From Polynucleobacter sp. Adler-ghost (GTDB lineage: Bacteria > Pseudomonadota > Gammaproteobacteria > Burkholderiales > Burkholderiaceae), in the NCBI RefSeq assembly GCF_018688495.1, contig NZ_CP061320.1, positions 468,586-532,585 on the forward strand: DNA of 64,000 nt, in the 5' to 3' direction. The position numbers and the translations under genes are program-made. The notes beneath the pieces are model-generated. The model ran no database searches, was not told where the DNA came from, and saw only the letters and a program-made list of their open reading frames with translations. Positions 1-64,000 of this stretch are shown in pieces. Position 1 is the stretch's first letter, and the number at the start of each line of letters is the position of its first letter.

Positions 1-1
1 T

Positions 2-304
2 GGTAGTTTATTAGCAACAAAGTCCCTAAGAATCGATGGCACGATAGTTGGCGATATTAAAACGAAAGCGGGCGCAGATGTTTGTATTGCGCTTGGTAAA
101 ACGGGTTTAGTGCAAGGCAATATTTCTGGGGTGCGAGTGTTGGTTGCCGGTCGAGTAGAGGGCAATGTGCTTGCAACCGAAAGAGTGGAATTGCACAGTG
201 GCGCAGATGTCCATGGAGATATTATTTATGCTCAAATTGGCATCGAACAAGGTGCACGTTTGAGTGGATTACTTTCTAAAATTATCAACGATGATGATAA
301 TTAG
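2..304 (+). CDS. Bactofilin family protein, 3' part (5' end outside window)
   Basis: The reading frame is open from base 2, so the gene begins upstream of the window; the ATG at 110 is internal. The visible 100 residues are a run of short Gly/Val/Asp-rich repeats (IDGTIVGDI, GLVQGNISGV, VAGRVEGNV, GADVHGDI) with the period expected of the right-handed beta-helix of bactofilins, polymer-forming cytoskeletal proteins. The protein ends soon after the helix with a short acidic tail (DDDN). Bactofilins assemble into filaments at membranes and position cell-wall enzymes or, in some species, ParABS components. A ParA-like ATPase follows 36 bases later, which makes a positioning role attractive but unproven. 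Confidence 0.85.
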   Translation, partial: GSLLATKSLRIDGTIVGDIKTKAGADVCIALGKTGLVQGNISGVRVLVAGRVEGNVLATERVELHSGADVHGDIIYAQIGIEQGARLSGLLSKIINDDDN

Positions 305-340
305 GGAGCTGGCATTGTTGGCAAAAAAAGAGTAATTAAC

Positions 341-1243
341 ATGTATACCAATGGCACAATCAAAATTCTAGTGACCAACCAAAAGGGTGGTGTTGGTAAG
401 AGCACGATTGCCGTTAATCTAGCAGCCTACCTCGCGATACAAGAAAACATCAAAGTGTCCTTGATTGATATGGATCCTCAGGCATCATCCTCTCGCTGGG
501 CTAAGAAAGCGCCGGATATCGGCGTCCAAGTCCATTGCCTTGACGTCAATTATGAAAGTAGTGGGGCAGCTCTTCTTAGCGCTCGCTCGGGTGTTCGCAA
601 GTATTCATCTGGAGTTGAGGTCTGTATTTGTGATCTCACTTGGACGCCGGCTATGTCTGAACAATTTATCTTAGATTTTGATATGGTTTTAGTGCCCAGC
701 TCGAACTCTAAATTTGAAATGGCGAGTACTGAAATTTTTATTCTGAAATATGCGCAACAGTGCATGTCTCGTCTGGCAGTAAACAAACAATTTATCTTGG
801 TCGTTCCTAGTAAAGTGGAAGAGGGCTACTCTTCTCATGCAACTTTTACTAACTTAGACTTTCTCATGAATTGTCACATCACACCGCCTGTCTATCGAAC
901 ACCAGAAATTGACAGTTACGTGTATGAGGATTTTTTATGTGTTTGCCCTGATCAAAAAATTGCAGCGAATTTTTCTTCTTTTGGAAAGTATATTTCTAAA
1001 AAAATCATTGAACGCAACATTGTTAGAAAGTCAATTTCGATCAGTGGCAACTCTTTAAATCGTGCGATCGTGAAAAAAGTGAGTGTCCTAGATGATTATC
1101 GTGAAAGAGCACGTGGCCTCAATTTTTACGGCGGCATTGCAAACACTCTACCTGTGCCGGAGCTAAAAAATGAAGGCTCAACAGAATATCGCTCGAAAAA
1201 GGGAAGCTTGGTGCCCTCTTTCTTGAGAAGGGGTGGTAATTGA
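341..1243 (+). CDS. ParA/MinD-type P-loop ATPase
   Basis: A 300-residue protein with the deviant Walker A motif KGGVGKST at residues 15-22 (signature lysine K15, catalytic lysine K20) and DMDPQ at 43-47, the A' motif of ParA/Soj/MinD ATPases. Such proteins form ATP-dependent dimers that bind DNA or membrane and position cargo. The C-terminal third (from about residue 200) is basic, diverges from standard ParA and has an extended tail, so this is probably not the chromosomal ParA. No parB gene or parS-like repeat is seen nearby. It lies between a bactofilin gene and an unrecognised gene, probably in one operon, suggesting a cargo-positioning partner of the bactofilin. The family call is firm; the cargo is unknown. 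Confidence 0.85.
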
Positions 1244-1247
1244 ACTC

Positions 1248-1589
1248 ATGACAGACGTGAAAGATCCCTACAGAAACGATGTATTTGAAGATGAGCATGG
1301 GCGTCGAGTTGCTGTAAAGCGACTCTATACTCCCAATGAGTTAGGCGTGAGCTATGTTGAGTATAAAAATTATGATGACTCTGCTTTGCGTTTTATGCCC
1401 AAAGAACAGTTTTTGGAAGTCTTCCACTGGGTCGATAACTTTGGCACAACAGATACTTTTGTCAGAATGGAAGAGGTCGTAGAGGCTCCAAAACAGGCTG
1501 CTAAGGAGCCAGATTCCTCGGCTAGCCCAAAGGAGGAGTCTGGACAACAGCAGGATGCGGATACCACTCCTCCTAAGCGTATATCTTAG
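1248..1589 (+). CDS. Hypothetical protein with Pro/Glu-rich tail
   Basis: Not recognised. A soluble 113-residue protein: the first 80 residues look folded (motifs DEHGRRVAVKRLY, SYVEYKNYDD, FLEVFHWVD) and the last 35 are a low-complexity tail rich in Glu, Ala, Pro and Gln. The ATG at 1248 lies just after the stop of the ParA-like gene (1243). A GTG at 1233 would overlap that gene and is the alternative start. The tight spacing suggests co-translation with the ATPase, so it may be an accessory factor. There is no membrane segment or signal peptide. Confidence 0.65.
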   Translation: MTDVKDPYRNDVFEDEHGRRVAVKRLYTPNELGVSYVEYKNYDDSALRFMPKEQFLEVFHWVDNFGTTDTFVRMEEVVEAPKQAAKEPDSSASPKEESGQQQDADTTPPKRIS

Positions 1590-1729
1590 CTTTGCTTTAG
1601 AGCTTTCGGCTTGGGCATAATAGTATTCGTTTGATCATACAGCGAGTAACCAAATAGATTAGCTGGTAGAAATTTTTTGGAGTCCTTGAGTCCAATATTT
1701 ATTCTCTTTGCATTTATTAAGGAATTTTA

Positions 1730-2911
1730 GTGTCCGACAATCCAATATATTCTCGCTACTTGCAAATTGCTATGAAGGTGATTGCAGCTTTGTGCGGTCT
1801 TACCTTGTTATTCTCTGCAGCCCAAAGTCAAGTTATTGGATTGGATGGCGAAGGATTGCTGCAATTTTTCCTGAGTCAAATACAAAATCCAGTGCAATTT
1901 AAATTACTGGTGGGCCTCGCCTTTTTAGTTGCGGGGATTTTTTTTCCCATGCCCCAGAAAAGTAGCGCAAGATTATCTGGACCTAAAGATTTACAATCCA
2001 GCGCATACCGCTTGTATTTGGTTAATAAGTACAAGATAGAAAGAAATGCGGTCTTAAATCAATTGGTTTGCCGCGATACAGTCTTTGCAAGTCTGGAAGA
2101 GGCTTTATCCTATGCACATGGACTAGAGTGCCCACCACAACATCCTAGCTATAAAGCCCCTACTTTGGATTCCTTAAAGGATAGTTTCCCTGAAACTAGT
2201 TCTGAATTAGCAAAGGTTGCTAACACCGAATCGCCTGAGAATGCTTCACTCACGGTCGGGCAAGAATCTAGAAATCCATTGCCTATCACCATGATGATAG
2301 GTTCCTTGCTGTATTTAATTATTCTAGGTGGTATGTTTTACGCCCTTTCTCAAAATATAGTTAGTACTGAGATTGTTGAGGTTTCTAAAGCCCCAGAAGT
2401 TCAGAGTCCTGTAGAGGCCAATTCTAGTAACCCTAACGCTAGTGCAGAAGCCCCTAGTAGTGATGCAGTTCCTGCCGAACTGACTGCTCAAACTGTAGCT
2501 ATCAATGAGCGCTGGCTTGGGGTATGGGCATCAGAGGGCAGCACTCAAAAGCTGTCGATTACTTCTACTGCGGTGAAGTATGGCAACGATGAGTTTTTAT
2601 GGGTTGGAGTTCGTCCAAAGGGCGTTGTAAAGTGCTGCCCAGCTTTTTATGAGGGGTCAACCAATAAGGCTGAGTTATTGACAAGAATGCAGGCTCAGCA
2701 AGCTTCGCCTGAAACCCCTACAATTGACTCTCAGAAGACTGCAGCCCTGGTGAATAACCTTGGCCAAGGTAATTTTAAAAAGATTGTATTGGCCGATCCA
2801 TTTCTACGAAAATATTTCTTTATTTACGATCAGAATTATGTCTATCGTGTTGGTAGAGACGTAGGTGATAAATCGCCATTCATCTTTGAGCAATTTAAGA
2901 GGCAAGAGTGA
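1730..2911 (+). CDS. Hypothetical membrane protein, three predicted TM helices
   Basis: Not recognised. 393 residues from a GTG start preceded by AAGGA. Hydrophobic segments lie at about 14-31, 58-72 and 187-206. Residues 90-135 form a soluble Tyr/Arg/Lys-rich part (SAYRLYLVNKYKIERNAV), residues 215-250 are a Ser/Pro/Ala linker, and the last 150 residues form a soluble domain that starts with an 'RWLGVWASEG' motif and contains a paired Cys (KCCPAFYEG). The last domain resembles a lipocalin-like sensor fold only superficially. The next gene overlaps its stop codon (GTGA), so the two are probably translationally coupled. Confidence 0.65.
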   Translation: MSDNPIYSRYLQIAMKVIAALCGLTLLFSAAQSQVIGLDGEGLLQFFLSQIQNPVQFKLLVGLAFLVAGIFFPMPQKSSARLSGPKDLQSSAYRLYLVNKYKIERNAVLNQLVCRDTVFASLEEALSYAHGLECPPQHPSYKAPTLDSLKDSFPETSSELAKVANTESPENASLTVGQESRNPLPITMMIGSLLYLIILGGMFYALSQNIVSTEIVEVSKAPEVQSPVEANSSNPNASAEAPSSDAVPAELTAQTVAINERWLGVWASEGSTQKLSITSTAVKYGNDEFLWVGVRPKGVVKCCPAFYEGSTNKAELLTRMQAQQASPETPTIDSQKTAALVNNLGQGNFKKIVLADPFLRKYFFIYDQNYVYRVGRDVGDKSPFIFEQFKRQE

Positions 2912-3456
2912 GTGATATTGATAATTCAGCATCTAAAAAAGAAGATAAGCTTCATCCTATAGAGCACTTACGATTACTACGCGAGACTACTCCTCTACAA
3001 AAAGTCATTAATGAAATAGCTGGTCGTCAATGCATCTTTTTTTATAATACTTCTTGGGTTTTTGATTTTTCATTGAGTAACTCAGATCAGCCGTGGTCAG
3101 TTACCAAACAGGTTTATTTTCGCAACTCGCGAAGACACAAATGTTTAGCCTTTGCTTTGCCCTATCTAGTTATACAAATGAAGTTTTTAGACGAGCCTAA
3201 ATATTTGCGCGCAGTCGTGACCTATGGCGAAGATGTTGCCACGATGATTGGCTTTATGAGTCAGTTTGTTAAGCAAGAAAAGGGTACTAAGGTATGGGCC
3301 GAAAAACCTGGCTTTGATTGGGAGCCGTGGAATATCTCTGCTTTGTTTAACCATCTCTTGAATGCCGATGGACGCTTTAATGAAATTGAGTTTTATCGCT
3401 ATACCGATGCCTTTCATGTGAAATTAAAAGGTAGTTGGGAAATGATTAACGTCTAA
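2908..3456 (+). CDS. Hypothetical soluble protein
   Basis: Not recognised. 182 residues from a GTG start that overlaps the TGA of the preceding membrane-protein gene by four bases. It is rich in aromatic residues (FYNTSWVFDFSLS, KPGFDWEPWNISALF) with no signal peptide or membrane helix. The repeated aromatic beta-strand pattern and the overlap suggest a cytosolic partner of the upstream membrane protein. No catalytic motif was identified. Confidence 0.6.
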   Translation: MSDIDNSASKKEDKLHPIEHLRLLRETTPLQKVINEIAGRQCIFFYNTSWVFDFSLSNSDQPWSVTKQVYFRNSRRHKCLAFALPYLVIQMKFLDEPKYLRAVVTYGEDVATMIGFMSQFVKQEKGTKVWAEKPGFDWEPWNISALFNHLLNADGRFNEIEFYRYTDAFHVKLKGSWEMINV

Positions 3457-3836
3457 GAGGTAGACCCTTGATTTTGATATACGTTTTCACGCAGACTATT
3501 TGGGTATAAGTAAGCCCGCTTGCACTACTTTTATTTATATTGAAGAGCCCAGAACGATAAAATTCTATATTTATCAACAAGTTCTAATGCTTTCCTTACC
3601 TATTTTTGAGAATCTTTTGATAGGCCAATGAAGTTACTCATTTATCTACTTGCAGAGTATTGTGGGGATGACAATCAGCTTTATTCCCATCAATAAAATA
3701 GATATAAATCAATTACTTGCAAAAGGATTTCATTAGGCGAGAAAATCACTTTGACTTGTGCAAATCACTTTATTTTGCTTGCGAGAGCGTCTAGGATGGA
3801 GCTATCAAGTTGACGCTTTTATAAGGAGATAAGGTC
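3457..3836. other. Intergenic stretch without a recognisable gene
   Basis: AT-rich, with many stops in all frames. No tRNA, long inverted repeat or convincing small ORF was seen. A strong ribosome binding site (AAGGAGATAAGG) lies at its right-hand end and belongs to the small gene starting at 3837, so a promoter for that gene is expected in the last 100 bases (a TTGACT at 3751 is a possible -35). Confidence 0.5.
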
Positions 3837-4022
3837 ATGAACCAGTTCCAAGCGAAGAGTGATTTATCAGCAGTCTCAGCAACATTTATTAAATTAGAAA
3901 TCGATGACTTGGTTAGGGATCGCTTGCTTTGGCAGGAGCAGATTGCAAGATCATTCAATCCCACGGAAATATTGCCCAATGTGATTCATCCACTTCAGGC
4001 CAATATTCTCAAGATACTCTGA
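3837..4022 (+). CDS. Small hypothetical protein (61 aa)
   Basis: Not recognised. 61 residues with an excellent Shine-Dalgarno (AAGGAG, followed by TAAGG) a few bases before the ATG, which is the main reason to accept it. The sequence is probably alpha-helical (KLEIDDLVRDRLLWQEQIARSF) and ends NILKIL. No signal peptide or membrane helix. Another small gene begins 14 bases downstream. Confidence 0.5.
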   Translation: MNQFQAKSDLSAVSATFIKLEIDDLVRDRLLWQEQIARSFNPTEILPNVIHPLQANILKIL

Positions 4023-4035
4023 GCTGGAAAAGCCC

Positions 4036-4242
4036 TTGAGGACATATATCGCCCCAGTTAGCTTTGCCCTATTAGTCATAGTAGCTGGTTTATACCTTTT
4101 TACCTATGAGGCTAAGCCAACATCAGGCCCCCATAAATTTGAGGATGTTGCGATGGACTCTGACGCCAAAAAACATTTTTCCCTTATCGCTGAAAAATAT
4201 GCTTCTGAAGCTTCTGAAGCATCCAGAGCCTCAAAGAACTAA
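4036..4242 (+). CDS. Small hypothetical membrane-anchored protein (68 aa)
   Basis: Not recognised. 68 residues from a TTG start, with one N-terminal hydrophobic helix at about residues 5-22 (APVSFALLVIVAGLYLF) and then a soluble charged stretch ending in a repeated Ala/Ser/Glu pattern (ASEASEASRAS). The topology suggests a single-pass inner-membrane protein with a periplasmic tail. The start codon is uncertain: no strong ribosome binding site is visible, and translation may be coupled to the gene ending at 4022. Confidence 0.45.
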   Translation: MRTYIAPVSFALLVIVAGLYLFTYEAKPTSGPHKFEDVAMDSDAKKHFSLIAEKYASEASEASRASKN

Positions 4243-4279
4243 GTCCATAGTAAGAAAGACCCTTACGTAGAGTCTTTAC

Positions 4280-4300
4280 GAGTCCTCAGGACTCTATTTT
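4280..4300 (+). terminator. Possible weak intrinsic terminator
   Basis: A six-base-pair stem GAGTCC / GGACTC (4280-4285 with 4289-4294) with loop TCA is followed by TATTTT. It lies 38 bases after the small membrane gene and could end the 3837-4242 transcript. The short stem and imperfect T-run make this tentative. Confidence 0.35.
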
Positions 4301-4438
4301 GCAAATAAAGAGCCTACTTAGTTACAAGTGAGTTAGCTTATTGGGAACTTATCTGACCTAGTCCTCACCGCTTGTCAATATTTAATATCTCAGGCGTAGT
4401 AAGCTATGCTCTTATTGTTATTAAATGAAGTGAAATTT

Positions 4439-4996
4439 ATGACTGAATTGGATTGGGATCATTGGATTGCTAAGCAATATGTTTATACATGGCAAGCAGC
4501 TGCTTTAGTGCTTGGATTAAACCCTCGCCAAATTAAATTTCCAAGAAGAGATTCCGCTGGAGAGCTCCATTTCGATCGGGAAAATTTTGAAGGTCTCTTT
4601 TCTGATTTCAAGCTTAAGCTAGATTTATTGATCGAGCATGCCTGGATGCAAAACTTTTCCGCTCAGAACATGCGGGTCGACTTAAAACGATTTTTGTATT
4701 GGGCTCACAATGTTGTCAAGTGGGAGATGCCGCAAAAGCTATTGTCCTTTGCTAAAGAAATTAATCTACAAGATTTGGATGAGAGCGCAGAAGATAAGGC
4801 AAGTATTTTATTGGATGAGCGCGCCTCCTTGCAATTGATTTGGGCATTAAGAACGATGCTGAAGGATCATCAGTTTGGCAAAACTGATCGGGAGCTCATT
4901 TATTATTTGGCAAAACAATATCCAGATCAAGCGGCTTTTAAGCGCCTCGCTTTAGAAATGAGGTTTGCTGAGGCACAGGTAGCTGCCGAAAACTAG
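4439..4996 (+). CDS. Hypothetical protein
   Basis: Not recognised. The ATG at 4439 (protein MTELDWDHWIAK) has a GAAGTGA element just upstream; an in-frame ATG at 4406 would add eleven hydrophobic residues and looks less likely. The 185 residues are soluble and mostly helical, with 'WQAAALVLGLNP' near the N-terminus, a segment I associate loosely with accessory-region proteins of unknown function, and a C-terminal helical part (ASLQLIWALRTMLKD). No catalytic motif. Confidence 0.6.
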   Translation: MTELDWDHWIAKQYVYTWQAAALVLGLNPRQIKFPRRDSAGELHFDRENFEGLFSDFKLKLDLLIEHAWMQNFSAQNMRVDLKRFLYWAHNVVKWEMPQKLLSFAKEINLQDLDESAEDKASILLDERASLQLIWALRTMLKDHQFGKTDRELIYYLAKQYPDQAAFKRLALEMRFAEAQVAAEN

Positions 4997-5010
4997 ATAC
5001 TGGCACTCAG

Positions 5011-5045
5011 AACTCACTCAGACCTGATTGAGATCTGAGTGAGTT
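5011..5045. terminator. Perfect 12-bp inverted repeat between convergent genes
   Basis: AACTCACTCAGA at 5011-5022 pairs perfectly with TCTGAGTGAGTT at 5034-5045, loop 11 bases. It sits between the hypothetical gene ending at 4996 (+) and the stop of ahpF at 5052 (-), where a bidirectional terminator is expected. A T-run is lacking on both sides, so it may act as an mRNA 3'-end stabiliser rather than a classical terminator. Confidence 0.55.
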
Positions 5046-5051
5046 GGATGT

Positions 5052-6596
5052 TTATGAGCGAATTAAATAATCAAATGCTGAGAGTGAAGCCTTTGCCCCT
5101 TCACCCATGGCGATAATAATTTGCTTATAGGGAACAGTGGTGCAGTCACCGGCTGCAAATACACCAGGCATCGAAGTTTCTCCCTTTTGATCAATGATCA
5201 CTTCTCCGCGAGGAGATAAATCAATCACCCCTTTGAGCCAATCCGTATTGGGTAATAATCCAATCTGAACGAAGATTCCTTCCAGTGCCACATCATGCAT
5301 CTGATGATTAGCGCGATCTTCATAGCGCAAGGTAGTTACCTTACCGTCAGCACCGAACACTTCCTTACTTAAGGCATTGGTAATTACCGTCACGTTGGGC
5401 ATGCTGAACATTTTTTTCTGCAGTACGGCATCGGCACGCAACTTAGTATCAAACTCAACTAGGGTGACATGACTCACAATGCCCGCCAAATCAATAGCGG
5501 CTTCTACTCCAGAATTACCACCGCCAATCACTGCGACACGTTTACCTTTGTATAAAGGGCCGTCACAGTGAGGACAGTAAGCAACGCCTTTACCGCGGTA
5601 CTCTTGCTCGCCTGGTACATTCATTTCGCGCCAGCGTGCGCCCGTACTCAGGATGACTGTTTTACTTTTCAGTACGCCACCATTTTCTAAGGTAATCGTA
5701 ATTTCATCACCAGTCTTGCTTAAGCTCTTAGCGGTTTGTAGATTCATCACATCCACCTCATACTCTTTGACGTGCTGCTCAAGAGCTGTGACTAATTTAG
5801 GGCCTTCAGTTTCTTTAACGGAGATGAAGTTTTCAATACCTACGGTATCAGCAACTTGCCCGCCAAAGCGTTGAGCCACAATACCAGTCCTGATTCCCTT
5901 ACGGGCAGAATAAATTGCAGCCGAAGCACCTGCTGGACCGCCACCAATGATCAGAGAGTCGTAGGCGGCTTTGGCACTTAATTTTTCAGCATCACGTGCT
6001 GAGGTATTGGTATCCAATTTAGCGGCAATTTCTTCCACGCTCATGCGGCCTTGACCAAAGACTTCGCCGTTCAGAATGACTGTAGGTACTGCCATGATTT
6101 GGTATTGATCCACCAAACCCTGAAAGAGTGCGCCATCAATCATTTCATGTTCGATGTTTGGATTCAGTGCTGCCATGAGGTTCAGGGCTTGCACTACGTC
6201 TGGGCAGTTGTGGCATGACAAAGAGATGAAAGTCTGAAAGCGCTTCTTACCTTCTAGGCCTTTGATGCTCTCAATCACGTCTTGCTGAACCTTTGGTGGA
6301 TAACCACTAGCTTGCAAAATAGCCAAAATGAAAGAAGTCATCTCATGACCCATTGGTAGACCAGAGAATGCAATACGAGCAACTTCATCTACTTTGCCTA
6401 CGGTAAAGCTAGGAATATTTTTACTGCCACCTGAGGTCTTTACAGTAATCTTGGTAGATTGCTCGGCAACCTCATTCAGTAGTTCCAACATCTGAGCTGA
6501 TTGAGTGCTGTCATCTAAAGTGGCCTCAAGAACAATGGGGCTCTCTATTTTTTCAAAATAGGCTTTGAGTTGGGTTTTGATGTTGGTGTCTAACAT
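5052..6596 (-). CDS. ahpF: Alkyl hydroperoxide reductase subunit F
   Basis: Flavoprotein disulfide reductase that passes electrons from NADH to AhpC. The 514 residues match the usual AhpF length. The N-terminal tandem thioredoxin-fold domain carries CHNC at 128-131, the pair that reduces AhpC. The FAD motif GGGPAG is at 218-223, the thioredoxin-reductase-type redox pair CPHC at 341-344 and the NAD(H) motif GGGNSG at 358-363. The start has AAGGA five bases upstream. It follows ahpC in the same direction with a 120-base gap that holds two overlapping hairpins. Expression is expected to respond to OxyR, encoded at 10920-11846. Confidence 0.97.
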
Positions 6597-6624
6597 GCTG
6601 TATTCCTTAGTGTTGAATCTTGAT

Positions 6625-6689
6625 GAGTCTATTGGGCAGGAATTTTTTTTCTCATCCTGCCCAATAGACTCTCCGAAGAGAGTCTATTG
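6625..6689 (-). promoter_or_regulatory. Two mutually exclusive hairpins in the ahpC-ahpF intergenic region
   Basis: A 17-bp perfect stem is formed by 6625-6641 and 6655-6671 (13-base loop). A second perfect 12-bp stem with a TTCG tetraloop (minus-strand sense) is formed by 6662-6673 and 6678-6689. The arm 6662-6671 is shared, so only one can form at a time in the ahpC-ahpF transcript. Neither stem is followed by a U-run on the minus strand. The arrangement could be a 3' stabiliser of abundant ahpC mRNA, a processing site or an attenuator setting the AhpC:AhpF ratio. Confidence 0.6.
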
Positions 6690-6716
6690 ATTGCTAATTA
6701 CTTCTAACCTTGATCC

Positions 6717-7280
6717 TCAGATCTTGCCTACGAGGTCCAAAGATGGAGTCAATGTTGCTGCGCCTTCTTTCCACTTAGCTGGGCATACTTCGCCTGGGTG
6801 AGCGGCTGTGTACTGAGCAGCTTTGAGCTTGCGTAATGTCTCAGAGATATCGCGGGCGATTTCATTTGAGTGAATTTCAGCGGTCTTGATAACGCCCTCA
6901 GGATTGATAATGAATGTGCCGCGCAATGCGAGACCTTCTTCATCAATATGCACACCAAAACCACGTGTCAATGTATGTGTTGGATCACCAACCAATGGGA
7001 ACTTTGCCTTACCTACTGCAGGTGAAGTCTCATGCCATACTTTGTGTGAGAAATGAGTATCGGTAGTAACGATATAAACCTCTGCACCCATCTTCTGAAA
7101 TTCAGCATAGTTATCAGCCGCATCTTCAATTTCTGTTGGGCAGTTGAATGTAAATGCTGCTGGCATAAAAATCATTACTGACCATTTGCCTTTGAGGGTC
7201 TCATCGGTAACAGTGACAAACTTACCGTTATGAAAAGCTTGGGTTTTGAATGGAATTACTGGTGTGTTGACTAATGACAT
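6717..7280 (-). CDS. ahpC: Alkyl hydroperoxide reductase subunit C (2-Cys peroxiredoxin)
   Basis: Reduces hydrogen peroxide and organic hydroperoxides in the cytosol. 187 residues, the standard length. The peroxidatic Cys47 lies in FTFNCPTE and the resolving Cys166 in EVCPAKW, matching the typical AhpC C46/C165 positions. The ribosome binding site AGGAAAA precedes the ATG. It is the first gene of an ahpC-ahpF unit and is divergent from a GST-like gene. Part of the peroxide-defence block with rubrerythrin and OxyR. Confidence 0.97.
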   Translation of the reverse strand: MSLVNTPVIPFKTQAFHNGKFVTVTDETLKGKWSVMIFMPAAFTFNCPTEIEDAADNYAEFQKMGAEVYIVTTDTHFSHKVWHETSPAVGKAKFPLVGDPTHTLTRGFGVHIDEEGLALRGTFIINPEGVIKTAEIHSNEIARDISETLRKLKAAQYTAAHPGEVCPAKWKEGAATLTPSLDLVGKI

Positions 7281-7347
7281 AAGGTTTTCCTGTTAAAAAT
7301 AAATGGGTTAATGCACAACAGGAGTCATTCTGAAGGGGATTGATATA

Positions 7348-7394
7348 TTTGTATAACAAATAATAATGATATAAATGATCGTTTTTTTAGATCA
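7348..7394. promoter_or_regulatory. AT-rich dyads upstream of ahpC
   Basis: TTTGT-ATA-ACAAA (7348-7360) and TGATC-N9-GATCA (7376-7394) lie in the ahpC/GST divergent region. OxyR sites are degenerate, so these are only candidates for the OxyR-controlled ahpC promoter. No unambiguous four-ATAG OxyR site was found by eye. Confidence 0.3.
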
Positions 7395-7425
7395 ATTAAT
7401 TTAGCGTTGGCTTGATAATATTGCG

Positions 7426-8034
7426 ATGAAACCGATTTTGTATTCTTACCGTAGATGCCCTTATGCCATGAGAGCTCGTATGGCCTTGAAATACGCCGGT
7501 ATTGAATATGAGCACCGAGAGATAGTTTTGCGAGATAAACCGCAATCTATGTTGCTGGTCTCGCCCAAAGGAACTGTTCCAGTTTTGTGTGTTGGTGGAC
7601 GGATTCTGGATCAGAGCGTGGATATCATGCGCTGGTCATTAGATCAGTCTGACCCTGATGGTTGGCTGGAGATTGATCAGTTGCCCTCGATAGAGTGGCT
7701 TGAGAAAAATGATGGCCCATTTAAAACTCTTTTAGATCAATACAAATATCCTGAGAGATATCCCCATCTCAATCGAGAAGCGATTTTGGATGCCGCAATA
7801 GAGTTGATGCTCAGGCCAATGGAGGCCGCGCTGAAATTGAATACTTATCTAATGGGTAATAAGTTATCTTGGGTAGACGTAGCTATCTTTCCGTTTATTC
7901 GGCAATTTTCAATGTCTGATCAAAAAAGCTTTGAGGGGTTGCCGCTCCCCAATATTCAGAATTGGCTTGGTGAACTGATTGAATCCGAATTGTTTAATTC
8001 GGTAATGCACAAGCATCCAGCCTGGATTGATTAA
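7426..8034 (+). CDS. Glutathione S-transferase / glutaredoxin-2-like protein
   Basis: 202 residues. The N-terminal thioredoxin fold begins KPILYSYRRCPYAMRAR, with CPYA at residues 11-14 in place of the classical GST Ser/Tyr, a GrxB/beta-type GST signature. The glutathione-binding cis-proline region is GTVPVLCVGG (about 50-59), followed by an SVDIMRW element. An all-helical C-terminal GST domain follows (SWVDVAIFPFIRQF). Probably uses glutathione in thiol redox chemistry or detoxification. It is divergent from ahpC, in keeping with an oxidative-stress role. Substrate unknown; the ATG lacks a strong ribosome binding site. Confidence 0.85.
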   Translation: MKPILYSYRRCPYAMRARMALKYAGIEYEHREIVLRDKPQSMLLVSPKGTVPVLCVGGRILDQSVDIMRWSLDQSDPDGWLEIDQLPSIEWLEKNDGPFKTLLDQYKYPERYPHLNREAILDAAIELMLRPMEAALKLNTYLMGNKLSWVDVAIFPFIRQFSMSDQKSFEGLPLPNIQNWLGELIESELFNSVMHKHPAWID

Positions 8035-8040
8035 GCCTGA

Positions 8041-8071
8041 AAAAAAGCCCCCGAATTTTTATTCGAGGGCT
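8041..8071 (-). terminator. Intrinsic terminator of the rubrerythrin gene
   Basis: On the minus strand an 11-bp stem with one mismatch (8061-8071 with 8046-8056), loop AAAA, is followed directly by a run of seven T. It lies 24 bases after the rubrerythrin stop and also faces the end of the GST-like gene, so it may work in both directions. Confidence 0.85.
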
Positions 8072-8094
8072 CTCAAATTAAATGACTTAGCTAA

Positions 8095-8532
8095 TTAAGC
8101 GTTTGCCAAATGGGCTTCTAAAGTCTTAGTGAACTTGTTAGCGTGGCTACGCTCAGCCTTAGCTAATGTTTCAAACCAGTCAGCAATTTCGTCAAAGCCT
8201 TCATCGCGTGCTGTCTTAGCCATACCTGGGTACATATCTGTGTACTCATGTGTTTCTCCCGCGATAGCTGCTTGCAATGCTTCAGCAACTGTCTTAGCTG
8301 GCATACCAGTACCTGGCTCGCCTGCGCCGCCTTCGATCAAGTATTCCATGTGACCATGGGCATGACCTGTTTCACCTTCAGCTGTTGAGCGGAAAACTGC
8401 TGCAACATCGTTTGCACCAGCGATATCAGCTTGGTTCGCGAAATACAAATAACGACGGTTTGCTTGTGATTCTCCAGCAAATGCTTCTTTCAAAGACTGC
8501 TCAGTCTTTGTACCTTTTACAGTTTTAGCCAT
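8095..8532 (-). CDS. Rubrerythrin (ferritin-like diiron protein, no rubredoxin domain)
   Basis: 145 residues forming a four-helix ferritin-like bundle. Candidate diiron ligands are E21 ([10 protein letters not shown]), E54/H57 ([10 protein letters not shown]), E93/E96 ([12 protein letters not shown]) and E127/H130 (AERSH). Rubrerythrins reduce hydrogen peroxide with electrons from rubredoxin or other donors. The C-terminal rubredoxin domain with its Cys4 site is absent, so an external donor is needed; the Fe-S oxidoreductase encoded divergently at 8957 is the obvious candidate. The start has AGGAG seven bases upstream. Confidence 0.93.
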
Positions 8533-8956
8533 GATTGACTCCTAAAAACGGTTAGTTGAAATTGGGTGATTTGCTAAGTTACTAGCTCTATAAGGTTCAC
8601 CTGCCGATGATTATGAACAAATCTGCGTATTTGAATGATCATATTTTTGTATGGACTTGATAGTTAAAAACAACTGATAAGTAAATATCAATTAATAAAA
8701 TATAAGGGTAAATGGTGCCGCTTTTAGGGCCTTTTGTCGTCAAATAACTCCAATAGAGAGCTGATTTGAGTAAATGTTAGTGTCTACTACCTCTTATTTA
8801 TGAATTCAAAGAGCAACTAAGAGGATTGAATCAAGCTAATTAGGTATTTTCTATGAAGATTGTTAATTAATACAATTTCACTATCGACTGGTGGAGCTCT
8901 AAACTTAGCCCTACAAAATTAATGCATTGCATACGTTCAAATAGTAGAGGACATAC
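8533..8956. other. Divergent intergenic region, rubrerythrin / Fe-S oxidoreductase
   Basis: A 424-base AT-rich region with no coding frame of interest on either strand. It must carry the promoters of rubrerythrin (-) and the Fe-S oxidoreductase (+). A short dyad TGATA-N6-TATCA near 8678 could be an operator, but no canonical FNR or OxyR site was recognised. Confidence 0.45.
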
Positions 8957-10294
8957 ATGACAACTCGCGAAGGTAGTTTAGAAGCCCCAACCAGACATCC
9001 TTTGGATTGGCAAAACCCCAAGTTTTACGATAAAGCCGATCTAGAAGCTGAGATGGAGCGTGTCTTCGATCTTTGTCACGGTTGCCGTCGCTGTGTCAGT
9101 CTTTGTGGGTCATTTCCAGCCCTTTTTGATTTGGTAGATGCCACTGAAGATTTGGAGATGGAGCAGGTTGATAAGGCCGATTACCAAAAGGTAGTTGACC
9201 AATGCTACCTGTGCGATGTTTGCTACATGACCAAATGTCCTTATGTTCCTCCACACCCTTGGAATATTGATTTTCCTCACTTAATGCTTCGTGCAAAGGC
9301 AGTGAATTTCAAGGACGACAAAGCCACCTTCCGCGACAAACTACTCTCCTCTACAGATAAGCTTGGCCACTTTGCTGGCATTCCAATCGTTACGCAAGCA
9401 GTCAATGCTGTAAATAGCACTGGGCTTGCACGTTTGGTGATGGAAGGCGCCTTGGGAGTAGATAAGAATGCTTGGATCCCTGAATATGCTCATAAGACAT
9501 TCCCGCAGCTAGCTGAGAAATCTGAAAATCTGCCAGTAGTGGATGGTGTCAAGACACCCGGAAAAGTCGCTATCTATGCCACCTGCTATATCAATTACAA
9601 CGAGCCAGGCATAGGGCAAGATCTCATCAAGATTCTGAAACACAATGCTATTCCGTATGAGCTTGTGGATAAAGAAGCTTGTTGTGGCATGCCTAAGCTC
9701 GAGCTGGGTGATTTAGAGTCTGTTGCGCAGAATAAGGAAAAAAATATTCCAAAGTTGGCTAAGTTGGCACGTGAAGGTTATGCCATCTTGACGCCAATCC
9801 CATCATGTACTTTGATGTTTAAGCAAGAGTTGCCACTCATGTTCCCTGATTGTGCTGATACGCAATTGGTGAAAGAAGCGATGTGGGATCCCTTTGAATA
9901 CTTTATGGCGCGAAATTCGGATAGCCTCTTGAAGAAAGATTTCAGTAAAGAGCTCGGGAATGTGAGTTATCACATGGCCTGCCATTCACGGGTTCAAAAC
10001 GTAGGTCAAAAGACTGCGGAAACTCTAAAGCTAGTACCTGGTACTGAAGTGAATGTTGTGGAGCGTTGCTCAGGACATTCCGGTACCTGGGGTGTGAAGA
10101 AAGAGTTTCATGAAATGGCAATGAAAATTGGTAAGCCTGTATTCAGAAGAATGGCTGAAGAAGAGCCAAACTATATTAGCTCTGACTGTCAGCTAGCGGG
10201 TCATCATATTGAGCAGGGCATGGAAGAGTTGGGTTTACCTAAGTCCGAGATGGCTCACCCATTGACCTTACTTGCAAAAGCATATGGTCTTTAA
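8957..10294 (+). CDS. Double [4Fe-4S] / CCG-domain oxidoreductase (GlpC/HdrD-like)
   Basis: 445 residues. Two ferredoxin-type [4Fe-4S] sites are seen: C40-x2-C43-x2-C46-x3-C50 and C83-x2-C86-x2-C89-x4-C94. They are followed by two heterodisulfide-reductase cysteine-rich repeats; the first ends in EACCGMPKLE, the second has RCSGHSGTW where CCG is usual. Such proteins move electrons between quinone or flavoproteins and soluble acceptors. It lies divergent from rubrerythrin and 27 bases before a DUF3501 gene, a trio that I recall as recurrent, so it is probably the electron donor to rubrerythrin. The ribosome binding site AGAGGA supports the ATG. Confidence 0.85.
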   Translation: MTTREGSLEAPTRHPLDWQNPKFYDKADLEAEMERVFDLCHGCRRCVSLCGSFPALFDLVDATEDLEMEQVDKADYQKVVDQCYLCDVCYMTKCPYVPPHPWNIDFPHLMLRAKAVNFKDDKATFRDKLLSSTDKLGHFAGIPIVTQAVNAVNSTGLARLVMEGALGVDKNAWIPEYAHKTFPQLAEKSENLPVVDGVKTPGKVAIYATCYINYNEPGIGQDLIKILKHNAIPYELVDKEACCGMPKLELGDLESVAQNKEKNIPKLAKLAREGYAILTPIPSCTLMFKQELPLMFPDCADTQLVKEAMWDPFEYFMARNSDSLLKKDFSKELGNVSYHMACHSRVQNVGQKTAETLKLVPGTEVNVVERCSGHSGTWGVKKEFHEMAMKIGKPVFRRMAEEEPNYISSDCQLAGHHIEQGMEELGLPKSEMAHPLTLLAKAYGL

Positions 10295-10321
10295 TTTATA
10301 TAAATAAAGGAAGATAGCAGT

Positions 10322-10906
10322 ATGGGAATCATTACACGCGATAGTCTTTTAAGTCTTGAGACTTACCACAAAGAACGTCCCGTTTTTCGTGAAAAAGCGA
10401 TTAAAGAACGTCGCCTTCGTACTGTTCATCTTGGAGATCACGTAACACTGATTTTTGAGAATGAGTTTTTAATGCGCTATCAAATTCAAGAGATGCTGCG
10501 TGTAGAAAAAACATTTGAAGAGAGCGGTATCGAGGATGAGTTGAACGCGTACAACCCCTTGGTGCCTAGTGGTTCGGATTTCAAGGCCACTATGATGATT
10601 GAGTATCCCAATGAAGCAGATCGTAAAGTTGCGCTTGCGAAGTTAGTGGGCATAGAGCACAAGATCTTTATTGAGGTCGAAGGTCAGCCACGTGTCTATG
10701 CAATTGCTGACGAAGACTTGGAACGCTCTACTGCCGAGAAAACATCTGCAGTGCATTTCATGCGCTTTGATCTCACAGCGGATATGAAGATGGCTCTAAA
10801 GGCTGGCGCTCAGATGATGGTTGGTTGTGATCACAAGGGCTATCCAATGCATGTACAAACTCTCCCTTCAGAAACATTGGCTTCGCTCGTTTCTGATTTG
10901 AGTTAA
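10322..10906 (+). CDS. DUF3501 family protein
   Basis: 194 residues, matching my recollection of the DUF3501 family (N-terminal ITRDSLLSLETY, RTVHLGDHVTLIFEN, YQIQEMLR, and a C-terminal MVGCDHKGYPM). It is soluble, with no metal-binding cysteine cluster (one Cys in VGCDHKGY). The family is found beside rubrerythrin and CCG-domain Fe-S proteins, and function is unknown; a role in rubrerythrin reduction or assembly is inferred from context only. Preceded by AAGGAAGATAG and probably co-transcribed with the gene ending at 10294. Confidence 0.8.
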   Translation: MGIITRDSLLSLETYHKERPVFREKAIKERRLRTVHLGDHVTLIFENEFLMRYQIQEMLRVEKTFEESGIEDELNAYNPLVPSGSDFKATMMIEYPNEADRKVALAKLVGIEHKIFIEVEGQPRVYAIADEDLERSTAEKTSAVHFMRFDLTADMKMALKAGAQMMVGCDHKGYPMHVQTLPSETLASLVSDLS

Positions 10907-10919
10907 AGCAAGCTAGATC

Positions 10920-11846
10920 TTAAAGATATTGAACGCCAGGTAGGGCGCATTGACGAATTACTTCGGCTAATTCATTCATTGCAGCAGCGCGTGGAAAGTT
11001 TTTCCGCCAGACGAGACAAACTCGTCTGGTAGGAATGGGGTCCTCAAATGGAATATAGCGAATGAGCTGATCAGAAGATACATTATCAAAAGCGGACGTT
11101 CTAGGTAGTACTGAAATACCAATGCCACTGGCTACCATCTGTCGAATAGTTTCTAGAGATGAGCCCTCAAAACTACGTTGTTCCCCAATCGTTGTTCCAG
11201 AGCCTAAATGATTCAACTCTGGGCAGACACCAAGTACATGGTCTCGAAAACAGTGCCCAGTACCTAGTAACAAAGTATTTTGCTCTTTCAGCTCTCGATG
11301 CGGAATTGATGTTCTATTTTCCCAAGGATGACCTTTAGGCACTGCTACTAAAAAAGGTTCATCATACAATTCAATTTGATTGAGTCCAGTGCTTGCGAAG
11401 GGATCTGCAATCACTATGCAATCTAAGGCCCCTTGACGTAAGACTTCAAGAAGCCGAACGGTAAAGTTTTCCTCTAAAAATAAAGGAGCATGTGGCAGGC
11501 GCTCTCGTGCAACCCGCACTAAGCTGGGCAATAAGTAAGGTGCAATGGTGTAGATCGCACCAAGCCTGAGTGGGCCAGATAGAGGGTCTTGCCCATGCTT
11601 TGCTAAGTGCTTTAAGGAATTGGCTTCTTCAAGCACTCTTTGAGCCTGATCCACAATCAGTGAGCCTAGGCTAGTCATTGCAACCTCAGTATTGGTACGC
11701 TCAAAGATTTGGGTATTGAGTTCTTCCTCCAGCTTTCTAATGGCTACTGATAGGGTAGGCTGAGATACAAAGCAGGCATCTGCCGCTCTTCCAAAGTGGC
11801 GTTCACGTGCAACTGCGACGATATAGCGAAGTTCAGTAAGAGTCAT
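10920..11846 (-). CDS. oxyR: Peroxide-sensing LysR-type regulator OxyR
   Basis: 308 residues with an N-terminal winged helix-turn-helix (FGRAADACFVSQPTLSVAIRKLEEEL) and a LysR effector domain. The redox pair is exactly at C199 and C208 (GHCFRDHVLGVC), the disulfide-forming cysteines that activate E. coli OxyR. It is convergent with the DUF3501 gene (13 bases apart) and divergent from senB. Likely targets in this window are ahpCF and the rubrerythrin/Fe-S genes; control of the sen genes is only a suggestion from position. Confidence 0.95.
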   Translation of the reverse strand: MTLTELRYIVAVARERHFGRAADACFVSQPTLSVAIRKLEEELNTQIFERTNTEVAMTSLGSLIVDQAQRVLEEANSLKHLAKHGQDPLSGPLRLGAIYTIAPYLLPSLVRVARERLPHAPLFLEENFTVRLLEVLRQGALDCIVIADPFASTGLNQIELYDEPFLVAVPKGHPWENRTSIPHRELKEQNTLLLGTGHCFRDHVLGVCPELNHLGSGTTIGEQRSFEGSSLETIRQMVASGIGISVLPRTSAFDNVSSDQLIRYIPFEDPIPTRRVCLVWRKNFPRAAAMNELAEVIRQCALPGVQYL

Positions 11847-12009
11847 TTACGTCCTAGGGCTAGTAATAGGCATAGCGGAATATGTTTAACTATAGTGTAT
11901 TTGTAGGCAATTAAATCAGCAGGGATTACCAGCGGGGTATCTTAACTGACATAGTAAATCTCCATTACCATTAGAAATATAAAAAACTGTACTTTTTGAT
12001 AGGTTCAAC

Positions 12010-12969
12010 ATCAAACTCTATATTGAAATCGTAACGCCGGCACCACAAGGGAGTCTGCACGGAAACCGGATCACGGCGCTACGCTGGCAGAATTTCTTGG
12101 AGAAACTTGGCTATGCGGTTGTAGTGAGTGAATCCCTGTCAGGTGAAGATCCCGCCATGCTGATAGCGCTGCATGCCTATCGAAGCTATGCATCCATCAT
12201 GGCGTTTCATACGCAGCACCCTGATCGACCTATTGTCTTGGTTTTGACGGGTACTGATTTGTATCGAGACATGGCAGTCCATGGTGAGGTTCTTCACTCA
12301 ATGGAGGTGGCAGACCAACTGATTGTCTTGCAGTCCTCAGCCTTAGATTCTATTCCAGCGCATCTACGTCATAAAGCTCGAGTGATTTATCAGTCAGTTC
12401 AGCTTGATACCCCCGATGCAGTGAAGAGCACGAGTTTCCTAGTAATAGTGATTGGCCACCTGAGGGAGGAGAAGGATCCTTTTTGTATCGCCCGTAGTCT
12501 TCCCTTGATGCCCCTAAATTCTCAGATCAAGGTTTTGCATTTAGGTATGGCTATGAATAAGCAAATGGAGCGTACTGCTAAGGTGTATAGCGAAACTCTA
12601 AAGCGTTACCAATGGGTTGGCGAGGTAAGCCATGCCGATACATTAAAGGCACTCTCCCAGAGCCGCCTGATGGTGATTTCCAGTCGGATGGAGGGCGGCG
12701 CTCATGTAGTTTCAGAGGCAATAGCATTGGGCGTTCCAGTGATCGCTTCGGACATTCCTGGGAATCGAGGCTTGCTTGGAGATGACTATCTTGGCTACTA
12801 TCCCGTGGGTGATGAGCTTGAACTTGCAGCCCTACTATATCGCGCTGAAACTATGCCCGATTTTTATTCTGCGCTGAAAAAACAGATTGATACTCGTAAA
12901 GATCTGGTGAGCCCTGATCGAGAGATGCAATCTATTCAGGGGTTGATGATGCAGTTGCTTAAGGATTGA
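12010..12969 (+). CDS. senB: Selenosugar synthase, SenB-type glycosyltransferase
   Basis: GT-B glycosyltransferase-like protein. The conserved N-terminal sequence EIVTPAPQGSLHGNRITALRW is encoded upstream of the first conventional start codon (TTG at 12097), so the real start must lie at ATC 12010 or ATT 12022, both non-canonical; a stop at 11980 limits it, and AGG lies 7-9 bases before 12010. The C-terminal donor-binding motif is SRMEGGAHVVSEAIALG. SenB makes a selenosugar from a UDP-sugar and selenophosphate (known for the Variovorax system). About 319 residues from ATC. It is convergent with egtD, 12 bases apart. The assignment rests on the egtD/SelD/EgtB-like neighbours as well as sequence. 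Confidence 0.8.
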   Translation: MKLYIEIVTPAPQGSLHGNRITALRWQNFLEKLGYAVVVSESLSGEDPAMLIALHAYRSYASIMAFHTQHPDRPIVLVLTGTDLYRDMAVHGEVLHSMEVADQLIVLQSSALDSIPAHLRHKARVIYQSVQLDTPDAVKSTSFLVIVIGHLREEKDPFCIARSLPLMPLNSQIKVLHLGMAMNKQMERTAKVYSETLKRYQWVGEVSHADTLKALSQSRLMVISSRMEGGAHVVSEAIALGVPVIASDIPGNRGLLGDDYLGYYPVGDELELAALLYRAETMPDFYSALKKQIDTRKDLVSPDREMQSIQGLMMQLLKD

Positions 12970-12981
12970 ATAAAGACTCTA

Positions 12982-13911
12982 TTAGACTTTTGCAAAACAA
13001 ACTAAAAAGTACTTATTTGGATCGGTCCAGCATTGGATGTCAGCAAACCCAGCGCGACGAAGTTTTTCTACAAAATGTTCCTGGGTGTATTTATAGCTAT
13101 TTTCGGTATGAATTAAATCACCTACACCAAAAGAAATAATATGATCCTGACTTCCATTGCCCGGCAGAATTACCTGCACATCAGAGCGTGCTCGCAGGTG
13201 CATTTCAATACGGGACAGTGAGGCGTTAAAAAATGCATGATGCTCCCAATCCTGAAGCTGAAAATTGCTACCAATGAGTCGATTGACGTTTAGCAAGGCA
13301 TTTAAATTAAATGCGGCAGTGACTCCCAAGGGGTCGTTGTAGGCAAGGTGCAGGGTTTGTGTATCTTTAACTAGATCGACTCCAATTAAAAGTCCGCCAC
13401 TCTCGTAGCACTCCTGAGCAAGATTCATAAAAAACTGATCCGCTTTTTCAGGATCAAAGTTACCAATTGAAGAGCCCGGATAGAAAAATACTTTACGAAG
13501 TGCTTGAAGATCAGGAAAGGCTAGCGGCAAGCTAAGATCGATGGCATGAGCTGACATCTCAATCTGAGGAAACTGCTTCTGTAGATCGGCAACGGCGGCC
13601 TCTACATATTCTTTTGAAATATCAAGCGCTCTATATTGTTTTGGCGCAATACTATCAAAAAGTTGACTTCCTTTGGCACAATTACCGGCGCCCAGATCAA
13701 TTAAAACATCACAATGAGCTACGGCATCAGCAATCCCACGCTGATAGGTATCCATAATCCATTTCTCTGTTCGAGTTGGATAGTATTCATCAAGAAGCGT
13801 AATGACATCAAACAGGTGCGAGCCGATATCATCATAAAAAAACTTTGGCGATATCGATGGTGTATCGGCAGTTAGGCTTTGAAGTAATTCTTCAGTCAAT
13901 ATATGTTTCAT
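12982..13911 (-). CDS. egtD: L-histidine N-alpha-methyltransferase (hercynine synthase)
   Basis: 309 residues, the usual EgtD length. SAM-dependent trimethylation of histidine to hercynine, the betaine precursor of ergothioneine and selenoneine. Family motifs are FFYDDIGSHLFDVIT near 24-38, YYPTRTE, the SAM-binding DLGAGNCAKG, FFYPGSSIGNFDP and YNDPLGVTAAFNLN. It is the last gene of a minus-strand series that contains the ABC transporter, SelD and SenA genes, with 37 bases between it and the upstream permease gene. Identification is strong. Confidence 0.93.
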   Translation of the reverse strand: MKHILTEELLQSLTADTPSISPKFFYDDIGSHLFDVITLLDEYYPTRTEKWIMDTYQRGIADAVAHCDVLIDLGAGNCAKGSQLFDSIAPKQYRALDISKEYVEAAVADLQKQFPQIEMSAHAIDLSLPLAFPDLQALRKVFFYPGSSIGNFDPEKADQFFMNLAQECYESGGLLIGVDLVKDTQTLHLAYNDPLGVTAAFNLNALLNVNRLIGSNFQLQDWEHHAFFNASLSRIEMHLRARSDVQVILPGNGSQDHIISFGVGDLIHTENSYKYTQEHFVEKLRRAGFADIQCWTDPNKYFLVCFAKV

Positions 13912-13948
13912 TCGCTTGATTATCTATGAGGATGAATGAGCGGGCGCC

Positions 13949-14755
13949 TTAACCCTGGTTGTGCATCTGAATTCGACGTAGTTTGTTGCTTACAAAGTCT
14001 ACGAAGATAACCAAGACTAGCATTGCCATGATGACGGTTGATGCCTGTGCCTCTCGCAGTAAGGAGAGTTCGTAGTACAACATCTGTCCCAGTCCACCTG
14101 CACCTACAAAGCCCAATATCGTTGCCATGCGGATGTTCATTTCCCAGCGATACAGACTGTATGAAAGTAATTGAGGTGCGATTCCGGGGAGCGTGCCATA
14201 CAAGAAGCTAGTCACTCTTCCCGAGCCGTTCAGCATCAGAGCATTACTAGAGACTGTAGGATGATTTTCTAAGCTTTCACCAAACAGTCTTCCCAAAACT
14301 CCGGTAGTGTGCAGCATTAAAGCTAGGGTTCCTGCAAATGGCCCAAGGCCAACAGCCAGAACCATGAGAGCCGCCCAAACTAATTCCGGGACGGATCGTA
14401 AGAAGTTACAAATAAAGCGAGTGATCCCTTTTGCAGGCGGACCAAATCTGCCTGATACTGGCAGTGAAAGTCCGAGACTGAAAATAGCTGCAATGAGGGT
14501 TGCTAGAGCGGAAATCGCGAGCGTTTGTAAAACACCATGCCAAATTTTATCTAAAAAATCTGGACTCAAATCTGGTGGAAAAAATCGCCCAATAAACTCT
14601 GCAATATTTTTCAATGCTTCAAGTGTGAAGAGATTGGCTGGATTTAGTGCAAGGTAGATAAAGCTAGCAATCGTTAATCCAAATACGATCAAGAGCGTTA
14701 ACAGGCACTTGAGACAAAATTGACGAGCAGGTTGAATATTTATTGGAGTGCTCAT
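13949..14755 (-). CDS. PhnE-like ABC transporter permease (second copy)
   Basis: 268 residues with about six hydrophobic helices and the EAA-type cytoplasmic loop ending ATILGFVGAGGLGQ, typical of PhnE permeases. It overlaps the preceding permease by four bases (ATGA), so the two are co-translated and probably form a heterodimeric channel. PhnE proteins import phosphonate or related anions. Here the operon contains a SelD homologue, SenA and EgtD but no C-P lyase gene, which argues for a selenium oxyanion substrate. Confidence 0.85.
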   Translation of the reverse strand: MSTPINIQPARQFCLKCLLTLLIVFGLTIASFIYLALNPANLFTLEALKNIAEFIGRFFPPDLSPDFLDKIWHGVLQTLAISALATLIAAIFSLGLSLPVSGRFGPPAKGITRFICNFLRSVPELVWAALMVLAVGLGPFAGTLALMLHTTGVLGRLFGESLENHPTVSSNALMLNGSGRVTSFLYGTLPGIAPQLLSYSLYRWEMNIRMATILGFVGAGGLGQMLYYELSLLREAQASTVIMAMLVLVIFVDFVSNKLRRIQMHNQG

Positions 14756-15579
14756 GCCAATTGTTTCCGAATGATCAAGCTGATGTAGTCAGCGAGTAAC
14801 ACAAGCCCCAAGAAAACTACCAGGATAGTTGACACCTCTCCGCCATTGAGCATTTTCATGGACTGATCCATCAATTGACCTAATCCGCCTGCACCCACAA
14901 AGCCCATCACCACAGAGGCTCTTACGGCACACTCCCATCGATAAACTGTATAGGATGCAAGCTCTTGCGCTGAACCTGGTAATAAGCCATATAGAAATGC
15001 CGCTATTCGATTGCTACCAGACAAAATGAGTGCGCGAGCTGGAAGAGTATTGCCAGACTCCAAAATTTCTGAATAGACTTTAGCGAGCATGCCACCATAA
15101 GTAATGGCGATGGCTAAAACACCTGCAATAGCACCTAGGCCGAATACTCTCACCAATAAGAGCGCCCACACAATCTCTGGGATGCCGCGCAACACCAGCA
15201 TGAGCGAGCGCGCAAGAAGCCGAATAGATTGAGCAAACTGATGGTCAGATGTAGGGCCAATTCTTGAAATCGAGAGGCTATAAGAAATGATGAGGCCAAG
15301 CGGTACCGCAATTACCATTGCCAAGGCAATTCCGGCGGTAGCCATGGCTAAAGTTTCTACAGTAGCTTTGATTACGAGCGATAAAAATGTTGCTTCAATA
15401 TTGGGTGGAAAAAACTGCACTAAAAAATCACCCATGACTTGGATATTATTTGGGTCGATTAAAAGCTTGGGCTCAAATTGGGTAAGCTGTAGCATCGGCC
15501 AAAGAATGGCGATGGCAAGCAGTAGACCCATGAAACGATAGGGTGTTGCGGGGTCCCTTGAAATAATGGATGTTTGCAT
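14752..15579 (-). CDS. PhnE-like ABC transporter permease (first copy)
   Basis: 275 residues; hydrophobic helices at about 16-33, 70-95, 120-160 and in the C-terminal part; EAA loop with ASVVMGFVGAGGLGQ. It resembles its neighbour (13949-14755) in length and motif order, pointing to an old duplication. The ATG overlaps the stop of the ATPase gene by one base (TAATG) and its own stop overlaps the next permease, so translation is coupled. Confidence 0.85.
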   Translation of the reverse strand: MQTSIISRDPATPYRFMGLLLAIAILWPMLQLTQFEPKLLIDPNNIQVMGDFLVQFFPPNIEATFLSLVIKATVETLAMATAGIALAMVIAVPLGLIISYSLSISRIGPTSDHQFAQSIRLLARSLMLVLRGIPEIVWALLLVRVFGLGAIAGVLAIAITYGGMLAKVYSEILESGNTLPARALILSGSNRIAAFLYGLLPGSAQELASYTVYRWECAVRASVVMGFVGAGGLGQLMDQSMKMLNGGEVSTILVVFLGLVLLADYISLIIRKQLA

Positions 15580-16358
15580 TAGGAGGCAGTACTGCTGGCT
15601 TGAATTGGAAGTCCTCCAAGCTCAGATGCATATAACTCTCTTAAGATGTGTTCGCTGACTTCGCTTGAGGGCAGATCAAAAATCATTTGACCATCTCGAA
15701 TGCCAATAATGCGTGGAAACCATCGTAAGGCAATATCGACTGCATGAAGGCTGGCGACAAGAGTAGCATTGCGCTTTTTTGCCTCTTCAATCAGTACGCC
15801 AATCGTCAGATCTGAGAGAACTGGATCCATGGCGGATACTGGCTCATCGGCTAGGATAAGCTGGGGTGCTTGATACATTACTCTGGCAACCCCAACCCGC
15901 TGCAGCTGACCGCCCGAAAGACAGTCGCAACGATCAAATAACTTATCAGTTAGATCTAGGCGTTCCAAACACGATTGCGGGCCAGCAATGTCTACTGGGT
16001 ACACCAATGACAGAATCGATTTCCAGAGCGGCCACTGTCCTAATCGCCCAGCCAGAATGGCAGTGATCACTCTTTGTCTTAGTGGTATCGGGGGCGCCTG
16101 ATGCACTAAGCCAATCTTAGAGCGTAAGCGCTTGAGAGATGACTTAGAGAGTTTCCAAGGATTCTCTCCAAGTACCACAGCGGTCCCAAGTGAGGGCTTC
16201 AGGGCAGTGGCTAAGATATTTAAGAGCGTTGTCTTGCCAGACCCCGATGGGCCAATCACAGCGATGCACTCGCCAGCCTGTGCCACTAATGAAATTTGAC
16301 TGAGCGCCGGCGTTCCGTTGCTGTGCTCAAAGCTCAGCTGCTGTAAGAAAAGCCCCAC
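15579..16358 (-). CDS. PhnC-like ABC transporter ATP-binding protein
   Basis: 259 residues. Walker [10 protein letters not shown] (about 36-44), Q-loop VHQAP, ABC signature [13 protein letters not shown], Walker [14 protein letters not shown] and switch His in ASLHAVD. This order and the PhnC-type spacing fit the phosphonate/oxyanion importers. It energises the two adjacent permeases and might be shared with the lone permease fusion at 19686-21203, which has no ATPase of its own in the window. The stop codon overlaps the next start (TAATG). Confidence 0.88.
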
Positions 16359-16362
16359 GAGA

Positions 16363-17244
16363 CTACTTAATTAATCCAGCAGAGCGAGCTGCTTTTTCGA
16401 TGTCATCGTAATTCGACGATTTAGTGGTGACATATTTACTGGCACGCTGAAGATCCATGATTTCTTTGTAGTTCGGATTATTAGCATCTAACTTTAAAAA
16501 TGCGTCGATAATTTTCTTTACTGTTGCTGGGTCAAGATCTCCGCGAACAGTCCAGTTGTAATCAAAGTAGGGTGGCGTTGTGGAGAGTACTTTTGACTTT
16601 AGTGCATTGGGATTTTTTGCCTCATTGAGCTTAACCCAAACTGATGCATTGAGCGCGCCAACATCTGCCTTCCCGCTTGCTACGAAGGCGACAGTCGCAT
16701 CATGCGCACCTGAAAAAGCAATGTTTTTAAAGTCTTTGTCTGGATTTATGCCGGCTTGCATCAGGAAATAGCGTGGCATGAGGTGTCCGGATGTTGAGGA
16801 CGGTGAGCCAAATGCCATGGTCTTACCCTTGAGTTCGCTTAATGACTTTAATGAGCTATCAGCTGGAACAATGAAAACACTGGTGAATTTCTCATCTTCC
16901 ACTCGTTGAATAATTGGGTTAGCTGTGCCATTTGTTCTAATTTTGGTTTGAACGTAAGTAAAGCCACCCAACCAAGCCATATCAATCTTTTTGGTCGCCA
17001 AGGCCTCCACAACTGCCGCGTAGTCAGTCACCGGCGTGAACTCCACTTTCATGCCAGTTTCTTTTGAAAGATACTCGCCTAGAGGTTTGAATTTGCGTTG
17101 CAACTCTGTTGGCGATTCATCTGGAATTGCGGATATCCGCAACACCTCTTGTGCTAGGGCGGGAGTGCTTACGCTAGCAGCAATGCCAAAAGCAAGTAAT
17201 GCTCCAAGGAGGTGCTTCAGTGTATCCATTTTGATTGATTTCAT
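16363..17244 (-). CDS. PhnD-like periplasmic binding protein, candidate selenium oxyanion binder
   Basis: 293 residues from ATG 17244 (GTG 17271 is an upstream alternative). A signal peptide ([20 protein letters not shown]) is cleaved near ALAQ-EVLR. The mature protein has the PhnD fold: [69 protein letters not shown] recall a binding-protein family annotated as putative selenate transporter found next to selD, and this gene is next to a SelD homologue; the substrate is an inference. First gene of the transporter set, four bases before the ATPase gene. Confidence 0.8.
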
Positions 17245-17289
17245 AAAATATCTTTCTATATAGGTAATCACAAATTGCGGGGTACAGAT

Positions 17290-18336
17290 TTAGTTAACAG
17301 ACAAGCCTGTGCCAGCTACAAACTGTCCGATTTTCTGAGCGCTAGCAAAGCCGCCCAAATTAAGTATTGAGAGCACTTCAGCCTCTTGCTCTGGTGCGCA
17401 AGAAATCAGCAGGCCACCACTAGTTTGGGGGTCCGTAAGAACATTTTGTTGCCAGAGCCCCAGATTGCTTGCGAGTTGAATTTCATTGCCATAGCCAGCC
17501 CAATTGCGAGTAGAGGCACCGGTAAAAATATCTACCTTAACGTGCTCAATTGCTTCCTGCACAACCGGAATAGCATCCCAGTGGACCTGTGCCATTAAAT
17601 GAGATCCTCTCGCCATCTCTAGCAAATGCCCTGCCAAGCCAAAGCCCGTAACATCGGTTAAGGCATGTACGCCATCTAGCTGGGAGAGTGCAACACCAGG
17701 CTTGTTCAGCTTTGTGGTGAGAGCAATCATCTCTTTATAGCCTGCATCAGAGAGAACTTCTTTCTTGAGTGCTGCAGAAAGAATGCCTACACCCAACGGC
17801 TTGCTGAGGATGATGCTATCTCCCGCTTGAGCACCACTGTTACGTTTCAATTTTTTTGGGTCAACGATTCCAATGGCAACGAGGCCATAAATTGGCTCAA
17901 CAGTATCAATCGAGTGACCACCGGCAATCATAATGCCGGCATCATTACAAACCGATTCGCCACCAGCAGTCACTTGCTGGATAACTTCTAAAGGCAATAC
18001 TTGAATTGGCATACCCAATAGTGCCAGTGCGAAAAGAGGTTGAGCACCCATGGCGTAAATATCTGAAATAGCATTAGTGGCAGCAATGCGACCAAACTCA
18101 AATGGATCGTCCACGATTGGCATAAAGAAATCCGTCGTCGCAACGATCGCCTGATTTTCATTAATTTGATAAACGGCAGCGTCTTCGTTGTTATCAGAAC
18201 CTGCTAATAAGGCAGCAGGTAAATTGCGCATCGGTGAAGCCTTGAGGATGTCACTTAAGACACCAGGTGCAATCTTGCAGCCACAGCCTCCACCATGAGA
18301 TAAAGAGGTAAGGCGACCGTTATAGGGGGTAGTCAT
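17290..18336 (-). CDS. senC: Selenide, water dikinase homologue (SelD/SenC)
   Basis: 348 residues from ATG 18336 (a TTG at 18354 is weaker). Makes selenophosphate from selenide and ATP. The N-terminal catalytic loop is GGGCGCKIAPGVL with both cysteines and the lysine of SelD (no selenocysteine codon). TTDFFMPIVDDPFEFGRIAA carries the metal-binding aspartates, and GGHSID, DVTGFGLAGHLLEM and DPQTSGG follow. It sits between senA and the PhnD-like gene, so selenophosphate probably feeds SenB. No selA, selB or selenouridine synthase gene is in the window, so it cannot be excluded that the cell also uses it as general SelD. Confidence 0.9.
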   Translation of the reverse strand: MTTPYNGRLTSLSHGGGCGCKIAPGVLSDILKASPMRNLPAALLAGSDNNEDAAVYQINENQAIVATTDFFMPIVDDPFEFGRIAATNAISDIYAMGAQPLFALALLGMPIQVLPLEVIQQVTAGGESVCNDAGIMIAGGHSIDTVEPIYGLVAIGIVDPKKLKRNSGAQAGDSIILSKPLGVGILSAALKKEVLSDAGYKEMIALTTKLNKPGVALSQLDGVHALTDVTGFGLAGHLLEMARGSHLMAQVHWDAIPVVQEAIEHVKVDIFTGASTRNWAGYGNEIQLASNLGLWQQNVLTDPQTSGGLLISCAPEQEAEVLSILNLGGFASAQKIGQFVAGTGLSVN

Positions 18337-18396
18337 AAAGTATTGCCAATTCAAATTAAAAGTAGTGGTTACCGCAACATCAAGAGCTTACTCAAT

Positions 18397-19548
18397 TTAG
18401 AGTAAACACGTACGAAAGCCGCAAAAATGATCACTTCTATGAGCTTGATAAAAGTTACGAAATGCCACTCTTTTTAGGCGATCGGGGGTAAATAGACTAC
18501 CACCCTTGAGCACCTGATAGCTGCCATCGAACCAGGGCTGTGAATAGTCGATATAGGGATCGGCGGTAAATCCAGGGAAGGGGGTAAAAGTGCTGCTAGT
18601 CCACTCCCATAAATTAGAGGATTGCCAGACTCCCTGCTTTTGTGACATTAGTAGACTAAGTTCATGTTCGTTAGGCAAACGCACTTGATGATATTCACAA
18701 AAACGCTGAGCATCTAGGTAGCTGATGTGGCGTAGAGCGGATGCGCTACTTAAGGGCAGCCATTCATTAAAAATTCGCTCTAGCCAAATATCTCCCTCCT
18801 TTTTCCAGTGAGAGGGTGGCGCTACAGGCATGGACTGGCCAAGATTGCTTGGTGATTGCAGAAACTCTAGGTATTCGCCATTGGTGACGGGCGTGCTTGC
18901 AATATCAAATGCAGGGAGATCATTAGAGTGTGCCCACTTTTCATTATCAAAGATAAAGCCGGAGCCCTGCTCAGAACCAGCTTGCATCGTTGATTTTGGA
19001 AAATGAATCCAGTCTCGCGCTTTAGCCTCAAACTTACTCGTACTAGTGAAGGGAGTAAAGGGTATAGAGCGCCCCATGGTCTGCCACATATAGGCAAATG
19101 CCTCATTGTGCATATCCTGATGCAAGATCGCTAGCTGGATAAAGTAAGCAGCTTTATTGTCGATTGGTGTGCGTAGCAAATCTTGAGTACTGCTAACGAC
19201 GCTGTAGTTGTATTCCAGTAGATTATCTAGAGATGGCATTGGAGTGGACCAACGATCTTGATGTGCCATCTCTGAAGAATTAAATAAGTAGTCAGCGTTC
19301 TTCATGAATGATGGCTTACTCTCTTGGCCATCGCGATGAACCCAGAATTCATGAAACCAAGTTAGGTGACCCAATTCCCACAGCGGGGGATTCAGAATAT
19401 TGAGCTGAGGAACTATCTGATCCGCTGCCGAAATATGGCTCAGAATTTGACGGGTGATACGGTTGCTTTCCTCTAGCCACTGTGCCAAGGTTGACGCAGG
19501 TGGATGCGGAGCATAAAGAAGATAGTCCTGGCTTAAAGATTCAGACAT
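18397..19548 (-). CDS. senA: EgtB-like non-heme iron enzyme, probable selenoneine synthase SenA
   Basis: 383 residues from ATG 19548; an upstream TTG at 19608 would add 20 residues. An N-terminal DinB-like helical bundle holds the three-His iron site: HLTWFHEFW supplies one or two histidines and HQDMHNEAF the HxxxH. The C-terminal FGE-sulfatase domain contains TPVTNGEYLEF, RLPNEHE, LWEWTSS and HFCGFRTC. EgtB joins hercynine to a thiol; SenA joins it to the selenosugar made by SenB. The SenA reading is preferred because senB and a SelD homologue are present and there is no egtA or egtC. Plain EgtB activity is the alternative. Confidence 0.83.
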   Translation of the reverse strand: MSESLSQDYLLYAPHPPASTLAQWLEESNRITRQILSHISAADQIVPQLNILNPPLWELGHLTWFHEFWVHRDGQESKPSFMKNADYLFNSSEMAHQDRWSTPMPSLDNLLEYNYSVVSSTQDLLRTPIDNKAAYFIQLAILHQDMHNEAFAYMWQTMGRSIPFTPFTSTSKFEAKARDWIHFPKSTMQAGSEQGSGFIFDNEKWAHSNDLPAFDIASTPVTNGEYLEFLQSPSNLGQSMPVAPPSHWKKEGDIWLERIFNEWLPLSSASALRHISYLDAQRFCEYHQVRLPNEHELSLLMSQKQGVWQSSNLWEWTSSTFTPFPGFTADPYIDYSQPWFDGSYQVLKGGSLFTPDRLKRVAFRNFYQAHRSDHFCGFRTCLL

Positions 19549-19629
19549 ACAGTATTTTGGGAAAAATCTTCTGTTGAGTTGAGTGATTGCAGTATAGAAG
19601 ACCACCAATAAGACTTCAGTTTGTCAGCT

Positions 19630-19672
19630 AAGGGAACTATTTGCAGACTCCTTTTCTGCAATTTGTTCCCTT
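19630..19672 (-). promoter_or_regulatory. Long hairpin between the fusion transporter and senA
   Basis: An 8-bp outer stem (19630-19637 with 19665-19672) and a 7-bp inner stem (19041-like core at 19641-19647 with 19655-19661) are separated by a 3x3 internal loop. On the minus strand the apical loop reads AAAGGAG. It follows the transporter stop (19686) and lies about 80 bases before the senA ATG. There is no U-run, so it is more likely an mRNA processing, stability or leader element than a terminator. Confidence 0.5.
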
Positions 19673-19685
19673 GCCTAGGTAAATA

Positions 19686-21203
19686 TTAGATATTTTTTGA
19701 TCTACGTTTCGGCGTCAGAATGATTTGAGCAAGCAGAGCCAGCATGGCGGCTGGTATAGCTCCAGCAAGCATGAGTGCGTGGTCGTTTACGGCCAGCCCA
19801 GCTACTATGCGATCACCAAATCCACCAGCACCTACCAGCGCCGCTAGGGTGCAAGTACCAACTCCAATTACCGTTGCCGATGCTAAACCCGTCATGATGA
19901 CGGGCCGAGCAAATGGAAGCTCGATCGAAATGAGCAATTGCCATTCATTGCAACCAAGGGCCAGCGCTGCTTCTTTTAGATTCGATGGAACTTCTATTAA
20001 GCTGATGTGGGTCGCATTCACAATGGGCAGTAGGCCATATAAAAATAAGGCTAAAACCGCTGGCACAGCCCCTATTTGATCTAGTAGAGCAATCAATATC
20101 GTCAGCAGTGCAAGTGAAGGGATGGTCTGCAAAATACCGGTAGCACCTAAAATCCAAGCCGCATATCGGGGTCGTCGGTATGCCAGAATGCCTAAAGGGA
20201 TTCCGACGAGCAGGGCCATGGTTGAGGAGATCGCTACCAGCAGAACATGATCACGTAGGGCGGTAAAAAAATCTGGACCAAGGAGTAACTTAAAAAACCT
20301 AGAGAGCTGTGTAGGGCTTTGTTGATCATTTGTGCTTGTCTTTAAAAATACATTCACCACTTTTTCAAAACTCATGCCTGACTCAGCTAGTCCATTGAGC
20401 TTGGCCATAGTGGCTTCATCTAATTTTCCCTCTAAGCTTTGTAAGGATTTTTCATCAAAATCAGAGCGCATTAACAGAGCGGCATCGTAGCGTGGAAATG
20501 CCTTCCTATCATCTTCCAATAGAACCAGATCTTTTTGGGCAATCGCTGCATCAGTGGAGTAGGCGTCCACAATATCGGTATCGCCTCGTGCCAAAGCATC
20601 GTAGGCTAAGCCATGCTCTAACACTTTCGTTGGCTGTATTGTTAAAGCATAATTTTTAACAAGTGCTGACCACCCGTCAGCCCGCGTCTTAAATTCTGGC
20701 GATAACGCAATCCGCAGAGTGGTTTGCTGTTTAGTGCTGAGGTTTTCGATATCACTAATACGTTTGAGGCCTAAAGCTTTTGCTTGCTCTGCCCTCATGG
20801 CAAGTGCATAGGTGTTATTAAACCCAAGGGGTATTGCTACTTTTAAGCCCTTAGGTTTAAGCCAAACATTGAGCTCACTTAGTGATGCTTGTGTTTCTGG
20901 GCGTTTTAGGATTTCTCTCAGAATGGTGCCGGTATATTCTGGGTAAACATCAATCTGCCCCGTTGTAAGTGCTTGAGTGACAATTGCAGTATTACCAAGA
21001 CCCTGTCGATGAATGGCCTGTACGCCAGCAGCACGTAATGTTTGATTGACCAACTCCCCAAGCACATAGCTTTCTGTAAAACGCTTTGAGCCAACTACAG
21101 TACTTTTTTCCATAGGCTGCGCCATGATGGAAAAGCTGATAGCCACCCCAATACATAAGCTGAGCTTCGTCCACAAAGGAAAAATAGATTTACTGAAATA
21201 CAA
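19686..21203 (-). CDS. Binding-protein/permease fusion, betaine (OpuC/EgtU) class
   Basis: 505 residues from a TTG start with AAGG upstream. A signal peptide (LCIGVAISFSIMAQP) leads into a periplasmic OpuAC/OsmX-type binding domain (VGSKRFTESYVLGEL, LTTGQIDVYPEYTGT, VDAYSTDAAIAQ) to about residue 280. A membrane permease domain follows at about 300-500 (LLVGIPLGILAYRRP, TIPSLALLTILIALL, GVGTCTLAALVGAGGFGD). The order is binding domain then permease. EgtU, the known ergothioneine importer, has the reverse order. No ATPase of this class is adjacent. The substrate may be a betaine such as hercynine, ergothioneine or selenoneine, suggested by senA directly downstream. Confidence 0.85.
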   Translation of the reverse strand: MYFSKSIFPLWTKLSLCIGVAISFSIMAQPMEKSTVVGSKRFTESYVLGELVNQTLRAAGVQAIHRQGLGNTAIVTQALTTGQIDVYPEYTGTILREILKRPETQASLSELNVWLKPKGLKVAIPLGFNNTYALAMRAEQAKALGLKRISDIENLSTKQQTTLRIALSPEFKTRADGWSALVKNYALTIQPTKVLEHGLAYDALARGDTDIVDAYSTDAAIAQKDLVLLEDDRKAFPRYDAALLMRSDFDEKSLQSLEGKLDEATMAKLNGLAESGMSFEKVVNVFLKTSTNDQQSPTQLSRFFKLLLGPDFFTALRDHVLLVAISSTMALLVGIPLGILAYRRPRYAAWILGATGILQTIPSLALLTILIALLDQIGAVPAVLALFLYGLLPIVNATHISLIEVPSNLKEAALALGCNEWQLLISIELPFARPVIMTGLASATVIGVGTCTLAALVGAGGFGDRIVAGLAVNDHALMLAGAIPAAMLALLAQIILTPKRRSKNI

Positions 21204-21338
21204 GTGAGATTGACCTTGTTAAGAACGCAAGATCCCATCATAAAAGCCTTTGGCTAATTTTGCCTGGCTAGCTAGCTAGTTTTTAGTTATGCCGCTTAAG
21301 GGTAGCATTTACTGTTACATTGGTATTGGTACAACTTA

Positions 21339-21782
21339 ATGGTAAAGACTATTTATATGTCGGTCACTTTGGATTTCAAAACGCTCGTCACACAACTGGG
21401 TGAGGCAGTCATTATTTCTGACCGAGATGAAAATATCTTGTTTTGGAATGCCTCAGCAGAGCGTATTTTCGGATTTACTCCAGAGGAGGCTTTGGGTAAA
21501 ACGCTCAGCATCATCACGCCTGAGCGCTTTAGAGAACGTCACTCGAAAGGCTACTTTCACACCATTCAAACTGGACAAACGAAGTATGGACATACTTTAC
21601 TGAGGGTTCCTGCAGTCCATAAAGATGGACACTCTATTTCAATTGCATTCTCGGTAAGTATGTTGTTTGATGAGCAAAAGCAAGCTATTGCAATAGCAGC
21701 AATCATTCGCGATGAGACTGAGCGGTTTCAGGAGGAGCGCCAATTAAAAGCAAAGTTAGCAGCTTATGAGAGCAGTGACTGA
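21339..21782 (+). CDS. Single PAS-domain protein
   Basis: 147 residues; a PAS fold fills the whole protein (LGEAVIISDRDENILFWNASAERIFGFTPEEALGK, FRERHSKGYFHTIQTG, VHKDGHSISIAFSVSML, IAAIIRDETERFQEER). A short C-terminal helix (RQLKAKLAAYESSD) resembles a truncated signalling helix. No kinase, GGDEF or HTH output is attached, so it would act in trans as a redox or ligand sensor. The start may instead be ATG 21357; neither has a clear ribosome binding site. Divergent from the fusion transporter gene, so a regulatory link to it is possible. Confidence 0.8.
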   Translation: MVKTIYMSVTLDFKTLVTQLGEAVIISDRDENILFWNASAERIFGFTPEEALGKTLSIITPERFRERHSKGYFHTIQTGQTKYGHTLLRVPAVHKDGHSISIAFSVSMLFDEQKQAIAIAAIIRDETERFQEERQLKAKLAAYESSD

Positions 21783-21796
21783 GTTGCCAGCCTAAA

Positions 21797-21827
21797 GAAA
21801 AAGCCCCTGAACTTTCATTCAAGGGCT
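21797..21827 (-). terminator. Terminator A, after pseudo-tRNA copy A
   Basis: Stem 21802-21811 with 21818-21827 (10 bp, one C-A mismatch), loop of six bases, followed on the minus strand by TTTTTC. It is almost the same sequence as the terminator at 22841-22868, and resembles in position the tRNA-Lys terminator at 23848-23872. Confidence 0.75.
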
Positions 21828-21836
21828 TCGTATTAC

Positions 21837-21895
21837 TGGTGGGTCGGGCGAGATTGACTTCGTCGAAACTGCGTTTTCGAACTCGCGACCAACGG
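21837..21895 (-). repeat. Degenerate tRNA-Lys 3' copy A
   Basis: 59 bases that match the 3' part of tRNA-Lys(UUU) (23882-23918), including the encoded CCA and acceptor 3' strand, but interrupted in the T-arm by about 21 extra bases containing TTCGTCGAA. It lacks the anticodon arm and 5' half, so it cannot be a functional tRNA. It matches copy B (22877-22935) at 58 of 59 positions. The stop codon of the small gene at 21899 lies three bases beyond its edge. Confidence 0.85.
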
Positions 21896-21898
21896 TGT

Positions 21899-22126
21899 TT
21901 AGGCCGTAAGTTGACGCTGTTTGATGAGTTCTGCAGCAGAGATCCGAACTATCTTACCGTCAACAGTGGTTACGATAGCCGTATTAGTTTGGATTGCCAA
22001 GTCTATTGCTGCTTGGCCTGCTCGTTGCATAGCGTAGGATCCAGCAATATCAGGATCTGATGAATTACGAATGTCTTTGCTTGGAGTCAACACAAAAGAT
22101 TTTTTTATGGGATTATTTTTTTCCAT
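21899..22126 (-). CDS. Small third protein of a toxin-antitoxin operon
   Basis: Not firmly recognised. 75 residues from ATG 22126 (ATGs at 22138 and 22135 are alternatives). Features are DPDIAGSYAMQRAGQAAIDLAIQ and a C-terminal VVRISAAEL-like segment (DGKIVRISAAELIKQR), a pattern shared with small proteins often found in TA operons. It overlaps the toxin gene stop by 14 bases through the sequence ATGGAAAAAAATAA. It may be a second antitoxin or a stabiliser. Confidence 0.55.
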   Translation of the reverse strand: MEKNNPIKKSFVLTPSKDIRNSSDPDIAGSYAMQRAGQAAIDLAIQTNTAIVTTVDGKIVRISAAELIKQRQLTA

Positions 22127-22442
22127 ACGCTGCATCATGATCCGGTTGAATTAATAAGACGCGTAGAAAATGATCCTCTCTAAAGCCAATTCCTCGAATT
22201 GATTTACTGACTCTGAAGGAGTATAGGGCATCAATTCCATTGGGCGCTGGAATGCTCTGGATCTTTTCCCATTTCAAACCCTTATCACGGTAGACCTGGT
22301 TCCAGGTTAGTTGGGTAATTTTTTCAAAAGTAGCAAAAGCTTTTTCTTGCTCCGTTAACTCTAGTTTTTCCCAGGCTGATTGAAAAATAGGGCTATTGAG
22401 GTCTAGCTCTACTAAAGGCTCAGGCTTTGCGTTTCGAACCAT
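22113..22442 (-). CDS. RelE/ParE-superfamily toxin (probable)
   Basis: 109 residues. The C-terminal half (WEKIQSIPAPNGIDALYSFRVSKSIRGIGFREDHFLRVLLIQPDHDAAY) has the beta-hairpin, basic residues and terminal 'HDxAY' typical of RelE/YoeB/ParE-type mRNA interferase or gyrase toxins. The N-terminal 50 residues form a helical extension. It overlaps the upstream antitoxin-like gene by 23 bases, the usual translational coupling of type II TA pairs. Target unknown. Confidence 0.75.
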   Translation of the reverse strand: MVRNAKPEPLVELDLNSPIFQSAWEKLELTEQEKAFATFEKITQLTWNQVYRDKGLKWEKIQSIPAPNGIDALYSFRVSKSIRGIGFREDHFLRVLLIQPDHDAAYGKK

Positions 22443-22710
22443 TCGTTTTTGCCATTTTTAGTTTAGAAAGATTGGTAGCTTTTGCAGGCGTCTTTTGTGC
22501 CCAGGCTAGGGCGGTAGCTAAATCTTTTTTAACAGTAGGCTTGTGCATCCACTTTTCATTATCTGGAATAACGGTGGCGGTACGAATCACCCAAACTCCT
22601 GGTTCAGGGTTTTCAACTAGCACTTGGCGGCCGGCATGCTCCTTGCCAAGTGAAATTTGTCCACTGGATCCAATGGATTTAATAACTTGATGATCTATTA
22701 CTGCGCCCAT
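22420..22710 (-). CDS. AbrB-like antitoxin (probable)
   Basis: 96 residues. The first 60 resemble a SpoVT/AbrB-type swapped-hairpin DNA-binding domain (SSGQISLGKEHAGRQVLVENPEPG). The C-terminal tail is basic and Ala/Lys-rich (NLSKLKMAKTNGSKRK) and is expected to bind and block the toxin. It is first in a three-gene unit with overlapping starts. A perfect palindrome lies 22 bases upstream, consistent with autoregulation. Confidence 0.7.
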   Translation of the reverse strand: MGAVIDHQVIKSIGSSGQISLGKEHAGRQVLVENPEPGVWVIRTATVIPDNEKWMHKPTVKKDLATALAWAQKTPAKATNLSKLKMAKTNGSKRKA

Positions 22711-22726
22711 GGCATTCTCCCGTATT

Positions 22727-22753
22727 CATGCTGCATTAATGCATTATAGCATG
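22727..22753 (-). promoter_or_regulatory. Nested palindrome, likely operator of the TA operon
   Basis: TGCATTAATGCA at 22732-22743 is a perfect 12-bp palindrome. It lies within an outer dyad CATGCT (22727-22732) / AGCATG (22748-22753). It is just upstream of the AbrB-like antitoxin start (22710), where TA operons place autoregulatory operators. Confidence 0.6.
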
Positions 22754-22840
22754 ATAATTCTGAAAATTATACTTATCTGGAGTAATGTAATAGCATATTC
22801 TGGCTTGAAGTATGGTCTTAGCTTGATTATGCAAAAGAAA

Positions 22841-22868
22841 AAGCCCTTGAACTTTAATTCAAGGGCTT
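22841..22868 (-). terminator. Terminator B, after pseudo-tRNA copy B
   Basis: Perfect stem AGCCCTTGAA / TTCAAGGGCT (22842-22851 with 22858-22867), six-base loop, followed on the minus strand by TTTTTC. Would end transcription from the Fic module. Confidence 0.8.
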
Positions 22869-22876
22869 TGTGTTTC

Positions 22877-22935
22877 TGGTGGGTCGGGCGAGATTGACTT
22901 CGTCGAAAATGCGTTTTCGAACTCGCGACCAACGG
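22877..22935 (-). repeat. Degenerate tRNA-Lys 3' copy B
   Basis: Same structure as copy A (21837-21895), one base different (A for C in the inserted part). It contains the tRNA-Lys 3' sequence with CCA, split by the same 21-base insertion. It lies 48 bases past the stop of the Fic gene. With copy A it flanks the AbrB/RelE-type TA module as a direct repeat. Confidence 0.85.
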
Positions 22936-22983
22936 GCTTAAAGAGGTTTAATTGGCTCAAACAGGTCGGTAAATTTCTCAAAT

Positions 22984-23577
22984 CTATTCATTGCTCTCCA
23001 GGTGCTCTAGGATGAGATTGGCAAGAATGGATTCATCGCCATTAAAGGCTAGTTCCATTGCTAGATAAATTTGCTCTTGCTCCAGGTCGGAGTAGTCGAG
23101 TTGATAGCCGGTTGATTGACTAAGTTGGGAGATGAATATGCGTTGTACGCGACCATTTCCCTCTCGAAAAGGGTGAAGGGCGTTTATCTCTGATAAGTAG
23201 TGAGCTAGTCGTTTTGATAGGGAGTTTGAATCTAGCCCCTTAAGCCAGTTTTCACGAGCTAGTTTGTTAAAGATGTCGTTTGCCGCAGATTCAATAAAGC
23301 GCACATTAGCAAAATGACTATTGCCACGGCTAATATCTACTGTGCGAATCTTCCCGGCCCAGTCGTATACATCCTGAAAGAGGGCTAAGTGAATGCGCTG
23401 AAGATGAATAAGGTCAAATTGACCTGCTATGGGACTCTCTAGAATCTCAATTGACCGCAAAGTCGATAGCTCACCTTCGTAGGCGTCTAAATCTTGTGTG
23501 TTAGTTATTTCTGCTTTATTTCGAAGTACGTCTGTACCTGGGTAGCAGTAAGTGTCATCCGCGTCGTAGCGTGACAT
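22984..23577 (-). CDS. Fic-domain toxin (AMP-transferase type)
   Basis: 197 residues from ATG 23577 (protein MSRYDADDTYCYPGTD). The Fic motif HPFREGNGRVQR is complete, with catalytic His, the Mg-binding acidic residue and both arginines. The upstream LFQDVYDWAGKIRTVDISRGNSHFA contains the flap region. FIC enzymes transfer AMP from ATP to targets such as gyrase and topoisomerase IV. It is class I because the inhibitory helix is in a separate small gene that overlaps its start by 23 bases. Confidence 0.9.
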   Translation of the reverse strand: MSRYDADDTYCYPGTDVLRNKAEITNTQDLDAYEGELSTLRSIEILESPIAGQFDLIHLQRIHLALFQDVYDWAGKIRTVDISRGNSHFANVRFIESAANDIFNKLARENWLKGLDSNSLSKRLAHYLSEINALHPFREGNGRVQRIFISQLSQSTGYQLDYSDLEQEQIYLAMELAFNGDESILANLILEHLESNE

Positions 23578-23752
23578 AACGTTGTTTGGTTTCTTCCAAT
23601 ATTTGCGCAATACTCTTTTTGCCAGCAACGTAATCAGTTAGGTTTTGTTCTAATTGCTTAGTTGGAATAATGCCCTCAATCCGAGCAGAAGCTACAGCAT
23701 TAGAAACGTTGTATTGGCGGGCTTGAGATTGGGTGGCAAACTTAGTTGGCAT
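23555..23752 (-). CDS. FicA/VbhA-like antitoxin
   Basis: 65 residues. SARIEG (about residues 22-27) matches the [S/T]xxxE[G/N] inhibition motif, whose glutamate blocks ATP binding in the partner Fic protein. A C-terminal helical part (KKSIAQILEETKQRYV) follows. It overlaps the Fic gene by 23 bases. The motif and context make the antitoxin call good despite the short length. Confidence 0.85.
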   Translation of the reverse strand: MPTKFATQSQARQYNVSNAVASARIEGIIPTKQLEQNLTDYVAGKKSIAQILEETKQRYVTLRRG

Positions 23753-23847
23753 AGTACTATTTTAGTGGATTTGGAGCTGTTTTTCTAGTTAAAAAAAGGC
23801 CTAAAATAAGGTTTAAAGAGCTATTTTTGAAGGATATCGCAGTCAAT

Positions 23848-23872
23848 AAAAAAGCCCCGCAAAAGCGAGGCT
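23848..23872 (-). terminator. Terminator of tRNA-Lys
   Basis: Stem 23853-23860 with 23865-23872 (8 bp, one C-A mismatch) and loop AAAA/TTTT, followed on the minus strand by six T. It lies ten bases past the tRNA 3' end. Confidence 0.8.
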
Positions 23873-23881
23873 TAGTAATAT

Positions 23882-23957
23882 TGGTGGGTCGGGCGAGATT
23901 CGAACTCGCGACCAACGGATTAAAAGTCCGCTGCTCTACCGACTGAGCTACCGACCC
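23882..23957 (-). tRNA. tRNA-Lys (anticodon UUU)
   Basis: 76 bases including the encoded CCA. The acceptor stem GGGTCGG pairs with CCGACCC; the D-arm is AGCTCAGTCGGTAGAGC; the anticodon loop is CTTTTAA with anticodon TTT; the T-arm GCGAG-TTCGAAT-CTCGC is intact. It appears to be a functional tRNA and the source of the two broken copies at 21837 and 22877. Confidence 0.98.
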
Positions 23958-24043
23958 AGTAAAAAGAAGATTATAGCAAGAAGTTTATGGGCGCCCTTGG
24001 GTCAGTAGGCCTCTGCCTTCAAGCCCTTGTACTTACAAGAGCG

Positions 24044-25396
24044 CTATGCATTTGCGCGTCTGGCAACAGGTGGATTTTTAGAGAAATAGTCCTTAATTCC
24101 CCTCATAATCGCTTCAGCAATTCGATCTTGATAAGCATCATCATTGAGGCGCGCCTCTTCCTGTGGATTACTAATAAAGGCAGTCTCTACCAAGATAGAT
24201 GGAATATCCGGGGCCCTTAGAACAGCAAAGCTGGCTTGTTCAACTTTTGGTTTATGTAGTGGGGCAAATCCACTGATTTGTTTGAGGATTGAAGTGCCCA
24301 CTTGAAGTGAGTCTTTGATCTGGGCAGTGGTAGACATATCCAGCAACAGATTAGCCACCTGCTTATCTTGTGTTTTGATGTTGATGCCACCAATGAGATC
24401 GGATGCATTTTCTTTATTAGCCATCCAACGAGCTGTTGTGCTGCTGGCACCCATTTGAGATAGGGCAAAGACCGAGGCACCTTTTGCTCTCGGTTCGATA
24501 AAGGCATCTGCATGAATAGAGACAAATAGATCGGCCTCTACCCGACGTGCTTTTTGAACTCTGGTGTGGAGCGGCACAAAGTAATCGCCATCTCGAGTGA
24601 GAAATGGACGCATATAAGGATCGCTCTCAATTTTGTCGCGTAAGCGTTTAGCAATCGAGAGCACTACATGTTTTTCTTTGGAACCCATGGTGCCAATAGC
24701 CCCTGGATCCTCTCCACCATGGCCTGCATCAATTGCAATGGTGATAAGGCGCTTATGTTTAGTTTTTACTGCGGACTCTTTTACGTCTGGGATCGCTTGG
24801 GCCACTGGCGCCCTCGGAGCCTCTTTCTCTTTTTTAGTTGCGAACTGCGCAATCAAGTCAATTTCTTCATTGGCTTTTTCTAGAGCACTTTCTTTACGTG
24901 CGCTACTTTTAACTAACTCCATTAGCGGATCGGGCGGAATGGCTGGGTAGAGATCTAGCACCATACGATATTGGTATTCCGCAATGGGCTCTAGCGTAAA
25001 GAGTTGAGGTTTAACAGGCTCTTTTAGGTCAAAGACCAAGCGAACCATGCCTGGTTGAAATTGCCCCACTCGGATTTGTGAAACGTAAGGGTCATTGGGT
25101 TTGACTTTAGCTACTAAATCTTTCAGGGTGGAGTTGAGTTCCATACCTTGAACATCAACTACCAAGCGATCGGGGTTGGTAAGTAGTTGTTGGGTAATCG
25201 GTAATGCTTTATCAGACTCGAGTGTGATGCGTGTGTAATCTTCTGCAGGCCAAATGCGTACCCCCAAGATCTTGGCTCCCCAAGCAATCTCTGTCTCACT
25301 GAAGAAGAGAATAAAGCCCAGCATCTTTACTGAACTTTTGAGATGCTTTCTTCTGGAGAAATTAATGGGCAGCTTACTCATTTCTATTAGATGCAC
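24044..25396 (-). CDS. amiC: N-acetylmuramoyl-L-alanine amidase (AmiC type)
   Basis: 450 residues. A twin-arginine-like N-terminus (FSRRKHLK) with a hydrophobic stretch suggests Tat export. An AMIN domain follows (WPAEDYTRITLESDK, RLVVDVQGMELN, VRVGQ-like segments). An Amidase_3 catalytic domain then holds zinc-binding DAGHGGEDPGAIG, HVVLSIAKRL, FVSIHADAF and the catalytic glutamate in VETAFISNP. It cleaves the septal peptidoglycan amide bond at division. The gene overlaps tsaE by ten bases. Start chosen as the longest ATG; M6 or M25 are possible. Confidence 0.93.
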   Translation of the reverse strand: MHLIEMSKLPINFSRRKHLKSSVKMLGFILFFSETEIAWGAKILGVRIWPAEDYTRITLESDKALPITQQLLTNPDRLVVDVQGMELNSTLKDLVAKVKPNDPYVSQIRVGQFQPGMVRLVFDLKEPVKPQLFTLEPIAEYQYRMVLDLYPAIPPDPLMELVKSSARKESALEKANEEIDLIAQFATKKEKEAPRAPVAQAIPDVKESAVKTKHKRLITIAIDAGHGGEDPGAIGTMGSKEKHVVLSIAKRLRDKIESDPYMRPFLTRDGDYFVPLHTRVQKARRVEADLFVSIHADAFIEPRAKGASVFALSQMGASSTTARWMANKENASDLIGGINIKTQDKQVANLLLDMSTTAQIKDSLQVGTSILKQISGFAPLHKPKVEQASFAVLRAPDIPSILVETAFISNPQEEARLNDDAYQDRIAEAIMRGIKDYFSKNPPVARRANA

Positions 25397-25896
25397 ATCT
25401 TCTCGAAAATAATCATTCCCTGATTTGAGTTTGCTTGGAAGGTAATATTTCTTTCATTTTCATCTGTACCAGCTATCAGATGAATTTCAACATCAAACGT
25501 AGGCAGCGTCCCTTCAGCTTTTTCTGGCCACTCTACTAAACAGAATCCAGGCTCGTCAAAATGTTCTGCAAAGCCGGCCTCTTGCCACTCCAAAGGATCT
25601 CGCATGCGATAAAGATCAAAGTGGTTCATCGCTAGAGTCTTGCCATGGATGATGAGCGGGTAGGGTTCACATAAGGTGTAGGTTGGGCTCTTCACCCGGC
25701 CCTCATACCCTAGGCCTTGTATGAGATGGCGAGCAAAGGTGGTCTTGCCAGCTCCAAGATCACCCTCTAGGGAGATATTGAGGTGAACGCTTGGATCGGC
25801 TTGAAAAAGATGGTCAAGACTCGAGGCAAGCTTTTGCGCTAAGGTAGCTGTATCCGCTTCTTGCCTACAATGATGAGTAAATGAATTCTGAGCCAT
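25387..25896 (-). CDS. tsaE: tRNA threonylcarbamoyladenosine ATPase TsaE
   Basis: 169 residues. Walker A GDLGAGKTT and the family motif KSPTYTLCEPY are present, with HFDLYRMRDPLEW and a C-terminal FCLVEWPEKAEG. TsaE is the ATPase that resets the TsaBDE complex in t6A synthesis. The gene is directly upstream of amiC with an overlap, a classic neighbourhood. It is divergent from queG (43 bases). Confidence 0.95.
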   Translation of the reverse strand: MAQNSFTHHCRQEADTATLAQKLASSLDHLFQADPSVHLNISLEGDLGAGKTTFARHLIQGLGYEGRVKSPTYTLCEPYPLIIHGKTLAMNHFDLYRMRDPLEWQEAGFAEHFDEPGFCLVEWPEKAEGTLPTFDVEIHLIAGTDENERNITFQANSNQGMIIFEKMCI

Positions 25897-25939
25897 TTGC
25901 CTAGTTTATTCAATTATTCAGCTACATTCTGTATTCCTA

Positions 25940-27034
25940 ATGACTTCTTCTCAAATACCCAACTCTGTTGATCAGACTAATCTGCGTGAATGGCTGGGTG
26001 AGCAGTCTCGAAAATTGGGTTTTGATGACTTGCGTATTACTGATACCCATCTTGGTGTCGCAACTGAGCGTCTGAATGACTGGCTTGCACAAGGGCGGCA
26101 CGGTCAGATGGAATACATGTCCAAACATGCTCAATTACGCTCTGACCCAGCCCTCTTAGTTCCGGGTACGGTGAGGGTCATTTGCGTCACCATGAATTAC
26201 CTATCTCCCGCAATAGACTTCGATCAAGAATGGGACAGATTAAGTGATCCCGCTCAAGCAGTGGTATCGATGTATGCCCGTGGGCGCGATTATCACAAGG
26301 TGATGCGCAATCGTTTACAAGAGTTTGCTCAAATCATTGAAAAGCAAATCGGAGCATTTGGTTATCGCGTGTTTACTGATTCTGCACCCTTGATGGAAGT
26401 GGAGTTAGCGCGTAAGGCAGGCTTGGGTTGGCGGGGCAAACATACTTTATTGCTCAATCGCGAATCTGGATCAACATTCTTTTTGGGTGAAATCCTAATT
26501 GATGTTCCATTGCCTGTAGATCAAGAGCAGGAGTCGCATTGTGGAACTTGTCAGTCTTGTATAGATATTTGTCCCACGCAAGCGATTACCGCGCCTTACC
26601 AATTAGATGCGCGACGCTGTATTTCGTATTTAACGATTGAGAATCCAGATGCTATTCCGGTGGAGTTTCGAAGGTCGATGGGTAATCGTATTTACGGATG
26701 TGATGACTGCCAATTGATTTGCCCATGGAACAAATTTGCACAACGTACAACCATGCCAGATTACGCTGAGCGTCATGGTTTGGGGAGGGCAAGCCTTTTG
26801 CAACTTTGGTCTTGGACTGAAGATCAGTTTGAGAAACGCCATGAGGGTAGTGCTATTCGGCGGATTGGCTACTCTAGGTGGCGCAGAAACTTAGCAGTGG
26901 CCATGGGGAATGCTTTGGCTGCTGATCAGGTCCCCGAATTAGATAAAGACCTCCTGCGGCAAGCTTTGCAGGACGCCTTACCTTTGGCGGATGCCTTGGT
27001 AGCCGAGCATATTGAATGGGCGCTGAGTTCCTAA
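25940..27034 (+). CDS. queG: Epoxyqueuosine reductase
   Basis: 364 residues. A cobalamin-dependent enzyme that performs the last step of queuosine synthesis in tRNA. An N-terminal B12-binding region is followed by two [4Fe-4S] sites: CGTCQSCIDICP and CDDCQLICPW. C-terminal helical repeats follow. The start ATG lies 43 bases from tsaE on the other strand. Confidence 0.95.
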   Translation: MTSSQIPNSVDQTNLREWLGEQSRKLGFDDLRITDTHLGVATERLNDWLAQGRHGQMEYMSKHAQLRSDPALLVPGTVRVICVTMNYLSPAIDFDQEWDRLSDPAQAVVSMYARGRDYHKVMRNRLQEFAQIIEKQIGAFGYRVFTDSAPLMEVELARKAGLGWRGKHTLLLNRESGSTFFLGEILIDVPLPVDQEQESHCGTCQSCIDICPTQAITAPYQLDARRCISYLTIENPDAIPVEFRRSMGNRIYGCDDCQLICPWNKFAQRTTMPDYAERHGLGRASLLQLWSWTEDQFEKRHEGSAIRRIGYSRWRRNLAVAMGNALAADQVPELDKDLLRQALQDALPLADALVAEHIEWALSS

Positions 27035-27076
27035 GTATTTTTTGGCAAAGTACCTAGCAACTCTTACAATCAAAGC

Positions 27077-27862
27077 ATGTCATCAGCCGATCAACCTTTT
27101 ATAGACCCTAGTGAAATCAAGCTAGAGGCTTCGGTAGCGCAACGCTATAAAAATCGCAGTGAGGCTTTTTGGGCGGGTATTCGGGATGCAGCTGGTGCAC
27201 CTGCAATGGTGCTCTTTGCTGGCATGGTGGGCTTCGGTGCGATGGGTAAAACCAATGGTATGGATGCTTGGTTTACCACTGCCACTAGCTTTTTCATGTT
27301 CGCATTACCTGGCCAAGTAGTTTTGCTCGAGATGGCAATTACCGGATCATCAGTAGTCGCGATTGCTCTCGCAGTGACTTTAACTTCTTCGCGCTTCATC
27401 ACGATGACGGTGACACTCTTTCCGCAGTTTCATGAAAAAGATCGTAATCATGGGCTTTATGCTTCGGTCCATCTACTGGCAATGACTGCTTGGGCTATTT
27501 CCATGCGCGAGTTTCAGACAATAGAAGCGAAGCATCGTTTGAGTTACTTCATTGGTCTTGGTTTACTGTGTTGGGTTATTTCTATTCCGGGCACCATTCT
27601 GGGATATTTATTGGCGGGTGTAGTGCCACCATACATCACGCTTGGCCTCGTTTTCATTAACCCATTATTCTTTTTGCTGACGTTTACCGAGGTGAAGCCC
27701 TGGGTTAACCGGATCGCCATTGGCCTAGGTTTTGTATTGGGCCCCCTTTTCTTTCTCTTGGATCGCGATACCAGCTTACTGACCACCGGTCTGGTAGGGG
27801 GAACGATCGCCTATGTGTTTGATCGCAAAGTACTACGCAAAAGAGCGGGGGTGATCAGTTGA
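27077..27862 (+). CDS. azlC: AzlC family branched-chain amino acid exporter, large subunit
   Basis: 261 residues with about seven hydrophobic helices. The family motif is FWAGIRDAAGAPAMVLFAGMVGFGAMG near the N-terminus, then MFALPGQVVLLEMAITG. AzlCD pairs export branched-chain amino acids or analogues. The stop TGA overlaps the azlD start (TGATG). Confidence 0.88.
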   Translation: MSSADQPFIDPSEIKLEASVAQRYKNRSEAFWAGIRDAAGAPAMVLFAGMVGFGAMGKTNGMDAWFTTATSFFMFALPGQVVLLEMAITGSSVVAIALAVTLTSSRFITMTVTLFPQFHEKDRNHGLYASVHLLAMTAWAISMREFQTIEAKHRLSYFIGLGLLCWVISIPGTILGYLLAGVVPPYITLGLVFINPLFFLLTFTEVKPWVNRIAIGLGFVLGPLFFLLDRDTSLLTTGLVGGTIAYVFDRKVLRKRAGVIS

Positions 27863-28203
27863 TGAATGCTGGCCTCCAGGGTTGGGGTTTGTGGATTGCC
27901 TTAGCAGGCGCCACAATAGGAACCTATATTTGTCGTGCCATTGGTGTTTTGCTAGCCAAAAGAATTAATCAAGAGAGCGAAATCTTTCGCTATCTTTCTG
28001 CCGTCACTTATGCGATGGTAGCGGCCCTCGTTGTCAGAATGGTCCTAATGCCGATTGGCCTCTTGTCGACTGTACCCGTATGGATTCGACTTCTGATTTG
28101 CATCTTGAGCATTGGTGTGATGGTTTCAAAACCAACACACCGTCTCGTTCCAGCCCTATTGACTGGAACCTTGCTGATGCTAGCTTACGGCGTTATTCGT
28201 TAG
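27862..28203 (+). CDS. azlD: AzlD family small subunit
   Basis: 113 residues with four hydrophobic helices (GLWIALAGATIGTYICRAIGV, YAMVAALVVRMVLMPIG). Start ATG 27862 overlaps the azlC stop; a TTG just before it is less likely. Partner of AzlC. Confidence 0.85.
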   Translation: MNAGLQGWGLWIALAGATIGTYICRAIGVLLAKRINQESEIFRYLSAVTYAMVAALVVRMVLMPIGLLSTVPVWIRLLICILSIGVMVSKPTHRLVPALLTGTLLMLAYGVIR

Positions 28204-28222
28204 CTAGTTTTGACATCCTGTT

Positions 28223-31200
28223 TTAGAGATGGGCTGCCAAGATCTTGGCGATATGCACGGCGTCTCTTTGGGTGCCATCGGCAATCTGATGGCGACAACT
28301 GGTGCCATCCGCAACCACCCAACTATCTGGCGCTTTACGAATCGCTGGCAATAGACTAGCTTCTGCCATTTGCTTAGACACTTCAATGTGCTCAGCCTCA
28401 TAACCAAAGCTACCAGCCATTCCGCAACAGGAAGATTCAATCAGCTTAGGCTCTGCATTTGGGATCAATTTTAGAAGTTCCATTGCCGGTGTTACGGCAG
28501 CAAATGATTTTTGATGGCAATGACCATGAAACAGCACTGGTCGCGTTGCCGTTTTTAGTGACAGTTTGAGTTTGCCCGCCTTGACCTCACTTTCTAGAAA
28601 TTCTTCTAAGAGCTGTGCATGCTTACTTACAGTAACTGCCCGCTTACCAAAGCCCATAACCAATGCTTCGTCCTTTAAGGTGAATAAGCAAGAAGGCTCA
28701 AGACCAATGATCGGAATATCTTTTTCTGCAAAGGGGGCAAGATGATTTACTAATTCATCAAGACTTGCTTTAGCTTTATCGACCATACCAGCTGCTAGGT
28801 ATGTGCGACCACAGCAAAATTCTTTAGAGCAGGTATTGGTACTATCGCTTGAAGTTTTTGTCTTTTGAGGAATGTGAACGCGATAGCCCGCTGCTTCTAA
28901 AACTTGCAGAGCTGCACGTAAGTTCTCATCCTCAAAATAGGCATTAAAGGTATCGGCCAATAACACCACCCCCTTATTACCATTGACATCTGCTTTGCTC
29001 AGTTCTGCGGGTGTAAATTGATGGGGTGCAATAGCGCTCTGATTATTCCAGAAGGTTTTTGCTTTCCAGATCGGTAGACTTCTTTGTGCAGAAATACCCA
29101 TAACCCATTCTTGTAATTTAGCAATGGGCGTAATGTGGTTGCGAAGATTGAGTAATGCGGGAAGCCCTGGAATACTGCTGATGATAGGGGCGTATTTCGG
29201 TAAGTAGGCAACCGCGAGATCGCGCATCGTATGGCCAGTCCGCTTTTTATAAGCAGATAAAAACTCGATCTTCATCTTTGCCATATCAACGCCAGTAGGG
29301 CATTCACGGCGACAAGCTTTACAGCTGACGCAAAGCTCCATCACTTCTTTAATGGCATCACTACCGAGAGGTGAACTCCCGCCTTTAATATCCAGTTGGT
29401 TAGAAAGGGCTAGGCGCAATGTATTGGCGCGACCACGGGTGAGATGTTTTTCATCGCGCGTAACGCGATAGCTTGGACACATCACTTCCGCATCAAACTT
29501 ACGGCAATGACCATTGTTGTTGCACATCTCCACAGCTTTAGCGAAGCCCATCGCAGGATCACCACCGCTACCTGGTGCACTAGTCTCTTCAGTGACTGGA
29601 TTGTTCTGTACGTTCCAGGCGGACCAATCTAAGGCTGGTTGCAGCGGAATCACTTTGTAACTTGGTGGAAAGCGGAAGTTACTCGCATCATCCATCTTTG
29701 GTGGGTTCACGATCTTACCGGGATTGAATAATCCCTTTGGATCAAATGCATGCTTGATTTCAGCGAGGGCTTGCGTAATCTTTGGGCCAAATTGCCAGGA
29801 GATCCATTCTCCTCGGCAGAGTCCATCACCGTGCTCACCGCTATAAGCACCTTTGTACTTACGAACTAGGGCGGACGCCTCTTGCGCAACTGCACGCATC
29901 TTTTGCGCGCCATCACGACGCATATCTAGAATAGGGCGGACGTGGAGGGTGCCGACGGAAGCATGCGCATACCAAGTACCACGTGAGCCGTATTTAGAAA
30001 ATACCTCTGTGAGCGCTTGGGTGTATTCAGCAAGACTCTCTAGTGGAACTGCACAATCCTCAATGAAGCTGACTGGCTTGCCATCGCCCTTGAGGCTCAT
30101 CATGATATTGAGGCCAGCCTTACGCACTTCCCATAGATTCTTCTGCAGGCCGGCATCCGGCATTGCAACTACCGAGCCTGGAAGCCCCAAGTCACCCATC
30201 AGATCTTGCAAAGACTTTAATTTCTCCAGTAAAGAGGCATGCGCTTCCCCTGAGAACTCAACTAATAAGATAGCTTCAGGCGTTTGAGCGCTAGGGTCAA
30301 TCAGCGCGGTCTCAATTGTTTTCTTAAAGCTAGGATTGTGGCGCGCCAAGTCAATCATGGTGCGATCGACTAACTCAACAGCAGTAGGTCCGAGCTTGAC
30401 GATGTGTTGAGCACTATCCATTGCCTTAAAGAAGCTCGCAAAGTTCACCACTCCAAGTACTTTATGTTGCGGTAATGGCGCCAGCTTCAGCTCAAGTGAT
30501 TTGAAATAAGCTAATGTACCTTCGCTACCCACCAAAAGGTGTGCCAAGTTGACACTCCCATCTTGGGTGTAAGGGAGCTCACTTTGTGGATGGAACACAT
30601 CTAGGTTATAGCCAGCGACACGACGTAGGACTTTGGGGAAGTGCGCCTCAATCTCAGGCTGTAGTGTATTGGCAAGGCTTTTAACGAAGTCACCCAATTG
30701 TTTTGCAGCACCAGAACTTTGGGCGTAATTACCAAAGCTTGCCACTTGTCCATTTGCTAACCAGGCATCGATTCCTAAAACATTGTGCACCATGTTGCCA
30801 TAAGCAATTGATCGACTACCGCAAGAGTTATTACCTGCCATGCCACCAATGGTTGCTTGCCCTGCAGTAGAAACGTCTACTGGATACCAAAGGCCGTGTG
30901 GTTTGAGCGCAGCGTTGAGGTGGTCGAGCACAATGCCCGGCTCAACAATTGCTGTGGCCTTAGCGGGATCTGCATGCAGGAGTTTGCGAAAGTATTTAGT
31001 GTTATCGATGACAAGTGACGTGCCCGTAGTCTGCCCACACTGACTGGTGCCCCCGCCACGCGGAAGAACTGGAATATCTAAGTCGGCTGCAATCTGAATC
31101 GCCGTCGCAATATCCTCTGCTGTTTTAGGGATAAAGACCGCAACTGGCATGGCTTGGTAGATCGATGCGTCGGTTGCATAGCGTCCGCGACTAGCGATAT

Positions 31201-31300
31201 CCGTCAGGACCTCGCCAGAGGTTTCTTGTTTTAGGCGCTTAGCAAGCTCCGCTTTATTGGCAACGAATTCTGGCAATGGCAAATCAACAGGCTTGTTCAT
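28223..31300 (-). CDS. FAD-linked / Fe-S dehydrogenase, D-2-hydroxyacid type (YdiJ-like)
   Basis: 1025 residues. An N-terminal FAD-binding_4 domain (PVLPRGGGTSQCGQTTG, TIGGMAGNNSCGSRS) is followed by the FAD-oxidase C-terminal domain (SYSGEHGDGLCRGEW-like: GAYSGEHGDGL). A ferredoxin-like [4Fe-4S] site (CVSCKACRRECP) comes next, then two CCG repeats (EFCCGRTYLA, SSCCGMAGSFGYE). This is the D-2-hydroxyglutarate/D-lactate dehydrogenase architecture of YdiJ/Dld proteins, feeding electrons to the membrane pool. It overlaps the GntR regulator gene upstream by four bases and is divergent from the glyoxylate aminotransferase. Confidence 0.88.
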   Translation of the reverse strand: MNKPVDLPLPEFVANKAELAKRLKQETSGEVLTDIASRGRYATDASIYQAMPVAVFIPKTAEDIATAIQIAADLDIPVLPRGGGTSQCGQTTGTSLVIDNTKYFRKLLHADPAKATAIVEPGIVLDHLNAALKPHGLWYPVDVSTAGQATIGGMAGNNSCGSRSIAYGNMVHNVLGIDAWLANGQVASFGNYAQSSGAAKQLGDFVKSLANTLQPEIEAHFPKVLRRVAGYNLDVFHPQSELPYTQDGSVNLAHLLVGSEGTLAYFKSLELKLAPLPQHKVLGVVNFASFFKAMDSAQHIVKLGPTAVELVDRTMIDLARHNPSFKKTIETALIDPSAQTPEAILLVEFSGEAHASLLEKLKSLQDLMGDLGLPGSVVAMPDAGLQKNLWEVRKAGLNIMMSLKGDGKPVSFIEDCAVPLESLAEYTQALTEVFSKYGSRGTWYAHASVGTLHVRPILDMRRDGAQKMRAVAQEASALVRKYKGAYSGEHGDGLCRGEWISWQFGPKITQALAEIKHAFDPKGLFNPGKIVNPPKMDDASNFRFPPSYKVIPLQPALDWSAWNVQNNPVTEETSAPGSGGDPAMGFAKAVEMCNNNGHCRKFDAEVMCPSYRVTRDEKHLTRGRANTLRLALSNQLDIKGGSSPLGSDAIKEVMELCVSCKACRRECPTGVDMAKMKIEFLSAYKKRTGHTMRDLAVAYLPKYAPIISSIPGLPALLNLRNHITPIAKLQEWVMGISAQRSLPIWKAKTFWNNQSAIAPHQFTPAELSKADVNGNKGVVLLADTFNAYFEDENLRAALQVLEAAGYRVHIPQKTKTSSDSTNTCSKEFCCGRTYLAAGMVDKAKASLDELVNHLAPFAEKDIPIIGLEPSCLFTLKDEALVMGFGKRAVTVSKHAQLLEEFLESEVKAGKLKLSLKTATRPVLFHGHCHQKSFAAVTPAMELLKLIPNAEPKLIESSCCGMAGSFGYEAEHIEVSKQMAEASLLPAIRKAPDSWVVADGTSCRHQIADGTQRDAVHIAKILAAHL

Positions 31301-31980
31301 GCTGCAACCTTCTCTTTAGACTCTGAGTCAATTAATTGAATTACAACATCACGCTTATTCATCACATGCTGCATCATGACCTTGCGCATCCGCACGCTGT
31401 CGCGAGCCTTTAATGCATCCAACATCTCTTGATGCTCTTCGACGGCTTTTTCCCACTTAACGCCATTCTGATTGGAGCGAAAGCGGAGCGCTTCAATGCG
31501 AGCGTTGACTTGGCTAAATAGTTGGCTGAGTACGGGATTGTTCGCTGCGTGATTAATAGCTTGGTGAATCTGAAGATTGAGTCGATAGTAGCTAGATAAA
31601 TCCCTGCGAGCATACGAGGCCATCATTTCGTATTGGAGCGCTTCAAGTTCAATCAGTGTTTGATCACTAATGTTTTGTGCTGCTAGCTCCCCAGAGAAGC
31701 CTTCTAAATTGGCGATCACATCAAAGGTATGAATGATGTCATCTTTGCTCAGTTGAACGGCAATGGCGCCACGGTTAGCAATTAATTCAACCAGACCATC
31801 GGCGGCTAGACGGCGAATTGCCTCGCGGATAGGGGTGCGTGAGACATTAAGCTGCTCTGCTAGCTCACGTTCATTGAGCTTGCTTCCCGGCGCAATGGAG
31901 CCTTCTACTAATAAAGCTCTGAGCTTAAGAAAGATGGCTTCATGCAGGTTTCGTGTATTAGCTGGTGTTTTGAGCATCAT
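31297..31980 (-). CDS. GntR-family regulator, FCD (FadR/VanR) subgroup
   Basis: 227 residues from ATG 31980; upstream starts would be in the leader. The N-terminal winged helix is ERELAEQLNVSRTPIREAIRRLAADGLVEL; the C-terminal FCD all-helical domain has metal-ligand-type His residues (NLQIHQAINHAANN, EEHQEMLDAL). It controls the adjacent dehydrogenase by co-transcription and probably the divergent aminotransferase operon. TTGTATACA lies 16 bases before its start and TTGCATACAA lies near the divergent promoter. Confidence 0.9.
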   Translation of the reverse strand: MMLKTPANTRNLHEAIFLKLRALLVEGSIAPGSKLNERELAEQLNVSRTPIREAIRRLAADGLVELIANRGAIAVQLSKDDIIHTFDVIANLEGFSGELAAQNISDQTLIELEALQYEMMASYARRDLSSYYRLNLQIHQAINHAANNPVLSQLFSQVNARIEALRFRSNQNGVKWEKAVEEHQEMLDALKARDSVRMRKVMMQHVMNKRDVVIQLIDSESKEKVAA

Positions 31981-31996
31981 TTGAAATGCCTTAAAT

Positions 31997-32090
31997 TTGT
32001 ATACATAATCACTATAACGCATCTATAAGCATAAATAACGCTGTAAATCGCTTATTTTTTTGATTATTTAGAAATTATTTTGCATACAAA
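31997..32090. promoter_or_regulatory. Two TTGYATACA motifs, candidate GntR operators
   Basis: TTGTATACA at 31997-32005 contains the perfect palindrome TGTATACA, and TTGCATACAA is at 32080-32089. Palindromic TTGTATACAA-type operators are common for FCD GntR proteins. They bracket the shared promoter region of the regulator and the aminotransferase gene. Confidence 0.5.
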
Positions 32091-32160
32091 ATTGTAAATT
32101 GTCAAAAAGTGACTTACACTGATCCCCAAGATTAACTACAAAAACCAAGCGAGACTCAGC

Positions 32161-33345
32161 ATGCTAAAACTAGATAACCACCTCTCAGGACGCCATTTTT
32201 TACATATCCCTGGCCCAAGCCCAGTGCCTTCCCGCATTCTGAGGGCGATTAGCTATCAAACCATTGACCACCGTGGCCCTGAATTCGGGGCATTTGGCCT
32301 GAAGGTTTTAGATGGCATCAAGAAGATTTTTAAGACTGAGCAACCTGTCATTATTTATTCCGCATCTGGAACTGGTTCTTGGGAAGGGGCTCTAGTTAAC
32401 GTTCTCAATCCTGGTGATAAGGTGGTCTTTTACGAGACTGGCCATTTTGCAAACTTGTGGCGTGCTTTGGCCAAAAAGATTGGCATTGAAGTTGAGGTGG
32501 TGGGTAAAGCAGGTGCTGATACTTGGCGCTGGGGTGTTGATGCATCTGTGATCGAAGAGCGCTTACGCAAAGATACTCAACATGAAATTAAAGCAGTTTG
32601 CGTAGTGCATAACGAAACTTCCTCTGGGATTACATCTAATATTGCTGCCGTTCGTAAGGCGATTGATGATGCAAAGCATCCAGCACTATTGCTTGTTGAC
32701 AGCGTATCTGGCATCGGTTCTGCCAACTATGAGCATGACAAATGGGGTGCTGACGTTACTGTTTCAGGTTCGCAAAAAGGTTTGATGTTGCCTCCGGGTA
32801 TTGGCTTTAATGCCTTGTCACCAAAAGCAATTGAAGCAAGTAAGCACAGCAAAATTCCAAAAGCCTATTTGGCTTGGGATGAAATTTTAGAATCCAATAA
32901 AACTGGCTACTGGCCAACTACACCCAGCACCAATCTGATGTACGGTTTGCATGAGGCAATCGACATGATGCAGACAGAAGGCTTGGATGCGATTTTTGCT
33001 CGTCATCAACGTTTGGCAGAAGCTTGTCGTCGTGCGGTTGCCGCTTGGGGTCTGGAGAACCAGTGTTTAGACCCCAATGCCTATTCACCAGTGTTGACAG
33101 CGATCGTAGTTCCGGAAGGAATGGACGCAGATGTTTTGCGTAAGCATGCCCTAGAAAAGTTCAATCTTTCGCTCGGAACTGGCCTTGGCAAGCTCAAAGG
33201 TAAGATTTTCCGTATCGGCCACCTTGGTGATTGCAATGAATTAAGCCTCATGGCTGCTTTGAGCGGTGTGGAGATGAGTTTTAGTGCTATCGGCTATAAA
33301 CCCAAGGCCAGCGGTGTGGTTGCCGCCCAAGAATTTCTAAAATAA
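32161..33345 (+). CDS. Alanine/serine--glyoxylate aminotransferase (class V)
   Basis: 394 residues. PLP-dependent fold type I. N-terminal HIPGPSPVPSRILRA, the substrate-pocket SASGTGSWEGALVNVL, VDSVSGIGSANYEHDKW, and the PLP lysine in SGSQKGLMLPPGI. It transfers an amino group to glyoxylate, giving glycine. It could be serine--glyoxylate (SgaA), alanine--glyoxylate, or ureidoglycine--glyoxylate (PucG); no purine genes are nearby, so the first two are preferred. Adjacent GlcG-like gene and divergent hydroxyacid dehydrogenase suggest a glyoxylate/hydroxyacid locus. Confidence 0.85.
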   Translation: MLKLDNHLSGRHFLHIPGPSPVPSRILRAISYQTIDHRGPEFGAFGLKVLDGIKKIFKTEQPVIIYSASGTGSWEGALVNVLNPGDKVVFYETGHFANLWRALAKKIGIEVEVVGKAGADTWRWGVDASVIEERLRKDTQHEIKAVCVVHNETSSGITSNIAAVRKAIDDAKHPALLLVDSVSGIGSANYEHDKWGADVTVSGSQKGLMLPPGIGFNALSPKAIEASKHSKIPKAYLAWDEILESNKTGYWPTTPSTNLMYGLHEAIDMMQTEGLDAIFARHQRLAEACRRAVAAWGLENQCLDPNAYSPVLTAIVVPEGMDADVLRKHALEKFNLSLGTGLGKLKGKIFRIGHLGDCNELSLMAALSGVEMSFSAIGYKPKASGVVAAQEFLK

Positions 33346-33471
33346 TCAGTCAGTTGGGAGTAAATGGGGTACAGGCTAGCGTATTAACTGGCTTGCACCC
33401 CTTATAATTCAAGTACTTATAAAGATAGCAGTTTCATCAAATAAAACATATTCGAGACAGAGAGATTAATC

Positions 33472-33879
33472 ATGTTGTCAACTAAACCGTATTTAACCCA
33501 GGCTGATGTTCAAAAGATTTTGGATGCAGCTGACAAGCACGCTGCTGCCAATAACTGGGCTGTGACGATTGCTGTCTGTGATGATGGTGGTCACCTATTA
33601 GGTTTGATCCGTCGTGATACATGTGCTCCTGTCTCTGCTTACATTGCTCAAGAAAAAGCACGTACTGCTGCAATGGGTAAGCGCGAGAGTCGTGTATACG
33701 AAGAAATTATTAATAACGGACGCACTTCCTTTTTATCTGCCCCACATATTTCGGGCATGTTGGAAGGTGGCGTCAATATCGAGGTAAACGGGTTTACCAT
33801 CGGCGCAGTCGGCGTTTCCGGCGTTAAATCGACTGAGGATGCCGAAACCGCAAAGGCCGGCATTGCAGCCATTCTGTAA
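33472..33879 (+). CDS. GlcG/HbpS family heme-binding protein (DUF336)
   Basis: 135 residues. Motifs are LTQADVQKILDAAD, AVTIAVCDDGGHLLGLIRRD, IAQEKARTAAMGKRES and VEVNGFTIGAVGVSGV (the family's glycine-rich C-terminus). GlcG-type proteins are found with glycolate oxidase operons; binding of heme or cobalamin is reported for relatives. Preceded by a GAGA-rich leader (cagagagattaatc) rather than a strong ribosome binding site. Confidence 0.85.
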   Translation: MLSTKPYLTQADVQKILDAADKHAAANNWAVTIAVCDDGGHLLGLIRRDTCAPVSAYIAQEKARTAAMGKRESRVYEEIINNGRTSFLSAPHISGMLEGGVNIEVNGFTIGAVGVSGVKSTEDAETAKAGIAAIL

Positions 33880-33885
33880 GTTACC

Positions 33886-35304
33886 TTGATAAATACTGTT
33901 CCTGAAATAAATTCCCCCACCGGCGCTACTGAGAGTAGCGCCACCCCAGCAACAATGACCTTTGCTGACTTTGGTTTAGATCCAAAGATTCAAAAAGCGG
34001 TATCCGAGCAGGGTTATAACACTCCAACTCCGATTCAAGCGCAATCGATTCCGCACGTTTTGGCGGGAAGTGATTTAATGGGCGCGGCTCAAACAGGTAC
34101 CGGTAAAACGGCTGCTTTTGTACTGCCCATTATTCAAAAGATTCTGCGTCATGCTAGTAGCAGTGCTTCGCCTGCTCGCCATCCGATCCGTGCTTTGGTG
34201 TTAACACCGACACGTGAGCTGGCTGTTCAGGTTGCTGAGAATGCAGCGAGTTACTCTAAGCATACCGATCTGCGTGCTGCCGTGGTTTACGGTGGCGTGG
34301 ATATGAAAGAGCAAGTGGCTACACTGCGTGGCGGTGTAGAGATTTTGATTGCTACCCCAGGGCGCTTGCTTGATCACATTGGTTCTAAAGTAGCGAACCT
34401 GTCTCAAGTAGAAATTCTGGTGCTAGACGAAGCCGATCGCATGCTCGATATGGGCTTTTTACCTGACTTGCAGCGCATCATTGATTTGATTCCGGCTCAG
34501 CGCCAAACACTATTGTTCTCCGCTACGTTTTCACCTGAGATTAAGAAATTAGCCCAAAGTTATTTGCGTACGCCAGTGACTGTTGAAGTGGCGCGCCAAA
34601 ATGCTGCGGCAGATACTGTTAAGCAAGTGGTGCATATGGTAGCTAGTGCTGATAAGCAACAGGCGATTGTGAAAGTGCTTGAAGCACGTACTCGTCAAGG
34701 CTTATCTCGCCAGTGCATTATCTTTACCAACAGCCGTTTAGGCTGTGCAAGGCTAGCTCGCTCATTAGAGCGTGATGGCATTAAAGCTGGCGCGATTCAT
34801 GGTGATAAGAGTCAGGGTGAGCGTACTCTTACTTTGGATGCATTTAAATCTGGAGCGATCGAAGCCTTGGTTGCAACCGATGTGGCTGCTCGTGGTCTGG
34901 ATATTCCATCTATGCCTTGTGTGATTAATCATGAGTTGCCGTTTAATGCGGAAGATTTTATTCACCGCATTGGCCGTACGGGACGCGCTGGAAGTAAAGG
35001 CGATGCCATTGCATTGGTCGATGCTAGTGAAAAACGTTTACTCGATGATATTGAAAAGTTGATGAAGCGCAAGTTGGACATTCAGCCATTACCTGAGGGC
35101 AGTTCACGCCCCGCATCCAGCAGGAATTCGTCGAGATCAGATGCGCCAGCAAAAATGTCAGATCCATTTTTCTACAAGCCTTATGAGCCCAGCGCTGTAG
35201 TTAAGCCAGCATCAGAGACTGTAAATCCTACAGAAAAAAAAGTGGGGATTACTCCCTCAAAACCAGCGCTTGGCGCTTTGCTGGGCGGCTTTAAGAAGAA
35301 GTAA
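33886..35304 (+). CDS. rhlE: DEAD-box RNA helicase RhlE
   Basis: 472 residues from a TTG start; an ATG at 33955 (MTFADFGLDP) just before the Q-motif is an attractive alternative. Motifs are AQTGTGKTAAF (I), PTRELAVQV (Ia), VLDEADRMLDMGF (II, DEAD), SATFSP (III) and HRIGRTGRAG (VI). The C-terminal tail is Ser/Pro-rich and ends ALLGGFKKK. Acts in ribosome assembly and RNA turnover. It overlaps the convergent gluQ gene by 14 bases. Confidence 0.9.
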   Translation: MINTVPEINSPTGATESSATPATMTFADFGLDPKIQKAVSEQGYNTPTPIQAQSIPHVLAGSDLMGAAQTGTGKTAAFVLPIIQKILRHASSSASPARHPIRALVLTPTRELAVQVAENAASYSKHTDLRAAVVYGGVDMKEQVATLRGGVEILIATPGRLLDHIGSKVANLSQVEILVLDEADRMLDMGFLPDLQRIIDLIPAQRQTLLFSATFSPEIKKLAQSYLRTPVTVEVARQNAAADTVKQVVHMVASADKQQAIVKVLEARTRQGLSRQCIIFTNSRLGCARLARSLERDGIKAGAIHGDKSQGERTLTLDAFKSGAIEALVATDVAARGLDIPSMPCVINHELPFNAEDFIHRIGRTGRAGSKGDAIALVDASEKRLLDDIEKLMKRKLDIQPLPEGSSRPASSRNSSRSDAPAKMSDPFFYKPYEPSAVVKPASETVNPTEKKVGITPSKPALGALLGGFKKK

Positions 35305-36244
35305 TTTTTCTATCCCAGGCTTGGGTGGCTGCCAAAAGCCACTGTGCAATCGTAGTTTCTTTTCCGTCTGGTAGATCTCTCAGTCCTAAATGCATTGCGG
35401 CTTTACGTAACTCTTGTAAAGCCTGCTGCGCATTCTCAGTATGAATGGCGCTTGCCAAAGTTTGCTTGCTGAGTTTTTCGCCATGTTCATCAAGCACCAA
35501 GGGTAGGTGCAGGTAGCTCGGAGTTTGATATCCCAAGACTCTTTGCAGATACATTTGTCGTGCTGTGTTGTTCAGTAAATCCGCCCCACGCACAATGTGT
35601 GTAATCTTTTGCTCAGCATCATCCACCACGACGGCCAGTTGATAGGTAAACACACTATCTCGGCGATGCAGTACAAAATCCCCCACTTCTCGATTGAGAT
35701 TTTGCGTTTGTTTACCAAGGACCAGATCTTCAAAATGCATGGTGATCCCTGGTGGCAGAGCAAGTCGCCAAGCCACTTGTGCTGATGATCTTTCTACCTC
35801 ATCGTAGGTGCCAATTTGATGTGGGCGACAGGTTCCCGGGTAGACCATCTCTTGATTGCGGGGAGTCATTACGCCACGAGCTTCTAGGACGTTTGCAATA
35901 TCTTGTCTAGAACAGGTGCAGGGATAGATGATTTGGAGCTGATTTAAGCGCTCTAGAGCCTTTTTATAGCGCTCTTGATGTTTAGATTGCCAAGTTGGCT
36001 CCTCGTCCCAATTAAGGCCGCAAGCAAGCAATTGGCGCAGGATTTCTTGATCTGCCCCAGAAATACAGCGGGGAGTATCCAAATCCTCAATTCTGAGTAG
36101 CCATTTCCCGTGATTTCTACGGGCATCTAACCAGCTTCCCAGGGCGGCAACTAGGGATCCCGCATGAAGCGAGCCAGTGGGCGAGGGGGCAAATCGCCCG
36201 CGATAGCCGTCGGCTGGGGGTGAGGGGTTTTTGAAGTTCGGCAC
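35291..36244 (-). CDS. gluQ: Glutamyl-Q tRNA(Asp) synthetase
   Basis: 317 residues. A truncated GluRS-like catalytic domain with HIGH-type motif SPTGSLHAGSL, zinc-binding cysteines (CTC...CRP) and a KLSKQ motif. It lacks the anticodon-binding domain. It attaches glutamate to queuosine in tRNA-Asp; queG is in the same window. The GTG start at 36244 leads directly to the RFAPSPTG motif. Confidence 0.93.
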   Translation of the reverse strand: MPNFKNPSPPADGYRGRFAPSPTGSLHAGSLVAALGSWLDARRNHGKWLLRIEDLDTPRCISGADQEILRQLLACGLNWDEEPTWQSKHQERYKKALERLNQLQIIYPCTCSRQDIANVLEARGVMTPRNQEMVYPGTCRPHQIGTYDEVERSSAQVAWRLALPPGITMHFEDLVLGKQTQNLNREVGDFVLHRRDSVFTYQLAVVVDDAEQKITHIVRGADLLNNTARQMYLQRVLGYQTPSYLHLPLVLDEHGEKLSKQTLASAIHTENAQQALQELRKAAMHLGLRDLPDGKETTIAQWLLAATQAWDRKITSS

Positions 36245-36259
36245 AGCTAAAATGATCTC

Positions 36260-39200
36260 ATGGCTTCACCCCGTTTTGTTCATCTGCGCGTCCATTCCGA
36301 GTTTTCGATTACGGATGGCGTCGTTCGCATTGACGATGCGGTAGCTGCTGCCGAAAAAGATGGTATGGGCGCCTTAGCCCTCACCGACTTAAGTAATTTA
36401 TTTGGCTTGGTCCGTTTTTATAGTGCTGCACGCTCTAGCGGCATCAAGCCAATTGCAGGCGCAGATGTTTGGGTTAGCAATCCTCAAGACCCAGATCAAC
36501 CTCATCGTTTATTACTCCTCGTTCAAAATCACTCCGGCTACCTCAATTTATGCCAGCTCTTAAGTAAGGCGTCCCTTGAGAATCAATCCCGAGGTCGAGC
36601 TGAGGTCGATCTCAAATGGTTTAGCGAACCAGCCTCAAAGGCTGAAGATAAAGCTGCAAAAAGAACACTGTCTTATGGATTAATTGCCCTTTCAGGTGGA
36701 CGCTGGGGTGATGTTGGTGCTGCGCTTCTAGCTGGTCAAGAAGATTTAGCTAAAGATGCTGCCAAGCGTTGGGCAAGCTTATTCCCAAATGCTTTTTATA
36801 TTGAAGTGCAGCGCGGTGGTCATCCTCAGGATGAGCAGCACCTACAGTTGGCTTGTCACCTTGCGAGTGAAATGGATTTACCAATTGTTGCCACACATCC
36901 TGTGCAGTTTATGCAGCGTAGTGATTTCACAGCCCATGAGGCTCGAGTCTGTATTGCTGAAGGTGAACTTTTAGGTAATCCTCGTCGCACCAAGAAATTT
37001 AATGAAGAGCAATATTTTTTATCTCAAGAGGAGATGGAAAAGCGCTTTGCAGATTTGCCAGTCGCACTTACAAACTCAGTGGAGATTGCCAAGCGTTGTA
37101 ATCTCTCTTTGACCTTAGGTCAGCCGCGCTTGCCGGATTTCCCAACGCCACCAGGTATTACGCTCGACGATTATTTATTACAGCAATCCGAGATTGGTTT
37201 GAAGCGCCATATGGAGCGCAATTTTCCTGATCCAGAAGAGCGCGCCAAAGAAGAGGCTCGCTATCATGAGCGCCTCGTCTTTGAAGTGAAGACGATTGCT
37301 CAAATGGGTTTCCCAGGTTATTTCCTGATTGTTGCGGACTTTATTAATTGGGCGAAAAATAATGGCGTACCTGTAGGTCCGGGCCGTGGATCTGGTGCTG
37401 GCTCTTTAGTTGCTTATTCACTGGGTATTACCGATCTTGACCCACTGCGTTACAACCTCCTCTTTGAGCGTTTCTTAAATCCTGAGCGGGTATCGATGCC
37501 CGACTTCGATATTGACTTTTGCCAGCATGGGCGAGATCGCGTTATTCAGTACGTAAAAGATAAATACGGAAAAGATGCGGTTAGTCAAATTGCGACCTTT
37601 GGAACGATGGCTGCACGTGCTGCGATTCGTGACGTAGGCCGCGTGCTTGAACAAGGCTATAACTTCGTTGACGGTATCGCAAAATTGATTCCGAATAAGC
37701 CAGGTCAGTACATGACTATTGAAATGGCTAAGAAGGAAGAGAAGCAATTAGGCGAGCGTGAAAAGAATGAAGATGAAGTGCGTCAACTGTTGTCTCTCGC
37801 ACAGCAGTTAGAGGGTATGACCCGTAACGTGGGTATGCATGCGGGTGGTGTATTAATTGCGCCTGGCCGCTTAACTGATTTTTGCCCGCTGTATACGCAA
37901 GAAGCGAAAGACTCTAAAGACCAAGAGAGTGGTTCCGTCATTAGTCAGTTTGATAAAGATGACGTAGAGGCGATCGGTTTAGTGAAGTTCGACTTCCTGG
38001 GTTTAACCACCTTAACGATTTTGGCGGCTGCTGAGAAATGGATTAAGACGCTACACGCCGACCGTAAAGATTGGAATATCGGTGAAATTTTGCTCGATGA
38101 TCAAAAGGCTTTTGAAGTTTTAAAGAATGCCAATACAGTCGCCGTCTTCCAGCTAGAAAGTCGCGGCATGCAAGGCATGCTTCGCGAAGCTAAGCCTGAC
38201 CGCTTCGAAGATATTATTGCGCTCGTTGCCCTCTACCGTCCTGGCCCAATGGATTTGATCCCGGACTTTATTGAACGTAAGCACGGGCGGCAAAAAGTAG
38301 AGTATCCAGATCCTCGGATTGAGCCCGTTCTGCAAGAAACCTACGGCATCATGGTCTACCAAGAGCAGGTGATGCAGATGGCGCAGATGATTGGCGGCTA
38401 CTCACTGGGTGGTGCAGACATGTTGCGTCGAGCAATGGGCAAGAAGAAGCCTGAAGAGATGGCACAGCATCGTAAGATTTTTAGTGACGGTGCAAAAGCA
38501 GGCGGTATTACTGAAGGTAAGGCTAACGAGATTTATGACTTGATGGAGCGTTTTGCAGGCTATGGATTTAATAAATCCCATGCTGCTGCTTATGCGCTCT
38601 TGGCATATCAAACTGCTTGGCTAAAGGCCTATTACCCGGCTGAATTTATGGCAGCCAACTTATCGCTCGCAATGGATGACACCGATAAGGTGAAGATTCT
38701 GTATGACGATTGTTTGGCAAATAATATTCGCGTGTTCTCACCTGATATCAATACTGGCGTTTATGTATTCACACCATTGCGTGCACCAGATGCTGCACCG
38801 GATTCCCCCATTAGTCATATTCGTTATGGTTTGGGTGCCGTGAGGGGAACAGGTGAAGCGGCCATTGAGGTGATAGTGAAGGCGCGTGAGTCTGGCGGCC
38901 CATTTAAGGACCTGTTTGATTTCTGCGCACGCGTTGATCGGAGGCAGGTGAACCGTCGAGCGATTGAGGCTTTGATGCGTGCTGGTGCTTTTGATAGCTT
39001 GTATAAGGACTCTATTCCTGCGGGTGGCAATCCTTACGATATTCGATCCACTCTCTTGGCTTCTCTTGCGCGCGCTATTGAGGCTGCCGAGCAAGCTGAA
39101 GCTTCAATTAATCAAGTGAGTTTGTTTGAGGTGGCAGGGGAAGATGATCGTCATTTGCCAGAGCTAGTCCGCGAATTACCGTGGTCTGAAAAGAAACGTC

Positions 39201-39886
39201 TCCAAGATGAGAAAAGCGCCCTTGGATTGTGTTTGACCGGCCATATGTTTGATGCCTATCGCGACGAGACGGCGCATTTCATTCGCCAGCCATTAGCCAA
39301 GGTGGCTGAGGGTAAAGATCAGTTGATTGCCGGCATTATTACCTCTGCTCGGATGTTGACTGGTCAGCGTGGCCGCATGATGATTGCAACCATTGATGAT
39401 GGCACTGCTGCGATTGAAGTGACGCTCTATAGCGAAGTCTATGAACCAAACCGTTCTTGGCTCAAAGAAGATGAGTTGCTAGTGGCCAAGGTCAATATCA
39501 CTCCCGATAAGTTTTCTGGCGGGGTACGAATTGTTTCTGAGGCAGTGATGGATATTACGGGAGCCCGTATGCGTTTTGCGCGTAACCTTCATCTGTCCAT
39601 CGATTCGGCCATAGATCTCAAATCCTTACGCAGCCAAATTGGACCTTTCTTGATGAGCAATCGTGTGCGAGATCCAAAGTTAGGGCCTTCAGCAGTCTCT
39701 ATGCCAAGCGCTAGTGAAGGTATGAAAGGTTTAATGCTGACTGCTGCAGTTACCACTAGTGGTGGAGCCTGCTTGATGCAGTTCCCGGAAGAGTTGCGGA
39801 TTTATCCAGATGATGCTTGCTTACATAGTTTGAATCAAATTTTGGCAGCTAAGCAATCTAATGTGGTTCAGGTTCAGTACCACTAA
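36260..39886 (+). CDS. dnaE: DNA polymerase III alpha subunit
   Basis: 1208 residues. N-terminal PHP domain (FVHLRVHSEFSITDG, ALALTDLSNLFG), polymerase palm with GPGRGSGAGSLVAY and catalytic PDFDIDFC, then FNKSHAAAYALLAYQTAW, a helix-hairpin-helix/ tau-binding part, an OB domain (GIITSARMLTGQRGRMM) and a short C-terminal domain. It is the replicative polymerase. Divergent from gluQ with 15 bases between starts. Full length compared with the family. Confidence 0.97.
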   Translation: MASPRFVHLRVHSEFSITDGVVRIDDAVAAAEKDGMGALALTDLSNLFGLVRFYSAARSSGIKPIAGADVWVSNPQDPDQPHRLLLLVQNHSGYLNLCQLLSKASLENQSRGRAEVDLKWFSEPASKAEDKAAKRTLSYGLIALSGGRWGDVGAALLAGQEDLAKDAAKRWASLFPNAFYIEVQRGGHPQDEQHLQLACHLASEMDLPIVATHPVQFMQRSDFTAHEARVCIAEGELLGNPRRTKKFNEEQYFLSQEEMEKRFADLPVALTNSVEIAKRCNLSLTLGQPRLPDFPTPPGITLDDYLLQQSEIGLKRHMERNFPDPEERAKEEARYHERLVFEVKTIAQMGFPGYFLIVADFINWAKNNGVPVGPGRGSGAGSLVAYSLGITDLDPLRYNLLFERFLNPERVSMPDFDIDFCQHGRDRVIQYVKDKYGKDAVSQIATFGTMAARAAIRDVGRVLEQGYNFVDGIAKLIPNKPGQYMTIEMAKKEEKQLGEREKNEDEVRQLLSLAQQLEGMTRNVGMHAGGVLIAPGRLTDFCPLYTQEAKDSKDQESGSVISQFDKDDVEAIGLVKFDFLGLTTLTILAAAEKWIKTLHADRKDWNIGEILLDDQKAFEVLKNANTVAVFQLESRGMQGMLREAKPDRFEDIIALVALYRPGPMDLIPDFIERKHGRQKVEYPDPRIEPVLQETYGIMVYQEQVMQMAQMIGGYSLGGADMLRRAMGKKKPEEMAQHRKIFSDGAKAGGITEGKANEIYDLMERFAGYGFNKSHAAAYALLAYQTAWLKAYYPAEFMAANLSLAMDDTDKVKILYDDCLANNIRVFSPDINTGVYVFTPLRAPDAAPDSPISHIRYGLGAVRGTGEAAIEVIVKARESGGPFKDLFDFCARVDRRQVNRRAIEALMRAGAFDSLYKDSIPAGGNPYDIRSTLLASLARAIEAAEQAEASINQVSLFEVAGEDDRHLPELVRELPWSEKKRLQDEKSALGLCLTGHMFDAYRDETAHFIRQPLAKVAEGKDQLIAGIITSARMLTGQRGRMMIATIDDGTAAIEVTLYSEVYEPNRSWLKEDELLVAKVNITPDKFSGGVRIVSEAVMDITGARMRFARNLHLSIDSAIDLKSLRSQIGPFLMSNRVRDPKLGPSAVSMPSASEGMKGLMLTAAVTTSGGACLMQFPEELRIYPDDACLHSLNQILAAKQSNVVQVQYH

Positions 39887-39897
39887 ACACGCATTTT

Positions 39898-41073
39898 TTA
39901 TTTCTTTGTCGCGCTTTGCAATGCTTCGATTACTTGGTTGGGGTCTAGCTGGTCCAAGCATTCGCTATTGCTACTTGCACGATCCTCACAGCCTGCTTTT
40001 CGGCAGGGAACGCATTCACCGGGCCCTTGTAGGATTGTGACATTACCAACCGTCTGCGTGCGAGATCTTAATTCATAGGGTTGTTCGCCAACAAAACCAT
40101 TGGGCCAAGGCCCAAAGTTAGTGGGTGGTGTTGGACCAAATAGAGCAATGGTGGGTGTATTGCATGCTGCTGCTAAGTGCGTGATGGAGGTGTCTACCCC
40201 AACATAAGCTATCGCTCCACGAATTAGTGTTCCCGCCCGTGGGATAGTGAGTTGGCCCGCAGTATCTACAACCTGTTTACGGGTTTCCTCATCGAGCAAT
40301 GAAAGAATATCTTGATTGAGTTGTAGATCTTGCTTAGCCGGGGATGCGCTCAGTACCACTTGCCAACCTTGCTTTGTGACCCATGTGAGCAATATTTGCC
40401 AATACGCAAGTGGCCAACGCTTATATGCGGTTAAAGGCCCAGGGTGAACTACTACATAAGGTGAGTGCAGTTGGCTGGCAATACTGGGTGTGACTGGGTC
40501 ACCGGCCGGTGCACTTACTGAAATAGGTTTATTGAATAAGTCTAGCGGTTTTCGATAGAAGATCTCGAGCAGACGAAGCTTTTCGGTGATGACGTGTTGT
40601 GCAAAATAATCTACGTCAACAGTATGTAAGCTAATCGCCTTCTTCCAGGCATTTTGCTTATCAGTCTTACTTCTCTTCGCTTTATCTTGTTCCGTGTGAC
40701 CTTGGGGGTGGCCGCCCAATACGCCCACACGGTGATGCGCCGCTACTAGGCCATAGCAATAGGCGCGATCACTGGGTTGTGTAACCACTGCCAAGTCATA
40801 ACGTTGAAAGAGTCTGAAAAATAAAGTGAGGTATTCCCAAAACTTGGGACGATCTGAGGTTTCAATAATCTGGGCAATATCGGGATTGCCTTTGAGCATC
40901 TCGAGCTTACCGCGGTAGCCTAGAAAGTGAAACTCCGCATCTGGCCACAAGTCACGTGCTTGTGAAATTAGTGGCGTAGTGACAAGGACGTCTCCAATTT
41001 GGCGAGTCGCAATAAATAAAACTTTTTTAGGTTTTAGTGCTGAGAATGCAGTCATGGGGCTAATGTAACTCAA
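39898..41073 (-). CDS. Glycosyltransferase family 9 (heptosyltransferase-like)
   Basis: 391 residues. GT9 features: TRQIGDVLVTTPLISQARDLWP at the N-terminus, VVHPGPLTAYKRWPLAYW, and AYVGVDTSITHLAAACNTPTIALFGPT near the C-terminus. Such enzymes add heptose or related sugars to the inner core of lipopolysaccharide in the cytoplasm. It is followed by two GT2 genes in the same direction and lies next to msbA, forming an LPS assembly cluster. A C-terminal set of Cys (CVPCRKAGC) is a feature of some family members. Confidence 0.85.
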   Translation of the reverse strand: MSYISPMTAFSALKPKKVLFIATRQIGDVLVTTPLISQARDLWPDAEFHFLGYRGKLEMLKGNPDIAQIIETSDRPKFWEYLTLFFRLFQRYDLAVVTQPSDRAYCYGLVAAHHRVGVLGGHPQGHTEQDKAKRSKTDKQNAWKKAISLHTVDVDYFAQHVITEKLRLLEIFYRKPLDLFNKPISVSAPAGDPVTPSIASQLHSPYVVVHPGPLTAYKRWPLAYWQILLTWVTKQGWQVVLSASPAKQDLQLNQDILSLLDEETRKQVVDTAGQLTIPRAGTLIRGAIAYVGVDTSITHLAAACNTPTIALFGPTPPTNFGPWPNGFVGEQPYELRSRTQTVGNVTILQGPGECVPCRKAGCEDRASSNSECLDQLDPNQVIEALQSATKK

Positions 41074-41075
41074 TC

Positions 41076-41855
41076 TTACCGAGCTTTAGCCAGAATTTTT
41101 TCACGGACGCGACGTGCATTTTCGGCAGCATTGGATTGATCGTTGATGCGGTGGTAAAGGTGTAAGACTTCAGTTGCCCAAGATCCAGATTTACGAATCA
41201 AACCTTTGCTTTGAAGTCTGAAAACAAAATCAGCATCCTCGTGTCCCCAGCCTGTCATAGTTTCATCAAAGCCGCCAATAGCTAAGGCATCAGTCTTCCA
41301 GCAGGCCATATTGCAACCTTTAATACGGCGCCAGACAAATTTTTTATATTTGCGCCAGGCGCCATCACCTAACTTAATTTTGAGGGGCCAATACTTATTG
41401 ATGCCGCCGGATAGTCGAGAGCTTAATAAGTTACCGGTGAATTTCTTAAAATCCCAATTTGCCCATAAAAGTAATTGCTTGCTGAGCTCGTCATTCAGCA
41501 AGACACGACTTCCTGTCACTAGATGGTTCGCCTGAGACAGTGCGCGATGTTGTGAAATAAAGTCCGACTGAACGATACAATCACCATCGAGAAATACGAG
41601 ATATTCACCATGCGCTGCTTGAATGGCTTGATTGAGAATGCGGGTCTTACGAAATCCTTGATCTTCTTGCCATAGATGAGTGATTTTTACTGGGAAATTT
41701 TTCTGAATTGCCTCTATGAGATCTTTGGTAGTTGTGGTGGACCCATCATCGGCAATGATGATTTCAAAATCTAAATCTGTTTGAGTGCTAAGTGACTCAA
41801 GACAGATTTTGAGGGCTTGCGGCCAGTTATAGGTCGCCAGAAGTACGGAGATCAT
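41076..41855 (-). CDS. Glycosyltransferase family 2, LPS/surface sugar
   Basis: 259 residues. GT-A fold with ISVLLATYNWPQALKICLESL, DFEIIIADDGSTTTT, the DxD-type motif FLDGDCIV and GWGHEDADFVFRL, which fits a galactosyltransferase-like C-terminal region. The start overlaps the stop of the upstream GT2 gene by four bases. Acceptor unknown. Confidence 0.82.
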   Translation of the reverse strand: MISVLLATYNWPQALKICLESLSTQTDLDFEIIIADDGSTTTTKDLIEAIQKNFPVKITHLWQEDQGFRKTRILNQAIQAAHGEYLVFLDGDCIVQSDFISQHRALSQANHLVTGSRVLLNDELSKQLLLWANWDFKKFTGNLLSSRLSGGINKYWPLKIKLGDGAWRKYKKFVWRRIKGCNMACWKTDALAIGGFDETMTGWGHEDADFVFRLQSKGLIRKSGSWATEVLHLYHRINDQSNAAENARRVREKILAKAR

Positions 41856-42631
41856 TTACTGAGAGAATGATTGGAGCTTGCTTCTTGGTGTAATTGCCAC
41901 AACTTCATATAGCGATAGTAGGTTCCTTGCCCGTTCGAGATGGCTAATGCAAAACCCTGAGGACCATCTAAAAAACCAAGACGGATAAAGTAGGTACGAG
42001 TAAAAGCCCAAAAACCATGAAGTACGGCAGTTAATGGACTACTCTTTTTGCCTTTAGAAAATGCCTGTTCTGCTGAAGCTGTTGAATAGCGATCTAACTT
42101 CTGAAGTACTTGTGAGTAGTTCATGAAGCTAAAATGCAGCATCGGATTCTCTAATTTTGCTACTTGCCCGCTAGGAATTAGTCGTTCATGAACCAGATCA
42201 TCCGAGAAGCGGGCGGTGCCGCGCTTAAATAATCGATCCACATAATCTGGACTCCAGCCAGAATGCCGAATAAAACGACCGCAATACCAAGATAGGCGTG
42301 GAATTGCAAAGCAGTCAACATGAGCTGAATGATTAATAGCGGTCAGAATCTCACTTCTGAGGGCGGGAGTTAGTCGCTCATCTGCATCTAAGGAGAGCAC
42401 CCACTCGCCAGTTGCCAGGTCTAAGGCACGATTCTTTTGAGGCCCAAATCCAGGCCAATCCGCCGGTTGGCTAATGACGGCCTCATAGTTTTTAGCAATC
42501 TCTAGGGTTCTATCGGTGCTATTGGTATCCACCACCACAATTTGCTGGGCAATCCCTTCCAGGGAGGCCAAACAATCGGCCAAATTGGCCTCTTCATTGC
42601 GAGTAATGAGTATGACGGATAAGGTGGGCAT
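41852..42631 (-). CDS. Glycosyltransferase family 2, WaaE/KdtX-like
   Basis: 259 residues. TLSVILITRNEEANLADCLASLEGI, VVVDTNSTDRTLEIA, LSLDADERLTP (DxD) and a C-terminal helical part typical of the WaaE/KdtX beta-1,4-glucosyltransferases of the LPS core. First gene of the three-gene glycosyltransferase run, divergent from msbA. Confidence 0.82.
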   Translation of the reverse strand: MPTLSVILITRNEEANLADCLASLEGIAQQIVVVDTNSTDRTLEIAKNYEAVISQPADWPGFGPQKNRALDLATGEWVLSLDADERLTPALRSEILTAINHSAHVDCFAIPRLSWYCGRFIRHSGWSPDYVDRLFKRGTARFSDDLVHERLIPSGQVAKLENPMLHFSFMNYSQVLQKLDRYSTASAEQAFSKGKKSSPLTAVLHGFWAFTRTYFIRLGFLDGPQGFALAISNGQGTYYRYMKLWQLHQEASSNHSLSK

Positions 42632-42641
42632 AATTCATTAT

Positions 42642-44405
42642 ATGAATGCTCAAGACCGTACCGCCCTAAATCGCTTAATTCAGTACCTTAAGCCCCATAT
42701 TGGCTTAATTATTGGCTCTATATTGGCCATGGCACTGGTTGCTGGCGCAGAAACCTCTATTCCGGCCCTCATGAAGCCTTTGCTCGATCGTGGCTTCACT
42801 GGTCAGATGGATCAAAAACTCTGGCTGGTGCCAGTTTTCCTGGTCGGCCTAGCTTTTGTTCGAGGGATGGCACAATTTTTGTCTAGTTATCTACTTAATC
42901 GCGTTATCAATGCCGTTTTGCTGAAGATGCGTATGCAAATGTTTAAGGCATTACTGCATTCAAGTACTACGTTCTTCCAAAAGAACTCTGCATCCAGCTT
43001 AATTAACGCGGTAGTTTTTGAGGTGAATAATGCCCTCTCCATTATGGGTGGTATGTTGATTAGTTTAGTACGTGACTCTCTCACCGTAATTGGATTGATT
43101 GGCTACTTGATTTACCTAAATTGGCAACTGACATTAGTAGTGCTGATGATTTTCCCAATTATTGCCTTCATCATTGGAAAGATTAATAAACGCTTACGTT
43201 CACTGAATCGTGAGCAGCAAACAATGACCAGTGAGCTCGCTTACATTGTTGAAGAGTCAGCCGCTGGGTACAAGATCGTGAAGGTGCATGGTGCTGAAGA
43301 GTACGAGATGGGTCGCTTTATGGAAAAGGCTGATCGTCTTCGCCGATTTGCCTTGAAATCAGCGGTTGCTGGCGGCTTGAATCAGCCAATTACCCAGCTC
43401 ATCGCTTCTATGGCGCTATCGATCGTCTTGGTCATCGCCTTGATGCAGTCAGCTACCGAGGGAACTACGGTTGGTGGCTTTGCCTCTTTTATTACTGCTA
43501 TGTTGTTGGTGATATCGCCGATTAAACATCTCGCTGATATTAATCAGCCATTGCAGCGCGGCTTAACTGCTGCGGAAATGATCTTTTCCCTCATGGATCA
43601 ACCCTTTGAAGAAGATGAATCCCGTAAGGAGAGTATGAAGCCTCTAGGTAAAGCTAAGGGTGGAATTCGGTTTGAAGATGTCGGCTTTTCTTACCAGCAA
43701 GAAGCTGGACGAAAAGATGCTCTCACTGGTGTGAGTTTGAATATTAAGCCTGGTGAAGTGGTTGCCTTTGTTGGTCCGTCTGGTGGCGGTAAATCAACAC
43801 TAGTCAATTTATTACCGCGTTTCTTTAAGCCGACCAGTGGGCAAATTTTCTTGGACGATATTCCCCTAGAGGATATTGTGCTGGCTGATGTGCGTAAGCA
43901 AATTGCTTTTGTGAGTCAAGATGTGATTTTATTCAATGACAGTATTGCGGCAAACGTAGCCTACGGCGCTACGGGCACGGAGGGCATTGATCGAGGACGT
44001 GTCATAGAGGCTCTTGAGGCGGCAAACTTATCTGCACTCATGAAAGAAATGCCCGAAGGAATTGATACTCAAATTGGTGACAACGGTAATCGTCTATCAG
44101 GCGGTCAACGTCAGCGTTTAGCTATCGCAAGAGCCATCTATAAAGATGCGCCTATTCTGATTTTAGATGAAGCAACCTCAGCACTCGATTCTGAATCAGA
44201 GCGTCAAGTTCAAGATGCTTTAGAGCGGTTAATGGCCGGCAGAACCACTTTGGTGATCGCGCATCGCTTATCAACTATTGAGCATGCCGATCGGATTGTG
44301 GTGCTAGAGCACGGTCATGTGATTGAGAACGGCTCACATGAAGAGTTGATTGCTAAGGATGGCTTATACGCTAACTTGCATCGCATTCAATTTTCAAATG
44401 CTTAA
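42642..44405 (+). CDS. msbA: Lipid A export ABC transporter MsbA
   Basis: 587 residues from ATG 42642; longer starts would overlap the divergent glycosyltransferase gene and add non-conserved sequence. Six-helix ABC exporter domain, then Walker A GPSGGGKST, signature LSGGQRQRLAIARA, Walker B ILILDEATSALD and switch His in IAHRLST. It flips lipid A-core across the inner membrane. Next to LPS glycosyltransferases. Confidence 0.93.
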   Translation: MNAQDRTALNRLIQYLKPHIGLIIGSILAMALVAGAETSIPALMKPLLDRGFTGQMDQKLWLVPVFLVGLAFVRGMAQFLSSYLLNRVINAVLLKMRMQMFKALLHSSTTFFQKNSASSLINAVVFEVNNALSIMGGMLISLVRDSLTVIGLIGYLIYLNWQLTLVVLMIFPIIAFIIGKINKRLRSLNREQQTMTSELAYIVEESAAGYKIVKVHGAEEYEMGRFMEKADRLRRFALKSAVAGGLNQPITQLIASMALSIVLVIALMQSATEGTTVGGFASFITAMLLVISPIKHLADINQPLQRGLTAAEMIFSLMDQPFEEDESRKESMKPLGKAKGGIRFEDVGFSYQQEAGRKDALTGVSLNIKPGEVVAFVGPSGGGKSTLVNLLPRFFKPTSGQIFLDDIPLEDIVLADVRKQIAFVSQDVILFNDSIAANVAYGATGTEGIDRGRVIEALEAANLSALMKEMPEGIDTQIGDNGNRLSGGQRQRLAIARAIYKDAPILILDEATSALDSESERQVQDALERLMAGRTTLVIAHRLSTIEHADRIVVLEHGHVIENGSHEELIAKDGLYANLHRIQFSNA

Positions 44406-44412
44406 TCAATGA

Positions 44413-45876
44413 TTAGCTAAGAACGATATCGTATTGTTCTTGGCGGAAGTTGCCTTCTGCCTGGAGTTTGATGGGCTTGGCAATAAAGTCACCTAACTGT
44501 GCCAAGAATTGATTTTCTTCCTCAAGGAAAAGATCAATCACATCAGGTGCGGCAACGATTCTAAATTCCCGGGGGTTAAATTGGCGATGCTCGCGCACAA
44601 TCTCTCGCAAAATCTCATAGCAAACCGTTTGTGCAGTTTTGATTTCACCTTTGCCTTGGCACGTAGCGCATGGCTCACAGGTAATATGGGCTAGAGATTC
44701 TCGAGTACGTTTACGCGTCATCTCCACCAGTCCCAGCGAGGAAAAGTCATTCACTGAGGTGCGAGCATGATCGCGTTCTAAATTGCGCTTCAGTTCGTGT
44801 AAAACCGATTCTTGGTGGTCTTTGCTCAGCATATCAATAAAGTCGATGATGATGATGCCGCCAAGATTACGTAAGCGCAGCTGACGGGCAATAGCTTGGG
44901 CAGCTTCAAGATTGGTTTTAAATACGGTGTCATCCAGATTGCGTGCGCCTACATAACTTCCGGTATTGACGTCTATCGTAGTCATGGATTCTGTTTGGTC
45001 GATCATCAGATAGCCACCCGATTTGAGATCAACTCTTCTACCCAGTGCTTTATTAATTTCAGCATCCACATCGAATAAATCAAATAAGGCGCGCTCGCCA
45101 CGATGCAGTGTAAGTTTGTCCAATAGATTTGGCATATAAAGCGTAGCGAATCCTTTGAGCTTTTCAAAGTTCTCAGCTGAGTCCACCCGAATTTCTGAAG
45201 TTTCTTCGCTAGCAAGATCTCGTAATACACGTTCAGCTAGACTGAGGTCCTGATAGAGCAAGCTAGGCGCGGCCTTGTGATTTACAGCCTCACGAATCTT
45301 TTCCCAGGTTGTGCGCAGGTAATGCATGTCATGCTCAAGCTCAGTATCGCTGGCATCTTGTGCGCTGGTACGCACAATGATCCCACCCTTTTCGTCGGCA
45401 GGCATCAGTCCTGCAAGGCGCGCCTTAATGGCCTCACGTTCGTCAGCTTGATCGATTCTCTGAGAGACGCCAATATATTTCTCGGTAGCTGCATCCGTAC
45501 CAGCTGGCGGGAGATAAACCAAGTTCCGGCCAGCAATACTAAGTTGAGTAGTGAGACGTGCACCTTTGCTTCCCAAAGGATCCTTCAGAACTTGAACTAA
45601 AACATTTTGGCCCTCAAAGAGTAGTTTTTCTATTTGAGCTTGAGGATTATTTTGAGTAATGTCGGCGACATGCATAAATGCAGTGCGCTCTAAGCCGATC
45701 TCAATGAAGGCGGACTGCATGCCAGGCAGAACCCGTACAACTTTTGCTAAATAGATATTGCCAACAATGCCACGCTGACGGGTACGCTCGATCTGAAGCT
45801 CTTGAACGGCCCCTTGCTGAATTAGTGCCACCCGTGTTTCTTGGGGGGTGATGTTGATCAGAATTTCTTCGTTCAT
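44413..45876 (-). CDS. rng: Ribonuclease G
   Basis: 487 residues. N-terminal ILINITPQETRVALIQ, S1 domain (GIVGNIYLAKVVRVLPGMQSAFIEIG), a catalytic DNase I-like region (DVNTGSYVG and IIIIDFIDM with the Mg-binding aspartates) and the zinc-link CEPCATCQGKG. RNase G length, without the long RNase E scaffold tail. Processes 16S rRNA 5' ends and some mRNAs. It overlaps maf by four bases. Confidence 0.95.
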   Translation of the reverse strand: MNEEILINITPQETRVALIQQGAVQELQIERTRQRGIVGNIYLAKVVRVLPGMQSAFIEIGLERTAFMHVADITQNNPQAQIEKLLFEGQNVLVQVLKDPLGSKGARLTTQLSIAGRNLVYLPPAGTDAATEKYIGVSQRIDQADEREAIKARLAGLMPADEKGGIIVRTSAQDASDTELEHDMHYLRTTWEKIREAVNHKAAPSLLYQDLSLAERVLRDLASEETSEIRVDSAENFEKLKGFATLYMPNLLDKLTLHRGERALFDLFDVDAEINKALGRRVDLKSGGYLMIDQTESMTTIDVNTGSYVGARNLDDTVFKTNLEAAQAIARQLRLRNLGGIIIIDFIDMLSKDHQESVLHELKRNLERDHARTSVNDFSSLGLVEMTRKRTRESLAHITCEPCATCQGKGEIKTAQTVCYEILREIVREHRQFNPREFRIVAAPDVIDLFLEEENQFLAQLGDFIAKPIKLQAEGNFRQEQYDIVLS

Positions 45877-46496
45877 ATGCGGGCGACTTTTGCGAAATCT
45901 AGTAATTGGTTAACTTCGAAGATGGGTAATCCCATGATACCGCTATAGCTGCCTTTAATTGAGGGAATAAAAGCGCCACCAAGACCTTGAATACCATATG
46001 CTCCAGCCTTACCAAAAGGCTCGCCACTCTGGATATAGCTATCAATTTGAGCTTCAGTTAAGTGGGCAAATTCCACCTCAGAAACTTGAACTAGACACAG
46101 TGGATTGGTTTTTGGGTCAATCGTAAGCACAACTGCAGTTAATACCTGATGTATTTTGCCGCTCAGAATTTTTAGGATGCGCGCAGCATCAGCGGCATCA
46201 TGAGGTTTTCCAAGAATTTCACCGGCTGAATTGCTAGGTAGGCTGACGGTAGTATCTGCACACAAGATCGGTGCCCAAGGTTTACCACTGTGATGCCACC
46301 TGGCTAAGGCAATAGCACTTTTGGCAAAGGTAACTCGTTCAACATAAGCACGCGCCTTTTCATCAGGGAGTGGGGTCTCAAGGGTTTCCGTATCCTCACC
46401 TGTTGCTGCAATCAGCATCTCAAACTTGACGCCAATCTGTTTAAGCAGTTCTTGGCGTCGTGGACTCTGTGAGGCAAGGTAAATATAAGAAAACAT
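45873..46496 (-). CDS. maf: Maf family nucleotide pyrophosphatase
   Basis: 207 residues from ATG 46496 (MFSYIYLASQSPRRQELLKQIG), the conserved Maf N-terminus; earlier starts would overlap rlmH. Motifs LCADTTVSL and GEPFGKAGAYGIQGLGGAF complete the family signature. Hydrolyses non-canonical or modified nucleotides. In a housekeeping run rng-maf-rlmH-rsfS-nadD. Confidence 0.93.
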   Translation of the reverse strand: MFSYIYLASQSPRRQELLKQIGVKFEMLIAATGEDTETLETPLPDEKARAYVERVTFAKSAIALARWHHSGKPWAPILCADTTVSLPSNSAGEILGKPHDAADAARILKILSGKIHQVLTAVVLTIDPKTNPLCLVQVSEVEFAHLTEAQIDSYIQSGEPFGKAGAYGIQGLGGAFIPSIKGSYSGIMGLPIFEVNQLLDFAKVARI

Positions 46497-46503
46497 GAAT
46501 AAC

Positions 46504-46947
46504 TTACTCGCGGTGATAGGGGTGGCCTTGCAAAATAGTCCAAGCTCGGTAGAGTTGCTCAACCAGTAAGACTCTTGCCATGGCATGTGGCAGGGTCAGA
46601 CTCGAGAGGCGCCACATCGCTTGAGCATTCTCCTTAAGGCTGGGATCGAGTCCATCGGCACCACCAATCAAAAAAGTAATATCAAAACCTTCTTGCCGCC
46701 AGCCTGCCAACTGGGTAGCTAGATTTTGTGTGGTTTGATCTTTGCCACGCTCATCAAGCGCAATCACCCGAGAGCCTTTCGGAATAGCTGCTGCAATTTT
46801 GATAGCTTCTTTGGCTGGACTGAGATCCGGTTTGATCTCTTTGATTTCAATGCTGCAATCTGTGGGCATGCGCTTAATGTAATCATGGGTTGCAGTTGCA
46901 ACCCATTCTGGCATTTTGTGACCAACAGAAACAATCGTTAAACGCAT
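46504..46947 (-). CDS. rlmH: 23S rRNA pseudouridine-1915 N3-methyltransferase
   Basis: 147 residues. A minimal SPOUT methyltransferase: [35 protein letters not shown] and the C-terminal HPYHRE. Methylates m3-psi1915 of helix 69. Immediately downstream of rsfS. Confidence 0.96.
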
Positions 46948-46957
46948 TACTAAAGCA

Positions 46958-47347
46958 TTACTCTTCGTCGTCTGGGTCGCTTGCTTTCACTAGCCCCTTA
47001 TCCGCAGCTAGTTTCACTCGCACAGGTTTGGCTCCCCACATGCCTTCAAGCTGATAGTAGGCGCGTAATGCAGGTTGCAAAATATGAACGACGATATCAC
47101 CGCAATCAACCAGCACCCACTCACCAGTCTCCAGACCTTCCACCGAGATCACTTCACCACCTTTTGTATTGACAGCCTCTTTAACGGACATGGCTAGCGA
47201 TCTAGTCTGACGATTAGAGGTACCTGTGGCGATGATGACGCGATCAAATAATTCACTGAGCTTAGTGGTGTCATATACACGAATATCCTGTGCCTTGACG
47301 TCCTCGAGAGCATCAATCACGACGCGTTGTAATTTTGTTAAGTCCAT
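46958..47347 (-). CDS. rsfS: Ribosomal silencing factor RsfS
   Basis: 129 residues. [31 protein letters not shown], and [16 protein letters not shown] are diagnostic. Binds L14 and prevents subunit joining in stationary phase. Between nadD and rlmH, its standard neighbours. Confidence 0.96.
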
Positions 47348-47401
47348 AGTTTCTTTAGTATTTTTCTGAGATTTTTGAATATAAGGGTGATCTTAGCCTG
47401 A

Positions 47402-48115
47402 TTACCTGTACAGACCTAAATTTGTAATGATCTCTAAGGCATGAGACGGAATATGCTCTGAGGCAATATCCCTGTGAGAAGCGCTTTTCAGCTGTTTTCG
47501 AAGCTCTGTGGATGAAAGATCTATTGCAAGACTGTTATCTAGATAGATGTGGCCAAATCGGCTTTTTTCAAGGGTGTCTGTATTAATACATGAATGCTTT
47601 TCTAATAAAGCCTTAATTTCAGGGCTGATTTGGGTATCAAGTTGATGATGAGGTCTGCTGGCCACCGCCAAATTCACAAAGCCTAGTAATTGATCCCAGG
47701 ACTTCCAGGAGGAGAGATTGATTAGAGAGTCGACTCCCATCAACCAAGTTAAGTTGACCTCTGAGCCAAAACGCTCTCTTAGGGCTTTGGCTGTATCGAT
47801 TGCATAGCTTGGACCTGCCCGATCAATTTCAATGCGATCAACTCCAATTTGAGTCGGTATTTTTAGATACAGAAATGCCCTAGCTAAATCAGCGCATGCT
47901 GCTTCAGTGAGTTCAAGACGAATTTCTGCGGGCGTGATGCCAGGGCTTTTTTGCCAGGGCTCACCACTCGGGATGAGGAGCAGAGTGTCCAGGTGTAAAA
48001 GTTTCGCAAAATGCATGGCCAGTTTAAGGTGGCCAAGATGTGGTGGGTCAAAAGTACCTCCCAGAATGCCAATTTTTTTGGGAGTATCCAAATGTATTGA
48101 GATCAAGTTAGGCAA
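47402..48115 (-). CDS. nadD: Nicotinate-nucleotide adenylyltransferase
   Basis: 237 residues. [21 protein letters not shown] holds the nucleotidyltransferase (HxGH) motif; [17 protein letters not shown] and the C-terminal [10 protein letters not shown] (here [10 protein letters not shown]) complete the family. Makes NaAD in NAD synthesis. Overlaps the hemF gene by eight bases. Confidence 0.95.
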
Positions 48116-49043
48116 GCCAGTCGCGCGGCTTAAGGTAATAGTCGTACAACTTCGCCTCTGGCGTACCTGGTTTTGCTTGCCAGTTGTACCACCACTGCAC
48201 TACGGGTGGCATCGACATCAAAATAGATTCTGTTCGTCCGCCAGAGTGCAGGCCAAAAATGGTGCCTCGGTCGAATAACAAGTTGTACTCTACATAACGA
48301 CCGCGACGGTATTCTTGAAACGCTTTTTCTTCGGGCGTAAAGCTGTCTTTATAACGACGCTCCACAATCGGCAAGTAGGCTTCAATAAAGGCATCGCCAA
48401 CAGCACGTGTCATGGCAAAGCTTTGCTCAAAACCCAGCTCATTGAAGTCATCAAAGAATACACCACCAATACCGCGAGGCTCTTCACGATGCTTGAGATA
48501 AAAATATTCATCACACCATTTTTTGAATCGTGGGTGTAGCTCTTTATCAAATGGATCTAAAGCATCTTTAGCAGTTTGATGGAAGTGTTTGCAGTCCTCA
48601 TCAACGCCATAGTAGGGGGTAAGATCAAAGCCGCCTCCAAACCACCAAACCGGCTCTTTATCGGGAGCTTGTGCTATAAAACAGCGCACATTCATATGTG
48701 TAGTTGGCACCTTGGGATTATTTGGGTGAAACACCAAGGAAACGCCCATGGCCTCAAAGCTACGACCGGCGACTTCGGGGCGGTGGTGTGATGCTGAAGG
48801 AGGCATTTGATCACCGCGTACATGAGAAAAACCAACGCCACCTTTTTCCAATATATTGCCGCCATCTAAAGTACAAGTGCGACCATAACCACGTAGCTTG
48901 CTATCTTCTGGCTTCTCCCAGGCATCCGCTATGAAGGCCTTACCATCGAGGGCGCTCATTGCAGTGGTAATGCGATCTTGCAGGCCTAAAAAGTAAGCTT
49001 CTAATTCTGCAATATTAATTTGAGTCTGTTCAGTTGATGACAA
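48108..49043 (-). CDS. hemF: Coproporphyrinogen III oxidase, oxygen dependent
   Basis: HemF motifs are clear: [73 protein letters not shown]. The homologous part begins near [15 protein letters not shown]. The TTG at 49043 with AAAGGA about ten bases upstream fits a 311-residue HemF; the longer frame to 49193 runs into purD and is rejected. Converts coproporphyrinogen III to protoporphyrinogen IX, requiring oxygen. Confidence 0.9.
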
Positions 49044-49069
49044 GGATGAAAAGTCCTTTGTAGTTAGGG

Positions 49070-50347
49070 TTATTTCACTGCCCGATAGCCAATATCTTTG
49101 CGATATTGCATGCCATCGAATTGGATCTGAGCAATTGCTTCGTATGCCTTTTGTTGCGCACCGCGAACGGTATCCGATAGACCTACGACGCACATGACGC
49201 GACCGCCAGAGGTGACCAGCTTCCCATCTTGCAACTTAGTGCCGGCATGAAAAGTCAATTGATCTTCAGTATCAGTAGCGATACCTGTAATAACATCGCC
49301 ATTACGTGGAGTATTGGGATAGTTGTGAGCTGCCAATACTACGCCTAAAGCAGTGCGGCGATCCCACTCCAGGTCCACTGCATTGAGTGTGCCGTCAACA
49401 GCATGATCCAGTGCGTTTACGAGATCGCTACGCAGACGTGCCATGATGGGCTGTGTTTCTGGGTCACCCATGCGGCAGTTAAATTCTAGAGTTTTAATCT
49501 TCCCATCGGGAGAAATCATGAGCCCAGCATAGAGGAAACCTGTGTATGGAATGCCATCAGCTTCCATGCCTTTCACTGTAGGCATGATGACTTCGCGTAG
49601 GGCGCGCGCATGAATTTCTGGAGTCACTACTGGAGCAGGGGAGTAAGCGCCCATCCCACCGGTATTGGGCCCTTGATCGGCATCGAGCAAGCGCTTGTGA
49701 TCTTGACTCGTTGCTAAAGCCAAGACATGTTTGCCATCCACAAGAACAATAAAGCTGGCTTCTTCGCCCGTCAGAAATTCTTCAATGACTACGCGTGCAC
49801 CAGCATTTCCCAGTTTGTTATCTGCTAGCATCATGTCAACAGCTGCATGCGCTTCCACTAAGTCCATTGCCACAACGACACCTTTACCTGCAGCAAGGCC
49901 ATCTGCCTTAATCACGATCGGTGCGCCTTTAGCATCAATATAAGTGTGAGCCTCTAATGCGTTTGAAAAAGTCTGATACTCCGCTGTTGGGATGCCATGA
50001 CGCTTCATAAACGCTTTAGAGAAATCTTTGGAAGACTCTAATTGGGCTGCTAGCTGAGTAGGCCCAAAGATGCGCAAGCCATTGTTGCGAAATACATCCA
50101 CGATACCTGCAGCCAATGGTGCCTCAGGACCAACTACAGTAAGGTGAATTTTTTCACGCTTGGCAAAGTCTGCTAATTCTTGAAGGTCGGAGATCGGGAG
50201 GTTTTGGATACCTGCTACGGTTTGTTTTGCCGTAGCTGTGCCGCCATTACCCGGAGCTACATATACGGTTTGAACTTGTGAAGATTGCGCAAGCTTCCAT
50301 GCTAGTGCATGTTCACGACCACCAGAACCAATTAAAAGAATTTTCAT
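49070..50347 (-). CDS. purD: Phosphoribosylamine--glycine ligase
   Basis: 425 residues. [38 protein letters not shown], the ATP-grasp core and [13 protein letters not shown] are conserved. Second step of purine synthesis. Full length. 47 bases upstream of it is the stop of the yebC gene. Confidence 0.96.
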
Positions 50348-50394
50348 AAAGGACTAAAGGATGTATTAATAAGTAGTTTCAAAAAGCTGGTCGA

Positions 50395-51114
50395 TTACAG
50401 GGAAGCGTTCGTGAATACTTCTTGAACATCATCCAAGTTCTCAAGCGCGTCTAATAGTTTTTGCATACTCTCCGCTTGATCACCTTCGAGTTCGGTTTCA
50501 GTTTCGGGGCGCATCGTCACTGTTGCTAGCTCTGCTTTTAAACCAGCCTGATTGAGTGCGTCTTGTACCTTAGGAAACTCAGGCACTGGGGTGAGTACCT
50601 CAAGCGAACCATCATCATGGGTGATCACATCTTCTGCGCCAGCATCTAGTGCGAGCTCCATCAGTTGATCTTCATTGGTGCCTGGGGCAAATAACATTTG
50701 ACCGCAGTGCTTGAACATGAAAGCAACAGAACCTTCGGCACCCATATTGCCACCATTTTTTGCAAATGCATGGCGTACTTCAGCAACAGTTCGGGTACGG
50801 TTATCCGTTAAGCAATCGACAATGATGGCGGCGCCATTAAGGCCATAACCTTCGTAACGAATTTCTTCGTAGTTAACACCTTCCAAAGAGCCTGTACCGC
50901 GCTGAATTGCCCGCTGCACGTTGTCATTCGGCATATTGGCATCTTTAGCCTTATCGATCGCTAGGCGCAAACGGGGATTCGTGGCAATATCGCCGCCGCC
51001 TAATTTAGCTGCAACCGTAATTTCTTTAATGAGTTTGGTCCAAATCTTGCCGCGCTTTTCGTCTTGACGTCCTTTGCGGTGCTGAATGTTGGCCCATTTC
51101 GAATGGCCGGCCAT
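50395..51114 (-). CDS. yebC: YebC/TACO1-family translation or transcription factor
   Basis: 239 residues. [18 protein letters not shown] and the GEGAAFM-type second domain are family hallmarks. Recent work links the family to ribosome rescue at proline stretches; older work to transcriptional control. The first gene of a run with purD and hemF. Confidence 0.94.
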
Positions 51115-51255
51115 ACGGGTAAGTCCTTTTGAGTAATGTGGCTTGAAGAGCCTATTTTAAGGTCTTCTGAGGCTAAGAATAGGGGCTCTACAACTTTTTT
51201 GTTACACTCTCACCTCTTAGTAAGCTTCAATGCAGTATTTCCACTGCAAACACCT

Positions 51256-51340
51256 GCCCCGGTGATGGAATTGGTAGACGTGCCGGACTCAAAATCCGGT
51301 GCCGCAAGGCGTGGCGGTTCAAGTCCGCCCCGGGGCACCA
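51256..51340 (+). tRNA. tRNA-Leu (anticodon CAA)
   Basis: 85 bases including CCA. Acceptor stem GCCCCGG / CCGGGGC; class II with a long variable arm; the anticodon loop CTCAAAA has anticodon CAA, and the T-arm is GGCGGTTCAAGTCCGCC. A well-formed tRNA. Confidence 0.97.
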
Positions 51341-51382
51341 TCTCAAGTAGGCTGTTATTTTCGCCCCGAGACCTTATCAATC

Positions 51383-52324
51383 TTAAATCTCGTAAGTTTC
51401 TGACTCGCTATTCATCGCTTGCTCAACAATTTTCTTGGTGAGCGTGGGTGAGAATAGTTCGATGAAAGTGTACACAAAAGAGCGTAAGTAAGCCCCTTGT
51501 TTAACACCTAAATGCGTTACGTTGTTGCCAAATAAGTGCCCAACTGGAATGACTCGGAGATTGCGATCTCGATCTGCGTCATAGGCTAAGCCAGCAACAA
51601 TTCCCACACCCATTCCAGTTTCTACATAGGTCTTAATGACGTCTGCATCAATCGCCTCCAAAATAATATCGGGGCTGAGATTGCGTTGTGCAAAAGCGGC
51701 ATCAATCTTGCTGCGACCCGCAAAAGCTTTGTCGTAGGTAATGAGCGGGTACTTCGCAATTTCTTCTAGAGTGATTGTGGATTGATTGAGGAGTGGGTGA
51801 CTTAGTGGCACCATGATGACGTGATGCCATTGGTAGCCTGGGAGTGCCAGTACTCCAGGGGTATTGGCAATACCTTCAGTGGCTATGGCGATGTCAGCAC
51901 GATCATGAATGAGTAGCTCTGCAATTTGACCTGGGCTTCCTTGCTGAATACTGACCCTTACCTTGGGGAAGCGTTTTGTAAATTCAGTCAACACTTTAGG
52001 CAGGGCATAGCGAGCTTGGGTGTGGGTGGTGGCAATCACAAAGTTACCCTGATCTTGGCTAGCGAAGTCTTTGCCCACTCTTCTTAAAGTTTCCACTTCA
52101 TCCAAAATTCGCTCAATCGAGATGAGGATGCGCTTGCCCGGCTCTGTAAGGGAGCGAATGCGCTTACCATGCCGTCGGAATATTTCTACGCCAAGCTCAT
52201 CTTCCAACTCAATAATGGCTTTGGAAACACCGGGCTGAGAGGTAAAGAGTGCCTTGGCAGCCGAGGTGAGATTAAAGTTCTGCCTGACGGCTTCACGAAC
52301 AAATCGAAATTGATGCAGATTCAT
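51383..52324 (-). CDS. CysB-like LysR regulator
   Basis: 313 residues. The N-terminal MNLHQFRFVREAVRQNFNLTSAAKALFTSQPGVSKAI is the CysB/Cbl subgroup signature, and the effector domain carries the TTHTQARY motif of CysB. CysB controls sulfate and thiosulfate assimilation in response to N-acetylserine. No sulfur-assimilation genes are in the window, so CysB versus Cbl cannot be separated. Confidence 0.88.
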   Translation of the reverse strand: MNLHQFRFVREAVRQNFNLTSAAKALFTSQPGVSKAIIELEDELGVEIFRRHGKRIRSLTEPGKRILISIERILDEVETLRRVGKDFASQDQGNFVIATTHTQARYALPKVLTEFTKRFPKVRVSIQQGSPGQIAELLIHDRADIAIATEGIANTPGVLALPGYQWHHVIMVPLSHPLLNQSTITLEEIAKYPLITYDKAFAGRSKIDAAFAQRNLSPDIILEAIDADVIKTYVETGMGVGIVAGLAYDADRDRNLRVIPVGHLFGNNVTHLGVKQGAYLRSFVYTFIELFSPTLTKKIVEQAMNSESETYEI

Positions 52325-52386
52325 ATGGATTCCATTCTTTATATCAACTGCGATATAGGAATCAGATTCTATATGATTTTGAGGTA

Positions 52387-53541
52387 TTAAGCTCTAGATA
52401 CCCAACGTAAACCCACCATCGCCAAAATGAAATACACCAATGGAGGTGTTAGGGCGGTTAACAATGCCGGCCATGACCCTAAAAGCCCCACATTTGAGAA
52501 GAGCGAGTTAAAGAGCTGGAAGCTCATGCCCAGCATGATGCCGCCAAATACCTTAATGCCAACGCTGCCTGCCCGAACCTTTAAGTAGGCAAATGGCAGG
52601 GCTAGTGCCAGCATGACGAAGATAGTGAATGGATAAATTACTTTTTTCCAAAAGGCAATGGAGTGCCTTTGCGCATCTTGTTTGTTATCTCTTAAATGAG
52701 AAATGAAGCGACCCAAACTAAAGATCGACATTTTTTCTGGGCTGACTAAAAGTACGCTCAAAATTTGTGGAGTGACTTCAGAATTTAGGCTGATGATCGG
52801 GTGAACAAAAGTTTGCGCTGAATACACTGGGTTTAGTGGATCCGCTTGCTTGGTTTCTTTAAAGCGAGTTTCGGTGACATCATCCAAAATCCAAGTTCCG
52901 GTTTGATCAAAGCGTCCAGATACGGCACTGCGAATAGATAGCAGACGATAGGCATCATCAAACTCATACATGCGGATATTTTTGATTTCGTTGTCCCGCT
53001 CAATTTTTCCAACGTTGACATAGCGAACTCCTGGCCTAATTGGACCACTACCATCCTCATCACGTAAGCGATCTTTGACCCACACTCCAGTTTTAAATTG
53101 CGAGCTATAGGATGAGCCCAAAGCCTTCATACGAATTTGATCAGATAAGTTTTCTGTGTAAGGCCCAAGCCATTCACTCATCATGAGCGTAACGATCACT
53201 AGGGGTAGTGATATCTTTGCTAGGGTAGTTAAGCCCCTACGCATATCCAATCCAGCAATGCGTAAGATAGTGAACTCAGATTGACTTGCGAGCATCGCAA
53301 ATACATAGATGCTTCCAATCAAACCAGCGATAGGAATAATTTCAGAGATACGGCTTGGTGCTTTCAATAAAACATGCAGCAATGCTAGTGGCAAAGTGTA
53401 TTGACCCTTAACTGAGCCAAGCTCACTGAGGATGTCAAAAAATAAGAACAGTGTGACTAAGGCGAAAAGAATAAAACCAAAGGCCGCATAAATTTGCCTA
53501 GCTAAATAGCGTTCAAAGATATAAGGAAATAGGTATTTCAT
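52387..53541 (-). CDS. lptG: LPS export permease LptG
   Basis: 384 residues. Two N-terminal and several C-terminal membrane helices flank a periplasmic beta-jellyroll, the YjgP/YjgQ fold. N-terminal YIFERYLARQIYAAFGFILFALVTLFLFFDIL is typical. With LptF forms the LptB2FG extractor. Overlaps lptF by four bases. Divergent from pepA after lptF. Confidence 0.92.
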   Translation of the reverse strand: MKYLFPYIFERYLARQIYAAFGFILFALVTLFLFFDILSELGSVKGQYTLPLALLHVLLKAPSRISEIIPIAGLIGSIYVFAMLASQSEFTILRIAGLDMRRGLTTLAKISLPLVIVTLMMSEWLGPYTENLSDQIRMKALGSSYSSQFKTGVWVKDRLRDEDGSGPIRPGVRYVNVGKIERDNEIKNIRMYEFDDAYRLLSIRSAVSGRFDQTGTWILDDVTETRFKETKQADPLNPVYSAQTFVHPIISLNSEVTPQILSVLLVSPEKMSIFSLGRFISHLRDNKQDAQRHSIAFWKKVIYPFTIFVMLALALPFAYLKVRAGSVGIKVFGGIMLGMSFQLFNSLFSNVGLLGSWPALLTALTPPLVYFILAMVGLRWVSRA

Positions 53542-54653
53542 CTATTAGCCAAGAACGAAGGTAGTTGACGACGCCACCATTTCAGGGATGGATTAATACG
53601 ATTGCGAATGAGTAAAAAAGCCATGCCAAAAGCGAGGGCGTGAATGGGCCAAGCCGCCACCAAAACATTCACCTTGCCTTGTGACACAAAATTTTGCGTG
53701 AGGTTTAAGAGGTTGCTATAAATGAGGTATATCAACACCGCATAAAACATTGCCGTGTAATTACCCAGTCTTGGGTTGACATAAGCAAGCGGGATTGCAA
53801 TTAATACAAGCCCAAGTGCCATTAGTGGTAAACCGATTCTCCACAGTAATTCGGCATGATTGGGATTAGCCGCGGCCACATTGGGATCGTTTAATAACTC
53901 GGATACCGATTTTTCTCGATCACGTGGTGCTGGATCGAGTGCGCTCTTGTTTTGGATGTTGGTGCTGTATTGGGCGAACTCTAGAATCCTAAAATCAGCT
54001 TGCGTTGGTACTCCTTCGTAGCGCCGGCCATTATTTAAGACGATGGATTTGCCGTCACCCTTTGCATTCTCAATAAATCCAGTGGAGGCAACGGCGACAC
54101 TCAGACGACCATTTTTGGTTTCTGCGGCAAAGATATTTTTCACTTCGCTTTTATCCACATCTAACTCTTCAATGAAAAATACCCGCTCGGCTTTGGCCGA
54201 CTCTCTAAACTGGCCTGCAGCAACCATGGAGACATCACTTCGCTGCTGAAAGCGCTGGCTGATGATGGTGGATTCGCGATTAGCCCAAGGCCAAACAAAA
54301 AGGGCTAAAAGGGCAATGATGACAATCAGCGGTGCTGCAAAGCGCAGGATGGGTCGAATGAGGCTAGCAATGCTGAGGCCGCTAGCAAACCAAACAATCA
54401 TTTCTGAGTCTTTGTACCAGCGCACTAGCACCATCAGAACGGCCACAAAGAGGGAGACGGTCAAAAGAACGGCCATATAGCCAAGAGTGGCCAGCGCAAT
54501 GAGGACGAGAGCATCCTCTGGATTGACGGCGCCGTTGGCCGCAAAGCCCAGAATTCGGATAACCAGAGTGGTAATCATGATGGTAACCAGGACCAAGAAA
54601 ACGCCACCAGTCGTAAAACTGAGTTCGCGGCGAAGGGTTTGGTGAAAAATCAT
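53538..54653 (-). CDS. lptF: LPS export permease LptF
   Basis: 371 residues. MIFHQTLRRELSFTTGGVFLVLVTIMITTLVIRIL opens the protein; the periplasmic jellyroll and C-terminal helices follow. Partner of LptG, whose gene it overlaps. It is divergent from pepA; the 118-base gap holds both promoters. Confidence 0.92.
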   Translation of the reverse strand: MIFHQTLRRELSFTTGGVFLVLVTIMITTLVIRILGFAANGAVNPEDALVLIALATLGYMAVLLTVSLFVAVLMVLVRWYKDSEMIVWFASGLSIASLIRPILRFAAPLIVIIALLALFVWPWANRESTIISQRFQQRSDVSMVAAGQFRESAKAERVFFIEELDVDKSEVKNIFAAETKNGRLSVAVASTGFIENAKGDGKSIVLNNGRRYEGVPTQADFRILEFAQYSTNIQNKSALDPAPRDREKSVSELLNDPNVAAANPNHAELLWRIGLPLMALGLVLIAIPLAYVNPRLGNYTAMFYAVLIYLIYSNLLNLTQNFVSQGKVNVLVAAWPIHALAFGMAFLLIRNRINPSLKWWRRQLPSFLANR

Positions 54654-54771
54654 GAATAAATGGTGAGTTCACTGTTATTGGCTCACTCAAGATGTGAACC
54701 TGCATCTCGGAGGATAATGGATAAATACCCATTTTTTCCCTTGAATTGACTTAAAAATACCTTAAGACATC

Positions 54772-56373
54772 ATGACCATCCAATTTAGCACCAAGATTTT
54801 CGCGCAAGCCGATCTGAATAACCCTAAGCAACTAAAAGCAAGTCTAGCCACTTTATTGGCACAGAGCTCCGACTGCTTAGTTTTAGCTTATTCAAAGGCG
54901 GACTTAGATGCTATAGCGACCGCCAAATCCAAATCTGGACTTTTACTCGAATTGGATCGTCTGCTCGGCGGTTCTGTTAGCCATGCCAATCTCGTTGGTG
55001 ACCTCGATGCTCAGCAGGCATCTACCTGTGTGATCCGAGCTGAAAAGTCTTGGGCCACATCTGGAGTGAAAGTAAAGCGCATCCTCTTGGTATCTTTGGG
55101 CGATATTGTTCCAGCTAGCGCACGAAGCCTGGTCTCATACTCAAAAATTGCGCGCGCCGCATTGAAGCAGCTCAGCGGCGGCTCCATTCAAAGTGCCTTG
55201 TGGTTTATTCCAAGTTTCGCTTTGGGCCATCGTGCAGAGTTCATTGCCGAAGAGGTGCGCTTGACCATTCAGTATGCTGGTGACCAGGCATATCGCTTTG
55301 GGGTTCGCCAGCCGGCGATGAAGTTCAAGGCCAAAGATAAAGCAGACACCTTTAACCATCTTATCTTTGTAGGAAATGATACTTGCGCTAAAGAGCTCAA
55401 GGCTGCGGTTCCAGAGGGTGCTGCAATGGTTGAGGGTATGAACTTAGCTAAAGACTTGGGTAATTTGCCTCCCAATATTTGTACGCCAACCTATTTAGGT
55501 AAGGCGGCGCAAGGCTTAAGTAAAAAGACTGGATTAAAGGTTGAGGTTTTAGGTCGCAAGCAAATTGAAGCTCTGGGTATGGGCTCATTTTTATCTGTAG
55601 CTCAAGGTTCTGATACGCCGCCACAATTTATTGTGATGCGTCACCTTGGTGGCAAAGTAGGCGAGGCCCCGATTGTTTTGGTGGGCAAGGGTATTACCTT
55701 TGATACTGGTGGCATTTCTCTCAAGCCTGGTGAGGCGATGGATGAGATGAAGTACGACATGTGTGGCGCTGCATCGGTGATTGGCACAATGTATGCAAGC
55801 GCTTTGATGAAGTTAAAAAAGAACGTCATTGGCGTGATCCCCACTTGTGAAAATATGCCATCTGGCCAAGCTACTCGTCCAGGCGATATTGTGAAGAGCA
55901 TGTCGGGGCAAACGATTGAGATTCTCAATACCGATGCTGAAGGTCGCTTAATCCTGTGTGATGCCTTAACTTATGTTGAGCGCTTCAAGCCTAAAGCAGT
56001 GATTGATGTAGCTACCTTGACTGGCGCTTGCATCATTGCATTAGGCCATGTACATAGCGGCGTGTTCTCTGATGATGAGGGTTTAGTCAGCTCACTCACA
56101 AAGGCGGGTCATGCCTCTTTAGATACTGTATGGCGTTTGCCATTGGATGCGGCTTATCACGAGCAGCTGAAATCCAACTTTGCAGATGTAGCCAATATTG
56201 GTGGGCGTCCAGCAGGTAGTGTGACCGCAGCTTGTTTCTTATCGCGCTTCACTGAAAAATATAAATGGGCTCACTTAGATATCGCCGGCACTGCTTGGAA
56301 GAGTGGCGCCGCCAAAGGTTCAACTGGGCGCCCAGTGCCTTTGCTCGTGAATTACTTGCTAGAGCAAAAGTAA
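54772..56373 (+). CDS. pepA: Leucyl aminopeptidase (M17)
   Basis: 533 residues. The C-terminal catalytic domain has GKGITFDTGGISLKPG, the metal-binding MKYDMCGAA and the M17 signature NTDAEGRL. PepA can also act as a DNA-binding factor in site-specific recombination, but nothing here shows that. It is followed by holC after three bases. Confidence 0.96.
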   Translation: MTIQFSTKIFAQADLNNPKQLKASLATLLAQSSDCLVLAYSKADLDAIATAKSKSGLLLELDRLLGGSVSHANLVGDLDAQQASTCVIRAEKSWATSGVKVKRILLVSLGDIVPASARSLVSYSKIARAALKQLSGGSIQSALWFIPSFALGHRAEFIAEEVRLTIQYAGDQAYRFGVRQPAMKFKAKDKADTFNHLIFVGNDTCAKELKAAVPEGAAMVEGMNLAKDLGNLPPNICTPTYLGKAAQGLSKKTGLKVEVLGRKQIEALGMGSFLSVAQGSDTPPQFIVMRHLGGKVGEAPIVLVGKGITFDTGGISLKPGEAMDEMKYDMCGAASVIGTMYASALMKLKKNVIGVIPTCENMPSGQATRPGDIVKSMSGQTIEILNTDAEGRLILCDALTYVERFKPKAVIDVATLTGACIIALGHVHSGVFSDDEGLVSSLTKAGHASLDTVWRLPLDAAYHEQLKSNFADVANIGGRPAGSVTAACFLSRFTEKYKWAHLDIAGTAWKSGAAKGSTGRPVPLLVNYLLEQK

Positions 56374-56376
56374 TTC

Positions 56377-56841
56377 ATGGCTCGGATTGATTTTCATAGC
56401 AACGTCAGCGATAAGCTGGAATACGCTTGTCGCTTAACACGCAAGATCTGGAGTGCTACGCCCGTTGGTGAGCCTGTACGTAATATCGTGATGGTGGGCG
56501 AGAAAGCGGATCTCAAAAAGTTGGATGAATTACTTTGGACATTTAGTGCAACGGATTTCTTGCCACATTGTTTTATTGAAGACGAGACAGCAATCGATAC
56601 GCCTATTTTGCTGACAGATCATTTTTTATCACCTGCTTTGTCTCATCTTCCTCATGCGGATGTGTTGATTCATTTGGGAATGCGTATGCCTTCTGACGTC
56701 CCAGGCTTACTTGCCCGCTTCCCTCGCATCGTTGAGGTTGTGACTATTGATGAAGCAGAGCGCCTTGCCGGTCGTGAGCGTTACAAAGCCTATCGTGACC
56801 TAGGTCATGAATTGCATAACTTCGATCAATCTAAATCATGA
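56377..56841 (+). CDS. holC: DNA polymerase III chi subunit
   Basis: 154 residues. [23 protein letters not shown] and [28 protein letters not shown] match the chi family, which links the clamp loader to SSB. Directly after pepA, its common neighbour in proteobacteria. Confidence 0.92.
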
Positions 56842-56860
56842 TTGTTGCTTGTCTCTCAAC

Positions 56861-57658
56861 ATGTTGATTCACCCCGAATTTGATCCTGCTGTAATTCGCA
56901 TTGGCTCGTTTGCCATCCACTGGTATGGTTTGATGTATCTCTTGGCGTTTGCTCAATTTTTATTGCTGGGTCGTTTGCGCATACGCGCTCCGCGATACCA
57001 GTCTTTGGGTTGGTCATATAAAGACCTTGAGGATCTCTTATTTGTTGGTGTCTTAGGCGTAGTGCTTGGCGGACGTTTGGGTTACACCCTGTTTTATATG
57101 CCAGGTTATTACTTTGCAAATCCCCTGAGTATTTTCAAGATTTGGGAAGGCGGCATGTCTTTTCATGGTGGACTCCTGGGTGTTTTGCTTGCCTTGCTCT
57201 GGTTTGCCTATCGTCGTAAGGTTTCATTTTTTGTGGTTAGCGATTTAGTTGCACCATTAGTTCCATTTGGCTTGGCATTTGGTCGCTTGGGTAATTTCAT
57301 TAATGGCGAGCTGTGGGGAAGACCGACAGACTTACCTTGGGCTATGGTTTTCCCATTGGTTGACTCCATTCCCCGTCATCCCTCCCAGATTTACCAGTTT
57401 TTTGGTGAGGGAATTTGCTTGGGAATCATCCTTTGGATTTATTCCAGTAAGCCTCGCAAGGTAGGGCAGATTTCAGGCTTATTTTTGTTAGGTTATGGCG
57501 TTTGCCGATTCTTGGCAGAATTTGCGCGAGAGCCTGATGCCTTCTTGGGGCTCTTGGGTCTGGGTCTTTCTATGGGTCAGTGGCTTTCTATGCCCATGAT
57601 CATTTTCGGAATTTACCTTATAGTGAGAGTAAATACGAAAAAAGGCACTTATCAGTAG
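56861..57658 (+). CDS. lgt: Prolipoprotein diacylglyceryl transferase
   Basis: 265 residues from ATG 56861 ([12 protein letters not shown]), just after holC; an earlier ATG at 56807 would overlap holC and is rejected. Seven membrane helices; Lgt signature [16 protein letters not shown] and the HGGLLG motif with catalytic His. Transfers diacylglycerol to lipobox Cys. Confidence 0.95.
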
Positions 57659-57787
57659 TTAAAAATTCTATTTTCTGGGTCTTTTGTAGTTAATTTCACA
57701 AAATTAACTAAATTCTCTGGAAAAGCGTTTAGTTTTCACTGAATTTGCCTAATTTCAGACTATTTCTACCCCAATCGAAAGTAATTC

Positions 57788-59092
57788 ATGCTGGAAAAGC
57801 TAACTAAAGCTCGAAATTTGTCTAAGGCAAATAACGCTATCAAGCGACTGATATCGGAGCGCGGTGAATCAAATGCGCTCAGCATGGCGGACGATGTTGT
57901 TAATAACTACCGTAAGTTATCAAAAGATCAATACGTCTCATTCTTTACCTTTCTGTTTGAGAAACTCAACCCCCAAGCTGATGCAGTACTGAAAGCGGCG
58001 CAAAATTTTGTAGCTGACTCTAGTGCACGCAATTACATTCAGTTGCAAAAAGTTTCTGAATCTCCTCGTCAAGAATTCTTCCGCCGTTTAAATCGCGCTA
58101 GCCATGGTACTGCGGCTGTAGTACAAATGCGCCGTGATTTACTGCAGTTGTTAGATAAAAAACCTGAGTTGGCTGCAGTGGATTTCGATATGCGCCACTT
58201 ACTTTCTTCTTGGTTTAATCCAGGGTTTCTGAAAATGCATCAGGTGGACTGGAAGTCCCCTGCAGAGGTGCTTGAGAAGCTGATTCAACATGAGGCCGTT
58301 CATGCGATTGATGGTTGGGATGACCTGCGTCGCCGCCTGCAGCCTGACCGTCGTTGTTTTGCCTTCTTTCATCCACAGCTTCCAAGTGAGCCTTTAATCT
58401 TTGTAGAGGTAGCGCTCCTGCCTGAGATTCCAACGGTGATTACGCCATTGGTTGATAAAAAAGCAGAAACAGTAGATCAGGCATCTCAATATAAAGTCGC
58501 TGTTTTTTATTCGATTAGTAATTGCGAATCCGGACTTCGTGGCGTATCGATGGGTAACTTTTTAATTAAGCGGGTCGCAGAGCAGTTACATGCAGAGTTC
58601 CCTGGAATCAAAACTTTTGTGACTTTATCGCCTATTCCAGGATTTATGGATTGGGTAGCTGCTGGTGCAAATTTAGGTGATGGTGTTCCAGCCGGGAGAC
58701 TGAAACCGAATCTGAAGTTGGTAAGGGATTCTTCTTTGGCGGTCTTAGGTCTCGACAGCCAATCCTGGAGCGAGAGATTGGCGGGTGGATGGCATCCTGA
58801 TTTAGCCTCCGAGAAAGAAAAAGCGGCTTTATTGAGCTTGGCGAGCATGTATTTAGGCTTGGCCTCTACGGGGCGCGATGGCAACCCTGTGGCGAAGTTT
58901 CATTTGGGTAATGGTGCCAAATTGCACCTGGTGAACTGGGCAGGCGATCTATCACGCAAAGGCTTGCGTCAATCTGCCGGCTTGATGGTTAATTACCTTT
59001 ATGACCTGGGAAGCGTGGAGGATAACCATGAGCGCTTTGCCAATGGTGAAATCGTATATTCCAGGGCTGTAGCTCGCCTCATGGCTCCCTAG
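57788..59092 (+). CDS. Malonyl-CoA decarboxylase
   Basis: 434 residues with the malonyl-CoA decarboxylase family layout: helical N-terminal domain and a GNAT-like catalytic domain (CFAFFHPQLPSEPLIFVEVAL, FYSISNCESGLRGVSMGNFLIKRV, TLSPIPGFMDW, AKFHLGNGAKLHLVNW). It gives acetyl-CoA from malonyl-CoA. Followed by a Bug binding protein and malonyl-CoA synthetase gene: a malonate assimilation set (matA-like). Confidence 0.93.
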   Translation: MLEKLTKARNLSKANNAIKRLISERGESNALSMADDVVNNYRKLSKDQYVSFFTFLFEKLNPQADAVLKAAQNFVADSSARNYIQLQKVSESPRQEFFRRLNRASHGTAAVVQMRRDLLQLLDKKPELAAVDFDMRHLLSSWFNPGFLKMHQVDWKSPAEVLEKLIQHEAVHAIDGWDDLRRRLQPDRRCFAFFHPQLPSEPLIFVEVALLPEIPTVITPLVDKKAETVDQASQYKVAVFYSISNCESGLRGVSMGNFLIKRVAEQLHAEFPGIKTFVTLSPIPGFMDWVAAGANLGDGVPAGRLKPNLKLVRDSSLAVLGLDSQSWSERLAGGWHPDLASEKEKAALLSLASMYLGLASTGRDGNPVAKFHLGNGAKLHLVNWAGDLSRKGLRQSAGLMVNYLYDLGSVEDNHERFANGEIVYSRAVARLMAP

Positions 59093-59198
59093 TGTTTTCC
59101 CTTGTGCGGACTTTTGCAGCAAGCCTTAAGTACCCTTAAAATGGGCGCTGAAATATAAATATGAAGTCAATCATGAGATTGATACAAAAGGAGACGAA

Positions 59199-60194
59199 AT
59201 GTTTAATCAAAAAAACAAGTCAGTATTTTCTTTGAGCATGCTTAAGAAAGCAGCTTTTTTAGTCTGCGCTGCCCCTCTCGCTGTATTTGCGCAAGAGTGG
59301 CCAGTTAAGCAGGTCACATTCTTAAATCCGTTCCCAGCCGGTGGTGGAACAGATGCTTTTGCAAGACCTTTGGCTGCGCAGTTAACAGAGCAATTAGGTA
59401 AGCAATTCATTATTGATAACCGCGGTGGTGCGGGTGGTACTGTTGGCGCCTCAGTTGCTGCTAAAGCTGCTCCAGATGGTTACACTTGGTTCATCGGTGC
59501 TACCCACCACACCATTGCACCTTCGATGTATAAGAATTTAGATTACGACATTGAGAAGAGTTTTATTCCAGTTGCGATGATTGCTAACGTACCTCAGGTC
59601 TTAGTGGTGAATCCACAGCGCGTGAGCGCACGCAATGCTAAAGAGTTCATTGAACTCATGAAGAAGAATCCAGGTAAATATAATTTTGCCAGCGCGGGTA
59701 GTGGCACAGTCCATCACCTAGCAGGTGAATTATTTAAGATTCAGACTGGAACCTTTATTACCCACATTCCTTATCGTGGTGCTGGCCCAGCAATGAATGA
59801 TTTATTGGCTGGTCAGATTGACTTGGAGTTTGATGGTCTTGCTACTTCTGCCCCTCAGATTAATGCTGGAAAGTTAGTGGCAATTGCTTTGGCTTCAAAT
59901 AAGCGTTCCCCTGCGATTCCGAATGTACCTACTTTCAAAGAAGCTGGCTTACCTGACTACGAAGTATCTACCTGGTACTCTATTTTTGCCCCAGCTGGTA
60001 CTCCTAAACCGATCGTAGACAAAATGATTGTTGAAGTACAAAAGGCCTTAAATACGCCTAAGCTCAAATCGATCTGGGAAAAGAACGGTTCTGACACCCC
60101 TAATTTGTATGGTGAGGCGTTCGGTAAGCAGGTTCGTGCTGACGTAGTACGTTGGTCTTCAGTAGTTAAGAAATCTGGCGCTACATTAGATTAA
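59199..60194 (+). CDS. Bug/TctC-family periplasmic substrate-binding protein
   Basis: 331 residues with a signal peptide (LKKAAFLVCAAPLAVFA, cleavage near AQEWP). Bug motifs are LNPFPAGGGTDAFARPLA, DNRGGAGGTVGA and HHLAGELFKIQTG. Tripartite tricarboxylate transporter binding proteins often lack their membrane partners nearby, as here. It is between malonyl-CoA decarboxylase and synthetase genes, so malonate is the likely ligand, by context only. Confidence 0.85.
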   Translation: MFNQKNKSVFSLSMLKKAAFLVCAAPLAVFAQEWPVKQVTFLNPFPAGGGTDAFARPLAAQLTEQLGKQFIIDNRGGAGGTVGASVAAKAAPDGYTWFIGATHHTIAPSMYKNLDYDIEKSFIPVAMIANVPQVLVVNPQRVSARNAKEFIELMKKNPGKYNFASAGSGTVHHLAGELFKIQTGTFITHIPYRGAGPAMNDLLAGQIDLEFDGLATSAPQINAGKLVAIALASNKRSPAIPNVPTFKEAGLPDYEVSTWYSIFAPAGTPKPIVDKMIVEVQKALNTPKLKSIWEKNGSDTPNLYGEAFGKQVRADVVRWSSVVKKSGATLD

Positions 60195-60233
60195 TTAGTA
60201 AGCGGTTTAATTGTTTGGTTTTTTGAGGCTCGA

Positions 60234-61757
60234 ATGAATTTATATTCTTTATTGGAAACAGGTTTTCCAAAAGATAAGCAGGCTTGTGCATTGGAAACGC
60301 ATGATGGTTTGTACTACTCCTGGAGTGATCTGGAGCGCGCTACTTCTAAGATGGCAAACCTCCTTAAGAGCCTCAAATTACCAGCAGGATCTCGTATTGC
60401 TGTTCAGGTTGAAAAGTCACCTGAGGCACTTTTTCTGTATCTGGCTACTGTAAAAGCAGGATATGTTTACCTGCCTCTAAATACCGCCTATCAAGCAGCA
60501 GAGATTCAATACTTTCTAGAGAATGCTGAGCCTGCAGTAGTTGTATGTAGCAGCAAAAACTTCTCATGGGTATCTAAGGTTGCTTTTAAAGCCGGCACTA
60601 GGCATGTTTTCACCCTAGATGAGGATCGCAAAGGCACCTTATTAGAGCGTGCTGCTGGTCAAGGTGATAAGTTCAAAACTGTTGCTGTAAAGGATGATGA
60701 TTTAGCAGCTATCTTGTATACCTCTGGCACAACCGGTCGCAGCAAGGGCGCAATGCTGACCCATAAGAACTTGGGAAGTAATGCCCAAGTATTACAGAAG
60801 TTTTGGGGTTGGAAAAAAGGTGACGTCTTATTGCATGCACTCCCAATCTTCCATGTTCACGGATTATTTGTGGCTGCGCATGGGGCATTAATTAACGGCA
60901 GCAAAATGATTTGGTTGCCACGCTTAGACACTACGCAACTAATTCATCACATGCCAAATTCGACTGTGATGATGGGTGTGCCTACTTTCTACGTACGCCT
61001 ACTTGCTGATAAAAACTTTAATAAGAGCGTTGCACGCAATATGCGTCTGTTTGTGTCGGGCTCTGCGCCATTGTTGACGGAAACATTTAATTCTTTCAAA
61101 GAAGTCATTGGCCAGCCAATTCTTGAGCGCTATGGGATGAGTGAAACCGTGATGCTCGTTTCCAATCCCTATAAAGGCAATCGCGTAGGTGGGTCGGTTG
61201 GCTTGCCTCTACCCGGCGTCAAAGTGCGCGTGGTGAATGAAAGCAATCAGCCTTGCGGTCTTGATGAAATTGGCAGTATTCAAGTGAAGGGCCCAAATAT
61301 ATTTAAGGGCTACTGGCGTATGCCAGAAAAAACAGCCGAAGAATTTACTAAAGACGGCTGGTTTAAAACGGGTGACGTGGGTCGCTGGGGTGGTGATGCT
61401 AATGGTGGTAAAGCACCTCAGGATTACCTCTGTATCGTTGGTCGCAGTAAGGATTTAATTATTTCTGGTGGCTACAACGTTTACCCCAAAGAGATCGAAA
61501 GTTTTATCGATGATATGGATGGTGTAGATGAGAGTGCTGTGATTGGTATTCCGCATCCTGATTTTGGTGAGGCAGTAATGGCGGTAGTAGTGCCAAAAGC
61601 AGGCGCCAAGCTGGACGCGCAGGCCATGATCGCAACACTAAAAACGCAAATTGCGAATTTTAAGATTCCAAAGCGTTTAGAGATTGTTTCTGACTTACCT
61701 CGCAACGCAATGGGTAAGGTTCAAAAGAATATTCTGCGTCAGCAATACACTAGCTAA
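60234..61757 (+). CDS. matB: Malonyl-CoA synthetase (MatB-like acyl-CoA ligase)
   Basis: 507 residues, ANL superfamily. ATP motif ILYTSGTTGRSKGAML, LPIFHVHGLFVAAHGAL, ERYGMSET, GWFKTGDVG and the catalytic lysine in NAMGKVQK. MatB activates malonate to malonyl-CoA. Assigned as MatB because of the adjacent decarboxylase; a related acyl-CoA ligase function is possible. Confidence 0.85.
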   Translation: MNLYSLLETGFPKDKQACALETHDGLYYSWSDLERATSKMANLLKSLKLPAGSRIAVQVEKSPEALFLYLATVKAGYVYLPLNTAYQAAEIQYFLENAEPAVVVCSSKNFSWVSKVAFKAGTRHVFTLDEDRKGTLLERAAGQGDKFKTVAVKDDDLAAILYTSGTTGRSKGAMLTHKNLGSNAQVLQKFWGWKKGDVLLHALPIFHVHGLFVAAHGALINGSKMIWLPRLDTTQLIHHMPNSTVMMGVPTFYVRLLADKNFNKSVARNMRLFVSGSAPLLTETFNSFKEVIGQPILERYGMSETVMLVSNPYKGNRVGGSVGLPLPGVKVRVVNESNQPCGLDEIGSIQVKGPNIFKGYWRMPEKTAEEFTKDGWFKTGDVGRWGGDANGGKAPQDYLCIVGRSKDLIISGGYNVYPKEIESFIDDMDGVDESAVIGIPHPDFGEAVMAVVVPKAGAKLDAQAMIATLKTQIANFKIPKRLEIVSDLPRNAMGKVQKNILRQQYTS

Positions 61758-61775
61758 GAGCGGTAAAAGAGTTTC

Positions 61776-62594
61776 TTAAAAACCAAATGCCTTGCGGCTT
61801 TCATTAAACATGAAGGCTGCAAGCATAAAGAGCATCACCCCGAAGATGCGTTTGAGTTGAGCTACATTGAGTTTCCTGGCCATCTTTGCGCCCAGTGGGG
61901 CAGTAAATATACTGACCGCCACAATGCAGAGTACTGCTGGAACATAAACAAATCCAAGTGATCCTTCGGGAAGATTGGGATTACCCCAACTGCCATACAT
62001 GTAGCCGATCGTTGCTGCAGCTGCAATCGGAAATCCTAAGCCTGAAGAGCTGGCCATCGCGGTATGTGGTTTGACATTGCACCAAAGCATAAATGGCACA
62101 GTAATAAATGCTCCGCCTGCACCTACTAAGCTTGCAATTACACCCGTTAGTGCTCCAAATGAGAAAAGACCAAAGGTACCGGGTAATTCTCGCCCAGCTG
62201 CAGGCTTTTTATTGATGATCATTTGGATCGAGGTGTAGACAATAAACATGGCGAAGAATAGGGATAGCCAAGAAGTATTGATTGCCTCAAAAATCTCACT
62301 ACCACCAACTAGGCTGCCAATCACTAGGCCGGGACTAAGTGCTGCCACTAGCTTCCAATCGATAGCGTGATGTTTGTGATGCGCCCAGATGGCTGAAGTG
62401 GTGGTAAAGAGTATGGTTGCCATGCCAGTTGCGATAGCCATATGTACGATGACGTTTTGGCCAAATCCTAAATGATTGAACACCACAATCATGAATGGCA
62501 CCAAAATCATGCCACCTCCAATACCTAGGAGGCCTGCAAGGAAGCCCGAGATGCTCCCACACAACATCAGCATGGCGATATCGGCTATTGACAT
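61776..62594 (-). CDS. TauE/SafE family permease
   Basis: 272 residues with about eight membrane helices. GFLAGLLGIGGGMILVPFM and VIASLVGAGGAFITVPFML are the two family repeats. Family members export sulfite, sulfoacetate or other anions. The substrate is unknown. Located between matB and 6S RNA. Confidence 0.87.
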   Translation of the reverse strand: MSIADIAMLMLCGSISGFLAGLLGIGGGMILVPFMIVVFNHLGFGQNVIVHMAIATGMATILFTTTSAIWAHHKHHAIDWKLVAALSPGLVIGSLVGGSEIFEAINTSWLSLFFAMFIVYTSIQMIINKKPAAGRELPGTFGLFSFGALTGVIASLVGAGGAFITVPFMLWCNVKPHTAMASSSGLGFPIAAAATIGYMYGSWGNPNLPEGSLGFVYVPAVLCIVAVSIFTAPLGAKMARKLNVAQLKRIFGVMLFMLAAFMFNESRKAFGF

Positions 62595-62599
62595 GAATT

Positions 62600-62785
62600 C
62601 CCCGCCTTAGCCGCTAGGCCGTCATCCTGAACCCTAAGGTTCAAGGTGGAACGGCTACTCTGCTTCGGGTGCATTAAGAAATTCAGGGAGTGAACAGCGC
62701 GAGGCTGCCACTGTGAAAATTCGAAACGCTCACGCCCACAGTGTAAAGATCGTTCCTGATGCTTGCGCATCGGTTCAAGGAACTA
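62600..62785 (-). ncRNA. ssrS: 6S RNA
   Basis: On the minus strand the segment 62624-62648 reads ACCTTGAACC-TTAG-GGTTCAGG, the 3' hairpin typical of proteobacterial 6S RNA, followed by a GGCCTAGCGGC part similar to the 3' closing stem of E. coli 6S. A GATGC-GCAA-GCATC hairpin lies in the 5' arm. The position directly downstream of zapA is the conserved ssrS locus. Ends are approximate to about 10 bases; the 5' end overlaps or abuts the zapA stop. It binds housekeeping RNA polymerase and is most abundant in stationary phase. Confidence 0.85.
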
Positions 62786-63137
62786 TTGGCCTTGGCGAAC
62801 CAGGCAGGGAAAGGGTTTGCATCAGGGCATCTACTTGATCTTCCAGGGCATAAATTTCATTCTGGAGTCGAGTAATTTCTTCTGAATGAGAGCTGGATGA
62901 GCCGCTCTGTACGGAAGCAAGTTGAGCTGAAGTTTGTAATTTAATGAGATCGCCTGCAATTTTTAGTGCAGCCATCATGCTTGCACGTTCAATACTACGG
63001 TTGCCACCATTAATTGCCAGTTGGATTTGCTCATCAACTAATGTGCAGGCTGCACGAAGTAGTGGCTCATGCTCAGTACTCGTGGCAAGAGTAATTTTTT
63101 GACCTGCGAGGGTTACTTCAATGCGTTGTTGGCTCAT
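62775..63137 (-). CDS. zapA: Cell division protein ZapA
   Basis: 120 residues from ATG 63137 with AGAGG six bases upstream; ATGs at 63143 and 63173 are alternatives. N-terminal RIEVTLAGQKITL and a C-terminal coiled coil (EEITRLQNEIYALEDQVDALMQ). ZapA cross-links FtsZ filaments. It overlaps the coiled-coil gene upstream by 20 bases. Confidence 0.88.
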   Translation of the reverse strand: MSQQRIEVTLAGQKITLATSTEHEPLLRAACTLVDEQIQLAINGGNRSIERASMMAALKIAGDLIKLQTSAQLASVQSGSSSSHSEEITRLQNEIYALEDQVDALMQTLSLPGSPRPIVP

Positions 63138-63402
63138 TGTCATCCTCTGGATTGGTTGGTGTCGCGGGCTCACTGAGTAAGTTCAATTGACGTCCATCAC
63201 TCTGCTCTGGTAGACGACTCAAAATATGCTGAACCCGTTTTTGTGCATCCTCAATCTTATTCTCAAGTTGGACGCGATCCTGATGCAGTGCTTTTACGGC
63301 ATCAGAAATCAGCTGAATTTTTCCAGCTAGCCTCTGCAAAGATGCGGCTATTGAATCAGATTCAGTAGAGTCGCTTGGGACGTGAGGGGTGTACTCGGTC
63401 AT
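63118..63402 (-). CDS. Small coiled-coil protein upstream of zapA
   Basis: 94 residues with a coiled coil at about 17-65 (SIAASLQRLAGKIQLISDAVKALHQDRVQLENKIEDAQKR split across heptads). Location directly upstream of zapA and length match the TIGR02449-type or ZapB-like division proteins of other proteobacteria, though no close motif proves it. The gene overlaps zapA by 20 bases. Confidence 0.75.
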   Translation of the reverse strand: MTEYTPHVPSDSTESDSIAASLQRLAGKIQLISDAVKALHQDRVQLENKIEDAQKRVQHILSRLPEQSDGRQLNLLSEPATPTNPEDDNEPTTH

Positions 63403-63453
63403 ATAGGCATTGTAGCCTTAGGGAAATGCTTTGTGGAACCCCCGATTTTGGGC

Positions 63454-63999
63454 TTAGTTGGGCAGAGCCACCCAATCACTACCAAGCTTTTCTAATCGAA
63501 TGCGGCCGTCAAATAGCGCAATCAGGGCTTGATGGGTGGCGGGATCTTGACTGGACCCTTGAAAATGCAGTTTGCCTTTATCGAGCATGATCACATGGTC
63601 CGCTCGGAGTGCGAAATGAATCTCATGTAAAACGGTCACCAAGGTTTTGCCTTGACCCAGTAAATTGCCTTGCCATTGTAAAAAATCAGCTTGATGAGGG
63701 GGGTCTAAGTTGGCGAGCGGCTCATCCATTAAGAGAATGTCGGAACCCACCGCAAGTAGGCGTGCCAATAAAGCCCGCTGACGTTCACCCCCAGATAGTT
63801 GGCTTAGAGGGCGATGTCGTAAATGCCAAGCGTCACTCTGCCTCAAGGCTTCCTCGATAAGCAGATGATCAGTTGGAGAGGGTAGATGCAGCCATCCTTG
63901 ATGAGGCATGCGCCCCAACATGACAGTCTCGTAAACGCTGAGAGAGTCACCAAGCTCATCTCTTGTATTCGAGCCTTGATCAAGCCAGGCAATTTTCTT
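63454..63999 (-). CDS. ABC transporter ATP-binding protein, 3' part (FecE/BtuD type)
   Basis: The frame stays open to the window end, so the gene is truncated at its 5' side; the ATG at 63921 is internal. Visible: Q-loop region AWLDQGS, then YETVMLGRMPHQGW, signature LSGGERQRALLARLLA, Walker B DILLMDEPLANLD and switch His LHEIHFALR. The YETVMLGR region fits importers of iron siderophores or cobalamin. Walker A is outside the window. Confidence 0.85.
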   Translation of the reverse strand, partial: KKIAWLDQGSNTRDELGDSLSVYETVMLGRMPHQGWLHLPSPTDHLLIEEALRQSDAWHLRHRPLSQLSGGERQRALLARLLAVGSDILLMDEPLANLDPPHQADFLQWQGNLLGQGKTLVTVLHEIHFALRADHVIMLDKGKLHFQGSSQDPATHQALIALFDGRIRLEKLGSDWVALPN

Positions 64000-64000
64000 T

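Follow-up and report, generated by a model that had tools for sequence, protein, structure and literature searches.

Selenoneine is a selenium antioxidant, and a gene cluster of Polynucleobacter sp. Adler-ghost raised the question of whether one locus can encode both its synthesis and the supply of selenium for it. The first-pass annotation of the window, which is the whole stretch of 64,000 nucleotides analysed here, had described a SenB-like protein, EgtD, a SelD with the motif GCGCK, and an EgtB-like enzyme within about 9 kb, and had proposed that selenoneine is made from histidine and inorganic selenium. We examined these genes and their relatives in other genomes.

A probable selenoneine gene set with two embedded transporters

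ORF calls and profile searches recovered all of the genes named earlier at 12010–21203, and the profile scores bore out the assignments of SenB, EgtD, and SelD. The region contains SenB, EgtD, SelD, SenA, a PhnDCEE-like ABC cassette, and an OpuAC-permease fusion. Every gene of the locus lies on the minus strand except senB, which is convergent with egtD, with a gap of 12 bp between their ends. The features, with a neighbour, are as follows.

10920..11846, minus strand: OxyR-like LysR regulator, a neighbour divergent from senB; best model OxyR PRK11151, 272 bits, under the cut-off of 329
12001..12012, plus strand: senB start region; Shine-Dalgarno AGG at 12001-12003, 6-nt spacer, probable ATC start codon at 12010-12012
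12010..12969, plus strand: senB, selenosugar synthase (Se-glycosyltransferase); TIGR04348 378.8 bits (cut-off 300), PDB 8k5u 201.7 bits
12982..13911, minus strand: egtD, histidine N-alpha-trimethyltransferase (gives hercynine); TIGR03438 333.7 bits (cut-off 290.9)
13949..14755, minus strand: PhnE-like permease 2; TIGR01097 244 bits, over the cut-off of 216.7
14752..15579, minus strand: PhnE-like permease 1; TIGR01097 199.3 bits, under the cut-off of 216.7
15579..16358, minus strand: PhnC-like ABC ATPase; TIGR02315 203.9 bits, under the cut-off of 266.1
16363..17244, minus strand: TIGR04553 periplasmic binding protein, putative selenium oxyanion receptor; 365 bits (cut-off 250)
17290..18354, minus strand: selD (SenC role), selenophosphate synthase; NF002098 508.5 bits (cut-off 299), TIGR00476 415.6 bits
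18397..19548, minus strand: senA, probable selenoneine synthase; ATG start at 19548 (TTG 19608 in the ORF list)
19686..21203, minus strand: OpuAC binding domain fused to an ABC permease; PF04069 162.4 bits, PF00528 (BPD_transp_1) 69.8 bits, complete aromatic cage

SenB, EgtD, SelD, and the cassette binding protein exceed the curated NCBIfam cut-offs. The identity, order, recurrence, and co-occurrence of the genes are established, and from them we infer all catalysis and transport, what the transporters bind, and the use of AUC to start senB translation. EgtD would trimethylate histidine to hercynine, SelD would convert selenide to selenophosphate, SenB would transfer selenium onto a UDP-sugar, and the iron enzyme SenA would place selenium on hercynine to give selenoneine. 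Since these four enzymes complete the known pathway, the proposed route from histidine and inorganic selenium is supported and selenoneine production is predicted from the gene content. We consider it probable that the locus serves selenoneine biosynthesis with its own selenium supply. The transporters are indeed embedded among the enzymes, but this arrangement, described earlier as unusual, recurs: a related binding protein occurs in 29 and a fusion in 25 of 77 SenA loci, Polynucleobacter loci included. The two transporters are thus recurrent, not unique, additions to a known pathway.

EgtD is the only PF10017 match in the genome. SelD carries the motif HGGGCGCKIAP and is the only selenophosphate synthase over the cut-off, for which reason we do not regard it as a dedicated SenC. 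The genome has a SelU and no SelA, so SelD probably also serves tRNA selenouridine.

SenB and its start codon

SenB contains the motifs GNRIT, GHLREEK, and EGGAHV, and the residues reported to be important in SenB (PMC10891094) are kept. A better match to unrelated glycosyltransferases had been named earlier as the outcome that would speak against SenB; instead, the protein passed TIGR04348, and the four distinct solved sequences that match it best all belong to the SenB type.

The ORF list begins senB at TTG 12097 and misses ATC 12010, the position from which the first-pass annotation had counted the locus. No ATG, GTG, or TTG lies between the in-frame stop at 11980-11982 and the conserved SenB N-terminus, and the Shine-Dalgarno sequence and the ATC are conserved across the senB clade. 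On this sequence evidence, ATC at 12010 is the likely and best-supported start. If senB is translated from AUC, a low SenB level under IF3 control would follow.

Identity of the SenA product

The best NCBIfam model for SenA is NF041186, with 396.7 bits against a cut-off of 420 that is passed in none of the 151 genus genomes; the next match in the same genome reaches 76 bits. The best solved relative is a selenoneine synthase, PDB 8ryz, and H143 and H147 are invariant across 12 genus sequences. NF041186 does not separate SenA from OvsA, as it gives an OvsA-like protein 484 bits. We weighed an OvsA-type activity, with the histidine-derived ovoselenol as the product. Among solved relatives of the locus protein the OvsA kind ranks second, yet SenA leads both in a single-chain search (192 versus 174 bits) and in a profile search (275 versus 248 bits); L212 and L205, two distant relatives, by contrast score better to OvsA than to SenA. 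On this score order the OvsA identity was rejected, and with EgtD present in the locus we regard ovoselenol as an extremely improbable product.

Production of ergothioneine, in which sulfur stands where selenoneine has selenium, would agree with the relatedness of SenA to EgtB (TIGR03440 210 bits, under the cut-off of 360) and with EgtD being common to the ergothioneine pathway, but it leaves SenB and SelD without a role. In the part of PMC10702425 drawn on here, SenB discriminates 10-20-fold against thiophosphate and SenC refuses sulfide. Ergothioneine-type genes, moreover, form a set of their own in the genus: 26 other genomes of the genus carry an EgtB-class enzyme, and SenB is absent from all of them (kinship not corrected for). 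In all six ergothioneine-type loci fetched, egtD adjoins egtB; two EgtB proteins scanned against TIGR03440 scored 478 and 505 bits, and the one other neighbouring protein that was scanned belongs to the PatB family of C-S lyases. Across the 151 genomes sampled, selenoneine-type and ergothioneine-type genes never occur together. Ergothioneine is accordingly a very unlikely product, and selenoneine remains the preferred one.

Recurrence of the locus in Polynucleobacter

SenB-positive genomes of the genus number 51, comprising 46 over the cut-off and five in which the gene is fragmentary or split (G054, G103, G108, G110, and G137). We compared 41 genus loci, made up of 38 of the 47 over-cut-off SenB hits, two broken copies, and the present locus. 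The order senB-egtD-cassette-selD-senA is found in 16 of them, eight have the four enzymes without the cassette, and in four a second-type cassette accompanies the four enzymes and lies upstream of senA. The genus thereby offers a natural comparison between related species with selenoneine- or ergothioneine-type genes, with and without the importer.

The TIGR04553 cassette is a likely selenium importer

The "four PhnCDE-like genes" of the first-pass annotation proved to be a TIGR04553 binding protein, a PhnC-like ATPase, and two PhnE-like permeases. TIGR04553 is a hypothetical equivalog for a "putative selenate" binding protein. We propose that the cassette is a likely selenium importer with a putative selenium oxyanion as ligand; selenite would be favoured because of its pyramidal shape, as in phosphite.

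Could the cassette instead be an ordinary phosphonate or phosphite importer that is there by chance? Its proteins match the PhnC and PhnE models, and the binding protein has its best solved relatives among proteins named as phosphonate binders. However, the binding protein passes TIGR04553 while staying under the cut-off of the PhnD model (190.7 bits against 261.1), and the ATPase falls short of the PhnC cut-off. The distribution also speaks against chance. Over-cut-off TIGR04553 matches occur in 33 of the 151 genus genomes, 31 with SenB and two with SelA (kinship not corrected for), and in one SelA-positive genome without SenB (G043) the cassette lies directly behind selD. Furthermore, two cassette types are placed differently within sen loci, and a same-type binding protein recurs with SenA, SelD, SenB, the fusion, and EgtD in two diverged loci of Poribacteria (L216 and L220). 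A phosphonate or phosphite importer is thus unlikely, and selenium import is the reading we retain.

TIGR04553 matches were absent from four of the six SelA genomes without SenB. The importer is not required for the gene set, because one genus locus (L053, genome G059) carries all four enzymes plus the fusion and lacks a TIGR04553 match.

The OpuAC-permease fusion

The "betaine-type fusion transporter" noted earlier corresponds to the OpuAC and BPD_transp_1 domains of a single protein. It is a likely transporter of a trimethylammonium compound, with selenoneine or hercynine as the most likely substrate. Product handling is no more than plausible, since the fusion has neither the ergothioneine signature of EgtU nor an evident ATPase partner in the genome. 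The places of F293, Y337, and G244 of EgtU are occupied by Y, F, and F in all 61 aligned fusions, that of the present locus among them, as in the glycine betaine protein ProX. No ATPase gene adjoins the fusion in any of 12 genus loci checked, and an outside cognate ATPase has no match above 40% identity in the genome, so that no cognate ATPase was identified for the locus fusion. Among 14 linked loci checked from outside the main clade, nine have a PhnC-like ATPase (42-57 bits) immediately upstream of the fusion.

A transporter of osmoprotectants in general, with no link to selenoneine, would have the AfProX-like cage and lack the EgtU-specific residues, as observed. Fusion relatives are also widespread, with 73 of 300 genomes in this order having one (own genome included, some by the permease part alone), and none of 40 fusion loci outside the genus has senB, selD, or egtD within the stretch fetched. 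Among these outside loci, a weak SenA/EgtB-family match (25% identity) is present in L138 and a TIGR04553-like cassette in L131. Against this stand the recurrence of the fusion in SenA loci and the presence of SenB in 24 of 26 fusion-bearing genus genomes (kinship not corrected for; partial copies in G054 and G066 and copies with internal stops in G046, G103, and G137 included). In addition, sen/egt-linked fusions take five separate positions in the tree, with five changes, and again five from the 5% to the 95% point of 200 bootstrap trees; these changes may mix gains and losses. The first tree of 68 rows, which included wrong-frame ORFs and fragments, and the final tree of 61 both gave five changes. 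L105, L116, L118, L122, L124, L131, and L132 were dropped before the final tree, the near-duplicate loci L156, L157, L163, L170, L174, L175, L206, L226, and L229 are in neither, and L138 was labelled unlinked despite its weak match. A search for binding-domain residues that split linked from unlinked fusions returned one weak column and an invariant cage. This cage is identical in both groups and so does not tell their specificities apart; an osmoprotectant role is a substantial but lesser possibility, and we favour selenoneine or hercynine.

Comparison with known systems

The locus shares with senABC of Variovorax paradoxus a SenA-type enzyme, SenB, a SelD-type SenC, and the predicted use of hercynine as the substrate, and adds EgtD, the TIGR04553 cassette, and the fusion. 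It also differs from senABC in that its SelD is the only over-cut-off copy of the genome and senB probably starts with ATC. The ovoselenol system uses a related iron enzyme family, and SenB adjoins the OvsA-like L212, whereas the Polynucleobacter enzyme is closer to solved SenA and its gene shares a locus with egtD. EgtU resembles the fusion in joining an OpuAC-type binding domain with an aromatic cage to a permease, but this domain is C-terminal in EgtU and N-terminal in the fusion, as judged from residue numbers, and the fusion differs at the three signature places and, within this genus, in having no linked ATPase. According to the part of PMC9732360 used here, selenoneine binding by EgtU had not been tested. 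With the PhnCDE and PtxABC phosphonate and phosphite importers the cassette shares family and gene make-up, but it has a TIGR04553 binding protein, two PhnE-like permeases, and linkage to selD and sen genes.

A joint reading, offered tentatively and with more doubt than confidence, would take the TIGR04553 cassette as the dedicated high-affinity system for selenium import that has been missing in bacteria, recruited to sen loci in two forms, and the OpuAC-permease fusions as carriers of selenoneine or hercynine, recruited on about five occasions, with selenoneine replacing ergothioneine within one genus and the SenB of the clade translated from AUC. The locus and its relatives point to one binding protein with which bacterial selenium uptake can be tested directly.

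Non-coding elements

A hairpin with an AAAGGAG loop at 19641-19661, in the gap between the fusion and senA, was considered as a regulator and rejected, as close relatives do not have it. Scanning 8000-26000 against Rfam gave no family at gathering score inside the locus; the sole match in this range is a tRNA at 23885-23957.

Organization of the selenoneine-type locus

Genes were called from the sequence and assigned with NCBIfam and Pfam scans, in which every family of the selenoneine gene set with interleaved ABC genes and a fusion transporter, as proposed in the first-pass annotation at 12010-21203, was identified.

19686-21203, minus strand: fusion of an OpuAC binding domain with an ABC permease
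Next, minus strand: SenA, selenoneine synthase
Next, minus strand: SelD, selenophosphate synthase
Next, minus strand: TIGR04553 ("putative selenate") binding protein, PhnC-like ATPase and two PhnE-like permeases (the cassette)
Next, minus strand: EgtD, which yields hercynine
Plus strand, tail to tail with EgtD: SenB, selenosugar synthase

The genes from SenA to EgtD overlap or are separated by at most 45 bases, and 137 bases separate the fusion from the senA ATG. This is a real, complete selenoneine-type locus. What gives it value is the putative importer and the transporter, which comparative evidence ties to selenium and to selenoneine or a selenoneine precursor. In the open-licence library searched, no listed paper connects Polynucleobacter with selenoneine.

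Between the fusion and senA (19641-19661), a hairpin whose loop contains a Shine-Dalgarno-like AAAGGAG was rejected as a candidate element because relatives do not keep it. The gene for an OxyR-like regulator is transcribed divergently from senB across 11847-12009, a pairing seen only in four close relatives (L045, L051, L053, L157). At 8095-8532 there is a rubrerythrin-like gene.

Identity of SenA

Of the four enzymes, SenA alone falls short of its NCBIfam cut-off, which is passed in none of the 151 Polynucleobacter genomes sampled. The cut-off is not decisive for function, because an OvsA-like protein (locus L212) scores 484. Among solved relatives, selenoneine synthase is nearest both to the window SenA (192 bits, vs 174 for OvsA and 87 for the best EgtB) and to the genus SenA profile (275.5, vs 248.4 and 129.5). 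The SenA model also gives a second class of hits, at 266-326 bits, which is present in 26 of the 151 genomes, none of them SenB-positive (p 7e-6, uncorrected for relatedness). An egtD gene adjoins it in all six loci fetched; both proteins scanned are EgtB over cut-off, the remainder being called EgtB by score class. A PatB-family C-S lyase is the single additional neighbour that was scanned.

The putative TIGR04553 importer and the selenium economy

All 33 genomes of the genus with a TIGR04553 hit over cut-off carry either SenB (31) or SelA (2) (Fisher p 3.5e-18, relatedness uncorrected). Among SenB-negative genomes, TIGR04553 occurs in two of six with SelA and in none of 94 without it (p 0.003); the cassette directly follows selD in one genome, G043, and does not in another, G116. 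Going by their names, ArrX and an Aio protein are among the solved relatives of the window binding protein; both are binders of arsenic oxyanions. None of the papers listed for the TIGR04553 transporter in the open-licence library concerns it by title.

The window genome is a single contig of 2,101,026 bases in which the locus copy is the sole SelD over cut-off; one further match is weak (51.6 bits) and probably represents another AIRS-family kinase. SelU is present (C1:1051770-1052678), and SelA gave no match. Across the 151 genomes, SelD is over cut-off in 147, SelU in 145 and SelA in 7, so the need for selenophosphate in tRNA selenouridine came first and selenoneine is an added use. The window SelD probably supplies both.

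The OpuAC-permease fusion

The binding domain of the fusion retains the aromatic cage of the glycine betaine binder ProX and its Lys and Arg contacts. It is without three marks of the ergothioneine importer EgtU that PMC9732360 describes.

When 300 genomes of the order were searched at E 1e-30, 73 held a relative of the fusion, counting the window genome and some matches to the permease part alone. Within the stretches of 40 such loci fetched outside the genus, senB, selD and egtD were not found; one (L138) has a weak SenA/EgtB-family match and another (L131) a TIGR04553-like cassette. On a 61-row fusion tree, linkage to sen/egt genes requires five changes, and the 5-95% interval from 200 bootstrap trees likewise stays at five; every one of these five linked lineages has one or more SenB-bearing loci. 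We read these as five recruitments, although the count is blind to gain versus loss and several rows are long-branched. In L131 (G155), a TIGR04553-like binding protein and permease (15510-17252) share with a fusion a stretch in which no sen gene was seen.

Immediately upstream of the fusion there is an ATPase in 9 of the 40 outside loci (L109 ATPase as query, itself counted; 242-606 bits), and of 14 linked loci examined outside the genus, 9 have a PhnC-like match (42-57 bits) in that position. None of 12 genus loci has one there, and no close fusion ATPase was found elsewhere in the window genome; it must be assumed that the window fusion shares an ATPase or has one diverged beyond recognition. 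Where close relatives begin the fusion with ATG, the window has ACG (21060-21203 region), so the gene probably starts further upstream, perhaps at TTG 21203.

Selenoneine-type loci across the genus

Of the 151 genomes, 46 have SenB over cut-off, giving 47 hits, and five others hold it as fragments or split copies. The 41 loci compared comprise the window, two broken copies and 38 of those hits.

Table. Gene content of the 41 genus loci
senB-egtD-phnE2-phnE1-phnC-SBP-selD-senA (SBP, binding protein): 12
The same order plus fusion, window included: 4
Second-type cassette, 44-55% identical, upstream of senA, with fusion adjoining senB: 4
Only the four enzymes: 5
Four enzymes plus fusion: 3
selD absent from the locus: 3
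Partial, rearranged or decaying: 10

L045, L051 and L053 have window-like flanks (lysR, PAS gene) and lack the cassette; a second-type cassette lies elsewhere in the genomes of the first two (G107, G031), and G059, which holds L053, gave no TIGR04553 match. In G039, G131 and G149 the fusion is a few kilobases off senA, beyond the stretches fetched at first. L233 (G069) combines egtD, a second-type cassette, senA and fusion at a single site, with senB elsewhere. G063 has two senA-egtD-senB copies (L034, L035), neither with selD in its stretch; one of the two has a SelD some 14 kb away. Two loci are decaying with selD still open, L072 (G103; several genes split) and L071 (G108; senB split).

SenB is a single open frame in L036, L038, L042 (G125, G128, G121), L058 and L062 (G005, G042), whose genomes have no SenA match above 200 bits; SelD adjoins it in the last two. 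Pairwise dN/dS of these SenB genes is 0.07-0.13 within the two groups (L036/L038/L042 and L058/L062). They may make a selenosugar without selenoneine, or reflect recent loss; possibly another selenometabolite is made.

Start codon of senB

In 16 of the 72 distinct senB starts compared (one more lacks the motif), ATG, GTG and TTG are all absent ahead of the conserved N-terminus; these have ATC (13) or ATT (3) at the same place. AGG or GGA stands 6 bases ahead of the ATC in all 13, immediately preceded by TAA in eight. Four loci (L043, L044, L057, L071) keep the ATC and also have a TTG upstream. Because a neighbouring Ile codon is equally constant, ATC conservation alone is weak evidence; the argument for ATC as the probable start comes from the lack of another start and the AGG/GGA spacing.

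Wider survey of SenA loci

Scanning genome contigs with the SenA alignment gave 77 loci, including the genus and overlapping the 41 above. With the window proteins as phmmer queries, these contained SenB in at least 59, EgtD in at least 45, SelD in at least 42, a related binding protein in at least 29, the fusion in at least 25 and both transporters in at least 13, all lower bounds as many contigs are short. The four binding proteins scanned from loci other than the window (L041, L216, L238, L240) all pass TIGR04553. The whole gene set is present in two Poribacteria loci, L216 and L220, where senB is in two pieces in the ORF list, which may mean a broken gene or a misassembly. The fusion and EgtD, with SenB not in the stretch, occur together in five Poribacteria loci and in L230. 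In an Acidobacteria MAG (L224:11393-13390), SenB and EgtD are fused in one protein of 666 residues (TIGR04348, 403 bits; TIGR03438, 354 bits).
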